DNA of 64,000 nucleotides from Hyaloraphidium curvatum. Taxonomy: Eukaryota > Monoblepharomycota > Hyaloraphidiomycetes > Hyaloraphidiales > Hyaloraphidiaceae. The notes below the pieces were generated by a model, which searched no databases, had not been told where the DNA came from, and worked only from the letters and a program-made list of their open reading frames with translations. The position numbers were made by a program, and so were the translations under genes. Location: contig JAIVFI010000019.1 in NCBI GenBank assembly GCA_025558095.1, positions 186,001-250,000 on the forward strand. Direction: 5' to 3'. Positions 1 through 64,000 of this stretch are shown piece by piece (positions within the stretch are counted from its first letter, which is position 1; every line of letters starts with the position of its first letter).

Positions 1-1842
1 ATTTCGCCGCGCAGCGATGGTCCCCCCGTTCCTGCTGCGACGGGGCTGCCGGCAACGGCGGCCCTGGCGGCGACGGGCGGGGCGGAGACGCCCGGGCCCG
101 AGAGCGCGCGCGCCCCAGAGGTCGGGGCGACGAGCGCTGCTGATACCCTTCCGCCGATTGCGATACCCAGCACGAGCACTACGAGCACGACCACGAGCAC
201 GACCACCACGAGCTCGACGACCTCGTCCTCCCCCACGACCACCTCCTCCCCTTCCCCTACCCCGACTCCGGAACCCGAACCCGACCCGGAACCCATCGTC
301 GTCGTCGTCTCCTCGACGACCTTCACGAGCTACCGCCCCTCGCGCACGCGCATCCCCGGGATCGTGTACACCGATTCGCCCGTTTCCGCGTTCGAAGCCC
401 AGGGCCGCGCCGCGGGGGGGATTTCCAGCGGCGCGGTGGTGGGCATCGCGCTGGGGGTCACCGCTGCGACGGTGGCGGTGGTGGTAGGGGTTCTGTGGTG
501 GAGCAAGGGGCGCAAGAGGGCGAGGGACGCGGAGGTGGGCGGCGGATTGGAGCCCGAGGGAGGGGATGCGCCCGAGATGGCGATGGCGCTTGCCCAAGGC
601 GGAGAACCCAGGGCGCCGTCGTCGGCGGGCACAGCGGCCAGCCCGCCGCCCGGGTTTCCCGAGGATTGGGAGGCCGAGGCGGCAAAGGGGGCCGCGGCGG
701 CGGTCGGGATCGTGCGGCTTGCGCCTGCGAGCGAAGGCAGCGCCACCGCGGCGTCGCCCGCCGTCGCGCCGCAGGCCGCGCTGCTCGCCGCGCCGGCATC
801 GCTGCTCGCGGTACCCGACGCGGCCAGCGTGGTCGAGAGCCACGACGCCTTCTCCTTTGTCGAGACGCTGCCCGAGCTCCTCGGCCCCCCCGCGCCCGTG
901 CACGAGGGCCCGCCCCCGACCAACGTCAAGGAGCGCACGGCGGCCAAGCGGCTCGCCATCGCCGCGGCGCGGGCGCACCTGTACACGTCGCCGCACCAGG
1001 CCGACGCCGCGTCGGTGCTCTCGGCGCCGAGGAGCTACGCGCCCAGCGTGGCCACCTCGGCGGCGCCGGACAGGGCGGCGTCGCCGCTGCCCACCGTCGA
1101 CGGGTACCTCGCCGCGGACAGGAGGCTGGGCGGGCTGACGGCCGACGACGCGTCGAGCATCGCGCCGGGGGCGCCGTTCGTCAACCGCAGGCTGCCGTCG
1201 ACCCTGTCGGCGAGCACGCTGCAGTCGACCGTGGTCAGGGCCCTCAACTACCCGACCGTGCCCCCCGCCGCCGCGACGCCCGCGCCGCCGGATCCATCGC
1301 CCGTGCCGCCGGCGTCGCCAACCGCCAGCTCCGCCGGGTCGCCGGGGAGCAGGATGAAGGGACCGCGGCCGCTCGAGCCGCCGTCGCCCACCCGCGGTTC
1401 CGATGGGGAGGGCGAAGGGCGGTCGAGGTCGCCGTCGCCCGCGGATTCGGACCGTTCCCAGGACTCGCAAGTGCCCCTGCTCGCCGCATCTGCCGCAGCC
1501 GCCGCCGACCGCGGGTTGGCCGACCACCCCGCGCTCCCCTCCGCTCCGGTGCACCCGCCCAACACCTTCCACGTCGAGGTCGGCCGCCCGTTCAACGTGT
1601 CGCTGTCGCTTCCCCCCGGGGAGCACCGTGCCGCGCTGGCCGACGGCCGCCCGCTCCCGGCATGGCTCTCGCTCGAGGGCGGCATGCTCGGCGGCACGCC
1701 CTACTTCCTCGCGGCGCCGCTGGACGTGGTGGTGCTCGAGGGCAGGGAGAGGATCAGGGAGCTGAGGATCGTGCTGGTCGAGGGGGACGGGGGCGAGTCG
1801 GTGTTCGAGGGGAGGTCGCTGTGGGCCGAGTCGATCCAGTGA
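1..1842 (+). CDS. Axl2-like single-pass membrane protein (5' truncated by window edge)
   Basis: The reading frame is open from base 1, so the start lies outside the window; about 613 codons are visible. It begins with a Ser/Thr/Pro-rich stalk (runs of TST and TTTT around 180-300, then PEPEPDPEP), typical of an O-glycosylated extracellular region. One membrane segment follows at about 430-490 (GAVVGIALGVTAATVAVVVG), then the basic stop-transfer motif KGRKRARD. The rest is a long low-complexity tail. Near the C-terminus there is a block with FNVSLSLPPG, LPAWLSLEGG and LGGTP, the signature pattern of cadherin-like CADG domains found in fungal Axl2/Bud10 proteins. Axl2 marks bud sites and polarity in yeast; that role here is inference. 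By the positive-inside rule the CADG-like block would be cytosolic, which is odd. A simple Ser/Thr-rich stress sensor is the alternative. Confidence 0.6.
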   Translation: MSPRSDGPPVPAATGLPATAALAATGGAETPGPESARAPEVGATSAADTLPPIAIPSTSTTSTTTSTTTTSSTTSSSPTTTSSPSPTPTPEPEPDPEPIVVVVSSTTFTSYRPSRTRIPGIVYTDSPVSAFEAQGRAAGGISSGAVVGIALGVTAATVAVVVGVLWWSKGRKRARDAEVGGGLEPEGGDAPEMAMALAQGGEPRAPSSAGTAASPPPGFPEDWEAEAAKGAAAAVGIVRLAPASEGSATAASPAVAPQAALLAAPASLLAVPDAASVVESHDAFSFVETLPELLGPPAPVHEGPPPTNVKERTAAKRLAIAAARAHLYTSPHQADAASVLSAPRSYAPSVATSAAPDRAASPLPTVDGYLAADRRLGGLTADDASSIAPGAPFVNRRLPSTLSASTLQSTVVRALNYPTVPPAAATPAPPDPSPVPPASPTASSAGSPGSRMKGPRPLEPPSPTRGSDGEGEGRSRSPSPADSDRSQDSQVPLLAASAAAAADRGLADHPALPSAPVHPPNTFHVEVGRPFNVSLSLPPGEHRAALADGRPLPAWLSLEGGMLGGTPYFLAAPLDVVVLEGRERIRELRIVLVEGDGGESVFEGRSLWAESIQ

Positions 1843-2117
1843 TCCGCCGATGACCGTTTGGGACCTTTTGTACGCCGACATCATGTCTTATTGCGCATCA
1901 TGCATAGATCTGCATCGTTTCGTCTGCTGCCTTCTTCGTCGGGCTCGTTTTCCTCGCCGTTCACCGTCGTCAAGCCTCCACCTCCTTCGATTGGGGACGC
2001 CTCGAGCAGTTAAAGACTGGGACGCCGGAGGACACGTTTCGTGGTCTTCGTTGGTATTGTTTCACGTGCAACACAGAAATCAGCATAATGACCAGTCACG
2101 AAGTGGGTATCTTGCAA

Positions 2118-3782
2118 TCAGAGAGCAAGGACCGCCGCGATCACCGCCAGCGCTGCCGCCGCGCCCGGGCCGGAGATCCTCCCCGCGGAGCTGGGTCTAA
2201 AGGTGGTCGAGGACGTGGTGGCGGTGCTCGTCGCTGCCGAGGAGGCCACCGAGCTGGAGGCCGCGGAGAAGGTGGTGGCCGGCGAAGGGGAAGGCGAGAG
2301 GGTGGTCGTCGCGGCGGTGGGCACGTCGGAGGTGGTAACGACGACGGAGGTGGCCACCGATGTTGCCGTGAATACCGGCGAGGCGGATGTAGTCACGAAC
2401 GACGTTGCGGCCGAGGTGGTCGGCGCGATCGTCGTGGTGGTGCCGGCCGTGATCGTCGTCAGCCCGCCCGGAACGACGATCCCCAGCCCCGAAGCGTCCT
2501 TGGCGATTGCGTTGAGCGGTGCCGTCGCGGCCGCGTTCCTGGCGCAGATCGGCGACGTCATGTTGACGCAGGCGCCGCCGTCGGCCAGGCACGACAGGCC
2601 GCCCCCTGGCTCCTGTCGCACGATGAAGTAGCCGGTGCCGTTGTTCAGGGGGCCCAGCGAGGTGAAGGGGTCCACGGGGATGGGGCCGGTGGCCGCCACC
2701 CACGGGCTCGAGCCGGTCGTGGGGCCGGTGGGACCGAGGTAGGTGCAGTTGTAGCCTAGCACGTCCGCGTTGGGTCCAACAGTGCCGTTGTAGTAGGTTC
2801 CGTCGGCAAAGTACCTCTTGGCGCGTGTGCAGCGGTCGGGGTCGGCGGCGCTGGCCTTGCAGGGTGCCGTCGGGATCGCCACCTGCGAGCTGAACGAGTT
2901 GGCGGCGGTGAAGCAGCAGGCCATGGGCAGTTCGAGGCACTCGGTATCGCCCTGCTTGGCCACGGCACACAGCACGTGGCCGTCGCCGTCGAGGCGGATA
3001 AGGGTGTCGCTGGTGGCGTTCGTGCCGTAGATGGGGCACAGGAAGCGCGTGCCGCGGGGATCAGGCACCGTGGAGCCGTAAAGCGTGCTCGTGTTGTCGA
3101 TCACGAGCCGCGGACAGCCCATGCCGAGCGCGCAGAAGGTGTTTTGCGGGATCGGTGCCGTGCTGTTGAACTGCACGGCGGCGAAGCCGTAGTCGCCCGA
3201 TTGCTGCTCGACGGCGCCAAAGTTCTCCTGGAGGGCGTCCCACGCGCAGGGGCCGATCTGCGAGCACGCCATGTCCGAGTAGGCGCCCTTCGTGACGGGC
3301 GCGACGGTCCAGAGCGACGAGACCTCGTTCATGTCGCACCCGCCGCAGGCGCCGGTGTTGAATTGGCCGCACGTCCCGCTCCCGGTCGGAGGGGACGAGC
3401 GGATCGTGAAGTTGAGATAGTAGCTGTAAAGTGGGCATCGTCAGACGCGTCTCCGCTGCCCGAGCGCGGGCCACGCTCACCGGAAGTCCTGCGGCTGCAG
3501 GCCGTTTGTCTCGCCCGGCGGGCACGGCTCCTCGGTGCCGTTGACCTGCGTCAACCCGGGGATGACGTCGGGGCCGCAGGGCGCGGGACAGAATTCCCAT
3601 TTGGGCGGTCGCCCAGATCCGGAGAAGGAGCCGGTGTTGTAGTTGGCGCGGCACGCGGGCTTGCCGGTCGCGGGGTCCGTCGAGTTCACAAAGGTCCAGT
3701 ACGGGGGCACCGGCGGGGGGAAGTTGGCAACGGCGGGCGTCACGAGGGCGGCCACGATGGCGAGTGCTGCTGCGAGTTTCAT
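2118..3782 (-). CDS. secreted GPI-anchored cysteine-rich surface protein
   Basis: The start at 3782 opens a clear signal peptide (MKLAAALAIVAALVTPAVA). Exon 1 runs to about 3480. An intron of about 60 nt (GTGAGC donor, CTGAC branch, TTTACAG acceptor near 3419) restores the frame into exon 2, which continues to the stop at 2118. The mature protein has many cysteines in its first half (CPAPC, CGQF, CGGC, CSQIGPC) and several N-glycosylation sequons (NGT, NCT, NST, NMT). It then has a Ser/Thr/Ala stalk and a hydrophobic C-terminus (AAALAVIAAVLAL) preceded by small residues, as in a GPI-attachment signal. No enzymatic motif was seen. It is probably a cell-wall or plasma-membrane surface protein of unknown function. 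Confidence 0.8.
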
Positions 3783-4469
3783 TTTTGGGCACCGGTTCGC
3801 GATGCGGGTCCGGTGGCGGCGCGGAGCTTTTGAGGCATGTCGGGCGGGTTTAGAGGCGGCGGTGCGTCGAGGCGCAGCACACTGCCCCAAAGTCCCCTCG
3901 CCAGAACATCGCCTGCCTATTTTAATGATCGCCCATTGGGCACCCACCACATGGCAAGCATCTGCTCTCCGATCTGGGTGCCGTGGGCACCTAACGCTCA
4001 CTAGTCCGGCTTCCCAGTCCTGTCAAGTAATGGACCAAGCCGCCGCTGAACATTCTTTTGGAGGCTGTCTTATTGTCGCTGCAAGCTACGCCAATGCGGA
4101 TAAGCGCCGAATGGGACATCGTACCGGCACCCAGTCCGCGACATATCACAGCCGGTGGCGCCGGCCGGGACATACCCAGGCCGTGCACAAGTACCGAAGT
4201 CCGATTGCCATCGCAGCCGCGACGTCCAAAATAATGGAAACGAGCCCCTTCGAGTTCGACCCGTCCGGGCGCCGGACATTCTGCATGGTAAACTTGGCGC
4301 AAGCCCAGGCCTGCGCCAGTCCTATATCGCCATCCGGCGCCGCGTCCACGTCTCCGCCGTTCCCCTCCCGTACTCCATCGCAATGGCAACATCACTAGTT
4401 CCGCGGCGCCGATGAGCCACACTGCAAGCGGCACAGGCACCGGCGGGCGCCCACCCGCAACCGATGTCG

Positions 4470-4830
4470 CCGGCGCCGCATCCCCTGCGTGATCCGACCC
4501 CTGGCATCACAGCCACCTCGGTCCACCATCCTTGATCCATCCCACGCTGCAATCCAGGAACCTCTGTAGCGTTCGAACGCGGAAGAGCAGGCATGGTGCC
4601 GCAAATCGCCGCCACAAACGCACAGGGTTTCGACCTGCGCCTGTGCGGGCTTCCTGCGGCGCCTCGCCGCCCACGTGCTCCACAAGCGTATAGGTAGTTA
4701 CGCGGCGGCCTGAGGCGACATTCGAAAGGAACCGTGGCGGCTGCGTCTGATGCCCCGCGCAGGCCGCCTCGACCATGTCCACCGAGAAGCCCCGCGGCGA
4801 AAGGCGCCGCTGCCGCGTCCACGGTGCAGC
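4470..4830. repeat. diverged repeat, copy A
   Basis: This shares a scattered set of words, in the same order, with a block about 0.9 kb downstream: GAAGAGCAGGCATGGTGCCGC (copy B has C for T), GGCGCCTCGCCGCC, and GGCTGCGTCTGATGCC (copy B GGCTACGTCTGAGGCG). The spacing is similar. Many mismatches separate the words, so the copies are old or only loosely related. No coding potential was recognised. Confidence 0.45.
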
Positions 4831-5389
4831 AGATCAATCATGAGGCAATGAAGAAGACTGCCAAGAGGTGAAGTACCCGTCGCGGAGTTCCAGCTCAACA
4901 GTTGCTTTCGCGGCGTCGAGCCGGGGAAAGCCCGCGACGAGAGGTCCGTCCGATGCCTTTCCGGGCCGGGCGGTCGTCGCGGCACTCCGTTTGGCGATGC
5001 CTCCACCTGCGATGCGACGCAGGCGGGGTAGATCGCGGGCGCCGCGACGGTACCCAGCGGGTGGCGAGTGACAGCTGGTGCTTTTGGTGCACGTCGGTTT
5101 CGCCGGCGCCCGCGAGAGCATGCCAACCAATTGCCAACACATTCGGCAGCAATGAGCGGCCCCGCCCCCGCGGGCTCCGAGTCAGTCTCCTCTGCGCTGA
5201 TGTCCCGCAATCTGCCGCGATCGCCGGATGACACCTCCCGTGTTCCCGATCGCGTGTGCTTCGCCGTCCCGGCCGCGCCGTCCCATGCGGCCTCGCTTCC
5301 TCGCATCCGCTTCAGACTGGCATTTTCTGCCAGATCAAATCCATGCCCGCGGCGCTGGGGCTAGCCATGCCTGGATGGGGCCACCACGA

Positions 5390-5780
5390 ATAGTGCGCTG
5401 CGGCAACCCCGCGCGTCCCGGCGCCGTCCGCGGTCCTCGATCTGCGATTGCGGCGATGCAGTCCGATGTTTCGGTAGCTTCCAAGATCCTGGCGGCCGAG
5501 AAGAGCAGGCATGGCGCCGCGTTTCTTCGAGCCGCTCGGCACAGGCACGCAACCTGCGCAGCGCGGGTCAGATCGCGGCGCCTCGCCGCCCGACTGCTTG
5601 GAAGCTCGTGGATCATGGCGCGGCGTCACGCGGGAAGCTTTCATGCGCAGCCGAGTGGCTACGTCTGAGGCGCCGCGGTGCTGCCGCGCCCCGCTGTCCT
5701 GGAGGTGCCCGTTCCGGGAACTGCGGGTGCCCGTCCATAGGTTCAGCCAACGCGATACCCATGACAGCTGAATGTGACGC
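5390..5780. repeat. diverged repeat, copy B
   Basis: Second copy of the block described at 4470-4830, in direct orientation. The best-conserved word is at about 5501 (GAAGAGCAGGCATGGCGCCG). The two copies are too different to align base by base by eye. Confidence 0.45.
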
Positions 5781-6208
5781 ATCTCGTCGTGGCCCGCTCT
5801 CTACGAACTTAAAACAGGCGCTTCCGCGGCCGTCGAGCTGGAGAGTGAAAGCCGCGACGGGAGCTCCTTCCACTCGGTCGAGGCTTGCGGCCCAGCAACC
5901 GTCGCAGTACCCCGACGATGGCCAACCGCTTCCCGTGATACAACGGCGATTGGACGGCCGAAGGTAACGCAACTGTCCCGGGAGGGCGATGAGCTGGCGG
6001 TCGCGCAGACGTGCGTCTTCGGCGTCCGCAGGAGTTGGAGGAGCATGAATTACCACCTGAGCGGCGGCAATAAACGCCTCCACCGCCTCGAGGACTCCGG
6101 CTCCTTCGTCTCTGTGCGCTTGTTTCCTGTGCGCGGCGTCGGGTGATGGGAGACTTCCGACTCGGCGGACAACGAGCTGAGTCACCCATCCGCCCGCACT
6201 CCAACGCC

Positions 6209-6676
6209 ATGCCGAAACGCAAGGCCGCCCCCGACACGGAAGCGGAGGAGCCACGCAGACTGCGCAGCCGGACGGTGCCCGCGGCGCAGGAGGGCAGAGC
6301 CGCGGGCGGGGCGCAGAAGGCGCGCTCCGCCGCCGCTAGCAAGAAGCCCGCCTCGCGCGGCAAGGCGAAGGCGGCGCCCGCGAAGCAGCCCGCCGAGGGG
6401 GACACGGAGCCTGCGCACACCCCGGCACGCTCCAAGAAGCCAGTCAACCGCGCCGCCGGCGAGGCCCGCTCCGCCGCAGAAGCCTCCCCCGACATCCTCA
6501 TTAACCGCGCCCCCGTGCTCACCTTGTGGGTCTGCGTGGTGGCCGAGCGCGAGGGGTACGACCACGACGCCGCGCTGACCTTCGGGAGGTGGATAGCGGG
6601 GTACTTTGCGCAGGCAAAGGGGCGCAAGGAGGGCAGATTCGTGGGGCTGCCCGGCCTGCTCCCGCGCGAGACATAG
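6209..6676 (+). CDS. small basic conserved fungal protein
   Basis: The ATG at 6209 is preferred over upstream starts because it begins the basic head MPKRKAAPDTEAEEPRR. About 155 residues: an N-terminal half rich in Ala, Lys and Arg with NLS-like stretches, then a compact conserved-looking block (NRAPVLTLWVCVVAEREGY, then HDAALTFGRW, then AQAKGRKEG). I recall that block as typical of an uncharacterised fungal family; this recall is not verified. The function is unknown and a nuclear location is possible. The 3' end converges on, and may overlap, the end of the short-chain dehydrogenase on the other strand. A 3' intron cannot be excluded because a GTGGGG donor-like site lies near the end. Confidence 0.6.
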   Translation: MPKRKAAPDTEAEEPRRLRSRTVPAAQEGRAAGGAQKARSAAASKKPASRGKAKAAPAKQPAEGDTEPAHTPARSKKPVNRAAGEARSAAEASPDILINRAPVLTLWVCVVAEREGYDHDAALTFGRWIAGYFAQAKGRKEGRFVGLPGLLPRET

Positions 6677-7704
6677 TCCTCGCCGTCGGCGTCCTTCGGA
6701 TACTCCCGCGCCTCCCCGCCCTCCCCGCTCACGACGAACGTGGTGCCCCGGCATTCCTCGTCCTCGATCAGCTTCAACACCGCCGCGACCACAGCCTCCA
6801 TCGGTGTCCATCCGCCGAGCATGGGCAGGAACCTCCGCCAGTAACCCGTCGCTGCGGCCTCCTCCGGCGTGGCACCGAACCCGAGCTTGGACATGATCGG
6901 CGTCCAGACGGCACCAGGGCACACCACTCCCGTACGGATCGGCGAGCGATCGAGGCCGGCGGACCAGGCGCGGGCCTCGAGGTCGCCCTGCATCGCGGTG
7001 CAGAAGGCGATCGTGCCGGCCTTGGCGGCTTGGTCTGCCGGAAGGTGGCGGCGTCAGCATACCCCGGGTCCAGTTTCGGAAAATTGGCCCGCAACCCACA
7101 GCAGTACCCTGGCAAGGCGTATCTCCGGTAGATGCCGTGTGCGCCCCCCAAGGACGAGTTGGCGACAAACACCCCCGGTGTCTCGGTGCGGAGCCAGTGG
7201 TTGACCGCGGACTTGGCCAGTAGCATCGTGGCCAGGAGGTTCCCGTTGACGGCGCTGATGGCAACGGAGTCGTCGTTGTCCAGGAAGGAGCCCTCAGTGC
7301 CGTATCCTGCGTTGGCGAACACGATTTCGCAGGTACCAAAGGCGTCCACGGCGGCGCGGAACGCCGCCTTGACCGAGTCAAAGTCATTGAGATCCTGCGC
7401 GGCCAATCGTCGTCCAGCTTGGCCCCGCAGCTGGGACGGTCGGGCGCCGACGCACCATCTTGGCGAACCTCGCCCTGCCCTCCCCATGCTTTACCGCGAG
7501 CTCGCGGAGGACCTCCGCCGCGACATTCTCGTTGCGATTCGCGATCATGATCCCGCGGCAGCCCCGTGAGAGAAGCTCCTCCACGACGGCGAGTCCGGTC
7601 CCCTGCTGCGACGTCGGCGTTCGGATCGCGCGGGATCCCGGAGAATCGCGCACCTCCGTCCCGCCGGTGACCAATGCCACCTTATCTTGCACGTTGAAGA
7701 CCAT
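6650..7704 (-). CDS. short-chain dehydrogenase/reductase
   Basis: The start at 7704 gives MVFNVQDKVALVTGG. Removing an intron at 7604-7653 (GTGCGC...CAGCAG) creates the canonical Rossmann motif TGGTEGTG. A second intron (GTGCGT...GCGCAG, about 7395-7460) joins FAKM to DLNDFDSV. Then come the FANAGYG block (NNAG equivalent) and SSLGG. A third intron (GTGGGT...CGGCAG, about 7040-7110) creates the catalytic Y-Q-A-A-K. The protein continues through the VVCPGAVWTPIM block typical of classical SDRs. It is an NAD(P)-dependent oxidoreductase; the substrate is not predictable. The 3' end is uncertain, since the frame stays open past 6660 opposite the plus-strand gene. Confidence 0.82.
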
Positions 7705-8234
7705 CTCTGCTGTAACGGAGGTGACGGAGGGGATCGGGGTAGTTGGACGGGCCCGGGCAGGGGCCTCCGCCAGGACGGGCCTTGGCCGGAAGTGCGACAG
7801 AAGGGAAACTGCGCCGCGCCGGCTCCTTCCGGGAAGTGGAATGGGCCGAGTGAGTGGCGTCGAAGTGAATCGACGTTCCGCGGCAAGTCCAAGTGTGAGT
7901 TGGTGGCAAGGCCGAGCATTCGAATCCGGGAACATTCGACGCCGGCCGCTTAGGCCGCCCGAAGAGAGGATGCCAGGGAATAGCTGATTGTTCATCTACC
8001 TGGCAACTTTTTGCGAGTGCTTGGCGGGATTCGGTCGATACCGGCATGCAGAGCTACAGTGCGCTAGGCAGCTTTCAAGTTCACGGAATCTTGATAGGCA
8101 ATACGGAAGATCTAATGGAGCTACGACTCGAACGTCTATCCTAAACAACTCAAATAATCAGGTCTTGAATCATCGTTCAGTGTAACGCGTCTTCGTGTCT
8201 TCGAAATGCCTCCGACTCCCTCAGCTTTTCCCAT
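7705..8234. other. intergenic, no gene recognised
   Basis: About 530 bases hold no supported gene. This presumably includes the SDR promoter (right side of that gene) and the 3' flank of the DUF4267 gene. It is more AT-rich around 8050-8200 than its neighbours. Confidence 0.5.
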
Positions 8235-8627
8235 CTAGACCGATGCAGCCCACCACCACAGCCCGCTGATCAGCCCCAGTATCACCCCGATGCCTGCATG
8301 CAAGTAGTACGGCCTGGGTCCCTCCACCTTGCGCACCCGCACCAGCACCGCGTCGAAGACCGTCAGCGGCACGGTGCAGGTCACGAGCACCGCTGTGCCT
8401 CTCGCTTCCCCGAGTCCGGCGAGCACCGCGACGGCGATGGCGATGGCCGTGTTGCGAGAGGCGTAAACGCGGACGAAGGCGCCATCGTCGGCTTCGTCGC
8501 GGGGGAGCCCGAATCGCTTCGCTGCGACCAGCGGCCGGAAGAGAGCGTTGGCCGCGCTGGCGAGCATGACGGCGATGAAAGGGAAGGTGACGGAGCGGGC
8601 GGCGATGAGGGCGGTATTGGACGACAT
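8235..8627 (-). CDS. DUF4267 family membrane protein
   Basis: The start at 8627 (MSSNTALIAARSVTFPFIAV) gives 130 residues in a single exon. It has about four hydrophobic segments: PFIAVMLASAANALF, TAIAIAVAVLAGLGEA, AVLVTCTVPLTVFDAVLV and GIGVILGLISGLWWWAA. The arrangement, with a charged loop containing FVRVYASRN between the first two helices, fits the DUF4267 family of small fungal and bacterial membrane proteins of unknown function. An upstream in-frame ATG at 8681 would add 18 residues, but it sits before a polar stretch and is less likely. Confidence 0.75.
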   Translation of the reverse strand: MSSNTALIAARSVTFPFIAVMLASAANALFRPLVAAKRFGLPRDEADDGAFVRVYASRNTAIAIAVAVLAGLGEARGTAVLVTCTVPLTVFDAVLVRVRKVEGPRPYYLHAGIGVILGLISGLWWWAASV

Positions 8628-9335
8628 TTGCGTGTTGTGTTTGGCGGAGAGGAGGCGGGGAATGAGTCGATGAGTTGGCAACTGACTTGATTGTGCCCGA
8701 CTCCCCGCGCCGGATCCCTCGCTCTTATAGTCTCGCGGCGCGGTGAAGCTCTGTCTCTGCCGTCGAAAAATTGAAGTTTCGTTATGTTATGTTCGGCGCC
8801 GCGGCAGGCGGTGGCGTGACTTTCGCGTGAGCGGCGGAAAACGGGTCTCGCCGCTGGCACCCCGCCCGAGGTTCCGCCGCTCCGCTCCGCCGCTACCCAT
8901 CGTCCGCCAACCCGCCCGGCCGGCCTTTCCGTCGAGCTCTACTTGGGAACGAGCTCAATCTTCTCTTCTGTCGATTGGTTTTCGGCGGGATTCGGTCCGA
9001 GAAGAATGCGTGGAGATGCGGGCAAAGGCTCCAACTGCACGCTTCGAAGGCGGACACGACCGATTCTGCGGCCGGTGTGAAGGCGACAATCTATTCTCTC
9101 TCCTTGTACGCGGTCCGTTCCGGCACATCTGCAAAAGGCTGCCCTCAGAGTTAGTGTTGCGCTGCTGCCGGTCCCAAGATTCCAGGAGGTCCACGAAGTG
9201 CCTCAGCAGTAATAAAGACATCTCACTGCCCGGCATGAAAGCCGAATCTCGTCAAGATAACGCTTAACAGGAAGCTCATCCCGGGCCCATTGCAAGAGAA
9301 AGTGTCCAAAAGACGCTCGCCTGTGCTTTCCTCCC
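8628..9335. other. intergenic, no gene recognised
   Basis: About 700 bases between two same-strand genes. The promoter of the DUF4267 gene should lie near 8630-8750, where a TATA-like TTATAG occurs at about 8736. The rest shows no coding pattern or repeat. Confidence 0.45.
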
Positions 9336-11077
9336 CTAAGTGGCGTGGGCTTCGAGCAAGGTCTGCTGCAACAGGTCCAGATCCTCGTTCCTGAACTCCG
9401 ACGTTTCCGCTTTGGGTCCATTGGCGCCGTAGACAAGGGTCTCGCCCGTCTTGCCGTACTCGGGAAAGTCCTCCCCGGGCCTGCCCGAGGCAGCAAAGTT
9501 CACCCAATGGCGCACCATCTTCTCCGCATAAGCGCGTTCCTCCTCCGTTAGCACGTCCTCCCGGAACATGACGAAGGGCACCTCGGCGAGGTGCGACACG
9601 CGGAGGTTGGCAGGGATCGAGTCCACGGGGCGGGTGAAGCGGTAGCGGAAGGTGGGGATGCCCTGCGCCGCGGCGATCTTGGCCGAGGTGCGGACGGGGA
9701 GCTGGAACAGAGTTTCGTTCAGGATCTCGTCGACGGCGCTGAAGAAGGACCTGGAAGGGGCGAGTTTGGTGAGCTGGAAGCACAAAAGGCGGAACGAGAC
9801 GCGCAGGCATCGCACCCGTATTTCTCCTCGTAACGTTTCAGCAGCTCGTCGGTTTTGCCCTTGAACATGGCCTGGAGGAACATCTTGGCCAACGCCTCTT
9901 GGCCCGGTGCGCAAATCAGGGCGGCAAACAGGGAACCCCTGTGCGACGGCGGCAACGGTAAGGCAACGAGCTGCCAATGCGGATTGTTCACGCACTCGTC
10001 CGCGTTTGTTCCGCATAGCAGTGCGTCGACTCCCTTCTTGGCCAGAAGGGGCAGGTTCTTGAGCAGCTCGCCATCCGCGACCGGGGCCCATGATCCCCGG
10101 GGAGCCATGTTTGCCATGGCCGCCTTGAGTTCCTCGCCCGTTTTTCCCAGCAGAAACTCCACTTTTGCAACCCCTGCCTTGTCCTCGGGCCCGCCGGCCG
10201 CCTTGTACAGGGCGTCGAAGTAGACCTGCGCCGCCTCGATCGGTCTCGGTGCAGTGCTGCTAAGAGCGCCGCTCTGCAGGATGGCGCGGCGAAAGAGGCT
10301 CTCGTGCCCGAAGAGCACCGAGAGGTAGTCGCACGAAATGGCGCCCGCTGATTCGCCAAAGATGGTGACGTTTGAGGGGTCCCCGCCGAACGCGGAGATG
10401 TTGTCGCGAATCCACATGAGGCCGAGGCGCTGGTCGTACTGTCCATGGGGCCCACGTGAGCGAGTGCAACGGTGCTCAAGGGCTGGCCTACCAAGCTGAG
10501 GTTGGTCCCGCCGGATCCATCCTTGCTCCATTCCTTGAGCTCCTTGCTGGCCAGGAATCCAAAGACGTTCAGGCGGTACTGAATCGCCACAACGATCACG
10601 GGAGTTCCCAGCTCCGCGGCTTTGGCGACGAGGTTGCTGCCGTCGTACAGCGGCGTCGCGGCCGAGCCCTCTCCAAAAGCACCGCCGTATATCCAGCACA
10701 TGACGGGAAGATTGGTTGCAGTAGTCTGAGAAGAAAGCTACGTCGGCCACCGCGCAACGGAGAAAGGTTGGCGGACGGCTCACATTCCCGGGCGCCCAGA
10801 CGTTTAAGACGAGGCACTCCTCGCCCTGCTCGGCATTGTGAGTGTGTTCATAGTATTGCGGCTTCATCTGCAGCGGCGCGAGCCCGGAAGGCATCTGCAG
10901 CGGCACCGGGCCGCGCCTTGACGCATCCCTCGTCGCCTCCCACTTCGGCGCAGGTCGCGGCTTTTGCCATCGCGGAGCTTCGCCGAAAGGGATCCCCAGG
11001 AATGCGCGAACTCGGCCATCGAGCATCGAGGTGCCTTTCAGCGCGCCCTGCGCGACCGTCACGTCGAGTTCGGCCAT
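9336..11077 (-). CDS. type-B carboxylesterase/lipase
   Basis: The start at 11077 ([15 protein letters not shown]) leads through at least four exons. The GTGAGC intron (about 10700-10780) joins NVWAPGN to [17 protein letters not shown], which carries the oxyanion-hole region. A GTAGGC intron near 10440-10490 joins NLSL to [16 protein letters not shown] intron near 9750-9815 joins EKYG to SFFSAVDEI. The catalytic serine is in GESAGA after [12 protein letters not shown]. The likely catalytic histidine is in [12 protein letters not shown] near the C-terminus, and the acidic residue is probably in the preceding GTNADEC region or nearby. It hydrolyses carboxylic esters. No signal peptide is visible, so it is probably intracellular. 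Length (about 500 residues) is near normal for the family. Confidence 0.85.
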
Positions 11078-11128
11078 GGGGAGAAAAGGGGGGGGGGAAG
11101 GAAAAAAGGGAAGGCACGGTTGAACCCT

Positions 11129-12788
11129 TCACTCCATCACAGATCTAGCTCGCGCAGCCGTCTCCACGAGGTCCATGAAGACTTTGAACTTCTTCGAATG
11201 GAAGTCCCGGAGCTCGGGCGTGGGATCGCAAGCAACCAGCATTCCGCTTCCTCCCATCGCCAGCATTGCATCCGAGTGTCCCGCGGCAAGCGCGCCCGCG
11301 ATGGCCGCGCCTCGAACCGATCCGTGTTCCGCGTCCGCAGGAATGAGGATGGGCACACCCAGGATTTCGGCGTGGAGCCGAACGAAGAGGTCGTTACGAG
11401 CAATGCCGCCCGACATGACGACCTCATCAACAGCAACGCCGTGGTCCGCGCTTGACGATCTCCCGCGTCCCATAGACCAGGGCATGAAGGCCGGCGTAAT
11501 AGAGAATTGCGAGCGAGTCCAGGTCCCGAGCGAGCGAAAGCCCGACCACTGATCCAGCAGGGTTCGGCGACGGGCGCGGTGATCGGTTGCGGGGTTGGGG
11601 GGCGCTCAGCGCCTGTGATAGAGATCTGATCGGTTGCCGTGGTGATCAGGTAGGATGTGGAGATGTTTGACGAGAAGATCTGGGATCAATGGCGTGGTTA
11701 GCTGGATCTCGATGGCAATAAGTTGAACAATCCTCACTGGGAAAGGCCAGCTTTTGCTCCACCGCAAGATCGATGACTCTTTTGTTGAGCAAATCAAACA
11801 GGCCCTGCCCGGCTCGGTCCGCAAGCTCTTGGCCTTCGGCGTATGCCTCATGGTTCCTGACCAAGTGATCCAAAAGGCTGCCGGTGGAGCTCTGGCCTCC
11901 CTCCAAGGTCCACTCCCCATGAACCGTCGAGCCCTCCTGTGGGCCCCAGATTCCAGGCACGAGCACTATCCGATCCGTGTTAATCAAGTGACACGAGGAG
12001 GTACCCGCAATGACGACTAGGCGCCGAGTTTTCCCAGTCCCGGCATCTCCTAATACCCGATCGGCGCGGCAGCCTATAGTGCCGACGTATGCAGCATGGG
12101 CATCGATCAGCCCTGTGGAGCAGGCCGTGCCAGCAGGCAAGCCCAATTGTCTGGCGGCCTCAGCCGACAGTCCCGCAGCAACTGGTGCGCCCACGGGCTT
12201 TACTTCCTTGGCATTACCGATCCTAGAATAACCTTCTGCAACAAATTCACCGGCTTCCAGGGTGGCACCACCGACATTGTCGAACATGAAATCGATTCCG
12301 TTCGGGCACAGTTCCGCGAGGGCTTCCGGCGTGGGGCGCTTCTTGTAGTTGAACACCGCGTCGATCCCAAGGTTGTCCCGGATGTAGGCGCACTTTTCAT
12401 CCGTGCCGGCCGAGCCAACGACCCGCAGGCCGGGGACGACCATTTTGCAGAGGACCACGACGCACTGGCCCACGGCGCCCGCGGCGCCCGAGACGAAGAG
12501 GGTCTCGCCGGAACGCGGCGGGTCGAAGTTGTGGAACAGGCCGACGAAGGCGGTGAGCCCCGGAGATCCCAGGGGCCCGACGTAGTAGCTGAGGGGCACG
12601 TTGCCGTCCCCTCCCTTCCCGTCGTCCGGGCACCCGACGATCATCCTGTAGACCTCCATCGCGTCGATCTGGTCCTTCCGCAGAACCTGGTAGTCGCTCC
12701 AGGCGGTCATGATGCTCGACACGACGCTCCCGGCCGATATTTCGCGTTGCGCAACTTTAGAACCCTCGAGGCCGGGCATCGCCATCAC
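11129..12788 (-). pseudogene. chimeric MDR oxidoreductase / FGGY sugar kinase, broken
   Basis: One open frame begins as a zinc-independent medium-chain dehydrogenase of the quinone-reductase/leukotriene-reductase type (AWSDYQVLRKDQ, GSPGLTAFVGL, SGAAGAVGQ, then VVGSAGTDEKC and FMFDNVGGATLE). After GATLEAGE it continues without a stop as the C-terminal part of an FGGY carbohydrate kinase (PVGAPVAAGLS, STGLIDAHAAYVG, AGTSSCHLI, GIWGPQEGS). The MDR lacks its normal N-terminus and its last third; the kinase lacks its N-terminal half. A 58-nt intron near 11690-11745 is plausible. Then a 47-nt insertion at about 11580-11637 and a single extra base in the VKR-DHG region (about 11448-11455) shift the frame before MSGGIARND. 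It is probably a pseudogene, though a sequencing error could explain the one-base shift. Confidence 0.75.
11580..11637. repeat. 11-bp direct repeat flanking a 36-bp insert with a palindrome
   Basis: TGATCGGTTGC occurs at 11580-11590 and again at 11627-11637. Between them lies GGCGCTCAGCGCC, a perfect inverted repeat around one base. Deleting one 47-nt unit restores the FGGY-kinase frame across the GNRSP motif. Confidence 0.7.
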
Positions 12789-13265
12789 GGCCTTGTTGCT
12801 CGTCGCGCGGCGCTGTCGGAGGAGGCTGGTCTTGGCGAGGATGAGGGAGCCGGTGCAGACTGCGCGATCCCGGGTCAGCAGGGTTCTGAGGGTCAGGACG
12901 GGCAGGATGTGCGGTGAAGGTGGGGACAGGCCGGTGAGGACGAAATTGACGTCTTGGCGTTGGCCTCCTGCGGGAAGCTCCCGTACAGCCGCCGGGCAGG
13001 AACAGTGGTGGGGGGGACGTCTCCATCACCCACTGGCCGCTACCGACGTCCCAGCCAATGCCTCGCCGAAATCAAGCAGTCGAGGCTAAGCAGAAGGGCG
13101 TTGTACACGGCGCGAAGCAGAAGCGCGCCGTGTCGCAGCGGAAGTCCGGGCGCCCGAAGGCCGTCGTCAGCGCCGGTGCGGTTCGGGAGCCCCGAGATGA
13201 CGTTGCTGCGCGGAGACGTGAGCGCGCCGCGCCCGGCCCTTCCCGGCTTGGGAAGTGACCAGATA
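12789..13265. other. intergenic, no intact gene
   Basis: About 480 bases where the missing N-terminus of the MDR half would be expected on the minus strand. Short open frames exist, but none resembles an MDR N-terminal domain, and the frames change repeatedly. Confidence 0.4.
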
Positions 13266-14921
13266 TCATGTAACAGGCAAGGATTTGGCTGCGGGCGCCC
13301 GGAAGCGCGAGGCCCTCGTGGAGTCGGAAACCTCGGACACTTCGGACGAGGAACCGCAGCCGCCGCCGCCCGTCCCGGGTGGACGGCGAAAGCAGGGGAC
13401 GCTGGCGCTGCACGAGATCAAGAAGCTGCCATTTTCCTCGGGCAGATACATGTCGTAGTTCGAATCGTAGCCTGCGAACCGGATGCGATACTTGATCCGG
13501 CGCCCGGCCTTGCGGTGGCCCATGATCGCTTCGACCTCGAACTCGGGGTCGTCGGGATGGTCCACATCTTCGTCGCCGTCGCCAGGTTCTTCAGCCGGCA
13601 CGTCCTCCCAGTCCTCGGCCTCCTCGGATGACTCTGCCACCGCAATCAGGTCGTCCAGGTCCACTGCTTCCACCTTCTCCTCGATCGCAAGCTTTTCCAG
13701 TCGGTTCTCCAGCTCGTCCAGCTCAGCAGCACGAGCGCGGAGAAGATCTCTGCCGTCCCCGACGGCTTCCAGCACGCCGTCGTCCGGCTGGATAGCATGC
13801 GACAAGGCCGTCGCCGGGCCCTGGCGGTACTTGGCGGGCAAGCTGTCCAGATACAGCGTCACCGCAGCCAGCTTTGCTTCCAGATCGTCGACTTTTTCGT
13901 TCAGCATCTCGAACTTGGCGCCCACGACCTTGACCCCGTCGCTCACCGCGTCGACCTTTTCCGACACCATGTCGACCTGATCGGTCACCATGTCCAGTCT
14001 GGCCGACGACAGCTCCGCGTCGACTCGCAGGGCACGAGTTTCGAGGGCCATCTGCAACCCGGCGGAGCGCACCTCGGCCAATCCGGCAGCCAACAAGGCT
14101 GTGGCACATTTCAGCTCGTCGACGTCATCCTGCACGGCGGTGTCGACCATGGGAACGACCGGCGCCGCCTGGGCCCTTTGCAGGGCCGCAACTTGGGATA
14201 CAAGGTCGGCGACAACAGATGCACCCACATCACGCTGGTGCTCGAGCTCCGCCATGCGCGCGGCCAGCGAATGATTGATCTCCGAGGTGTGAAGCATTGC
14301 ACCGGGCACGAGGGCAGGAAATGAGAGTGGGGCGCCGAAGGGGGAAGGTGCGGGCAGGAATGGATGTGCGATGATCGCGCCGCCGAGGTGGTGGGGCGCG
14401 GCCGGCGGGTACGACGGTACAAATGCGCCGTGCTGGGGGCCATCACTCGTAAGCACGAGCGGCAGGTGATGAGGAGTGGGAACGGCGGAAAGGGGATGCG
14501 GGAGTCCAGAGGTGTCCAGGGGGATGCCCTGGGCCGTGAGACCGCGGAGCCTCGCCAAATGAACGGCCCCGCCAATGCGCGGTGGGAGCTGGGCCACCGC
14601 CACCCTCGTGTCGGCGGCCAGAACCGCGACCACGAGGCGGAGGTCGGAGAGGTCCAAGTCGCTGGTCCCGCGGTGGTGGCTGCCATAGTGCTTGTGCAGG
14701 GCATTCAAGGTGCCTGCCCAGTCCTCGTGGCACTCGGGGAACGGGCACAGACATTCACCGGCGGGCCCGGGGACGGCCGATCCGCCGTTCTGGCGGACCC
14801 TCGTCAGCAGCCCGGCGTCCGACGCGGCCAGGTCCACGACGCGGCTGCCGCCCTTGAGGGACACCGCAACAGGGCGGCCGACGCTGTCGAGCCGGACGTA
14901 CGACGTGCGCAGCGAGGTCAT
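13266..14921 (-). CDS. zinc-finger, coiled-coil and chromodomain protein
   Basis: The 551-codon single frame starts at 14921. Near residues 55-85 there is a C2H2-like finger (CLCPFPEC, then HKHYGSHH). The middle is Pro/Ala-rich. A long coiled coil follows at about 225-365 with repeats of the type MVSEKVDAVSDGVKVV. After an acidic segment (SSEEAEDWEDVP) comes a chromodomain at about 465-510 (EFEVEAIMGHRKAGRR, YRIRFAGYD, LPEENG). Chromodomains bind methyl-lysine histone tails. The cage positions here look like Phe, Phe and Tyr rather than the usual Tyr, Trp, Tyr. The tail beyond PEEN does not look chromodomain-like and may include an unrecognised intron. It is likely a chromatin protein or a domesticated retroelement derivative; the function is unknown. 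Confidence 0.65.
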   Translation of the reverse strand: MTSLRTSYVRLDSVGRPVAVSLKGGSRVVDLAASDAGLLTRVRQNGGSAVPGPAGECLCPFPECHEDWAGTLNALHKHYGSHHRGTSDLDLSDLRLVVAVLAADTRVAVAQLPPRIGGAVHLARLRGLTAQGIPLDTSGLPHPLSAVPTPHHLPLVLTSDGPQHGAFVPSYPPAAPHHLGGAIIAHPFLPAPSPFGAPLSFPALVPGAMLHTSEINHSLAARMAELEHQRDVGASVVADLVSQVAALQRAQAAPVVPMVDTAVQDDVDELKCATALLAAGLAEVRSAGLQMALETRALRVDAELSSARLDMVTDQVDMVSEKVDAVSDGVKVVGAKFEMLNEKVDDLEAKLAAVTLYLDSLPAKYRQGPATALSHAIQPDDGVLEAVGDGRDLLRARAAELDELENRLEKLAIEEKVEAVDLDDLIAVAESSEEAEDWEDVPAEEPGDGDEDVDHPDDPEFEVEAIMGHRKAGRRIKYRIRFAGYDSNYDMYLPEENGSFLISCSASVPCFRRPPGTGGGGCGSSSEVSEVSDSTRASRFRAPAAKSLPVT

Positions 14922-15552
14922 GTTCGAGATCCCATTCCGCGTGGTTGTCGCGTCCCACGGTCCCTTTCCTCCCTTCTTTCCTACAAACCGCGCGCTCGTT
15001 GGGATCCGGTGATCTCGCTAGCGACCACGAGCTCGCGCACGTCTGATCATGGCTTTGTAGTCGTGCGCGTGCCGGCAACCTGGCAGTCTTGGTACGAATG
15101 GCCGAGCTGCTGGCTCGCAGCCAGTGAGCGGCGCTCGTGAGCAAAGGCGGGACAAAGCAGCGATAGAGACAGGCAGTGACGGCGCGAATTTTCGGACGGG
15201 ATGCGCTCGCAATGCGCTAGAGATCAAGCCGAAGACGGCCGTTGGTGGGCTGGCTGGATCTGCCCGCTTGGGCACGACCAGCCAACTATTTATAGAACTT
15301 CCGGAAAGGAAATACTGTCTCCGACAGCTGGTCGGAGAGCCCCTTGTCCGGCTCGTCTACAGATTTCCAACTCTGGAGCATCTGAAGTCGTTGCCTTTGC
15401 CGAATTTCTGTTTGCCCCAGCTGCCGTTCACGCGAGGTCACCCGCTCACGCTTCCTGCTGCGCACGATGGTGCCGGACGGCGTCGTGCACGTTCGATTCC
15501 TCGCCTCCGGATAGAATGGAGACGCTGCGACGACTTCCTTTGCTTTTTTCAG
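14922..15552. other. intergenic or unrecognised 5' exon region
   Basis: About 630 bases between divergent genes. It should contain both promoters and the missing first exon of the gene that follows. A polypyrimidine-AG acceptor (TTTGCTTTTTTCAG) ends at about 15552. A short frame at about 15468-15512 (MVPDGVVHVRFLASG) may be a first exon, but no donor of the right phase was found. Confidence 0.35.
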
Positions 15553-16531
15553 GGAGACGCTCGTGCGGCACGAGGGCTCGTACTTCCAACGCGTCTTTTC
15601 CCACTTACATGGACTGAACGTCGGACGAGATGCGTCCGAGGTGCCACAGGAGACGTGGCTCGACCGCGACGTTCGCGTATTCCACGACGTCGTGGCACCG
15701 TTCCTGCGCGGCGTGCGCGCCTTTGATTGGGACGCGCTGGGAGGAGATGTGGCCCGCGGGCGCGTGCATGACGAGGCCGCCGTCTACGGACTGCCCGAGC
15801 TGGCTGCGCTCGCCGCTTCTGGTCTCAACTCTGCACGCGCCGATGCGACGCCGGCCGCGACTCCCGCAGGGATGCCTGCGTCGACGGCCGAAGTCGTGGA
15901 CTTTGCCCGGGCCGCGGAGCTCCTGGACGATCCCGAGGAGGCCTGGGTCGAGACGATCGATCCCGGCATTCAGATCAGCAGCTTCATCGTCGCGTCGCCG
16001 ACCGCTTACCGTGTCGAATACGTCGTCGCGCTCAAACCATGGGGCCTCCCGGCGGTGGACGCCGCGGCCCAGCTTTACGCGCCTCCTCCGGGCATCGAGT
16101 TGCGAGGGCAACATGCTGTCGTGCCGCTCGAGGTTGCCAGCGTGCACGGCGGGCGGCTGACGCACTCGGCCGATCGGGACGACGTCGAAGAGGCGTTCTG
16201 GGCTCAAGTCGACGGCGAGTTCAAGCGCGGCCGCGCCCGCGTCATCATGGACGGCGTGCCGGCGGGACAGATGATCGAAACGGCTTATAGGCTGCGCCAG
16301 GCAAACGGGGTGGTCGGAGTGTCGGGATCTGACGTTGCGCCACGGTGGTCGGTGGCCCGCAGTGCTCCCGACGGCTTGGTCCAGGCCACGGGCGCATCAA
16401 CGATTCACGCCGTGCGAGTTGCGAAGCCATACATGCGCTTCCTACTCACCGAGGACGACGAGCTGTGCGTGGACCTTTCGAACCGCATCGAGAGCGACGA
16501 CTTTTACGAGCTCGGGTGGGACACCATGTAG
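15553..16531 (+). CDS. unknown protein (5' exon unresolved)
   Basis: A long open frame starts right after a strong 3' splice site at 15552 and reads GDARAARG in one frame or, more convincingly, ETLVRHEGSYFQRVFSHLHG. About 320 residues follow to the stop at 16531. The first in-frame ATG is far downstream, so an upstream exon is required. No known domain was recognised. Visible features are acidic and hydrophobic alternation, an Ala-rich central linker (ADATPAATPAGMPAST) and a conserved-looking C-terminus (AKPYMRFLLTEDDELCVDL). It has no signal peptide or membrane segment. Confidence 0.55.
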
Positions 16532-16650
16532 ATCGCGGGGCAGTCTGCGGAAAAGACTGTAATCGAGCACCAACGAAGAGTTCATGACAACGATGGGTTT
16601 CACGCTAATCCGACCATCGGCGCCCATGCACACAGACCAACAATCCTACG

Positions 16651-19145
16651 TCAGTATCCCCAGAGGCTCATCCACCTTTCTGCTTCGCAACTAAGAATCA
16701 GCGTTGCTCGGCGCTGCGAATTACCCACCATCACCACGGGCTTGTAGAGCGTAGGATAGTCCTTCTTGAGCCGGGTCTGATGGGTCGTGGTCAGCAAGGC
16801 AGGCCAAATGGATACTGCGACGTAAGTCGCCCACGTTCACTTCCACGGCGTTGTTGTAGTGATCCCGCTCACGCTCCGTCGGCTTGCCGGCGAAGAAGGT
16901 GACGTGCTGCTCAATCATGGTCCGCAAGTCTTTGAAGACCTCGGCCATGGATCCGTAGGTGCCCTTTGTCAGCTTCTCCACGACCTCCTTGAGGGTGATC
17001 GGCTCGGGGTATTGCAGGTAGAAGCCCGGATCCGAATCCCGGAAGGGCCCATCGTCCAGATATATGGCAAACTGGTAACTATGAACCCAACGTCAATGCA
17101 TGTGCCAGGCCCAGCCCAGCCCGACTAACCCTTCCTTGTCCGCGTACGATCGAATCTTCTTGATGATGTCGAGACCCTGGCTGCGGACTTCGTCGTCGGC
17201 CCTATCCTGTCCGCGGAATCGTTAAGTCAGGCGTCGGTGCCTTGCAGTTCGTTCGGTGAACAACCAACCTGCGCAGCAGAACCTTTGGCAGCCCGTTGCC
17301 GCGACTCTTCAACAACCTCGCGGTACTCGGGCAGCTTCCCGAGGTACTTCTGCGAGCACCATTAGGGACCGAAACTGTTGGATCCCGGTCACCCACCTCG
17401 ATTGCGGTGGCAAACTTGTACGGGTACGAGCCTTGCTTGTTGTAGAACTTGGCGTTCGACACCATCAGGTGGAGGTCACCGAGAAACTCGTAGAAGGATT
17501 CGTAGCCGCCGGTCTTGATGTTTCTCTCAATGTCGGAAAGCGCAATGGGCTCTTGGACGAGTGCCGAGTAGCCAGGAGCGATGTTGTCCGTTGGTATCAC
17601 CTCGAAGATTGAAGCAATGAGATAGCTGCGACGGACGAGCTCAGCTATGCAGTCACTCCGGATCTCGGATCTTGCGCCACGTACCCTTCAGACTCCAGGC
17701 CCCGAATCCCGGCAACGATATCCTTCATCCGCTTCTGGAGCTTCTTGTCCACCTGGTCCACGACATGGGCTCAATGCGGTCCAAACCACAGGGAGGAAAA
17801 TGCCACTGACCTTGGGCACGACCGTTAGGGCAGCCTTGACGCCGGCAGGCCTCTGCTTCCTGTCCGTGGGCGCCTCGTCCTGCGAACGGGACCTCATCAG
17901 ACTCCCAGCAGCGAGCACCAGCGACCGGTATACCTACCTCGTCGACTGCAGTGGCATCCGATGCCGTCGGCGACGCCGGCCGGAGCTGCGGTAGGTCGTC
18001 GCCTTCCGCCTCTTCCTCGTCCGCCGTCAAGGCCACATCTGCCACGCTTTCTTCCTCCTCCTCCTTGTCCTCCTCGTCCAGCACCACAGCCTTGCGCTTC
18101 GCTGCGGCGGGCTTGCGGGGCGCCGGGATCGCGTTTGCCGTGAGCTCCGCGGGGACCTCCGCGCGCTTGCTGCGGGTGCTGCGGTCGCTGCCTTGAGCAA
18201 CAGCTGCCTGGTACTCCTTTGCAACCCTCTTGGAGGGTGCGATCGGTTCGATCGGCGACGGCTCCCGGTCCCGAGGCGGAGCGCCTTCCGAGCGATTCCG
18301 TGGAGGCGCGCGGGCTGCCTTCTTGAGCGCGGCGAGATCTGCGAAGTCGACGGCGCTCAGCTGCCTGAAAGAGAGAGCGAAGAAGCGCCCTACCCGGTAA
18401 AGGAGCATCGTCGTCAGACAAAGCAACGGGTTCTTTCGCCGCCCTTTTCTTGGGACCTCGCGGCTTCTTCGGCGGGTCCGCCGCTCCTTTTTTGCCGTCG
18501 TCGACGACACCTGTCGTGGGTACCTCGAATCTCTACACGGCAGCCCGCGGTCAGCACGGTGTCGGCGAAGTGCGACCGGGCTTGCCTCACCCTCCCGAAC
18601 CCCCTGTCTTTGCTTTCCTTCGGGATCCCACCGCTTTTCCCTTCCTCGCGACGCCGTGCGGCTTCCTGTAGCTTCCGGACCTCCTCGATGCCGGCGGCAA
18701 CCACAAGAGCCTGAGCCGGAGGGCGTGAAACATATGAGCTCTTGGACTGCTTCGAGCCGTCCACTTGCCGACGCACCCTGACTTTGTTCCATGTGTCATC
18801 TTTCACCAGGTTGCCAATGAGCTTCTCGAAGCGAGAGGTGTTCGTCTCGGGGGTGTCGAAAATCTTGAGCGAAAACGCCTCCAGTAGGGCACGCTGCCCC
18901 GGTTCCAGGTGGTTCCAGACGCGCGAATGACTGTCTCGGATAATGTCTCCGAGAAAGAGCTCCGCAGCGGGTCGCTCCGGCTCGTCGTCGTCCGATGAGG
19001 GCGGGGCACGAGGACCTGGACGCGCTTCGGGAGAACGCGCGACCTTTCCGTCGGGTTTTCCGGGGCGACCGCCGTCCGCATCGCGCATCTCGCTTCCAGT
19101 GGCAGCCTTCCCGCCGCCCCTGCGGCCGCGCTGGGGGGCGGACAT
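16651..19145 (-). CDS. double-bromodomain chromatin protein (RSC4/polybromo-like)
   Basis: The start at 19145 (MSAPQRGRRGGGKAA) opens a basic/acidic N-terminal region with a predicted helical block (LFLGDIIRDSHSRVWNHLEPG). Lys- and Glu-rich linkers follow across several short introns. Bromodomain 1, at about 17390-17600, contains GYSALVQEPIALSDIERNI, then FLGDLHLMVSNAKFYN with the acetyl-lysine-binding Asn. Bromodomain 2, at about 16830-17050, contains FYLQYPEPITLKEVVEKL and FKDLRTMIEQHVTFFAG, where the usual N-x-x-x-Y-N is absent. An intron at about 16765-16825 (GTGGGC...CATCAG) joins AVEVN to TRLKKDYPTLYKPVVM. The stop near 16651 is tentative. The layout suggests a remodelling-complex subunit such as RSC4. 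Exon structure between 17600 and 18450 is approximate. Confidence 0.7.
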
Positions 19146-19744
19146 GTCGATGTTCGCGAGCGGAAACTCGCGTCTCCCAACGCCAACAGCTTCCGACGTC
19201 AACAGCTTGACCAATCAACATTCCGACGAGCTGGCAGGCTGGAAAGGGCAGAATAGGCCGTCTATTGCGACGGCAAGGACGCCCCCGGCCCGAATGGACG
19301 TTGATCTATTGGTCCGTCCGCGGTAGGAAGCCTGGACAGGCATCAACGATAGATCCGCCGCCGCTGTCAATAGATCCGATATCTCCATTACAAGAACATT
19401 TCAAGAAGAGCATCAGATCTTCCTCTTTGACGGGTGATTGATCCGCCTGCTTCCTCCGGGAGACAAGTGAGCCTCTTCGGAATCCGGTGGCAACCCGCAG
19501 TCGCGATTCCGCTTCGTCACCCCGTCGCGCATCACGGGGCGCTCGTGCGTCCGGCCGCGCGGCTCGCCTTCTGCGGCATTGTTTTTGCGCGCTCCGGGCC
19601 GCGGCAACCTCGTTAGGCCGTCGAGAAAGGCCTCGGAAGCTTCGGACGCGACATCCCGAAACCGGCCCGATGTGGGGCCCCGGGGCTGCACCGGCACCGG
19701 AACACGCGTAGTTTCTCTTGTTCCTCGTCGCCTTGCCACTTGAC
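19146..19744. other. divergent promoter region, no gene recognised
   Basis: About 600 bases between the divergent bromodomain gene and the large unknown gene. No coding pattern or repeat was seen. Both promoters should lie here. Confidence 0.45.
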
Positions 19745-22700
19745 ATGCCTTTCGATTCGAGGAACCCGGATCTGCGATGGGAGGGCCACCGGGCCGGCCG
19801 TTTCGGCAACCTCATTAACCGAACGACTTTCCAAACGGGACTCGAGCAACAGGCAGTGGTCTACGTCATCGAATGTCTTCTCAAGTGCGTTTCCATCGCC
19901 CGGGACCGCGCGGTGCCCCACATGGCGTTCAAGGGAGCCTACGAGGCGGACCGTATCCTGGCGCACCCCGACGTGGACATGATGAGATACGATGACCAAC
20001 TCGGCATCCTCCGGCCGACGGGTAAGTTATCTGAATGCAGCTCAATGTCTCAGACCTCGCTGACGACGCCTCATTCGCAGATTTTAGCCCGCTCACCGGC
20101 GACGTCGAGTACGCGGACAATTACATCGCCACTTCGGAGTTCCACATGTTCGGTGACCATTACCTCGCTTCGTGGGATCGCGACGGCCAACTTTTGTCGG
20201 GACATTGTGAGAGCCGCTTCGGTCTTGGCTTCGGGTCGCTTTCTGATGACCGTTCACGCGTCAGTTCGCGACCCGCTCGAGATCCCTCCCCACTTGTGGG
20301 AGATGATGCGTATAACGGATAACGATCAGGACTTCGAAAAAGCACTGAGGGTCGAATGGCCCGGGCGGCCATGTAGGTTTCGGGTGCATTTCACGGCTGA
20401 CAACAGTTGACATTGCGTCCAGGGGTCTCGGAGGGCACCAAGCCGCCATCGCCTTTCGAGACGTCGTATCGAGCTTTCCGGGATCGGTTCATTGTCCCGG
20501 CAATGCACGAGGATTACGGTCAGGGTCTTGGATTTCCTCTTGCTTTCGACATGCTGACATCTTCCTCCCGACAGAGTGGCCCGACGGAGATCGTGCACCG
20601 CAATTCGACGTCCACGCGGCAGAAGTAGACCCCTCGCCGGCACACCTTCGCTGCATTCCATACCTGATGGGTCACGAGATTGTGAAAGACATCAGTGGAG
20701 AACTGGAGACCAGTGAGTCCATGCATCATGCGTCTTGCACTCTTCCTCAGACTGACTCCTCCTGTAGGCTCTCGAGCACTTTTCACAGAAAACTTCATCG
20801 ACTACTTGGATCGGTTCTTCAGGGCGCTCGTGGACGCCTGTCCGCACACGCAGAACCTCCACCCGGATGACCGCAAGCGTCTTCGTAAGCACTTCATTCT
20901 CGACTGCGTCTTGTTGTCTGACGGGCTCCGCGTCTCTCTCGCAGTCAAGCGTATGCGGCTCCTGGTGTCGCCACGCGTGGTCAAGAGCCGCATGCTCTTC
21001 TTCATGATGCTGTTCTCGTCGGCGTTCCTGTTCGAGGGGATCCACTTCCCGTCCGACGTCGCGCCCTACGTCAACGCCCGGCGCGCAATTGCAGGCATGA
21101 TTTTGTGGGTGCTTTAGCGTGCGTCGATGACTACGATCGTCCCTGATTTCGCTCCATCAGACGTGCTCGGCGATGGCTTCAGACCATCGCCGATTCCATT
21201 CGCGATCTCGCGCCTTGGGATCCAGAAGTTGCTCCGACGGAGGAGAACCTGTCGTCGCGCGTTCATGCTGGTTTCTGGGGATACGTTTTCGAGAATGACA
21301 GGCTCGCCGCGTCGCGCGCGCGTGGCTTCGTGCGGTGAGCTCCGTCGTGGTCATCTCTTATCCACTTTCTCAATCCTTGCAGGCTCATGTCCTTCGCCGT
21401 GCCTCCGCCGGTCAAGACGCACCCCAAGGCCAAGGTCGACCCGCCATTGAAACTCTACTCGTCGCATTGGAACTTCACCGTCGGTGAGCTATGATGTGCG
21501 ACAGGCCGACTGGATCTGTCTCTCACGCCCGTTCCTCATCAGATTCTATCAACATCTCGGGGAATACGGCGGCTCGAATCCTGGCCTTTCTCCGTCTTGC
21601 CGTGAGCTTCCTTCTGCCGATGTCGGCGGCAGTCTTACATTGTCATGTCATGTCACAGGACATCCCTTTTCTTCCACCTGGCTGGCAGCAGCCGGACCTG
21701 CCACCTTTCATACATCGAACCAAAGCTCGTACTCTAACCGGTGGCTTTTTCATCACCGCCAATGGCGCGCCTGCCAAAGGCGACCAACTGGCGCGCATGC
21801 AACTTCGTACCCAGGCCGAGCTCTTTCAACTCGAGCGCAACAAGGCGCTCGTCATGAACAAGCCAGCTTTTGCCGACCGCCCCCAGATCTTCTCCAAGCC
21901 TATCACCATGTACATCAACAAGGGCAACGAGTGGCGTGATGGTATGTCGTTCGTGAGGTTCGGTAGCAGTTGTGGGCGATGACGACGATGCGGCAGGAAA
22001 AGCGAGTGAAGGCCCGATCCCCGTCAACAACTATTTCGTCAACACGAACGCCACCGATTCGTTCCACTCGTATCTGCTCAACACCCGCGGCCTCTTGAAG
22101 TCCGACCCTTTCAAGAAGCGTGAGTTCCACGGCATCGCCGCTGCAGGCTCATCTAACGCAACCCAGGACGACACACGACTTGGCAAGAGCTGAACGGCCC
22201 GCGGTTTCGTCGTCCGCCGCGGCACTACACGCCGCCGGACCCGGCGCTTGTTGACGGGCAGTTTAACGACCTTACTCTGCAGCCCGTCACGCCACATGAG
22301 CAGTGGTACCAGCCAGGGCAGACCAGTCTTGGGGCCGATCTTGGTGAGAGCTTGGACGCCGCTGCACCGCCGCAGACCGCTGGCTGATGGTGCTCGATTC
22401 CCAGGATTTGCATTCGGCATTGTCCTCGTCAACCTCGACCTCGTCCTGGACCCGCCGGACCCCGTCGGCTTCTACGATGTCGCCGGTCGGGCAAACGTGA
22501 AGGAGACGCAGCGGGAGAATGTGCGGAAGCTTCGCGGCCGGACGATTCAGTGGGTCTTCGTTGACCTTCTGCGCGGACATCTGAACTGATTACTTTGTAC
22601 AGGAAAGTCCAAGGCGGGCAACGTTTCAATGCCCTCATGCGACGCTACAAGACCGACGAGATCAAGGGCAAGTAGCGCACCGCCGTGGTCGGTCTCTCTT

Positions 22701-24078
22701 TTTCCTCACGCACTCCAACAGATGCCGAGGACTTCCTCGAGGGACAAGTCGTCGAGTTTGAGCACGGCGCATCGCTGGAGTCCATGGGCTACTATCTCGC
22801 CAAGCGCCACTTTGTCTCGCCCACGTGAGTCGCCTATCGCTCACGCAGTCGGAGCGTTGACTTTGTTTCGGCAGCCTTCGCGAATTCTACATGTCCCGGC
22901 GCCACCGCGCTATGGTCTTTGAGCGTCGCACTACAAGACAGGCCACCAATTACGACCTGCAGCACCACCTGCTCAAGACCGGGGTTTGTCACCTCTCTTC
23001 CCCGCGCCACTGCGACTGAAGTCTACTTCCCGCCTTCCAACAGATGCCATTTACCCTCCGCCGGCCTCGGCCGGGCAACGCGCGCGAGGAGGCGCAGGGG
23101 TACCGCTACTTACCTTTTGCCTGGCCGTTTGCGCGCCGCCAGGCGCCCAACGGCAAGCGGCACCACACTGCCAACCGCAAGACCAAACGAAAGGACCGGA
23201 AGAAGTGGAACGACCCGTCGATCGTCGACAGCCGGTTCCGCGCCCCCGAGTTTCAGCGCCCGCGCGGCTTTCCGAAGCCGGTCCGCATCGCCGTCGGCAA
23301 GAAGGGCACGAATCCGGTTAAGTGCTACCCGCCCATCGGCGTGCGGGTGAGTTGGAAGCTCGGTCATACTCTGCAGCTTCTGAGCGTCGCACCGACAGGC
23401 AATCCTTCGCACGGCCATGTTCGAGGGTGTGCACCTCGATGGCATGCCCGAGACCGGGACCAGCGGCACGTGCATGCCGGCCGTCGTTGCGGACGGAGGC
23501 ACCGGGCACAAGATGAAGTACGGCAAGGTTACGATCACCATTCATGACTCGGATCACCAGTGAGTGATTGCCAGACGCTTCCGCCGACTCTTGCGCTGAG
23601 CATCTGGCGGCGTGGCCAGGACGAGACGCCGGAACGACGGCACCAAGCACCATAGCAAGCGGTTCTGTGTCACGGAAAGGGTCCCTGTCACGCAGTGCAC
23701 GACTCGTGACGAGAAGGGTGAGCTACGGCGCTCTCGACCTTCTTTGGCTCCGTCCTGACGCCCTGCTTTCCCCTTTCCCCCCCTCTAGATGTCAGCACGT
23801 GGCGGCTCTTGGTCTGCGGGGCGGCACAGGCCCAGCAGCACGACCACGGCGGTCACCAGCACCTGATCCTTCCCCGAGCCCGAGGGAGGGACGAGACTGT
23901 CTACAACCGCGACGTGCCCTCCGCGGGACTCATGATCTACAACAACCTCTACGCCACCGAGAACCGCGGCGCCCGCCCGCCGTACAACCGGAACAAGTGG
24001 TATCGCGGCCCCGTGCCGCAGCGGATCTGGGAGGGCCACCCGCCCGACCAGGAGCTCGACGCCGCGGGGATCGGGTGA
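19745..24078 (+). CDS. large multi-intron protein of unknown function
   Basis: The ATG at 19745 (MPFDSRNPDLRWEGH) starts an exon ending at a GTAAGT donor at about 20023. The next exon begins DFSPLTGDVEYADNY. Coding segments with consistent composition then alternate with about 50-60-nt introns for over 4 kb. Examples are NFIDYLDRFFRALVDACPH at about 20800, GFWGYVFENDRLAASRARG at 21270, PFLPPGWQQPDLPPFIHR at 21670, YFVNTNATDSFHSYLLNT at 22030, YYLAKRHFVSPT at 22790, KKWNDPSIVDSRFRAPE at 23200 and AGLMIYNNLYATENRGARP at 23920. I recognise no family. The protein should exceed 900 residues, is rich in aromatic and basic residues, and has no clear membrane helices except perhaps MLFFMMLFSSAFLF. 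The end at 24078 is uncertain: the stop overlaps a GTGAGT donor, and a further exon to about 24333 is possible. Confidence 0.6.
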
Positions 24079-24112
24079 GTCGCTCGATCCCCCGGCGTCG
24101 GGCCGGGGGCGT

Positions 24113-24192
24113 CGATACCCTATTACCCGCGATACCCCTCGGACTCTCCTCTATACCACCGTCTCCTCGATACCGTTGGTCGCCCGATACCC
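24113..24192 (+). repeat. cluster of CGATACCC words
   Basis: CGATACCC occurs at 24113-24120, 24130-24137 and 24185-24192, with CGATACCG at 24168-24175. This is an unusual density for an 8-mer in 80 bases. It lies either just after the stop of the large unknown gene or inside its last intron. Confidence 0.6.
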
Positions 24193-24333
24193 TCCTCTCC
24201 TTATTGATAGAGTAGACGGCTCTCGGGAGCCGGTGCTAACCCGTGGATCGGCTGACCATAGCGATCTGCGGGCGGGGCACCATCATCTAGTTCACGCGCG
24301 AGATACAGACGGCGCCGCATACAACGGCGTGTG

Positions 24334-25128
24334 ATCAACTTGTCATCGCATGAAGTGTAGCAATACAGTAGTTGGATCCACTTGCTAACCCGAGCCCGAC
24401 GAGGGTTCGCTCGGTCCACTCGCGCCGGGATAGACGCGGATGTGCAGGAGCGGACGGAGTGAGACGTGCGGGCACTTGTGTGCGGCACGTCGGAGCAGTA
24501 GACTTGGCCGCGCCAGATCGGCGCGCCTCAACTTCGTTCCCCACCCACCCTCCCCAGCTAGCTAGCGCAACCAAAGCCGTCGAGGCAGGCGAGCCTGCCG
24601 CCTTGGCGCACCGGGCGTTCTCGCCCCTGAGCCCAACCGCGCTGGCCAGCCAGGAGAGAGGCTGAGAGGACGCGAGTGGAGCGGGGAGACACTCGGGATT
24701 CCTGAGGAATGTTCCATCGCCGCGATGCACAACCATGACCTCGTCTGATTGGTCCTTTCCGCCGGCATCGTTTGACGAGGTCCAAAGACATGTCGGGCTT
24801 GCCTGGGATTCGGAGTTTTGGAGCGTCCCGGATTTCCCCGAGTCGGTCATGCCGCGGACGCGCGACAAGTCGCCCTCTAGCTCTCCTTGGTTCGGATCCT
24901 CCGATAGACGAGCGTCATCTCCGGCAACTGTGGAGCAGCCAAGATGCATGACTTGCGGGATCCGCAGCCTATCGATTTGGACGGTTGACTCACGTTCCAG
25001 CCTTCCAGAGCCTCGAACGAGTTCTGTGACGTCGCTCTGACTCCCGCCTCCCAAGCAATTCACATCGAATAGCATTCAACCACAAACCAGCATCGCACGT
25101 AACCACAGCAACGAGCACACACCCCGCG
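24334..25128. other. intergenic, no gene recognised
   Basis: About 800 bases without a supported gene. Overlapping minus-strand frames at 24335-25075 have no motif and look like composition artefacts. The promoter of the next gene lies at the right end; the sequence just before its ATG is CA-rich (AACCACAGCAACGAGCACACA), a common fungal 5' UTR style. Confidence 0.45.
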
Positions 25129-26252
25129 ATGGCCCCAACCGAACCGGAGCTCCGCGAGCTCGCTCTCCGCGTCGTCGCGGCGTTCAATCACTTCGTCCCC
25201 ACGCGGTCCATCGAGGCCTACGAGGGCCTAATCGGGCCGGACTACGCCGCCGTCGACCTGTCGCAAACATTCACTGGCCCGACGCCCTCCCGCGCTCGCT
25301 GGCGCGCTACCCGACGGGCTCTGTCTGGGAGGTCCTGGAGGAACCCGCCGCCGAGGTCGGCGAATGGCTTCCGCCCGCACCCCACCGCGTGCACTTCAAG
25401 GGCAAGTGCACGGCGGACTTTGGCACCGGCACGCTTGGTGCGTCGCGCTGATCGGGGGGGCAGAGGGAGCCGCGCTGACTCAATTCCGCAGCCTTCTACG
25501 CTAGGACCACCTTGTTCGTCACTGACGACCTCAAGGTCGTCAGGGTGAGCTCTTGACCTTTGCATCGCCTTCATGACCCGGTCTCTGATTACCCCGGCCT
25601 CCAGCTCGTCAACGAGCACACCGGCGACCCGGCCGAGGACGCCGCATTCCAGGGCCTCTTGGAGGCCCGCATCACCGCTGATCCCAAGGATCCCGAGGAA
25701 AAGGCCAAAGGGAGGGCGCTGATGGAAGCGTTTTGCGCCCACAGGACCCTCGAGGGCGCGGGGAAGGAGCTCTTTGCGGACGACTGTGAGTGAGTGCGCC
25801 TACGTCCTCGTGTGCTCAAATTGCTGATAATCCTGCCACATATGTCTCGCAGGCGAGTTTGTCGGCTTTACAGGCTACTACAAGGGCAAGGCGGCGACCG
25901 TCGTGGCCCTGAAGCGCACCGACGACCTCGCGGTGTCGCACGAGTTCCGCATTCTCGAGTTTCATGAGCTTTGGGTGCCCCACACCGTCCGCGCCCTTGT
26001 ATCGGGCAAGTGGGACATGGTTCCCGAGTACCAAGGGATGAGAGGTCGGTGTTGGCCTTCTACCGGAGTAGCAGTTCCTTTGTCTGATCGTCCGTGGCAG
26101 GCACCGAAGGTCCAAGCATGTTCGAGCTCACCTACGACCCTGCCACGGGCAAGATCCGCCGCATGGTCATCGTCCTCGTCGGCGACGTGACGATCGAATG
26201 GGGAAAGGCCGTCTGCGCCATGATCAAGTCCATGGTGGCTCAGGCGGCCTGA
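25129..26252 (+). CDS. small unknown protein with five short introns
   Basis: The ATG at 25129 gives MAPTEPELRELALRVV. Exons were chained by phase. A possible GTCGAC intron at about 25250-25328 leads to VLEEPAAEVGEWLPPAP. A GTGCGT intron joins GTL to AFYARTTLFVTDDLKVVR. A GTGAGC intron leads to LVNEHTGDPAED. A GTGAGT intron leads to CEFVGFTGYYKGKAATVV. A GTCGGT intron leads to GTEGPSMFELTYDPATGK. The stop is at 26250-26252. The total is about 290-320 residues. The short alpha/beta segments and the ending GKIRRMVIVLVGD could fit a SnoaL/NTF2-like fold, but this is a guess. The segment treated as the first intron also reads as protein-like in another frame (HWPDALPRSLARYPTG), so a one-base frameshift is the alternative. 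Confidence 0.55.
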
Positions 26253-26392
26253 TCGCCCTGACGTTCTGCCTCGGGAAGAAGGCAACATCTCCTTTCCCGC
26301 TGTACATAGCTTACGGGTCCGTGCATCGATGTACATTTGGAGTTGAATATCCTTCAATGCGATGCGTTCAAAGCTCGTCGCTCGCACCCCAG

Positions 26393-27378
26393 CTAGCCCC
26401 GACGATATAACACGTTATAGACCGGAAGCATCACCTCGTTCCTCGGATGCTTGGCTGGCACCCACGGCGGCACGAAGGCCGCTAACATCGTCGGCCCTGC
26501 CCCCACGAACCACTTCTCCGGCACCGCCCGGTGCAGCTTCTTCGACGCCTTGGCGACGTCGCCTTCGTCCGGTCTCCGGCCGGCCACGCTCGGAACGGCC
26601 CGCAGCCCGTCGAGCGCGCCGACTATGATCCGCGGGTCGAGCGGCGCCGGGATCTCGGCGAGGTCCGGCGGCAGCGCGACCGCCACGGTCACGTTCCCGC
26701 TCTCCCCGGCCGTGTACATGGGCCTGATCGCGGGAACCTTGCGGCATTTCCCGTCCGTCGAGTTGTTTTCACCGCCGAGGTAGCCGACCAGGATCCGCAG
26801 GGCAAGCATCGGGGGCATCGAAATGCTGCCCCCGGCCCCGGGGAGGTTGACCGAAACGATGGGCACGCGGGCGTATCGTCGGATCTCATAGCCGGAGCCC
26901 TTTTCGACGCGCTCGAAAGGAACCTCTGGTTGGGAGGGCGGCTCGGGTTCGGATACTCTGTGGCTGTGCCGAGCGGCGGGGGGGCAGACCGGTTCCGGAG
27001 GATGCTTGCCGCCGCGGAGGTAGGCGGAAAAGGCGTCATCCTCGATGGAAATGTTGTCGAGGAGGGAGGTGTCTCCGAAGGGGTCCAACAGCCCCACCGC
27101 CGACCCGACGTTCGAGCAGACTTGCGCTGCGACGCGACGGACAGGGGGTCAGCAACGAGCGTCACTTCCGGCACTTTGCGACTCATCGGTGTCGGAGCAG
27201 CCTTACCGAGAATCGGGAGCGCGACCAAAGCGAGCAGCAGCGCCAGAACCGCGGCCTTGACAGCCGCACGGAATCGCGCGCGGCGTTCCGACTCGGCAGA
27301 CAGCACGGCGACCCGGGCTTCGAGGTCGTCGACCCGTGCGAGCAGGTGACGATCAAATGGGGGGGATTTGGTGTCCAT
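26393..27378 (-). CDS. membrane-anchored SOUL heme-binding family protein
   Basis: The start at 27378 (MDTKSPPFDRHLLARV) opens a short coiled coil and then one membrane helix (AVKAAVLALLLALVALPIL). An intron of about 60 nt (GTCGCA...GTCGCAG, about 27145-27205) leads to VGLLDPFGDTSLLDN. The SOUL domain follows, from EIRRYARVPIVSVNLPG through LVGYLGGEN and VAVALPPDLAEIPAPLDP, to the signature PPWVPAKHPRNEVMLPV near the C-terminus. The stop is at 26393. SOUL/HBP proteins bind heme or tetrapyrroles. The N-terminal anchor suggests a fixed membrane location with the domain on one side, which is inference. The usual length of the domain (about 190 residues) is preserved. Confidence 0.78.
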
Positions 27379-27534
27379 CGCAGCGCGTTGCACCGTATTC
27401 GAAGACAGCGCGGTGGCGTCAGGCGTCCTCATGCAGGGATCAACCAAGGACGCACCCCGCGCACGCACCACGCGTTGGGCAGATTCACCGACAGTTGTCA
27501 CAAAATGAACTACAAGCGGATGTACAGCTTCTTC

Positions 27535-29528
27535 CTAGTTCACGAAGGGGGAGTCCGGGCACATAGTCTGGGACCAGGACCGTCGTGAGGATCGCTGCAA
27601 ACGCCGCGTTGCACCGGCGCTCACCTGCACCGTGATGAAGATGGTCCCGGCCAGCAGAGACCACAGACCCAATGCCGCCGAAATTGCCGTGGCAACGACC
27701 GTCCTCACGACCGTGAAATCCACCGCGAACCCGATGAACCGCCCCTTGAACCTCTCGGTGTCCATGCACGAGGCGATCATGCGCTCTGCGTCGCGCGCGG
27801 CGGTCTTGCGGGCCTCCCGGTCACGGTAGCGGTGCCGGCCTTTCTCGCCGAGCATGTCGGGCTCGGGTTCGGCCTGCAGGGCGTCGGAGCGGGCGACGAT
27901 CTCGCGGAGCTCGTCGCGAGCCTCGCGGTAGAGCGCGACGATATCCTCGACCTTGGTGAGCGCATCCCTGGTCAATGAAACGCACTCGAAGTACAGAGCA
28001 ATGCAATGCCTTCGTACCCACCTGAGTGTTTGCGACGGCAAAGTTGACCAGGTCGATCAGGAGCACCGACATCTGCCAGCCGATGTCGAACACGTGCCAC
28101 AAGGGAATGCACGACCCTGCGATCACGTTGACGAGGACCAGCGAAACCTCCACGACGACGTTGAGCAGGAAGGCGGCCTTGCCCGCAGAGAGGTGGGCGA
28201 GCTGCTGCTTCCACACCGCGCAGAACTCGCGGTGCAGGTCCATGAAGGCGACCGCCGACAGCTTCTCGTCCGTCGGCGGGGCGTCGGTCGGGCGGCGGAG
28301 GAGGGTGCCCCGCATGGCGGCCTTCGACGGGCGGCCGACGGCCGTGGAGGGGAAGGCGGGGGTGTCGACCGCGTTCTCACCGAAGAGCATCGGCGGCTGC
28401 TGAGCGGCGTCGTCCTCTTCGGCGTCGAGAATGAGCCGACGGTGGTGCTCGACGAGGTCGGTCAGGACGATGCGGGCGGCTCGGCGCTGTAGGTTGCGGG
28501 CGAGGAGGAGCACGGGCGCGACCGTGGTCTGCATCGCAATCACGGTGACGTAGCAGAACGAGAGCGCTCCAATGACTGGCAAGCACGTATCGTATGAGCA
28601 GGCGAATGCAGCGGAAACCTGAAGCGGGTCACCCACCAAAGAGCACGCCAAAGAATGCCCAGTAAGGCGTGGTCCAGAATGTCGCACCGAACGTCACCGT
28701 CGCCGTCCACGTAGCAAAAAGGCACGACGCCAGGGGTATGAGTGGCCGCAGGAACACGTCCGCAAGCCGCAGCTGCCCCGAGAGCTTGAGCAGCTTGCCG
28801 GAGCACGAATCGTTCCCGCAGGTGCAGTAGTGCCCGTCCGCCTCGTCGTGCTGCACGAGGGCCGACCGCTGGCCGCTCAGGATAAAGTTGTACGCGTTCG
28901 GTCCGATCCTGTCTGTCATCTCGCTGGCCTCACCAGGGACGGCAGAGGCGCTTCCCACTAGGACCGACCACCGCGCGGCGCCCGCCAGCCAATGGCCCGA
29001 GAGATCGTCGTTGGCGTCGGGCGGCAGCACCTTGTGTATGTTGCCCCATCCGGCGAAGATGAGGAACGCCATCACGTAACAGATCTGCACGGCGACCGCG
29101 GTGGCGCCGGCGATCATCTGCTTGCGTCCGAAGCGCCCGTCGTTCAGGACCACTGCCGCCGCCGTCGTTGCACAGTAAGGAATGAAGAGGAGAGTCCAGC
29201 GCAGCAGCACCCGAGAGCTCCAGGGTTCCATGACCATGGTCAGCCAGGTCAGGTATCGCAGCGGGGGCGACCGCCGCTGCAGCTCGTCCAGGAGCTGTCC
29301 CCGCGTGACCGGGTGGTGCGAACGGAAGTTGCCCGCGGGGTCCGACGGCACGGGCAGGTTGGAGAGACGCGGCATGGGCCGCGCCGCCTGCGGGAAAACG
29401 GCGAGCCATTCCGCGGGCCGCAGGAAGGCCGCGAGCGAGCGGTCGGCGGGCAGCACCACGTTGGCCCGCCGGCCCAGGAGTGTCGAGCCCAGATCGGCGT
29501 TGTCGTCGTCGGCGTCGGCGGCCTGCAT
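27535..29528 (-). CDS. polytopic membrane protein, 7-8 helices, unknown function
   Basis: The start at 29528 gives a polar N-terminus (MQAADADDDNADLGS) of about 130 residues, then helices: LLFIPYCATTAAAVVL, ATAVAVQICYVMAFLIFAG, PLIPLASCLFATWTATVTFG, PYWAFFGVLF, VIGALSFCYVTVIAMQTTVA, FLLNVVVEVSLVLVNVIAGS, MSVLLIDLVNFAVANT and a last VVATAISAALGLWSLLAGTI. Introns are GTGGGT...TTGCCAG near 28575-28635 and GTGGGT...CACCAAG near 27960-28025. A third small intron may follow the last helix. A cysteine pair motif (CTCGNDSC) lies in a loop, and a long charged loop (about 28240-28480) separates helices 5 and 6. The C-terminus ends soon after the last helix. No transporter signature was recognised. The architecture recalls insect-type gustatory-receptor-like channels, but only loosely. 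Confidence 0.65.
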
Positions 29529-29950
29529 TTCAATCGCGGAGGACTGCGATGCTCGACGGCGAGTCGGTGCAGGCCGGAAAGCGCGTCTCCGGGTGTTCGG
29601 CGCACCGTCGCGCACGAGCAGATACCTGCTCCCGGCAACAGTGGCAGACGCGGTATCGAGGGAGTCGTTGTGGCTCGGGCTGGTGGGGTGGTCTTCGGGG
29701 CTTGGTCAACGGCCGAGACCCTGTTCCCGCTCGGAGTGGGAGGCACCTGATCGCGGACGCCACGCAGCGAAGACATCAGCCAGATGAAGATGTCGATTCG
29801 TCCCCTATCGTTCCCGCCCCATCCGCGGCGCCTATGTGCCTACGTGTCCGCAGCCCCGCCTAGCAATAGCTGCCCGTAAGTCCGCACAAAGCACCCTGCT
29901 TGGCAAGCCGGAAGCGTCGCGCAGTTCCCCGAAGCTGTTATCGATCAAGT
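29529..29950. other. intergenic, no gene recognised
   Basis: About 420 bases between the membrane-protein start and the 3' end of the HIBADH-like half gene. No coding pattern or repeat was recognised. Confidence 0.4.
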
Positions 29951-30616
29951 CTAGCTCCCGAGCCCCCACTTGCGCTCCAGCGCGCGGTAGATGACGGTGT
30001 AGTCCAGCTTCCTCATCTCCTCGTCCTTGGCCGCCTCCTTGTTGGTCTCGTACACGAGCTCCGTCAGGGGCGCCTCGATCCCGACCTCCTTTGCCGCCTC
30101 GACCGCCAGCGAGAGGTCCTTGACGCCGCCGCCGAGCGGGAACCCGGGCATCGCGTAGCCGCGGGAGCTCGGCACGCCTTCCAGCACGCCCGGCGCCGGG
30201 TTGTAGCTGCGCGAGATGTACGTGGCGCCCGTCGACGCGTTGACGATCGAGGTCAGGAGACCCGGGTGGATGCCGTGCGCGCGGCCGACGAGCAGGGTTT
30301 CCGAGAGCGCCATGAGAGCCGAGTACTCGTTCGCGTTGTTCAGCAGCTTGGCTGTCTGCGCGGTGCCGCCGGCCTGGCCGACGAGGTAGACCGTTTCGCC
30401 CATCGTGAGCAGCCAGGGGCGGAGGGCGTCCAGCAGGGGCGTCGATTCGTCCACCGACGCCGGCGGCGATTCGCAGTCGTCCGTGCCGACCATGAAGGTC
30501 AGCGTGCCAGCCGCGGCGCCCGAGATGCCGCCCGACATGGGGCAGTCGACAAAGGTGCCGCCGGCCGCCCCGATCGCGTCCCGCGCCCACCGCGCAACAT
30601 TTCCGCGCGGGGAAGC
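29951..30616 (-). pseudogene. 3-hydroxyisobutyrate-dehydrogenase-like, C-terminal half
   Basis: This frame encodes the second half of a beta-hydroxyacid dehydrogenase: FVDCPMSGGISGAAAGTLTF (substrate-binding block), then TAKLLNNANEYSALMALSE with the catalytic Lys region, then the helical C-terminal domain ending ERKWGLGS. The NAD-binding Rossmann half is absent directly upstream. Recognisable sequence starts near SPRGNVARWARDAIG (about 30616). The missing half is found in the same orientation at 34946-35354. The two halves together would give a normal length enzyme of about 330 residues that oxidises 3-hydroxyisobutyrate or a related 3-hydroxy acid. Unless a 4.3-kb interval is spliced out, the gene is disrupted. 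Confidence 0.75.
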
Positions 30617-30689
30617 CCGAACGGCGAACCCAATCCCGCCCAAGACAGCCATACAGAGGCAAAGTCCGACCAGAGGAAGCTGTCAGGGA

Positions 30690-31330
30690 TGATTTCGAAC
30701 CACATTGACGACCCTGTTGCCCTCGGCAATCAATCCCCCCTCAGTTCGGTCACGGGACGGTTCTCGCGACGCCGCAGCAGGAATTGAGGACCCAAAAGCG
30801 CGATCCGCCCCTCCGGTGTCAATTCGTGCAGCTTCAGGACCCGGGGCAGTTCCTCCGACGAGACTGCGTCCGGACGGCCGTGTGCTGTACGGCCATGCGG
30901 GAGCTGACGGTTCTCCGACCAACTCGTCCATGAACCAGCCGAGAACCGCGCGCGCCGTTTCCGAGTGCGGTCCGAACCCCGCGGCGCGGAGCAGCACGCG
31001 AGGCGGCTTGCGGGCGACTCGGGGCGCGAGTCGGGCGAGAGCGACCTCGCGGGGTGCGGCCCGCGGAGCAGCCGTGCACGTGAGCCTGCGTCCACCACCC
31101 CTGGAGCAGCGGCACTGTGGTCCACTTGTCCTCGAACGACGCCGACTGCAGCTTCATGACGATGTCGCACAGGACGGGCTTCGGCAGGCCGGTTGCGAGC
31201 AGGAAGTCGGAGGCGTCCTCGCGCCGCGGCCAGCCGAGCAATCCTGCCGAAGCGAAGTCCGTAAGGCGCACCCCAAAGGGTCCCGAAGCTTCGCCGCGCA
31301 CTGCAGCGGATCCGCGATTCAGTTCAGAAT
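30690..31330 (-). other. unassigned minus-strand coding-like segments
   Basis: Several short frames look protein-like but do not chain cleanly: GVRLTDFASAGLLGWPRRED and KWTTVPLLQGWWTQ at 31110-31290, then SETARAVLGWFMDELVG near 30920-30980, then VLKLHELTPEGRIALLG and RRRENRPVTELRGD ending near 30733. They may be exons of a small gene or the remains of one. No family was recognised. The interval lies inside the segment that separates the HIBADH halves. Confidence 0.3.
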
Positions 31331-31420
31331 CATGTCCGCGTGCAAGAGAAGCCGAGGATTCGGAAAAGAACAGGGTTGTTGCGGTGCGAAAATGTCATCA
31401 CGGGTGCACGCGTCCCACAC

Positions 31421-34400
31421 ATGTCACCACAGGATCCACCCGATCCCCGGACGCGCGCGGCCATGCCGCCGTCGATCCCTGACCCTGCGGAAGAGCCTGC
31501 GCAGGAGCGTCGTCCCGCCCCGCCGCCCGCGGACGATCGCGCCGCGGCGGCTGCCGGGCGCGGCGGCGGCGGCGCGGGGCCCGCCCAGCCAGCGCGCCGA
31601 CGGCGCATGCTCATCCCCCTGCCCGAGCGCAATGGTGGCGGCCACGCGCGCGTCATCGGCGAGGCTGCGACCGGCACCGGTGCGGCGACCCCCGACCCCT
31701 CGCCGGACCACGCGCGCGACGACCGCGACGCGCGCAGCTTCCTCGAGCCGAAGCCGCCGTCACTCCGGATCCGTCTTCGCAAGACCGCCACCGGCTACGA
31801 GCACGTGCGGCGCGAGGCCGGCGGAGTGGGACCGGCGCGGCTTCGCACCCCGCGCCTCCAGGAGCCCCCGATCGACGCCGGCTCGTACCCCTCCCCCGCG
31901 CCGCGCAGGCGCTGGGCGGAGGAAGACGGCGACTACCTCGACGAGCACGACTCCCCGCCGGCGCGGAAGCGGCGCCGGACCGTGCGCGCCCCGGCCCCCG
32001 ACCCCGACCCCGGCCCCGCCCCCACCCCCGCTCCCCGTGCCCGCGGCCGCCGGGTGAAGAAGCAGAAGGAGCCGCAACTCCTGCGCTACCTCCGGAAGGC
32101 GGGCAAGAGCGCAGCGGCGGAGAGGCCTGCAGCCGGGGTCGCGGAGGAGGGCGAGGTGGGTCCTCGACGATGCTCGGCCGCCCGCCACCTCTAACGCATC
32201 GTTCAGCACTCCCATTCCGATGCGACCGCAGGCGCTGATGGCGGGGCTACCGGCGGTGTGTGGACGTTGTTGACTCCGAGCGCGTCGCTGATCAGGCACT
32301 CCGATCAGGCACCGAACCCCCGGTCGACGACGACCTCCGCCGCACCGCCGAGCTCCTCCAGGAGTTTGTGCGCCGCGGCGCGGTCTTCGACGCCATCCGC
32401 TCCGGCCTGCCCAATGGCCGCGGCCCCGCTGTCGCCGAGCTACTCGAGGCTGGCGAGCTGGCTCCCCTCCCGGCCGCAACCCCCGAACACCTTGCGAATC
32501 TCAAGGACCTCGAGGACGCATGGACCCGGAAGGCGGCCGAGCGTGGGCCCCCGGGCAAATGGTCGCTCGGGAACGAGCGCGGGGACGTCTCCAAGCTGGC
32601 GACGGCGGACTGGGGCAAGCTCTGTCACTCCTCGCGGACTTTCCCGTCAACGCCGAGGAGCAGTTTGGCGCGGGATCGCGCGGGGTGAAGTACCCTCGAG
32701 AGCCAAACGGACTCCCATACGACGTGTGCCTCACCGGCTTCCAATACCAGAAGATCGCGCCTGCCATCGGCTTCGGGGCCATGTGCCTCGACGGCAAGCC
32801 GATCGTCGCCGACGCGAAGGACAAGAACGGCCCCTTCGACATCACCAACGCGCATGACCTCGAGCTTCTAGATCTCGTCCTCAGGTTCGGGCTTGCGGCC
32901 GGCGCGACGAAGATGTTGGCCTTGTCGGCCATCATGCGCGAGGGCGTCGTCTTTGCGCTGCGCAAGGGGTTCGGCGGCCGCTACGAGGGGGAGACCGAGG
33001 TTTCGGCTGGCGGCGTTCGCTTGCCGCTCCACCTGTTCACGGACCTCAGCGTCGAAGGGCGCAGGGACATCGCGCTTGGGGTCGCCGGCACTCCCCACCT
33101 CCAGCTCCTCATCAATCCGGGGGTCTCGCTCGTGGTCTCGCTGGGACTCTGTGCGGTTGTGAGCGTGACGGGCCGGGGCATGTCGCTCGAGGGGATCATG
33201 GGCGTGCTCTCGGCCGGCTGCGGTCTGTCTCACGAGCAGCTCGTCGAGTTCCTCCGGCTGCTGAAGGACAGGGCGACGCCGAGGGCCTTGGACGCGCTGG
33301 GGAAGGAGATGGCGACGGACCCTGGCATGGACGTCCGGGAACAAATCCACTTTTTGTTCTCGCACGCGGGGGGGGTGATGCTGGGCGAGCTCAAGGACAT
33401 CGTGCGGTCCTTCGTCCCCAAGCCCGTGCGCCGGCAGCTATACGACGACGCGTACGAGACCATCGCCGAGAAGCTCACCCCGGGGGCCCGCGGCAAGGAG
33501 GCGCTCAAGCAGCTGGAGGGCTTGGGGGAGGACGGCGCGGCGCTCGCAGCAAAGCGGATCAGGGAGAGCGGCGCGGGGCCCGCGCTCTTCGCGTGCTTGA
33601 GCGACTTCGAAGGCGGCGATCGGATCGGGGAGCTGGCGCGCAAGGTCGTCGAGATCCTTGGCCAGGAGGCAGTCGACAGCCTGGTCGAGCCGATCCGCGA
33701 GTCGACCAAGGACATCGTCGGCACTGACGATGCCTCGGTCAACCTGCGGAAGGACACGGTGCAACGGGTGGTGCGCGAGCGCCTCGGCGCCGAGAAGGCC
33801 GCCGCGATCGCGGGGCTGGAGGGCGGCCTTCTCCACCCGTTTGGGTTTGGGAAGGCGGCCGCCCTCGAGGCCGGCGAGATCCTGGGACCAGGCCGCCTCT
33901 TTGATCTGCGGATGCACATCAAGACCGTGCTGGAGGAGGACGACGTGAACGAGGCCGAGCCCCGCGACCGGCACGAGGTTGTGTTGGACGAGGCGTCGAA
34001 GCTGTTTGGCCCGGATGTGGCGAACAAGCTGCGGGGCCTCGAAGGGGGAGTGCTGCGGCACGTCGTCGTGGACCGACAGCCGTCAGTCGCCAAGAAGGAG
34101 TGCCCGGTGTGCCAGAAGAAAGTGAGGTTTCTCAAGATGACTTCCGCGTTCACTGATTGGCCGTCTCCCTCTAGGTGACAAACCTCCCGAACCACCTCAA
34201 GTCGCACTCGGACGAGAAGCCCTTCTGCTGCGAACGCTGTGGCACTCGGGTGTGTCTGGTCATCGGAGGTACTGTGTTTCGCTGCTCACACGCTCCCAGT
34301 TCAAGCGCCAAGGGGACATGAAGAAGCATGTCGCTGACGTGAGGTGCAAGCCGCGCAACACCCTGCAGAAGGCCCCGCCGAAGCGGTTGTTCGCCTGCAC

Positions 34401-34638
34401 CAGCTGTGACAAGACGTTCACCAGGCACTACAACCTCGTGAGGCACCAGATGGTGCACACGGGGGTCAAGCCCTACAATTGTGAGCTCTGTTCATCCTCC
34501 TTTGCCCTCAAAAAGGATCTCCAGAGACACCGAGCCAAGCACTCGATGGGGATTAACGCGACAAGGGAGGAGCCGGGGGAGACGAACGAGAACGGGGAGG
34601 ATTCGCAGACGGATGAGTGTTCGCTTGAGGGATTGTAG
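31421..34638 (+). CDS. C2H2 zinc-finger protein with large N-terminal region
   Basis: The ATG at 31421 (MSPQDPPDPRTRAAMPP) starts a Pro/Arg-rich region with NLS-like clusters (ARKRRRTVRAP, RGRRVKKQK). Introns chain in phase. A GTGGGT donor near 32155 leads to GATCAG at about 32299, possibly with a tiny exon ALMAGLPA between. A GTGGGC intron at about 32545-32597 leads to GDGGLGQALSLLADF. A large predicted-helical region follows (LTGFQYQKIAPAIGFGAM, VREQIHFLFSHAGGVML). Introns near 34123-34174 and 34253-34300 join the fingers: CPVCQKK/VTNLPNHLKSH, FCCERCGT/RFKRQGDMKKH, FACTSCDKTF...RHQMVH with a TGVKPYNC linker, then CELCSSSFALKKDLQRHRAKH. It is probably a DNA-binding regulator. It sits inside the interval splitting the HIBADH gene and appears intact. 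Confidence 0.75.
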
Positions 34639-34650
34639 AGTGGCGCTCCG

Positions 34651-34786
34651 ACTACACGCACAGCTGATCGACGTGGAGCTCCTTACCGTGGCCGAGGCCC
34701 AGACCCGGGCCCACCAGGCCCTGGCGAGCATGTTCCTGACCCTGGGGCTGCTGGCCCTCGCCCGAGTCACGCCGTCCAGCGGCTGA
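34651..34786 (+). other. possible bacterial outer-membrane efflux protein tail
   Basis: In this frame the sequence reads VELLTVAEAQTRAHQAL and then a hydrophobic tail to a stop at 34784. The words resemble the C-terminal helix of NodT/OprM-type outer-membrane efflux proteins (pattern LLTVLDAQ). The match is short and weak. It was noticed mainly because a better bacterial match lies on the other strand in the same stretch. Confidence 0.25.
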
Positions 34787-34941
34787 ACCAGGTCTGCACC
34801 CGGTCCAGGTACAGGTAGATGACCGGGGTGATGAACAGGGTGATGAGCTGGGAGAACAGCAGGCCGCCGACCACGGCGACGCCCAGGGACTGGCGGGAAT
34901 TGGAGACGGTGCCGATGCCGATGGCCTGACGGTTCTTCAGG
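34767..34941 (-). pseudogene. bacterial-like RND efflux pump, C-terminal fragment
   Basis: The minus strand encodes about 58 residues reading RQAIGIGTVSNSRQSLGVA, VVGGLLFSQLITLFITPV and IYLYLDRVQTWFSRW, then a stop. This matches the final transmembrane region and C-terminus of AcrB/MdtB/MdtC-type resistance-nodulation-division transporters (pattern RQPLGIAVVGGLLFSQLLTL..TPVVYLYLDR). Such pumps are typical of Gram-negative bacteria, and this segment is an isolated tail with no rest of the gene. It abuts the truncated HIBADH N-terminal half. It may be captured bacterial DNA, a horizontal-transfer remnant, or an assembly/library artefact. Confidence 0.7.
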
Positions 34942-34945
34942 CGGG

Positions 34946-35354
34946 CCCGACGGTGCCGAGCTCCACGAAGACGGGGCCGCGGCCGGTGCCGCCGATCGCG
35001 GCCGCGAAGCGCGAGTAGACCTCGCGCGACTCCGCGGGGCCCGGCAGCGCCGTGAATGCCAGGTCCGCCGCGCGCGCGAGGTCCTCGGCGGAAGCCGCGG
35101 CCGACACCCGCGCGCCCAGCGGCGACACGCGCGGCGACGCGAGAAACGCGTCCACCGCCGGCCGATGCGCGTCCAGCACGAGCAGGTTGACCTCAGAGGG
35201 GAGCTTGGACGCGAGGTTGGCCGCCATCCGCCCGCCCACTGTTCGGGGGAACTGCCGGTCAGGGGACGCCGCGGGGACGAAACAGCGGTCGGCACGCACT
35301 GGATCCGAGCCCCACAAAGCCCACGGTCCGCACGTTGTCGAGAGGTCCGGGCAT
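34946..35354 (-). pseudogene. 3-hydroxyisobutyrate-dehydrogenase-like, N-terminal half
   Basis: The start at 35354 gives MPGPLDNVRTVGFVGLGS. A 61-nt intron (GTGCGT donor, CCTGAC branch, CGAACAG acceptor) completes the Rossmann fingerprint as GLGSMGGRMAANL. The domain continues through the second strand (VNLLVLDAHRP) to FVELGTVGP, which corresponds to the DCSTI-P motif. It then runs into a stop at the junction with the bacterial-like fragment. Everything after this motif is found 4.3 kb away at 29951-30616. The break lies within a beta-hydroxyacid dehydrogenase at the end of its NAD-binding domain core. Confidence 0.75.
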
Positions 35355-35521
35355 CTTGGTTGTCGGAGGAGGTTCGGAAGTCGGAAGTGCGGCACGTTGG
35401 ATCAAGCCCTGTCGGGGCTGAACCCGATCAAGGACAACCCGGACGCCGAAACAACGGCCGGGACAAGACGTCCAACAGTGTTCATTCATTCACGACACAC
35501 TACACACGGCACACCGTGCCA

Positions 35522-37849
35522 TCACTGCTTCCGGGCGACGTGGTGCACGTTGGCCTGGCACGACGGCAGGATCGTGCAGTCCCCGATCTGCACGTGCTCC
35601 GGCCGCGAGGCGGCAAAGACGACGAACTCGGCTGCAGGGATGATCAGCGCCTGCGCCTCTTCGGGGGCCCGATGGATCGACCCACCGACGTCCTTTGGCC
35701 GCAGCGGCGTGAAGCCCTGGTACCACTTGTCCTTGGCCGCCTCGTCCCCGAACCGCACGGCGATAAAGTCGCTGTCCGTCATCCCCGGCGAGATTTCCGT
35801 GACCCTGATCCCCGTGTCGAGCAGCTCCAGCGTGAGCGACTTGTTCAGGGCGTCGGCAAAGAACTTGGTCCCGCAGTAGATCCCGCCGCCCTTGTAGACG
35901 TCCTGGCCAGAGATGGAACCGATGTTGACGATGTGGCCCGCGTTCTTGGCGCGCATCCCGGGGATCACCGCCTGCGCGCACCACAGCATGCCCTTGACGT
36001 TGGTGTCGATCATGGCGTCCACCAGGTCCTCGGGGATGCTCTCGACCGGGTCGACGCCGACGGCGAGGCCGGCGTTGTTGACGAGCACGTCGACGGGGGA
36101 GAAGGGGGAGGGGAGGGAGGAGACGGCCGCGTCGACGGCGGCCTTGTTCCGGACGTCCAGCTCGACGGCGTGCACCTTGAGCCCGGGGTGCGCCGACTCG
36201 AGCTCCTTTCTGAGCGCTTCCAGCTTCTCCAGCCGGCGCGCGCACAGGATGAGGTTCGACCCCTTGGCCGCAAACTCTGTGCCGGCGGATCAGCGGCGTC
36301 GTGCGCCGAATGACGGGGGCACCCACCCTTCGCGCACGCCTCGCCGATCCCCGCGCTCGCTCCCGTGATCAAGACGTTCTTGCCCTTCAGGTCGAACGAA
36401 TCCTTCCTCCCCCGGGGATCCGCCGCCGCCGCCTTGCCCGCCTCCTTGGCCTTTGCCTCCCCGTTCGCCTTCCCCTTGCGCCCCGCCCCGTCCCACATCT
36501 CCCGCGGCACCACCCGCCTCCCGACCTCGGTCATCCCACTCTTCTCCACCGCGGGGTCGATGACGACCTTGATGCAGTCCACGGGGTCGCTCACGAGCTC
36601 CAGCGCCGCGACGTAGTTCTCCAGCGAGTAGGCGTGGGTCACGAGGTGGTCCATGGCGCCGGATTCGACGATATCGAAGGCGCGGTCCCAGCAGCCGTAG
36701 CCGAGGTTGGTGCCGATCACGGTGAGCTCCTTGCCGGCGCTTTTGAGGGGTGCGGGGTCAGCGGGATTGAGACGGGGGCCTGGCAGGAAGCCCACGAGAT
36801 GATGTTCCAGTCCGCGCTGCACTCGGGGTGCTTGCAGATCCCGACGTGGACAAAGGTGCCGCACTTGCGCACGAGCGACAGGCCCTGCGGGATCGACGCC
36901 GGGTTGCCGGTGCACTCAAAGTACACGTCCGGCCCGCCGCGGCCGTCGGTCACGACGTTGGCGACGATGTCGGCAAGGACGTCCTGCGTCGAGAGGCGGG
37001 AGAGGTCGTAGACGTGGTGGGCGCCCATCTTTTTCGCGACCTCGAGCTTGAAGCCCGACGGGTCGACGACGATCTGTGGGATGACAACACGAAAAGCTGC
37101 GGGATCAGCGCTCATCGCCTTCCCGAGTCCGCCGCGACCCACGATGGTGATGGAAGGCAGGTACATCCTGATCGCCGCCACGACGCCCAGCCCGATCGGC
37201 CCCGCCCCGGCAATCAGCACCGTCATCCCGTCCTCCAGCTTTGCCCTGTCCATGGCGTGCACCGACACGGCCACGGGCTCCACCAGCACCCCCCTGTACG
37301 GCGGCATCCCGTCCGGGCACTTGTACACGTACGAGCCCTTGCGGTAGACCATGAAATCCGCGCACGCGCCGTCCAGCGCCTGCCCGTAGATCCTGAGCTT
37401 GTCGCACTTGTTGGGCAGCTCGTGCCTGCAGAACCAGCATTCGTGGCACGCGTAGATCTGTTCGCACACCACGGGGTCGCCGATCTTCAGGCCGAATGCC
37501 TCGGCGGCGCCCTCGCCGAGGGCCGCGACGTCGCCGACGAACTCGTGGCCGGGGATCACTGGCGGCTTTGCCCGTCCTGTCTTGGGGTCTGGGAGACGGA
37601 ACGGGTTCATTCGCCGCCCCTGTCGACCGGCGGCCCGAGCCCGCCGCCATTGGACGGCCACGCACCCCAGTAGAACGGCCCGCCGAGGTACATCTTGACG
37701 TCGGACGCGCAGATGCCGACGGCGGTGACCCTGACGAGCACCTCCATCGGGCCGGGCTGCGGGACGGGCACCCGCTCGACCTTGTAGTCGAGCGCCGCGC
37801 GGGCGACGACCGCGCGCATCGTGGCGTCGGCAGGCGGGTCGGAGGGCAT
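35522..37849 (-). CDS. fused zinc alcohol dehydrogenase (MDR) and short-chain dehydrogenase
   Basis: The start at 37849 (MPSDPPADATMRAVV) begins an MDR domain: VGICASDVKMYLGGPFYWG with a catalytic-zinc Cys, then after a GTGCGT intron VIPGHEFVGD. The four-Cys structural zinc site is CHECWFCRHELPNKC, followed by GAGPIGLG for NAD. Introns near 37078-37170 and 36725-36780 rejoin IRM/IVVDPSGFK and WNIIS/AGKELTVIG. After DPVDCIKVVIDPAVE the frame runs without a stop through a Lys/Ala linker into an SDR domain: GKNVLITGASAGIGEACAK, a GTGGGT intron near 36275-36325, LDVRN, LVNNAGLAVG and catalytic YCGTK, to a stop at 35522. The whole is about 690-700 residues. Both domains keep their catalytic residues. 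It could couple two redox steps on a polyol, but the substrate is unknown. Confidence 0.85.
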
Positions 37850-37982
37850 ACTGGGCGGGGAGCGGGGCGGAGTGTGGGGTGCCGGCCGCGTGGGACGCGG
37901 CCGCTGTTTATGCGCGCGGCGATCGCGAGGGTCCACGCTCCGCCCTCGCCATTGGCACCGCGCCTATTCGCCCCATTCCAGG
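37850..37982. promoter_or_regulatory. compact bidirectional promoter
   Basis: Only 133 bases separate the divergent starts of the MDR-SDR fusion (37849, minus) and the Dabb gene (37983, plus). The interval contains CCATTGG at about 37950, an inverted CCAAT-type box. Co-regulation of the two genes is plausible but inferred. Confidence 0.5.
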
Positions 37983-38625
37983 ATGACGGTCATTCATACC
38001 GGTACCTTCTCTCCGCGGCCCCGGCGTCGTGCCGCGAACCCTGACGGCTCCGCCGCGAAAGTCTTCTTGCGGGTCAAGCCCGACTCGACCCCGGAGGCCG
38101 TTGCCGCTTTCCAGGCCGGCCTGAAGGGCATGGTCGGCAAGGTACCTTCACTCTGCGCGTCGAAGATGGATTTTTGAACGGTCCGCGGTGCAGGTGCCCG
38201 GTATCACGCGGCTAGAGGTCGGCCCGACCTTTACAACGTCGCAGGCAGCGGGTTTTACGCACAGTGGGTTCCTCTTTCTCGCGTTTCGGCTCGTTCTGAC
38301 CTCGATTCAGTGATAGGTCAGCCCTCGTCCCGCGATGCCCTCCCCCGGCCGCCCCGGACACCCTTGACGGGCCGAACCCCACTCCAGTGATCGAGTTCGC
38401 CTCCAAAGAAGATTTGGAAGCTTTCCGCCCGCATCCTGACCGTGGGTTTGCCGCTCCACCTTGCGTTTTCCGGGTTGCTGACGTCTCCGGGGCCGGAAGA
38501 CGTGCACGTGCGGGACAATCTCATCGGACCGGTGGCCGCCGGTGGGTTTTGTCGTCGGCGGACGGGGGCCGCAGCTCATCTGCATTGCGGTGGCAGAGAA
38601 GGTGGTTCTGGACATCGAGGTCTGA
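37983..38625 (+). CDS. stress-responsive Dabb (dimeric A/B barrel) protein
   Basis: The ATG at 37983 gives MTVIHTGTFSPRPRRR, then VFLRVKPDSTPEAVAAFQAG, the first strand and helix of the domain. Small introns join the rest. GTACCT...GTGCAG joins GMVGK to VPGITRLEVGPTF. Another precedes VIEFASKEDLEAFRPHPD. A GTGGGT intron then gives HVHVRDNLIGPVAA, and a last GTGGGT intron gives EKVVLDIEV and a stop at 38623-38625. The pattern (PD-TPE, GLxxMVGKVPG, FxSKEDLEA, HPxH) matches the Dabb family, small dimeric barrels linked to stress response and polyketide-type chemistry. The function here is unknown. Confidence 0.78.
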
Positions 38626-38914
38626 GGGTGCAGGGGCAAGCGGCGGAGGGCGCGCGGAGCCGGGCCGACATGGGTGCCGGATCGGCCGTTGCTTCGCACG
38701 GGAGTGGACAGGGCAGGGGACGGTGGCCTATCTGCTGCATGGAAAGACAAAGGAGGGCAGCCAGCGCCCCGTTTACTGAAGGAGTCACAACAAAAATAGT
38801 CGATCTAGCTCTCTCTCACTCTGCTTCGCTCTGGAGTCCTAGTGTCCCTTGTCCGAGTCTGTCCAATCGCTCTCCGTACTCCAACACATCAGCAGTGGAT
38901 CCCGGCCCTGCGCA

Positions 38915-39467
38915 CTAGAATGCCTCGACGAGCATGTTGGCCACGTCGTCCGACACGAGCACCCGCACGTCCTCCCGCTCCGCGGGCATAAAGATGCTCG
39001 ACACGACCGCCTCAATCCCCCTTCCCTCGTCGGACGCATCGAACGCCGCATCGGTGTCCGAGTCGGACTGCGATCCGGCGTCGATGAAGCCCGAGTCGTG
39101 GTGCGACCGCTTGAGCGTCAGCATGACCGCGGCGACCTCCTCCTCCGCGGGCAGCTCGGGCTGCGCATCGGCGGTGGAGGGATCTTCGGGCAGGTACAGG
39201 CCGAAGAGAGAGTCGGCGAGGGCCGAGGGGAGCGCGTCGGGGGGGACTTCGGCGTTGACGGGCGCCGGGGAGGGCGTGGCGAGGGGGACCACCACGATCG
39301 GGGCCAAGGCGGGTGCGGGAACGTCCGCGGGAGGCGCCGGTGCACGGCGACGGCTCAGAGACCGCGGCAGCGAAAATCCGGGCGGTGCCGGCGAAGCGGC
39401 CGGTGCGGCCGTGCGGCCGAACAGCGCGGCGAAGAAGCGCGAAACTGCGGCGCCGAGTGACGGCATG
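38915..39467 (-). CDS. small acidic hypothetical protein
   Basis: The start at 39467 (MPSLGAAVSRFFAALFG) gives about 183 residues. The N-terminus is amphipathic and basic (SLPRSLSRRRAP). A Pro/Ala-rich linker follows, then an acidic C-terminal half with clustered Ser/Asp (SDSDTDAAFDASDE) and a final hydrophobic strand-like segment (RVLVSDDVANMLVEAF). The clean composition and stop make it a plausible gene, but no family was recognised. Upstream in-frame sequence to 39973 looks non-coding. Confidence 0.5.
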
Positions 39468-40150
39468 GCGACGTGGGGAGGCGGCGTAGGCGGCGTGCTG
39501 ATGGTCAAGACAAAGACAAAAGCAGGCGGGCGGTGTCGCTGGGAGGGACTTTGGCGGCATCCATCCGCGCCGCGAACGCACCAGCCGGTCGGCCGGTCGG
39601 GCGGCACAGCCAGTGCCCACGACCAGAAGCGGCAGGGACAGCTCAAAACCGCCCGAACCCCGGCAAGCCCGGCCGGACCATCACTGTCGTCCGTGCCAGA
39701 ACCGTCTCCGCACCGTCCGCCCCCGAAACGCCCACTTGTTTGGCCATCGGCCGCTCCGAGCGGCCGCATTTGCCGCCCAGGCTGGACAACCCAAGGTTCT
39801 CGACCGATCCGCATTATCGTGACATCGTGAGTCGCGCCCCGGGAATGTCTTGCTGGTCGCAACATTGTCCGGACACGAATTTGCAGCGGGGGATACGGGC
39901 CCATGACGGACAACTCGGCGGAGGGCGGTGGCGTCCGGCGGCCATTCACAATTAGTCGGTGAGGGACCCTCAATGCGACTCAGGCTTCAGCGCCACGCAC
40001 TGCTGATGCCCGGTATCGAATCTATGCATACATAGCGAGCACGCTGGCCGCCCACCTCCCGCCCAACTGTGCTTTACGACCTCCACCAATAGGAAGCCCC
40101 CCTTTCCCGGCACAGCCCCGAACCACAGCCAGCCCCTCCAGCTTCGAACT
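39468..40150. other. intergenic, no gene recognised
   Basis: About 680 bases without a supported gene. It includes the 3' flank of the OYE gene and the upstream region of the small acidic protein. Confidence 0.45.
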
Positions 40151-41665
40151 CTAAGCTGCCCGCGCCAAGTAGGCCGCCGCAACCGCCGCTGCACCCAGCA
40201 CGGCCCACCTCGTCGCGTGCCCCCTGGCATCCACCGGCCAAATGACATCCCTGATCCCGGAATCAGCGCGAATCGACCGATCCGCGCGGCGAATCACCCA
40301 CCAGAACGGCCGCGTCAGGGTGCCCGTGGACGGCTCGAACAGCGCCGCGCGGAACATGAACCCGCCGGCGGCCCCCGGCTTCATCGCGGGGTCGGGGTCC
40401 TGGCCGTCCGCCATGCGCTGGATCTGCAGCGTGTGCCTTCGCGGGCGGATGATCGGGTCAGCAAATGGCGGGGGCAAACGGTGCTCGGCACACCAGTAGC
40501 TCTCGAAGCTGCGCTCGGTGCCTTGCACGGCGTTCCAGTCGATCGGGGGCGGCGGGGCTGCGCTGCCCGCGGAGGAGATCAGAAGCTTGGGGAGCTCCGG
40601 GTGGAGGCACAGCGGGCGGGCCAGGCCAATGAGATCGCAGGCGCCCGAGGCGATGGCTTCGTCCATCGCAGCGCGCGTCCTGAACCCGCCCGTGACCATT
40701 AGCGGGATCTTGACCGCCTTCCTTGCCTTTTCGGCAAACTCGAGGAAGTACGCCTCCCGCTTCTTGGTCGACTCGCGGACGTTGATCCCGACCATCGCAG
40801 GGCTCTCGTATGATCCACCCGACACCTCGACGAAGTCCGCCCCTTCTTCCTCGAGCATCTTCAGCACCTCAATGTTGTCCTCCTCAGTAGACCCGCCTCG
40901 CTGAAAATCGGCTGAATTGAGCTTGCAGGACACACAGAATGAGGGGCCGCAGGCGGCGCGGATGCCGCGGACGATCTCGCGGAGGAGGCGCATCCGATTC
41001 TCGAGCGAGCCGCCGTACTGGTCGCTGCGGCCGACGTTGACCTTGGGATTCAGGAACTCGGAGATGAGGTACCCGTGGGCTTAAACTGGGGGTTAGAGCT
41101 CTGCCGTGTGATAGAAGTCATCGTTTACCCCACCGGCGTGGACCTGGATCCCGTCGAATCCGGCCTCCTTGGCCAGCTTTGCCGTCGTCACGAACCTCTC
41201 CTTGACCTCCAGCACCTCCTCGGTAGTCATGGCAACGGGCTTCGCCAGCAGCCATTTCGGAATCTCCGGCGGCATCTCCAGCCCAACGTCGCTGGGCGCT
41301 TTGGGCCTCGGGTTGACCGCCACCGGCGTCTGCCTCCCCGCGTGGCTAATCTGCATCACGGCCCGGCACCCGTCCTCCTTGCAGGCGCGCGCGTAGTCGG
41401 CGTAGAGCTCCAGATTCGCGGCGTCCGCGGCCTCGAGGGCCACGTTTCGCGGCGCCTCCATGTGCCGCCTGTCCACGGGCACGTTGCCCGTGATGAGCAT
41501 CCCGGCGCCGCCGCGGGCCCAGCGCGAGTAGACGCGGAAGACGCGCGCGTTCGGCAGGTTGGTGCGCGCGTCGGCGAGGGACTCGGTCATGGGTGCCTTC
41601 GCGAGGCGGTTCTTGACGGCGAGCCCGCAGGGGAGGACGAACGGCGTGGAGATGTCGTCGGGCAT
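40151..41665 (-). CDS. NADH:flavin oxidoreductase (Old Yellow Enzyme family) with C-terminal membrane tail
   Basis: The start at 41665 gives MPDDISTPFVLPCGLAVKNR. TIM-barrel motifs follow: RLAKAPMTE, then GGAGMLITGNVPVD, QISHAGRQTP, and FDGIQVHA. The only intron seen (GTGGGG...TTTAAG, about 41085-41140) completes HAAHGYLISEFLNPKVN. GRSDQYGGSLENRMRL follows, then VSCKLNSADF, and later LMVTGGFRTR and DLIGLARPL (FMN phosphate-binding). The catalytic barrel is complete. The extra C-terminus of about 100 residues ends in a hydrophobic segment (WAVLGAAAVAAAYLARAA), suggesting a tail anchor, which is unusual for soluble OYEs. It reduces activated alkenes using NAD(P)H; the physiological substrate is unknown. 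Confidence 0.85.
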
Positions 41666-42371
41666 GGCGGCGACGGCTAAGGGAGGTCCCCGAATCGCCA
41701 AGGGAGGTCCAAAAGGGCAATGGAGTCCGGGAAACGCTCGGCAGAAATCGGTCGCGCCGCCGATTTGGTGAACGGCGGGGCGGGAAAAATGCCCGCAAGG
41801 TGGCCGGGCGCAGCAAAGGGCGGTCGCCCATCACCCAACGGCCGTCGCCGCGCATGGGCAATAATCCACCCTTCCTCACGATGGTGCATCACAAGCAGAG
41901 CATGTGCGATCACCTCAGCATTAAACTCTAGCTGCGTGTTCGAATTGATCGACCAAATGGGCAGCCTACAGTACCACCTTTCCATGTGATCGATCGTAGT
42001 ACCGCCTTTCGGAATCGCCTCGGAAAACATCTCGGATGCATCGAATAGGGAATCGCGATTGTAAACAGGGATGACTAAATGCGAGGCACCGATCGGCGGA
42101 GTTTCGGCGACCTCATTCTGGCACTTGCCGCCCGACTCCGAAATATCTCCCGCCAGCGTACTTCTCGACCGACCTTCGTGGCCGAGTAGACTAGTGATGG
42201 GCGCCTCTCCTGGGCGACGCAATTTTGTCTCCCTCCAGAGTATTGATCCCCGTGGCCGTGGGGACGAACAGTTTTCCCGCTCCCCCGCCGCAGCCAATTC
42301 TTGGAAGGTTCCTCGGAATCGTCCTTCGCCGGCGAAACACCGGCCTCCGACTACCTTTCGCGTACATCTAA
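41666..42371. other. divergent promoter region of OYE and patatin genes
   Basis: About 700 bases between divergent starts. Close to the OYE start, AAGGGAGGTCC occurs twice about 25 bases apart (41678-41710). No gene was recognised. Confidence 0.45.
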
Positions 42372-44144
42372 ATGGAGCCATTGTTTGACCCCGCCTATGC
42401 CGCCGGCGAGATGTCGCCCGTGGCGATGTCCGTTGGCTCCTCGTGGCTCGACGAGCTCCGGCGTTGGCCCCCCGAGAAGTTCCGCATCCTGTCGCTCGAC
42501 GGCGGCGGCGTGTGGTCGCTCCTCGAGTTCCACGCGCTGAAGGAGACTTTTGGCGGCCATGCTCGGGGGCACGACGTGCTCAATTCGTTTGACTTGGTGG
42601 TTTGCACTTCGGGCGGGGGACTCGTGGTCGGTGCGCTGTTGTCGGACTGCACACTCGAGCAGGCCATCAGGTTGGAGTTCACCAAGAAGGCCAGGGCAAA
42701 TCTCTTCAAGGAGAGCAAGATTCGGACCGTTGCCGCGGGGATTCCGCGGTGGAGCGCGGACGAGAAGGGAAAGGGGTTTGTCGACCAGTACGACTCGGTT
42801 GCGGCCGCACTTCGGGAAGACGCGGAATTGTTTCGCGAATCCGAGGGCCCGGATTCAGAGTCTGCGAAACGGGCAGAGGAGGCTGCGAAACGGGCAGAGG
42901 AGCTCAGATTCATGGAGATGCGCAGGATCCCGGTCTGGATGCGCCAGTCGCCGCAGTCGCCGCTGCGACGCCACAGGACCCATTTCCTGATCACGGCGTT
43001 TGACTACGTGCGCAAAACAACCGCCTACTTCCGCTCTTATGGCGACGAAAGTGCTCCCTACGGCACCCCTGAGCTTGTCGACGTCACGCTCCCCGAAGCC
43101 ATGCATGCGAGCTCCAACGCCCCGGTCAAGTACTTCGACGGCCCAGCCGTAATCTCTCGCAAGGACAAGAGCGGCAAGGACGACAACGGCAAGGTCAACA
43201 CGTACGAGTTCTGGGATGGAGGGATAGCTGGCCTGAGCAACCCCGCGGAGGCGGCGGTGGTCGAGGCGCTTTCGGCCGGCATCCGGCCCGAGGATATTCA
43301 GTTGCTCAGTCTCGGTACGGGGACAGTGAGGCTGCCGGATCGGAACGACCTGGCTTTTCAGTACAAGAACGCGGATGTGTCCCCAGAGAACAAAGAGTTG
43401 GCGACGCAACAGACCGTTTCAGCGACCAGATCGCATTCGTGGAGCAACTTGGTTTCCAAGCCCCTACATTGGGCCTTGCCTCGGCTCATGGGGCTCCTTG
43501 CTGACGTGGACGTGCTCGCCGAATCCATCATGGATTCGCCGCCCGGGGCGACTCTCATGAACGCCCTCGTCATGATACATCCCCAGGGCCTCGGCATGCT
43601 GGCGCCTACGGACTGCCAGGATCCGGAGCTGCTGGAGGCCGTGCGGTTCGTGAGAATGTCGCCGTTCGTGGCCGAGGTTGCGTACGGAAAGGACAACTTG
43701 CCGGTCGTTGGTTCCAACCGCGTCGCGCCAGAGAACGTGGTAACCATCAAGACCCACGCACCCGACCCGAAGCACGCGCCGGACAACCCGGCGGATGTTG
43801 AGATGAACTGTTCGGGCTTTGAGTTCGTCGCCGGATTGGACATGGACACCGACGGGACCGGCATCGAGTACCTTGAGAAGCTCGCTCATGCCTGGGTCAA
43901 TGGCGGGACAGGGCAAGGCCAGTTTCTCCTGCGAAACCAACACGTAGTCAAGGGCCTCATAGGCGAGAGCTGGTTTGTTTTGGCGAGGGATCATTGGCAT
44001 CTGCTCCATCCCGAAGCGAAGAAGATGTTCGATGCGGCGCCGAAGATCAACATCGCAGGTAAAAGGGGAACGAAGAGGCCGGGGGAATGGACCGAGGGAA
44101 ATGGAGAGGATGGGAGGAAAAAGACCGGGAACCTGGAGCTATGA
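42372..44144 (+). CDS. patatin-like phospholipase
   Basis: A single exon of 590 codons begins at 42372 (MEPLFDPAYAAGEMSPV). The patatin oxyanion loop is at residues 43-48 (DGGGVWS). The nucleophile elbow is at 78-82 as CTSGG, with Ser80, where the first Gly of the usual GxSxG is Cys. The catalytic Asp is in EFWDGGIAGLSNPAEAA, the DG motif of the Ser-Asp dyad. Later segments (LLSLGTGTVRLP) match the family. The C-terminal 200 residues do not match a domain I know. It presumably hydrolyses phospholipids or other acyl lipids. No signal peptide is present. A 21-bp tandem duplication inside the gene encodes a repeated AKRAEEA heptad. Confidence 0.85.
   Translation: MEPLFDPAYAAGEMSPVAMSVGSSWLDELRRWPPEKFRILSLDGGGVWSLLEFHALKETFGGHARGHDVLNSFDLVVCTSGGGLVVGALLSDCTLEQAIRLEFTKKARANLFKESKIRTVAAGIPRWSADEKGKGFVDQYDSVAAALREDAELFRESEGPDSESAKRAEEAAKRAEELRFMEMRRIPVWMRQSPQSPLRRHRTHFLITAFDYVRKTTAYFRSYGDESAPYGTPELVDVTLPEAMHASSNAPVKYFDGPAVISRKDKSGKDDNGKVNTYEFWDGGIAGLSNPAEAAVVEALSAGIRPEDIQLLSLGTGTVRLPDRNDLAFQYKNADVSPENKELATQQTVSATRSHSWSNLVSKPLHWALPRLMGLLADVDVLAESIMDSPPGATLMNALVMIHPQGLGMLAPTDCQDPELLEAVRFVRMSPFVAEVAYGKDNLPVVGSNRVAPENVVTIKTHAPDPKHAPDNPADVEMNCSGFEFVAGLDMDTDGTGIEYLEKLAHAWVNGGTGQGQFLLRNQHVVKGLIGESWFVLARDHWHLLHPEAKKMFDAAPKINIAGKRGTKRPGEWTEGNGEDGRKKTGNLEL
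42861..42902 (+). repeat. 21-bp tandem duplication in the patatin gene
   Basis: TCTGCGAAACGGGCAGAGGAG at 42861-42881 is followed at once by a near-identical unit at 42882-42902 (GCTGCG... start). It encodes two copies of the helical heptad [SA]AKRAEE. The frame is kept. Confidence 0.85.
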
Positions 44145-44424
44145 ATTGTACTTACGTTTCTTGGAGAAGCATCGCCGGCCTCGGGTGTCGTTAGCAGCCT
44201 TGGCGCAGAGCAGAAGGACTTGCCACATCCCGATCCTGTCTCTTGTCTGTAGCACTTCGAGTGCGGGCAAAGCGGTGGACCTAATCTGTAGATATGAAGG
44301 ATCATTGTGTTTAGCCATAGCGAAAGACTGATCGAGGAAGAAGGATCGATCGATTGTCGGATGAATGGAGGCGGGGGCGGGGTGGGGCGACGACAACACA
44401 GAGTCTCCACAACATCAGGCCGCG

Positions 44425-44910
44425 ATGCCCGGCGTGATCCTCTCCGTCCGCTTCACGAGCGGTCTCTCGGATGACGAAGGCGCGCTGCTACCGCTGCCTC
44501 CTCGGATTCGGGCGTTTGACGCGTTCTGGCGCGCAGTCCGAAAGACCATGGCTGCCCGAGCTCCGGAGTTTCGCAGAGTCCCCGGACTGCTTCAGAAGTT
44601 CTGTACGTGTTGTCGCACTCCTTTGCCCTACGCCGCATCACTCGAATTTCGCTTGCGGTCACCGGGAAGACGGAAAGGACGCGAGCGACGCCAATTCGTA
44701 CACCGGGATCTACATCTTCGCGAGCGAGGCCGATTGCGACGCGTACCGGCAGTCCGATCTGGCCAAGTCGATTCCTACGGCGTGCGTATGTTGCCCCGGA
44801 ACGATTCCGATGCTCATTTGCCGACCGACAGCTACAAGGCCGTGGTGACATCGATGCGGCGCGAGGTCTACGAAGTCATCGCGCCGCTCTTTCCGATGGA
44901 AGGTCTATAG
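44425..44910 (+). CDS. YdhR-like dimeric alpha-beta barrel protein
   Basis: The ATG at 44425 gives MPGVILSVRFTSGLSDDE, then VPGLLQKF. An intron of about 65 nt (GTACGT donor, GGGAAG acceptor) creates LLQKFYGKDASDANSYTG and continues GIYIFASEADCDAYRQSD. A second intron (GTGCGT...CGACAG, about 44782-44832) gives TAYKAVVTSMRREVYEVI and a stop at 44908-44910. The spacing of the Y-x-TGIYIF segment and the following helix fits the putative monooxygenase YdhR family, small dimeric ferredoxin-like barrels. The enzymatic role is unproven. Confidence 0.65.
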   Translation: MPGVILSVRFTSGLSDDEGALLPLPPRIRAFDAFWRAVRKTMAARAPEFRRVPGLLQKFCTCCRTPLPYAASLEFRLRSPGRRKGRERRQFVHRDLHLRERGRLRRVPAVRSGQVDSYGVRMLPRNDSDAHLPTDSYKAVVTSMRREVYEVIAPLFPMEGL

Positions 44911-45014
44911 AATCCAATTAGGCAGCTGCCTTGTACATCATGCTCAGAGCAAGGTGGAAGAAGCGTGTGCGAGTCATTTCCAATTGCCGTCCTTTGTTGT
45001 TCGCGTTGGATCCC

Positions 45015-46316
45015 TCACTCCTCAAAGGCGAAGCCGCGCCACCGCCCGCCATCTCCTTCCGAGTCCCGAGCTCCCGAAATCCCGCCGAGGGCATCCCTCA
45101 GGTTCTCGTAGACCAAAAAAGTAATCACGGTCTGCGTCGTGCTCCTAAGCAGAGTGGCCGCACCGCCCTTCCAGAAGCCAGTCAGCCCCTCCTTGGCCAG
45201 CGTGTGCCGGAGCACAGAGAGCGTCGAGCGTCCCGCGGACTGCACCCGGGTCAAGACGAGGTCCAACGGCGTCATGATGAACGAGGTTGTGACGCCCGAC
45301 GCGACGGCGGCGACAAAGGTCGTCGCAACCCCAGGTGCCTCGCTGGTCGACGCGATGGACCGCTTCGCGGCATCGTAGAAGGCCAGCTGCATGGCCGACC
45401 CGAGGCCCATGCGCAAGGCGGAAATGCGGGCGCCCGTGTAGAGTCCGGCCGCGCCCTGCCGTGCAAGGATTTGGGAGAGGTTTACGAGCACCGAGCGAGG
45501 CGGCGCGGTCGAAGCGGCAGCTTGGGGTGCGAGGTGCAGCACGTGGGAAGCGGGTGCCGTGTGGTAGAACTGCGCCGAAAACGAGTAGTGGGGGGTCCCG
45601 CTCGAGGCTGGGAGATAAACAGGGTATCGAGACGACACGGCATGGGTTTGGGTGGGGATCCAAGCCTGCTGCCGATTCTTGACCAGCGTGAATGGGCTCG
45701 CTACCAACGCGCCAGCGATGCCAGTGCCGAACCCTGCGAGCAGGGAGCACGCTAGACCCGTCGGCCCGCCCAAGGCCCCAGGCGCCAGGCTCGAGAGCCC
45801 CTCCCGAGCAGCGTCAAACATTCCGATCCTGATTCCGTTCAGCAGGATGTTGTGCGCGTAAGCAGCCGGCATCCCGGAGTAAAGATCCGCGACACCCCGG
45901 GTTGCCAGCATGTACCGGATCGCACGAAGGGGATGAGCATAGATTGCCGCGGCCGTAGCGGAGCCGTTTGCCGCCATGGCGCCCTGCCGGCGCGCTCGAA
46001 CGACGTCGAACGGGTTGCTGAACGTCGCGGCGGCGCAGGTCGACAAACTGCCTGCCAGGAGCTTGGCCGACAGCGGCGCCTCGGACCGGGGCACTGTTGC
46101 CATCGGCGGCGGAGGGCCGACGGCGGCAACCGCGTCCGACGCGTCCGATCCGATGGGCGCCTGAAGCGACTGTCGCGCGGCCGCATCGCACGCCAGACAG
46201 CATGGCAGCTCCTCCGCCGGCCCCGGCATCGCCATTGCGACCCTGCTGCCGCGCAATCGTCGGCCAGCAGAGGGCGCTGCGGTCCGCGAGCCGGGTGGAG
46301 GGCGCGAGAGCTTCAC
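45015..46316 (-). CDS. mitochondrial carrier (SLC25), OAC1-like
   Basis: A single exon of up to 433 codons. Three carrier repeats are visible, each with the Px[DE]xx[RK]-type signature: NPFDVVRARRQG, SPFTLVKNRQQA and TPLDLVLTRVQS. Each is followed by a helix and the short matrix helix (FYDAAKRS in repeat 3, MFDAAREG in repeat 1). The order and wording resemble the oxaloacetate/sulfate carrier OAC1 and SLC25A34/35 rather than ADP/ATP carriers. Repeat 2 carries an extra loop of about 60 residues (VSSRYPVYLPASSGTPHYS region). The N-terminal 70 residues are variable and the true start could be an internal Met (MAMPGPAEEL or MATVPRSEA). It acts in the inner mitochondrial membrane; the substrate is inferred only. 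Confidence 0.82.
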   Translation of the reverse strand: MKLSRPPPGSRTAAPSAGRRLRGSRVAMAMPGPAEELPCCLACDAAARQSLQAPIGSDASDAVAAVGPPPPMATVPRSEAPLSAKLLAGSLSTCAAATFSNPFDVVRARRQGAMAANGSATAAAIYAHPLRAIRYMLATRGVADLYSGMPAAYAHNILLNGIRIGMFDAAREGLSSLAPGALGGPTGLACSLLAGFGTGIAGALVASPFTLVKNRQQAWIPTQTHAVSSRYPVYLPASSGTPHYSFSAQFYHTAPASHVLHLAPQAAASTAPPRSVLVNLSQILARQGAAGLYTGARISALRMGLGSAMQLAFYDAAKRSIASTSEAPGVATTFVAAVASGVTTSFIMTPLDLVLTRVQSAGRSTLSVLRHTLAKEGLTGFWKGGAATLLRSTTQTVITFLVYENLRDALGGISGARDSEGDGGRWRGFAFEE

Positions 46317-46507
46317 GTGCCGAATGGGCCGACCAACAACGCAAGGATTGCCCGCTTGATCAATTCACGCGTCCCGAATCCCTCTGTAGGTTTTCTCGAC
46401 TGAAAATCAACTTTATGTCCAGAGACATTTGGTCGCCTCTTATAGCTTGAGAGCAATCCGCCAGAGCGATCCGACGCAGCCGATACAGAGACCTGCTGGA
46501 ACCGCCC

Positions 46508-49286
46508 TCAAGGACCGCTCCCCGGGCCCGCATGCATCTGCAGCCTCCTCTCCAGCTCCGGCACCCCGCCCAGCCTCCACTTCCACTCGACCGCCGACGC
46601 CGTCGCGTCCGAAGCCGCGGTGGACTGCGAAGCTGGGCTCTGCACCTCGCCCCCGATCGTCTCGCTCCTCTTGGGAGCGGGGCTGGCCCACTCGTCCTCG
46701 TGCTCGGCGCCCACCGCGTCGGCCCAGTCCACCAGCACCCGTCCCGCGGACTCGTGCGTGATGAGCAGGCCCTGCTCGGTCCAGATCACCGGCGCGCGGG
46801 CCTCGGCCGAGACCCCCGTGTGCGCCAGCTCGAGGATGCGGCCAAACTGCTGGCTCCCCTCCTCCATCGTGCGCAAAAACAGCGCCATCTGCGCCGCCAT
46901 CCGCGACATGCGGCCAGTGAGCGCCTGGTGTCGCCGCAGGAGGCGGAGGTGCGCGCGCGCGAGCTCGGCCGACGCCTCCACGCGCGCGAGCACGGCGTCG
47001 CTGCGGGATCCGGTGGCGAGGAGGAGCGCCACGGCGCGCTGGGCGACGACCATCCGCACGAACGCGATCGTCCCTGCGATCTGCGCGGCGGGCACCTGCA
47101 GGCAAAAGTCCATGTGGTCGCGCAGGGGGTCCACGGCGTCCAGCTTCGCAACCAGATCCGCGACGCGCGACGAATGCTCGGCGCAGGCAGGAAAGTCCGG
47201 GCTCCCCAGCCATGTCACGGACGAGAGGAGCACGGAGGGATCCAGCCCGGACCCCTTGCGCGGCGTGTGCAGCGAAATGTACGCCAGCCGGAGGGCGATG
47301 GCGGACCACACGTCCGCCGCGGTCGGTGCAGGGTTGAGGAGGGAAAAGGGGCGTAGGTGGATGGGCTGCAGCTGCTCGTGCTCCTCCAGCAGAGCAAGAA
47401 CACGTTGCCGCATCGCCGAGACCAGCTCGGGGTTCTGCAGCGGATCGATCGAGTTCTTGATGCAGTGCTGCGCGGGCGAACGAGTTTAATCGCGACTCAA
47501 CGGCATTCCCGAGGAACGGCCCACTCACCCAATGGTATGCCACCACCTTCCCGAGCACCGCATGCAGCCTCAGCTTCCACCACGTCCTCCCCTTTCCGGC
47601 CGCGGCCACCAGCCCCGCCGCGTCGGCCGACAGCATCTCCCGCGCCGCACCCCCGAGCCCCGCCGCGATCGCCGCCGGATCCGACGACGCGAGCCAGACC
47701 GCCTCGTTGCAGGGGAGCAGCAGGCCCGCGACGTCGGAATCGGCCACGGCGGGGATCGCGCCGTACTGTCCCGGGAAGGGGGTGACGGTGGAGCCCACGC
47801 GGTCGAGGCAGAACATCTGCCACACCACGCGGCGGACGGTTTCGCGTTCCGCGACGGTCCGGTACTGCGCCCGCGGATTGGGCGCTCCGCCCGATTCCAG
47901 CGCCGCGCGGCGGCGCTCCAGCTCCGCGGATTCGGACGCGCCGGGCCGCACGATGCCGTTCATCCTGAGCAGGACGACCAGGAACATGCCCAGCTGGAAG
48001 CCGAGCTGCGAGGTGTTGAAGGCGCACGAGGCGTGCCAGCTCATGATGCAGACCGCGGCGAGCTGCGCGGCCGTGGGCCGCTGGCCCCGCAGGAGCGACG
48101 TCAGGAGGGGCTGGAGGAGGCGCTGCGCCCGCCGGAAGAAGGAGAGGCTGACCGCCTGCCCCGAGGTCGGCAGCGCCGGGGCGGCGGCGGCCAGCATGGC
48201 AAAGACGAGGAGCAGCTCGCCGCCGTCGCCCTGCCGCGAGAAAAAAGACGGCGGGTGCACAATGTGCGTGAGCGAGGGGTTCACCCGTTCGAAGAACAGT
48301 TCCAGGATGTGTGTGATGGTATCGGATGGCGGGACGGGAGGCAGGTCGTCAAACATGCCGGGCTGCAGCTGCGGTGCCGGCACCATCGGCAGAGCCCGCA
48401 CAGGCTGGAATCCGCTGCTGTTCATGAGCCCCATCAGCAGCGCATCGTGGGAGATGGACATGTCCAAGTCCCAGAGCGGCGGAGATCCGGTGAGGCGGGC
48501 GCCAGAGAGCCCCTTCCGATGCGGGCTTCCGTAGCCGTTCGCAGCGCCCGGACTACGCCACGACGCCGGTGTTTGGCCCACCCTGAGCCCCAAATCCTCA
48601 TGACCCGCGACCAGGGCCGAAATTGCCATGCTGGCGCTGCGAGGGAAGAGCTCCCCTTGCTGCCCGAGGTCCGCCTCGGCCTCGAGGAATCCGCCTCCAA
48701 TCGGCACGGTCTGGAACCGCGCCATAGGATCCATCGCGTGCCAACGATGCTGCACGGTCGTATTCGCAGGTTCCCAAGGGTTCGACGGGGCGTAGGCGTT
48801 CGGGAGCTGGGCCGACAAGCCGACCGCCGGAGCGTAGGGGCTTCCGGCCGGGCCGACGGACGTCCCGGGGCCATCCAACTCGACCGGCACGACCGGCAAG
48901 CTTGCCCCGAGTGCCGCTGCTGTCCGTTCCGGCACGTAGTTGGCAAAGGCATCCGCGCTCGGCGACTTCTTCAGCGGCGGCCCGGCGGCCCGGCGCTTCC
49001 GCGTCTCCTTGACCATGACCACGCGCGCGGCCGCGAGGACGGGTGGCGGCCGCGCCCTCCGCTCTCCGTCCGCCGCCGTCCGCTGCGGCCCGCGCCGCCG
49101 CCCCGAGTCGGTGTAGACGCACGCGACGCCCCGCGCGGCGCACCGGTCGCACTGCGGCGTCCCGCCGTCGCAGCGGCGGCGGACGGATTTGCAGGCGTCG
49201 CACGCCTTCGACACGCGGAAGCGGGCGACCACGGGCTCCCCTCCGCCCGAAGGCGGCGCCCCGTCGGCCCCCGCGGCCGCCGCCAT
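46508..49286 (-). CDS. Zn2Cys6 fungal transcription factor
   Basis: The start at 49286 (MAAAAGADGAPPSGGG) places a complete binuclear zinc cluster at residues 29-56 with Cys 29, 32, 39, 46, 49 and 56 (C-x2-C-x6-C-x6-C-x2-C-x6-C). It is followed by a basic linker (SGRRRGPQRT). A Pro/Gly-rich region leads to a fungal-specific regulatory domain starting near DTITHILELFFERVNPSL, with HPPSFFS, LAAVCIMSWHASC and RRVVWQMFCLDRVGS. An intron near 47460-47525 (after VVAYHW) joins the last exon, NSIDPLQNPELVSAMRQR, to the stop at 46508. The regulon is unknown. It lies tail to head with the mitochondrial carrier gene and shares no promoter with the FMO gene. Confidence 0.85.
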
Positions 49287-49661
49287 CGAGATGGCTGCGA
49301 AAAGTGGGCCCCGGCGGGAGGCCTGGGGTGTGCAGAAGGACAGGCGTCCTCGGACGCAACGGACTGCGAGGATCCCCCTCATCATCGACGATCGGCCATT
49401 CCGACGGCCACGGCTTCACAGACCAAGCCGGAAAGCGATCGCCGAAGTCGGATCCTCGTCGTCCATCGGGCAATCGCTTGCATATTGATCCGGGCCCCGA
49501 TCGGCCGGAAGCGCTTCCCGGGGAGAGCAGCGCCCCACCTTCGCCACATGCCTGCCTACAGCTTGGCCGGCGCCCCCGCCGCATCGGCCTCCCTGGCCGC
49601 CCGCCGCTCGTCGCCCAGGCCCTTCCATACCGACGCCCTTTAAAGGAACGCACCGTCAGCC

Positions 49662-51567
49662 CTAGCCGCCGCGGCGTACGATCGATGCCAACCTGTAAAG
49701 CGCAAAGTAATCCCTCTCGTGGTCCTCCGGATCCACCCTCCGCGTCCGTATCCGCGGCGACATGTCCCCCAGCAGGTCGTCCGCAAAGTCGATGTACCGC
49801 GAGAAGCTCGATATCTTCCCTTCCTTGATCCCGGACCCGTACGCCCCGCGGCCGTTGACCATCTTGGAGAACTGCTTCGCCCACGCCCTCATCTTCCCCT
49901 CGTCCCACCCCTGCGCGACAAGCCCGGCCATCCGCCCGCGCGTCAGCATGTGCTCCGAGATCCAGTGCGACGCGTGCTCCACGCTCGTGCTGCAGGTCAT
50001 GCTGTTGAAGATGCCGCAGAAGTAGAGGTTGCCCTTGCTGTGCCAGGCGGGGGGCATGATGGTGCGGAAGAGCTCGGGGGCGCCGTCGCCGTCGGGGGGA
50101 AAGAGCTCGCGCTGCACGTGGGGCGGGAGGAAGGGGAAGGAGAAGGAGAAGCCGGTGCCCAGGATGAGGACCGAGGCAGGGATCGGGTAGGTTTCTTTTC
50201 AAGAAGGGCTGTAAGAATCAAGGTTGTCGAAGGCCGGCGCCGCTCCCACCTTTGCTCATCAGATCGTGCACCTCTAGCCGCTCCTCGCCGCCCTCCTCCG
50301 CCGGCGGCAGCACCCGCGTCAGGTCCCCGCGGATCGGCGTGATGTGCCCCAGGGAAACGAGCTCGAAGAAGCGCTGGCTCGCCGAGCCGTTGACCGAGTC
50401 CTTGAAGTAGGACCATTCGGGCAGGCACGGGTGCGGTTTGCCTGTGGGGACATTCGGGACCAATTGTCAGTTGCGGCAGTCGGATCCGACCTGGGTCGCG
50501 GCGAACCCACTCATCCCGAACTCGACCCGTATCGCCTCCTCGATCGGCACCTTCTTCTTCCCCCCCTTTGCCTTCTCCACCCTGTCCGTGTCCCCCCTCC
50601 TCCGCTCGGCCTCCCCGTCCTCCCCCTTGTCCTTGCCCTTGGCCGCGCCGGCGGGCTTCCACGTCGGCCGCCACCACGGCCCGATCTCGGCCGAGCGGCG
50701 CATGTAGTCGAGGGTGGTGAAGAAGGGCAGGGGGAGGAACCAGTGCGGGCGGCGGAAGAGGATGGTCACGGGGGGCACTTCCTTGCCCTCCTTCGTTAGG
50801 CGCTCGCGCTCCTGCCCGAGCCAGTCCGATATGTCCGACGCCGACTTTCCGAACCCGAGCACCACGATGTTCTTCCCGCGCCGCTGAAGGTCCAGCACCC
50901 TCTCCACGTTGCCGCTCTTGGGCACATCCGAGGAATGCACCGCAAGCCCCTTCATCTCGGGCAGCCCGGGCACCGCCGGCACGATCGGCCGCGAAAACAG
51001 GCCGGAACAGACGATCAGCACGTCCGCGTGTCGCCTCGTGCAGCTTTCGAGGGGCGTCTTGGGGCGGAGGTGCTCGGGGACCAGGAGCTCCCGCACCGGC
51101 CTGGCCTCCTCGGTCTCGCCCCGGGGCACGGGGGCGGTGTAGACCCACCACCCTGCCGCCTTCCACGCCCCGTCGGCGTCGGGCCCGGGCTCCCCGCCGG
51201 CGCCGATCTCCTGCACCTCCACCACCCTCGTCGCGTACTCGACGAGCCGGTCCACGCCATGCTGCCGCGCATAGTCCTCCAGCCCCTCCCTGATCTCCTC
51301 GGCAAAGAGCCACTGCCCCGGCTTCCCCGTGTCGTGGAGCGGGTGGTCCGAGAGGGAGTAGTGCCCGCGGGGCGAGTTGCTCGACAGGTTGGGGTAGGTC
51401 CGCCCCTTGGACCAGACGCCGCCGGGGGAGGTGTGCTGTTCGAGGATGGAGATGCGGCGGAAGCCGTCGGCGATGAGGGTCTTGGCGCAGACCAGGCCCG
51501 AGATGCCGGCGCCCACGATCAGGATCGATTGGGAGGTGGGGGGTGGGGGGGAGGGCGTTTCCGCCAT
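49662..51567 (-). CDS. flavin-containing monooxygenase
   Basis: The start at 51567 gives MAETPSPPPPTSQSILIVGA. The FAD fingerprint is GAGISGLVCAKTL, then EQHTSPGGVW and TYPNLSSNSPRGHYSLSD. The NADP-binding motif is VLGFGKSASDISDWL. An intron (GTGGGT donor in the FGMS codon region, CCCACAG acceptor, about 50445-50515) joins FGMS to KPHPCLPEWSYFKDSV. A second intron near 50165-50250 leads to VLILGTGFSFSFPFLPPH, the LxTGY-type segment of FMOs. The last exon, LYFCGIFNSMTCSTSVEHA, ends at 49662. It oxidises a soft nucleophile or small ketone using NADPH and O2; the substrate is unknown. No membrane anchor is evident. Confidence 0.83.
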
Positions 51568-51959
51568 CGGCAGATTGTGTTTCACAGGGCAGGATTCGGG
51601 AGTCCTGAAAGGGCGCTTCGGTGGGAGACGCGGGTGGCGGAGGGTAGTCCAACAACGCGAATCCCGGCTGCAAGTCTCCGAGCGACGTGGATCGGGCGTC
51701 GGAAAACGGTCGGCGTCACTGCGGTGCCGCCTAGAAATGGGAACGCTGCCGTGCAGGTGCGCAGTGTTTGCCTGTGTCGCGGCCGGCGTCGCCTCCGACC
51801 GCCGACCGACTGACCGTGCGGAATTTCTTGACGAGGAACATATAAACGCACGCTCCCCTTTTTTTTTTTCAGAGCCGCGGGCCGCGGTTGGGAGTAGGGT
51901 TTCTGAGAGTCCGCGGCGCGCGGGTGCGCCGGGGTACCCCCCCCCCGGTTGCCGCGGAA

Positions 51960-54900
51960 ATGGCGACGCGGCTCGACCGGCTGGTTGCGCTGCTGGAGAA
52001 CGGCACGACTGCGGCGGTGCGGCGGCAGGCGGCCGCGCAGCTCGGTGCGGCGGCGGCCGCGCACGGCGACGACGCGCTGCGGCTGCTCGCGCGGGCCGCG
52101 CCGCTGCTGAGACACCGCGCGCAGGAGGCGCGCCACGCCGGCGCGTGGGCGCTCGAGGCCGTCGTCGCAGCCGCCCGCACGTGGCCGCCGAGCGACGCGC
52201 CGATCGCGGATGCCGAAGCGGCCGATCGCGCGGGCGACGGCGCCGGGCCGCCGGGGGGCTGGCCGCTCTCGCACCTGTCTGCGCAGGAACTGCTCGCGCT
52301 GCCGCCGCTGCTGGCCGCCTCGGCTTCGGCATTCGCACACGCCGGCGCGGCGCCCTCGCTCCAGGAGCAGCGCGCCCAGGTCGAGAGGGAGCTCGGCGTC
52401 GAGAACGCCTACGCTGGCGTCGATCTCGTGGGGGACAAGGACCTCGTCGACCAGACCGCCGGAAACGCGGGCCCACCATCGCAATCGGGGCCACCGCAGC
52501 CGGGCAAAGGCCCCAAGCTGAAGCTGCGGATGCCCTCGCCCGGGGCCCCCGCGGTGCAGGCGCCCAAGACCGCCGAGCCGCAGACGCCGTCGACCGAGGG
52601 CCTGTCCGTGCGACAGCAGCTGATGGCGCGGAAAAAGGCAAAGATGGAGGTCACCAAGCTGGGCTTGCCCGACAGGTGGGCCGACGGAACCGGCTCGCGC
52701 GCTGTTCCCGTTTCAATTCCTCGCCTACCTTCCAGAGCAGGAAACGGCCCGTTGAGCCCGCTCCCCACGCCGGCGACGCCCACGGTCCCCGCCGCACCGC
52801 CGCTCCCGATGGAGCCCTACGACCCCTCTTCATACGCCACGCACCCGCTGCTCCCCCTCCTCGCGCACTTCACCGCCCTCCTCGGCAACCCGCGCTGGGA
52901 ATCGCGTCACGGCGCGTGCCTCGGCATCCGCGCCGTCCTGACGCGCGGCGCTTCGCTGGGCTTCGAGTTCCCGCAGGCGGGCGACGGCGAGCCCGATTTC
53001 GCCCGGGGCGACCCGCGGGCCAACGCCCTCCGCCACGCGGCCTACTGCGAGCACCTCGCCTCGGAACTGCTGCAGCTGCTCGCCGCGGACCGGTTCGCGG
53101 ACTTTGGCGGCTCGGCGGCCGCGCCGCCCTCCTTCCCCGACGCCGCCGCCGCCTCGGGGGGATCGGGGGGCGTCGCCGCGCCCGTCCGCGAAGCCTGCGC
53201 CGGCGCACTGGCCACGCTGTGCTCGGCCAAGGCCGGCGCCGCGCCCGCGGGGGTCGCGCGCCGGATCGTGGGGCACCTCGTGGCCCTGCTCCGCGGAGCG
53301 TCGGGGCAGGGCGCGTGGCATCCCAAGCACGCCGCGCTGCTCGGGCTGAGGTACATCCTGGGGCACTCGCGGTCGGATCTGATCTCGGAAGATGCGATCG
53401 CGGCGGTGCTGGCGGCGCTCGGGGACGCGGACGACGAGGTGCGCGGGGCCGCGGCGGCGGTGCTGGTGCCCCTGGTGCGCAGCGCGACGGACGGCAGGTC
53501 GGGGGTGCTCGCGCTGCTGGGCACCCCGGACCAGATCGACGCCCGCCTCGTGCGTCCGCTCTGGGCGGCCCTCGCGCAGGCGGACGACCTCTCCGGTTCG
53601 ACGGCGCCCATCGTCGATTTGCTCTCCCTCCTCCTCCCGCTCCTTCCCCCGCCGAAAACGGACCTCCTCCCGCGCCTGGCCCCTTTCCTGCGGCACTCCT
53701 CCTCCCCCGTCCGCCTCTCCGTCGCGCGGTGCTGCGCCGCCCTCCTCCGCTCCCTGGCCCCCTCGGACCCCGCGCGCCTTTTCCGGCTCTTGTTCCAGTC
53801 CCTCCTCCTGGAATCCAACCGTGCCGTGCTCGACGCCACCTGGGACTGCATCTCGCTCCTCTGCCCTCCCTGCGCCTCCCTCGCCTGGGCCTCGCAGCCC
53901 GCATTGCTCTCGGCCGCCCACACGCTGCTCATGACCCCGCCCGGCACCCCGCTCGACGCATCCCTGTTCCTCGCGCCGGCGGACCGGACCGAAGCCGTGC
54001 CGATGCACGACCGCCCCGCGCTGCTCTCGGACGCCGTGGTGCTCGACCAGCGGACGGTGGAGGCGTCGCGGTGGGCCGCCGCGCGGGCAGCGGGTGCGCT
54101 GGCCGCGTGCTCGGATTCCGCGGACGCGCATTCGGCGGCGCTGTCGCGGTTCCTGGAGGGCGGGGTGGGGTACCAGCGCTCGTGCGCCGCGTGGGCGGCG
54201 GGGGAATGGTTCGCGCGCCTGCCGCCCGGCGCGGGGCCGGCCGCGCAGGCGGACGCGCTGGCGGGGGAGCTCGCGGCGCGGGTGCTCTTCGTGGAGCAGC
54301 TGGCGTGGCTCGAGGCGCTGCGGAGAACCTGCCTCGCGCTGGTGAGGGAGCTCGAAGCCGCGGGGGCGGGGAGGCTCGAGGTTCCGGCGCTGCCTCCGGC
54401 GGGGCAGTTCGACGAGGGGTGGGTGCAGGGGACGCTGTGGCCGCTGGCGGGCAAGTTCGCGGGCGGCACGGGGGTGCACGCCGCGTTGGCCGCCGCGGAG
54501 GCGGAGCTCGCGCGGTATTCGGACAGGAGCGAGTGCCTGCAGGCGCGGGTGGCCGGGGCGGCGGCGTGCGCGGTGGTGGCTTCGGGGCGGCTCCCGGAAA
54601 AGGTGACGGCGGTCGTGCGGGCGGTGGTTTCCTCCGTCAAGATCGAGGCGAGCGAAGGGCTGCAGCGGGCTTCGGCGCGGGCCGCGGCGGGCTTGGTGGC
54701 GCTGCTCAAGCCCGAGGCGGCGGACAAGATGGTTCGGAACTTTGGCGCCTTTCTGTGTTCGGACCCGCGGGGATGCCCGCCGGTATCCGAGGCCGCGCAC
54801 GGCGTGCTCACGCTCGCGCGGTGGACCAAGGACGGGGCTGAGGACGCGAAAAAGGCCAACGCCGGCGCCAGGGCGATTGAAGCCGCCAAGAAGGAGGAGG

Positions 54901-57628
54901 CAAAGGAACCGCCGAGCAAGAAGCAGAAGCGCGCGGGGGGCAAGGCGGCGGCGGTGCCGGGACAGGCCGAGGCGGAGGCCGCGGCCGCGCTGGTGCAGGC
55001 AGAGTCGGCCGAGGAGGTGCATCTCGCGAGGTCGGCCGTGACCTCCCGCGGGGGCGAGATGGCGCTCTCCGAGATCTGCGCCCTCTACGGGGCGGACGTC
55101 GCCGACCGCGTGCCCCGCGTCTGGGAGATCGTTTCGGCCGGCCTCGAGGGCTTCGCCGCGCAGGGCGAGCAGCTCAGGGCGGCCCACGCGCAGCTCGCTT
55201 CGGACGACACGTTCTCGCAGACGGTCGTCAACAGCGTCTTTGCCTTGGGAAAGCTCGTCGGGCACTTCTCCGGCGCCGCATTGGAGCGCGCCCTTGCCTT
55301 GCTTCCCGCCGTTTCCCGGCTCCTCGCGACCCCGCGCCCCGCCGTTCGGTTCGCGTGCTCCGAGTGCCTGGCCATGTTTGCCGAGCACGCCACGGTGCGC
55401 ACGCTCCTGCACGTCATCTCGGACGTGCTGCCCCTGCTCGGCGACACGACTTCGGACGTGGCGCGCCAGGCCGGCGCCGAGGCCGTCTACCACATCGTGG
55501 ATCGGATGCAGCTCAAGGTCCTTCCCTACCTCATCTTCCTCGTCATCCCCGTGCTCAAGCGCATCAGCGACCCGGAGCCGGGCGTGCGGTTTCTCTGCAC
55601 GCACAATTTCGCCACCCTGGTCAAGCTCATGCCGCTGGAGCAGGGCGCGCCCGATCCCGAGGGGCTGGACCCGGAGCTGATCCGACAGAAGAAGGAGGAG
55701 CGGAGGTTCATCGGGCAGCTGATCGGCACCGAGCAGGTCGAGGACTTTGAGATCCCGGCGGGCATCATCAAGGCCGAGCTGCGCCGGTACCAGCAGGAGG
55801 GCGTGAACTGGCTCGGGTTCCTGGGACGGTACGGCATGCACGGGATCCTGTGCGACGGTGAGCATTACGAGGACGCGAGCCGCAGCTCGTCCGAATACTG
55901 ACGTCAATGGCCAAGACATGGGGCTGGGAAAGACGCTGCAAACCATCAGCATCGTCGCTTCCAACCACTACCTGCGTGCCCAGCGCTTCAAGGAGACCGG
56001 CGCGGCCGATTCCAAGCCCATTCCGACCCTCGTCGTCTGCCCGACGACCATCGTCGGGCACTGGTTCTACGAGATCAGGAACTTCACGGAGGTGCTGAAC
56101 CCGATCATGTACGCCGGCCAGCCTGCGGTCAGAGCCAAGCTGCGGCCGAAGCTCCTCCAGCACGACGTCGTCATCACGTCGTACGAGTGCCTCCGTAACG
56201 ACTTGCAGGAGCTGGGCAAGATCACCTGGAACTACGTGGTCCTGGACGAGGGTCACCTCATCCGCAATGCCAAGACCAAGATCACGCAGGCCGTTAAGTC
56301 CCTGATTTCGACGCATCGCCTCATCCTGTCCGGGACGCCGATCCAGAACAACGCCCTGGAGCTGTGGAGCCTGTTCGATTTCCTCATGCCCGGCTTCCTC
56401 GGCACGGAGAAGCAGTTCAACGAAAAGTACAGCAAGCCGATCCTTGCTTCGCGGGACGCCAAGGCGTCGACCAAGGAGCAGGAGGCAGGCACGCTCGCAT
56501 TGGACGCCCTGCACCGCCAGGTGCTCCCGTTCCTGCTTCGCCGGATGAAGGAGGATGTGCTCCAGGATCTCCCGCCGAAGATCATCCAGGACTACTACAG
56601 CGATTTGAGCGAGATTCAGCGGACGCTGTACGAGGACTTTTCGCGGTCGCGTGCCAAAAACGAGGTGTACGAGGACGTCAGCGGCAAAGGCGGCAAGGGA
56701 TCCGGGGGCACGCACGTCTTTCAGGCCCTGCAGTACCTCCGGAAGCTCGTCAACCATCCTGCCCTGGTTCTTACGCCGCAGCACCCCGAGCACGGCAAGG
56801 TCACGTCGATGCTGGCCAAATCCAACTCCTCGCTGCGGGACCTTCAGCATGCGCCGAAGCTGCTCGCTCTCCAGGAACTGCTGCTCGACTGCGGCATCGG
56901 GACCGGCGGCGCAACCCCGGCCGGGGAGGATGCCTCCAATTTGGCCGTCGCCGGACACAGGGCCCTCATCTTTTGCCAGCTCAAGCCGATGCTGGACATC
57001 ATCGAGAACGATCTCTTCAAGGCGCACATGCCCGACGTGACGTACATGCGGCTGGACGGCAGCGTAGACGCCACCAAGCGCCAGGAGCTCGTGCGCAAAT
57101 TCAACGATGATCCCGGCATTGACGTCCTTCTCCTCACAACGCACGTCGGCGGTCTGGGGCTCAACCTGACCGGCGCCGATACGGTCATCTTTGGTGGGTG
57201 TCGACGGTCGAAGGCACGCAGCGGCGCCTGACATACCACGTGGCGCAGTGGAGCATGACTGGAATCCGATGAAGGATTTGCAGGCCATGGACCGCGCACA
57301 CCGTATCGGACAGAAGCGCAAGGTCAACGTTTACCGGTTGATCACGCGCAACACGCTCGAGGAGAAGATCATGGGGCTCCAGCGCTTCAAGCTCAACATC
57401 GCCTCGTCCATTGTGAACGAGGAGAACGTGGGGCTGAAGAGCATGCTCTCCGACTCGGAGCAATTGCTGGACCTGTTCAACATTGGCGAGGCAAAGGAGC
57501 CGGCGAAGAAGGACGGGGACGCGAAAATGACGCAGAAGGAGATTCTGGAGAGTATGGACAAGTGGGACGATGAGCAGAGGTTCGAGGAGCAGTACGAGAC
57601 TGCGGACTTTCTGGCCACGTTGCGGTGA
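51960..57628 (+). CDS. MOT1: MOT1/BTAF1, Swi2/Snf2 ATPase that removes TBP from DNA
   Basis: The ATG at 51960 gives [20 protein letters not shown], closely like known Mot1 N-termini. Exons 51960-55857, 55916-57193 and 57249-57628 add to 5556 bases, or 1851 residues, the usual Mot1 length. Introns are 58 and 55 nt (GTGAGC and GTGGGT donors, CTGAC branches). The first about 1250 residues are HEAT repeats that grip TBP. The ATPase follows: [10 protein letters not shown] (spanning the first splice), [17 protein letters not shown], then [11 protein letters not shown] and [13 protein letters not shown]. It acts in the nucleus, using ATP to dissociate TBP-DNA complexes. The gene is tail to tail with ELG1, with only 41 bases between stops. 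Confidence 0.95.
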
Positions 57629-57669
57629 CAGACTGAAGATACCAGTATGATTGTAGCTAAAGGGGTCTC

Positions 57670-60600
57670 TTAGACGTAATCTTTACAGGTATCTTGACGC
57701 AGGGTATCGCGGGTATCCAGGAAGCTCCTGATTCCATCCTCTTCCAGGAGGTTGAAGAAGTACCGTTGTGGCTGTAGCTTCCTCTGCCGGGTCACGCGCC
57801 GCTTCTCCTGGCGGTGCTCCCCTTCGGCAGCTTCGAGCTCGATGTTGACCTGATCTGCATGCAGAATGGAGGCCACAAAAGGCGCGATTTCCAGCGCGAC
57901 GTTGGTGGCAGAATGACGAAGCGCGTCGTCGCGAAGAAGCGAAGTCATGGTAACGCTGGTCTGGCGGTAGAACGTCTCTCGACCAAAGTCGCGCTCCCTC
58001 TGCTCGCGCACCTCCAGCCACAACGATGAGACGGATTGCGCGGGAAGTTGGACTTCGCCAACGACCGGAGTCACGCTCGCAGCAAAGGCACAGTCGGCCA
58101 GCGACTTGGTTTCGGAAGCAAGCGCGGTTTCGTCCAAGTAAGAGAAGTGCCGAGCGCCGCAATCACCGAGACGATCGAAGTGCTCCGGCTTTCCAATGGC
58201 AAAGTTAGGAACTGCCGAATTCGCGCCGACTTCGTTGTTGTCGTCTCCCGACACGGTTTCAGAAAGCCCGTCCTAAGAAAATGGAAAATGGCGATTAGAA
58301 CAAAGCCAAACCACACAAACGCCCTGTCTCACGAGGAATCTCCGAATCATGCCACCACCGTTGATTCCCGCATCCCATTGCGAAATCACATCCGTTTCGG
58401 TCGAGTACGCTTCCAGCAACGACGCTCGGATGCGGTCGCTTTGCGTTTGCTTGGCCGGTACTGGAGAAACGGGTTGCTCGGCGTCCTTGGGAGCATCCTG
58501 TCCCATGGGTGAGGCTGACTCGGAAACCAGCTTCGCCTCCGCGGGCTCCACGTCGCCGTTAGGCGCCTCCGCGGGTTCCACGTCCCCGCGAAGCGACAGC
58601 GACGCTTCCTCCGGCACTGAAGCAGCTACAGGTGGCTCACGGAACGGCGACGGTGATGGCTCGCTAGCTTCGATCCTGACGTCGGCAAGAACTCCAAGCA
58701 CGCCGTCCGTCTCGCGATGGAGAAGACCCCAACCCGACTGACCCAGTTCCCAACGAAGAGCCGTAACGTCAAACTCGGCCGCGGTGCCGCAGACTGCGAG
58801 GTCGATGAAGCCGCTGCTATCGCCGGGCTGCCCAGTCACGGTCCCTCGGAGCTCTGATCGCGGTGCCAGAGTGATGAGCTCGACGGCGCGGAGGCTCCGG
58901 CCGATTTCCCCGTTGCACCATTCCACAAGCTGGATCAGGTCCGCCTTTTCCATCCAAACACCTTCCAACACGCAAACAAGGGCGAGGTATGCCGCGAGCT
59001 GCTCCACAGTCGGCTTCGTCGTGTCCTTCACTGTGAGATCGTCGGCCAGCGATGTGGGCAGGCTCTCGATAAAGTCGGCAGAGTTGGCCGTAAGCACGAT
59101 CGGCCTCTTGGTTCGCTCGGCTACCGCAGCCACTGCGGCCCAAAACCCTTTGTCCTCCTCGTAGACAATGTCGACATTGTCAAAGACGAGCAGCGTCTGG
59201 CCGGTAGAAGCAGGCCGGGCAGCGAGAGCGGCCTTCGCATCATCGTCGCCATGCACTGCAGGTTGCGATGCGTCCGGAGACAGGTTGAGACGAATGATGC
59301 GTCTCTTTTTCCTGGCTTCGGGTGATGGCTCCGCATCAAAGTCGTTGGTGAGCGAGGAAAGCGTTTCCGGCTCCGCCGCCCGCGGCGGAACCGCTTCGTC
59401 CTCGGAGTCCGACTCGACGACCTTGCGCTTGCGCGCCTTTCTCCGCATCGCAGCAATGTCCGGCTCGTCCTCCCCGGACTCGGAGGCTTGATGTGGGCCG
59501 CTCCGTCCGCCACCGGCAAACAGCTCGGCAATCCTCGAATCCTTCGGTCGCTCCGAGGCACGTTCTCGCGGCGCCGCACTCCCGACCAGGGTATGGTTCA
59601 CGGCAGCCTCCCCGATTTCGCTCATGACAGATTTGGAATCACGTTTCTGGCCTTCACTGATCTCCAGGATGGAAAAACCGAGCTGCGCTGCGACTGCCTC
59701 GACCATGGCTGTCTTGCCCGACCCGCACGGTCCGACCAAAAGGACGGTGGAGCTCGAAGATTCGGCCTCCTCGCCGCTGCTGTAGAGATCCTCGTCCGAG
59801 TCGACGATAAAGTCATTGATGTCCCGCTTCGACTTGCGGCCCTTGGAACGCTTCTGCCGACGCTTGTCCTTGCCGGGACGGTTCCGAGAATGGGACGGTG
59901 CGGCTTCGAGCACGACCTTGCGCGTCTCCATCCAGCTCGCGAGGTCTTCGACGACCTGCGTGTTTCCGAGCACGTCCGCAGCCGCCTTCGGCTTGTACCT
60001 GTCGACCCAAAGATCGCCATCGGAAGGAGAAAAGCGTTTACCGGACGCGAGCATGTCGTAAAGCCTAGCACAGGCCCCCTGTTTGATGGCAGAGTCCCCG
60101 TACTGCTCTCCGAGAAGCTGCAGAACGCGGTCCAAGGGCTGGTGCTGCACGGGGAAAGCTCGCACCGAATTCGACGGCCCTTCAAAGTCGAAGGTTTGAA
60201 GCGATGGAGCCCAGCCGGAGGAAACGTTCGGTGGCTCGAGATTGCTCACGCGAAGTCGAAATCCGCTGAACTGCCCCGTCAGAGGTCCGAGATCAGGCTC
60301 CGCGCCCCGCACGTGCATGTTGCTCGAGTCCGGAAACGATGCCTCGCGGCCGGCAGCGGACGCGGCTTTGAGCAGGAAGGAAGAGCCGGCGTCGCTGTCC
60401 GCAGATTCGTCGCCTTTCAAGGCCGTGCGCTTTTCAAAGAACCAGTGTCCTGCTTGCGCGGCGCCTTCGCCACCGATCTGCTTCCGCGCAAACACCGCAG
60501 CTTCCTTAGAATGCCGCTCAACCTCTTCCCGAGCCTTTTTCTGAGCCAAAAGCTGCTTCTTCCTGATCCGCTCCGCGGGAGTGAGGAAGAAATCGGTGGT

Positions 60601-61643
60601 GGAAAGAACGTCGCGGTCTCCGGGAACGCTCGGCACCGCAACAGCGTCGGAAGATGCTCGGAGCTCGTTCGTCGTCCCGGAATCTGGGAACCAAAGATCA
60701 GCGACACGAGCGAAGCAAAAGGGCAGCTGCGTGACGAACCGTTTTCGGTGTCCGACTCGAGGTCGATGACTCCTAGCGGTCCGGACGCGGGAGGTTGTGC
60801 GGTAGGACTCTTCTTTGCCCTCGAGGAGCGTTTCCGTTGCACGGCGGGGGCCGCTCCTCCAGATGCCCGCGTGCGTCGCTTCCTCGGAGATCGCCGCGGA
60901 GGCCGCTCAGAATCGGTGCCGGAGTCCTGCAGGACCGGGCTGGCCTCCTCAATCTCCTCTTCGAGACCGGAAAGGTCGCCCATGCCGGAGGCAGGAGCAC
61001 CCGCAACTTCGTCCTCCGATAATGCTATGACCGGATGCTGCAAGGCGCTGGCTACAGCAGGTTCTTGTAGCTCGGTTTCCGAGGCCGTTGGCGCCGTCGA
61101 CTTGGCAAAGAAGCTCTTGATGTTGCGCTGCGACAGAGGCGGCACTTTGGAAGAAGATTCCTTGTCCGCGGCTCCGTCCGCGTCGTCGCCAGTCCCGGCC
61201 GCTTTCTTCGGCTTCGCCGTCGAAGACCTCCGTCTCGCCGGTTTGGCGCCCGACTTCTTTCCGGCAGGCGCGTCCGAATTGCTCCCCTGCTCATCCTCGT
61301 CCGTCTGCTCCGCCGGCTTCGCCACTTTTCGCGGCCGACGCTTGGGTTTCGCCGAAGCGCCTTCCTCGGTCGCGTCCGGCGGAGGCCTTTCGGGTTCTGG
61401 GGAAGCAGCCCTCTGCGCGGGGGCGACGCCTCCCGCCGACGCGTGCTCCTCGCGACGAGAGCCTCCGAAGTAGCTCGTCAGGTTCCTCTGCGTCGCCGGC
61501 CGCTTTGTCGGCGCCGGCTGCGGCTCCTGGGCGGGCGGTTCGGGCGGTCCGGCGCCTTCGCCGCCGCCGCCGCCCGGTTCCGGCGCGGCGGACGCGGCCG
61601 GCAGAGAGACGGCATCCCCGTCCTCCAATCCCGGCCCCACCAT
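57670..61643 (-). CDS. ELG1: ELG1/ATAD5, PCNA-unloading clamp-loader large subunit
   Basis: The start at 61643 gives MVGPGLEDGDAVSLPAA. Two PCNA-binding PIP-like boxes are at residues 52-59 (QRNLTSYF) and 172-179 (QRNIKSFF). Two SUMO-interacting motifs are at 205-212 (VIALSEDE) and 292-299 (VIDLESDT). An intron after SDTENG (about 60645-60750) leads to VLSTTDFFLTPAERI. The AAA+ core starts DLWVDRYKPKAAADVLGN, with Walker A GPCGSGKTAMVEA, Walker B VFDNVDIVYEEDKGFW and sensor VLTANSADF. A last intron near 58215-58335 joins the C-terminal exon, which ends at 57670. The EEDKGFW wording fits ELG1 rather than RFC1. It pairs with RFC2-5 to unload (SUMO-)PCNA after replication. Confidence 0.9.
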
Positions 61644-62379
61644 TGTGATCTCGCGCCCCTCACGCCTTTGCCATTCGGCTCCGTTGGGACGGCCGTCGCG
61701 GCGCTGGCGCACAGCGCGGCTCGCATCCAATTTCGATCACTCCGGCGACGAAACAAAAGCTTGGATGCGCTCGAGCAAACGCTATCGCCCAGTGTACGCC
61801 CTTGTTTCAAGATCATCACGCGTCTACTTTCGTCTGGAGCGGCTCCATCGCCTCGGCCCGTGCCCTGCGCGCCCCGTGGCGCGTCGTCCCCGTTTGGCCT
61901 CCAGAGACTTCACAAGATTGAAAGATGCCCGTTCTTTTAAGCAAGTTCACTTATCTCCCAAGGCGGTATGCTCCATAGCCTCTGGGTCATTCAGGCTTGC
62001 GAGATTGTGTCTGCGACCGCGTGTTGCGCTGGCTCGCATGTGCGTTCGCCATCGAGGGGGCCGGCGGTCCGTCGCGGGACCGGAAGTAGCACCTTCTTCC
62101 GGCGTCTCTTGGCCGTACGCAAGACGTTTATCTTTTGCACGCGTTCTCGAGGGCGGTTCTGGCCTTTGCTTTCAGTTGAAAGTCATCCCTCGGGATGGGC
62201 ATCCGAACCCTCTCCATAGGGGCGCGTGTCATATTTGGCGTCGAGATCCAAAAAGGGAGCACTTTTGCTGGTCGAGATAATCTCTCTCTACTGGCTCTTT
62301 CCCGTTCCCTACATCGCTACGCGCTCGTCCTGTATGTGACTTCAATGGAATATAAACCACACGCCTTTTCGAATCAAAG
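61644..62379. other. intergenic, no gene recognised
   Basis: About 735 bases between the ELG1 start and the GNAT stop. It holds the ELG1 promoter. The right half (62230-62400) is AT-richer. No coding pattern or repeat was recognised. Confidence 0.45.
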
Positions 62380-62960
62380 CTACTCGATTTTGTGATCGTA
62401 CGTGATCCACATCGTCCGAGTTGCAACCTTGTCATACATCCCTCGTGCGCGGTAGCTGGGGAGTGGGAAGGTTGGGCATTGCTTCCGCCGACTTTGCAGC
62501 GCACCTACTTGTTGTCAGCCGTGATCCACCGGATCACGGACCAGCCCTTCTCCTTGCCGATCGCAGCCACGGCCTCGATGAGCTTCTGTCCGACGCCGCC
62601 CGCGCGCTGTGCGGGGTCCACGAACAGATCGTCAAGAAAGCCGCCCGTAGTCGCAGACAGGGGCCTCGAGAAGGGCCTATAATGGGCCAGTCCGATCGGG
62701 ACGCCCGCCTCGTCTAGAGCAAGGAGCCCCTTGACCTCGTGGGCTGGATCTTGAATCCAGCCCCAGACGCGCTCCCGCATCTCCGGTGTCTGAGCGACTT
62801 TGTAGAACTCCGCGTACCCTGCGAGCATAAGGGCATCGCGATGAGTAAGACTTCTTGCTTCTACAAGTGGAACAAATCGTTTCCCACCCGCGTACAGCTT
62901 GGACCACGCCGCGAAGTGCTCCGCTGTTGCTGGCACGATCTTGACGGTCACGGCAGCCAT
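62380..62960 (-). CDS. GNAT-family N-acetyltransferase
   Basis: The start at 62960 gives MAAVTVKIVPATAEHFAAW. The core has IGLAHYRPF, then FLDDLFVDPAQRAGGVGQKL, the acetyl-CoA pyrophosphate-binding V-x5-G-x-G-x2 region. Exon 1 ends at WITADN. An intron of about 55 nt (GTAGGT donor, TCCCCAG acceptor near 62456) adds NYRARGMYDKVATRTMWITY, restoring the usual N-xx-A-xx-lY-ek C-terminal motif, and stops at 62380. About 175 residues, normal for the family. It transfers acetyl from acetyl-CoA to an unknown small molecule or peptide. Confidence 0.85.
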
Positions 62961-63322
62961 CGCGCTTCCAGATATCCCGCGACGGTTCTAGATCGAGCAA
63001 AACAACTAGACGTAGGTAGACGTCGGCTCAAAAACTGCCAGCTACGTGGATTCAAGTGGGCAAACGGCGGCGCGTGCTTCCGCTGCTGATGCATGTGGGG
63101 CCCCGCGTCCCAACTGTTTCACCACACACACTAGCGGCCCACTGCGGCCAGCGAGCCGCGCGGCGCTCTGCTGAGCTCCTCGCAGCCAAAAGCTCGGCGA
63201 CTGCGGTAGCCGCGGCCCCAGCCGGGTCGCCGTGCTCGCCGAGCGCCGAGATACGCACTCGCGCGACTGTCGACCCCGCGCTGCCCCGTGGATTGCCGGC
63301 CGCCTGAGAAGCGCACGGCCCC
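62961..63322. other. divergent promoter region, no gene recognised
   Basis: About 360 bases between the GNAT and SMC6 starts. An upstream exon of SMC6 cannot be excluded. No other signal was seen. Confidence 0.4.
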
Positions 63323-64000
63323 ATGCTCACCGTCGAGGAGGGTGTCGACATGAACGACGAGCCGGTGCGCGCGCGGCCAGCGCGGAAGCGCAAGGGCGTG
63401 GCACGGCTCGAGACGCCCGCCGACGACGACGAGGACGTGGAGATGGCTTCGCCGGTCGAAGACGACCGCCGCGATGAGCAGGAGGACGACGATGAAGCCG
63501 ACGACATCGAGGAGGTGGGATCTGTCGCCTTTTGTATCTCGGGAACTCCGCTCACGCGTCCGCTGGCGGTCCGCCGGTCGGCCCATTAGGAGCGGCCCCG
63601 GAAGCGCTTGAGGAAGAGCGGAGCTGTGCGGAAGCTCGAACCCACGCCGGAAGAGTCGGACCCCGTGACCGATGGCGGCGAATCGGAGGACGAGGAGGGC
63701 GGTGGCCCGTCCCAGGGCGCGAAACCGCGGGCTCCGCGGGCAAAGCGTGATGGGGGAAAGAAGCTTTCCAAGCCTTTGGTTGGTGTCTCATTTGCTTGTG
63801 CTTTACTTCCGGAGCTCTGCTCACTACTCTCCATCAGTCTGCGGGTGCCGCGGGCACCATTGGGCGCATTCAGCTCTACAACATCATGTGCCACCGCAAC
63901 CTGGAGGTCGATTTCATCGACAAGGTCAACTTCGTGACTGGGCAAAACGGAAGTGGGTGTTCAAATTCGCGTACCGATCGCGATCTCACGGTCTGGCGCG
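63323..64000 (+). CDS. SMC6: SMC6 N-terminus (3' truncated by window edge)
   Basis: Starts at 63323 (MLTVEEGVDMNDEPVRA) or at the internal ATG at 63350. An acidic and basic tail (DDEDVEMASPVEDD) is followed by a GTGGGA intron (about 63515-63589) into ERPRKRLRKSGAV, and a GTGTCT intron (about 63781-63837). Then comes the diagnostic SMC6 head: GTIGRIQLYNIMCHRNLEVD, then VNFVTGQNGSG, the beginning of Walker A. A donor follows at about 63955, so the rest of Walker A lies outside the window. SMC6 partners SMC5 in the SMC5/6 complex for recombinational repair and SUMO ligation in the nucleus. Confidence 0.88.

Follow-up and report, generated by a model that had tools for sequence, protein, structure and literature searches.

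What has divided the coding sequence of a HIBADH-like enzyme into two halves that lie 4.3 kb apart? The question is raised by the window analysed here, a stretch of 64,000 nucleotides (C19:186001-250000) from a genome of 31.9 Mb in 55 contigs, whose introns and C2H2 zinc fingers identify the host as a eukaryote. An earlier sequence-only reading had left several answers standing: disruption of the enzyme by an insertion or by a complex repair event, an assembly error, or a giant intron hosting a gene. We examined the two halves, the DNA between them and the joins in turn.

The two halves of the HIBADH-like gene

Both halves are encoded on the minus strand, collinear and complementary to each other. 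Their parts are the following.

35354-34943, minus strand: N-terminal (Rossmann) half, matching Pfam NAD_binding_2 at positions 11-97
35354-35300, minus strand: exon 1 of the N half
35299-35239, minus strand: intron of the N half
35238 to ~34943, minus strand: exon 2 of the N half
29951-30601, minus strand: C-terminal half, from NVARW to the stop codon, matching Pfam NAD_binding_11 and NAD_binding_2

The N half starts with an ATG at 35354 and carries a 61-bp GT-AG intron (GTGCGT...AACAG), read from the sequence, at the same place where the paralogue on C15 is interrupted. Removing this intron restores the GxGxxG motif (VGFVGLGSMGGRM), which is absent from a single-frame reading. The sequence-only reading, which had placed this half at 34946-35354, was right about its presence; it overlooked the intron, and exon 2 extends to ~34943. 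The C half terminates with the stop codon TAG at 29953-29951 and shows a Pfam NAD_binding_11 match (E 3.5e-17) together with the end of NAD_binding_2 (profile 104-139); its other end is at 30601, not at 30616 as first assigned. The HIBADH hallmark pair, a Rossmann NAD domain and NAD_binding_11, is present but divided between the halves. That the halves are collinear, on one strand and complementary, as had been claimed, is confirmed by their NAD_binding_2 matches (profile 11-97 versus 104-139) and by alignment to solved structures: joined at GTVGP(A)/NVARW, they align to human HIBADH 2i9p (E 6.9e-31) and to 3obb (E 7.6e-31), in both cases across the junction, and the gap at the junction in alignments to solved HIBADH members is one residue at most. 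The best NCBIfam family is HIBADH with 161.6 bits, a score under the equivalog cut-off of 291.6, so that the match does not fix the exact substrate.

The C15 paralogue (65% identical) is contiguous across the break point. Neither half contains a stop or a visible frameshift. Simulated neutral change of 3-5% left no stop in 56-39% of runs (P about 0.4-0.6), so that stop-free halves are unremarkable at this age; they would also fit continued use. The enzyme could still be made if the intervening DNA were a 4.3-kb intron hosting a nested gene and were spliced out. The open frames of both halves and the preserved 61-bp intron would agree with such splicing, but the C15 paralogue has no intron at this place, the sole donor-like GT at the edge is the weak GTCGGG, and no AG acceptor adjoins AATGTT, the edge of the C half. 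Since AG is missing beside AATGTT, splicing out a GT-AG intron cannot produce the join that the protein requires, and we regard the giant intron, raised earlier as an exotic option, as hardly credible. As judged from the sequence, the gene was probably inactivated by the insert, and the C15 paralogue remains.

Composition and divergence of the insert

DNA searches against the same genome resolved the insert of ~4.34 kb into a mosaic of adjacent pieces. They derive from at least five scattered genomic loci (C6, C3, C11, C30 and C39) and a bacterial-like stretch, as listed below.

30597-30916, plus strand: piece 1, C6-like, 81% to C6:62192-62503 (plus), ~10 small indels
30916-30995, minus strand: piece 2, part of an F-box-like ORF, 80 bp, 96% to C3:163092-163171
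30994-31077, minus strand: piece 3, part of an ORF, 84 bp, 92% to C11:24572-24655
31076-31240, minus strand: piece 4, part of an F-box ORF, 95% to C30:455666-455833 (match spanning 31073-31240)
31241-31380, no strand assigned: piece 5, 140 bp, without a second genomic copy
31381-34656, plus strand: piece 6, zinc-finger gene block, 3.3 kb, 90% to C39:152864-156158
34657-34942, minus strand: piece 7, RND efflux pump end, matching Pfam ACR_tran and NCBIfam MdtC

Piece 5 found no match in the genome even at E 10, and the protein-level search for coding relatives of the C6-like piece returned C6 only, plus two marginal matches. The C11 source sits in an ORF of 357 codons, and the ORFs that contain the C3 and C30 sources show F-box similarity. 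The window holds only 80-170 bp of each of these three sources; as each piece covers just an inner part of a longer ORF at its source, the window is the recipient. A control search of the adjoining 10 kb (35350-45350) yielded three genome matches only, at 72-78% and up to 117 bp, and this nearly match-free region indicates that dense patches are not background everywhere. Diverged segmental copies do occur elsewhere in the window. Positions 19950-24367, at least, copy C20 in two parts at about 90-91% (C20:294849-298411 and C20:298711-299566), and 24377-24683 is a dispersed repeat of ~300 bp with ~20 or more related genomic places at 68-97% identity. As far as the searches reach, the six-piece patch occurs only at the HIBADH break.

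The zinc fingers of piece 6 are detected by Pfam. The C39-like block retains both of its short introns, the first of which is identical in the window and in C39 although the flanking exons differ. A retrocopy (processed insertion) was rejected on account of these introns, which imply that piece 6 came from DNA (or unspliced RNA) and not from a mature transcript. The gene had been described as intact; this does not hold, since a 2-bp insertion near 32626 shifts the zinc-finger frame relative to C39. The C39 copy in turn has an in-frame TAG that ends its ORF 3933-5336 (local coordinates; TAG ~5334-5336), where the window copy is open. On these readings neither copy of the block appears plainly intact.

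The copies in the insert differ by 4-19% from their sources. The C3, C11 and C30 pieces together show 19 differences in 332 bp, of which 11 are synonymous in the source frame and 8 are not. About three quarters of the changes would be expected to be nonsynonymous if all were neutral and had arisen in the copy. The excess of synonymous changes (11/19) over this expectation suggests that both copies probably changed, part of the divergence having arisen in the sources or before copying. With 81% identity the C6 piece lies further from its match than the pieces from the coding donors do (92-96%), so the true donor may have been a sibling of the C6 locus, or the pieces could be of different age. 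Identity to C39 is uneven too, ranging from 79 to 98% per 200 bp, behind which may lie gene conversion or uneven constraint. Such a spread, with piece identities from 81 to 96%, is what stepwise growth would leave, that is, independent insertions at one place over time, possibly with later conversion of the zinc-finger gene. The pieces abut without leftover HIBADH sequence, an arrangement rarely produced by many independent hits, and we consider stepwise growth unlikely.

Joins and the bacterial-like stretch

The joins share little sequence. One base pair fits both sources at the C6/C3 junction, the C3/C11 junction has a 2-bp overlap GC, the C11/C30 junction an exact 2-bp overlap GC, and ACATT (about 5 bp) is common to the HIBADH edge and the C6-like piece. 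The measurable overlaps are thus 1, 2, 2 and ~5 bp, the remaining junctions having a known source on one side only, and microhomologies of 1-2 bp are near chance level in GC-rich DNA. The hexamer GCCCGA had been noted at both borders and offered as a possible target duplication. Its second copy lies at 34945-34950 as described; the first is displaced by one base (30615-30620) and falls inside C6-homologous DNA, outside the HIBADH gene. A target duplication was rejected here, because homology to C6 continues across the first copy and 6-mers are often shared by chance, in one third of random pairs of 40-base stretches from the window.

Searches at the insert found no target duplication, no CTRR-T Helitron end and no inverted repeat (TIR) of 8 bp or more joining the insert ends. 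These results bear on a gene-capturing transposon (Helitron, Pack-MULE-like or other) that would have collected the fragments and then inserted in HIBADH. Capture of gene fragments by Helitrons has been reported from fungi (PMC4289320), but the insert lacks all three of these marks and its scanned ORFs contain no transposase domain, which makes a transposon very improbable. The junctions are instead blunt or microhomologous without target duplication, and the insert copies distant sequence which is still in place at its source, both of which are characteristic of templated insertions.

Next to the N half, the final 286 bp of the insert hold the C-terminal end of an RND efflux pump of bacterial type, in agreement with the bacterial-like fragment that the sequence-only reading had recognised in the intervening DNA. 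The homology spans about 34797-34925 (Pfam ACR_tran, E 9e-9; NCBIfam MdtC, E 1.1e-12). The best DNA matches of the stretch are bacterial (75-85% over about 95-125 bp), and the best protein matches of the fragment reach 62-79%. The genome contains no other ACR_tran match and no second copy of the RND-bearing DNA. An outer-membrane-factor reading of 34640-34786 (plus strand), suggested by eye, was dropped for want of support in Pfam, NCBIfam, plasmids and the bacterial loci examined. The RND stretch is bacterial-like and could possibly be captured DNA, an old transfer, or an artefact of assembly or gap filling.

A comparable stretch is found in the C20 copy mentioned above, where ~299 bp (C20:298411-298710) are present that are absent at window position 23518. 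The fragment encoded by this stretch of ~300 bp resembles bacterial regulators of the FtrA/AraC type (NCBIfam E 1.5e-8; plasmid tblastn with 50% identity, E 6e-8), and the stretch is either a second bacterial-type scrap in the genome or another artefact of equal size. It is conceivable, if doubtful, that the RND stretch is bacterial DNA captured in the same break repair and that, taken with the FtrA-like stretch, it points to a eukaryote that has repeatedly patched its breaks with bacterial scraps from food or the environment; a mechanism of horizontal transfer could then be read off directly.

The same two stretches could be seen as traces of an assembly chimera, in which sequence of this genome (contigs or reads) was wrongly joined within HIBADH to that of a contaminating bacterium: ~290 bp of bacterial type without a second copy lie exactly at one border, a similar stretch of ~300 bp interrupts the C20 copy, and the size resembles single reads. 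The window, however, contains no N, and the other pieces are 4-19% off their only other genomic copies, partly with indels. A chimera of the genome's own reads would be near-identical to its sources, so these pieces are not mis-joined reads of those loci. We therefore hold a chimera of the whole locus to be quite unlikely; of the assembly error proposed earlier, what is left is a possible artefact confined to the bacterial-like ~290 bp.

A probable break repair and its counterparts in other systems

The split of the gene, the mosaic between its halves, the donors (or siblings of the donors) and the junctions are all direct observations on the assembly. The best explanation, to which we assign a probability of roughly 0.7, is that a double-strand break in HIBADH was repaired by a templated multi-donor insertion. 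Since the insert is a mosaic from several sources, repair is favoured among the insertion options, which supports the earlier proposal that an insertion or complex repair event disrupted the enzyme. Rather than rejoining the ends of a double-strand break or broken replication fork within the HIBADH-like gene, repair would have filled the site with ~4.34 kb of patch DNA, and at least five dispersed loci and one bacterial-like stretch would have been copied or captured in succession. The 1-5 bp of shared sequence at the joins could reflect either MMBIR/FoSTeS-like switching between templates or the capture of fragments by end joining, and the 3.3-kb piece would have brought the zinc-finger gene, introns included. 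We infer that this took place as a single event through a repair pathway and cost the gene its function.

Yeast repair mutants, cancer cells and human disease all provide known cases of templated insertions with multiple donors. The kind of event is familiar; a natural case that combines several donors with a bacterial-like scrap is unusual. Natural assembled examples with nameable donors help to gauge how often such repair moves genes and makes chimeras in ordinary genomes. At this locus repair would have broken a metabolic gene and transferred another gene entire, introns included, and bacterial DNA may have been trapped as well; should the bacterial-like piece prove genuine, the locus would tie break repair to horizontal transfer.

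The closest counterparts come from yeast, humans and plants. According to PMC11724301 and work cited there, fragments from across the genome are inserted at breaks in yeast with Dna2, Rad27 or RPA defects, and 5-7% of these insertions are complex, with at least two fragments. The insertions of dna2, rad27 and RPA mutants resemble the insert in their scattered donors, in being multi-fragment in some cases and in the microhomology at their junctions; the insert differs in having six or more pieces over ~4.3 kb in a natural genome. For MMBIR, complex joins with 2-5 bp microhomology have been proposed (PMC2621351), and MMBIR/FoSTeS may share with the insert the serial template switches at short microhomology from which complex joins result. 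It was described for human copy-number variants. Human class 2 TSIPs (templated sequence insertion polymorphisms) are patches from distant genomic regions (PMC5110952), with distant DNA repairing a break as is proposed for the insert; the latter draws on at least five donors, and on a bacterial-like piece as well. In grasses, filler DNA in double-strand break repair moves genes (Wicker et al. 2010, as cited in PMC3445842), and a gene-bearing stretch lands at a non-collinear site as it does here. The grass filler is coupled to transposon insertion, whereas the present insert lies inside coding sequence and has several extra donors. The numins of plants, mosaic mitochondrial-plastid insertions (PMC6215612), also combine several fragments of different origin; the donors are organellar in numins, and nuclear and bacterial-like in the insert described here.
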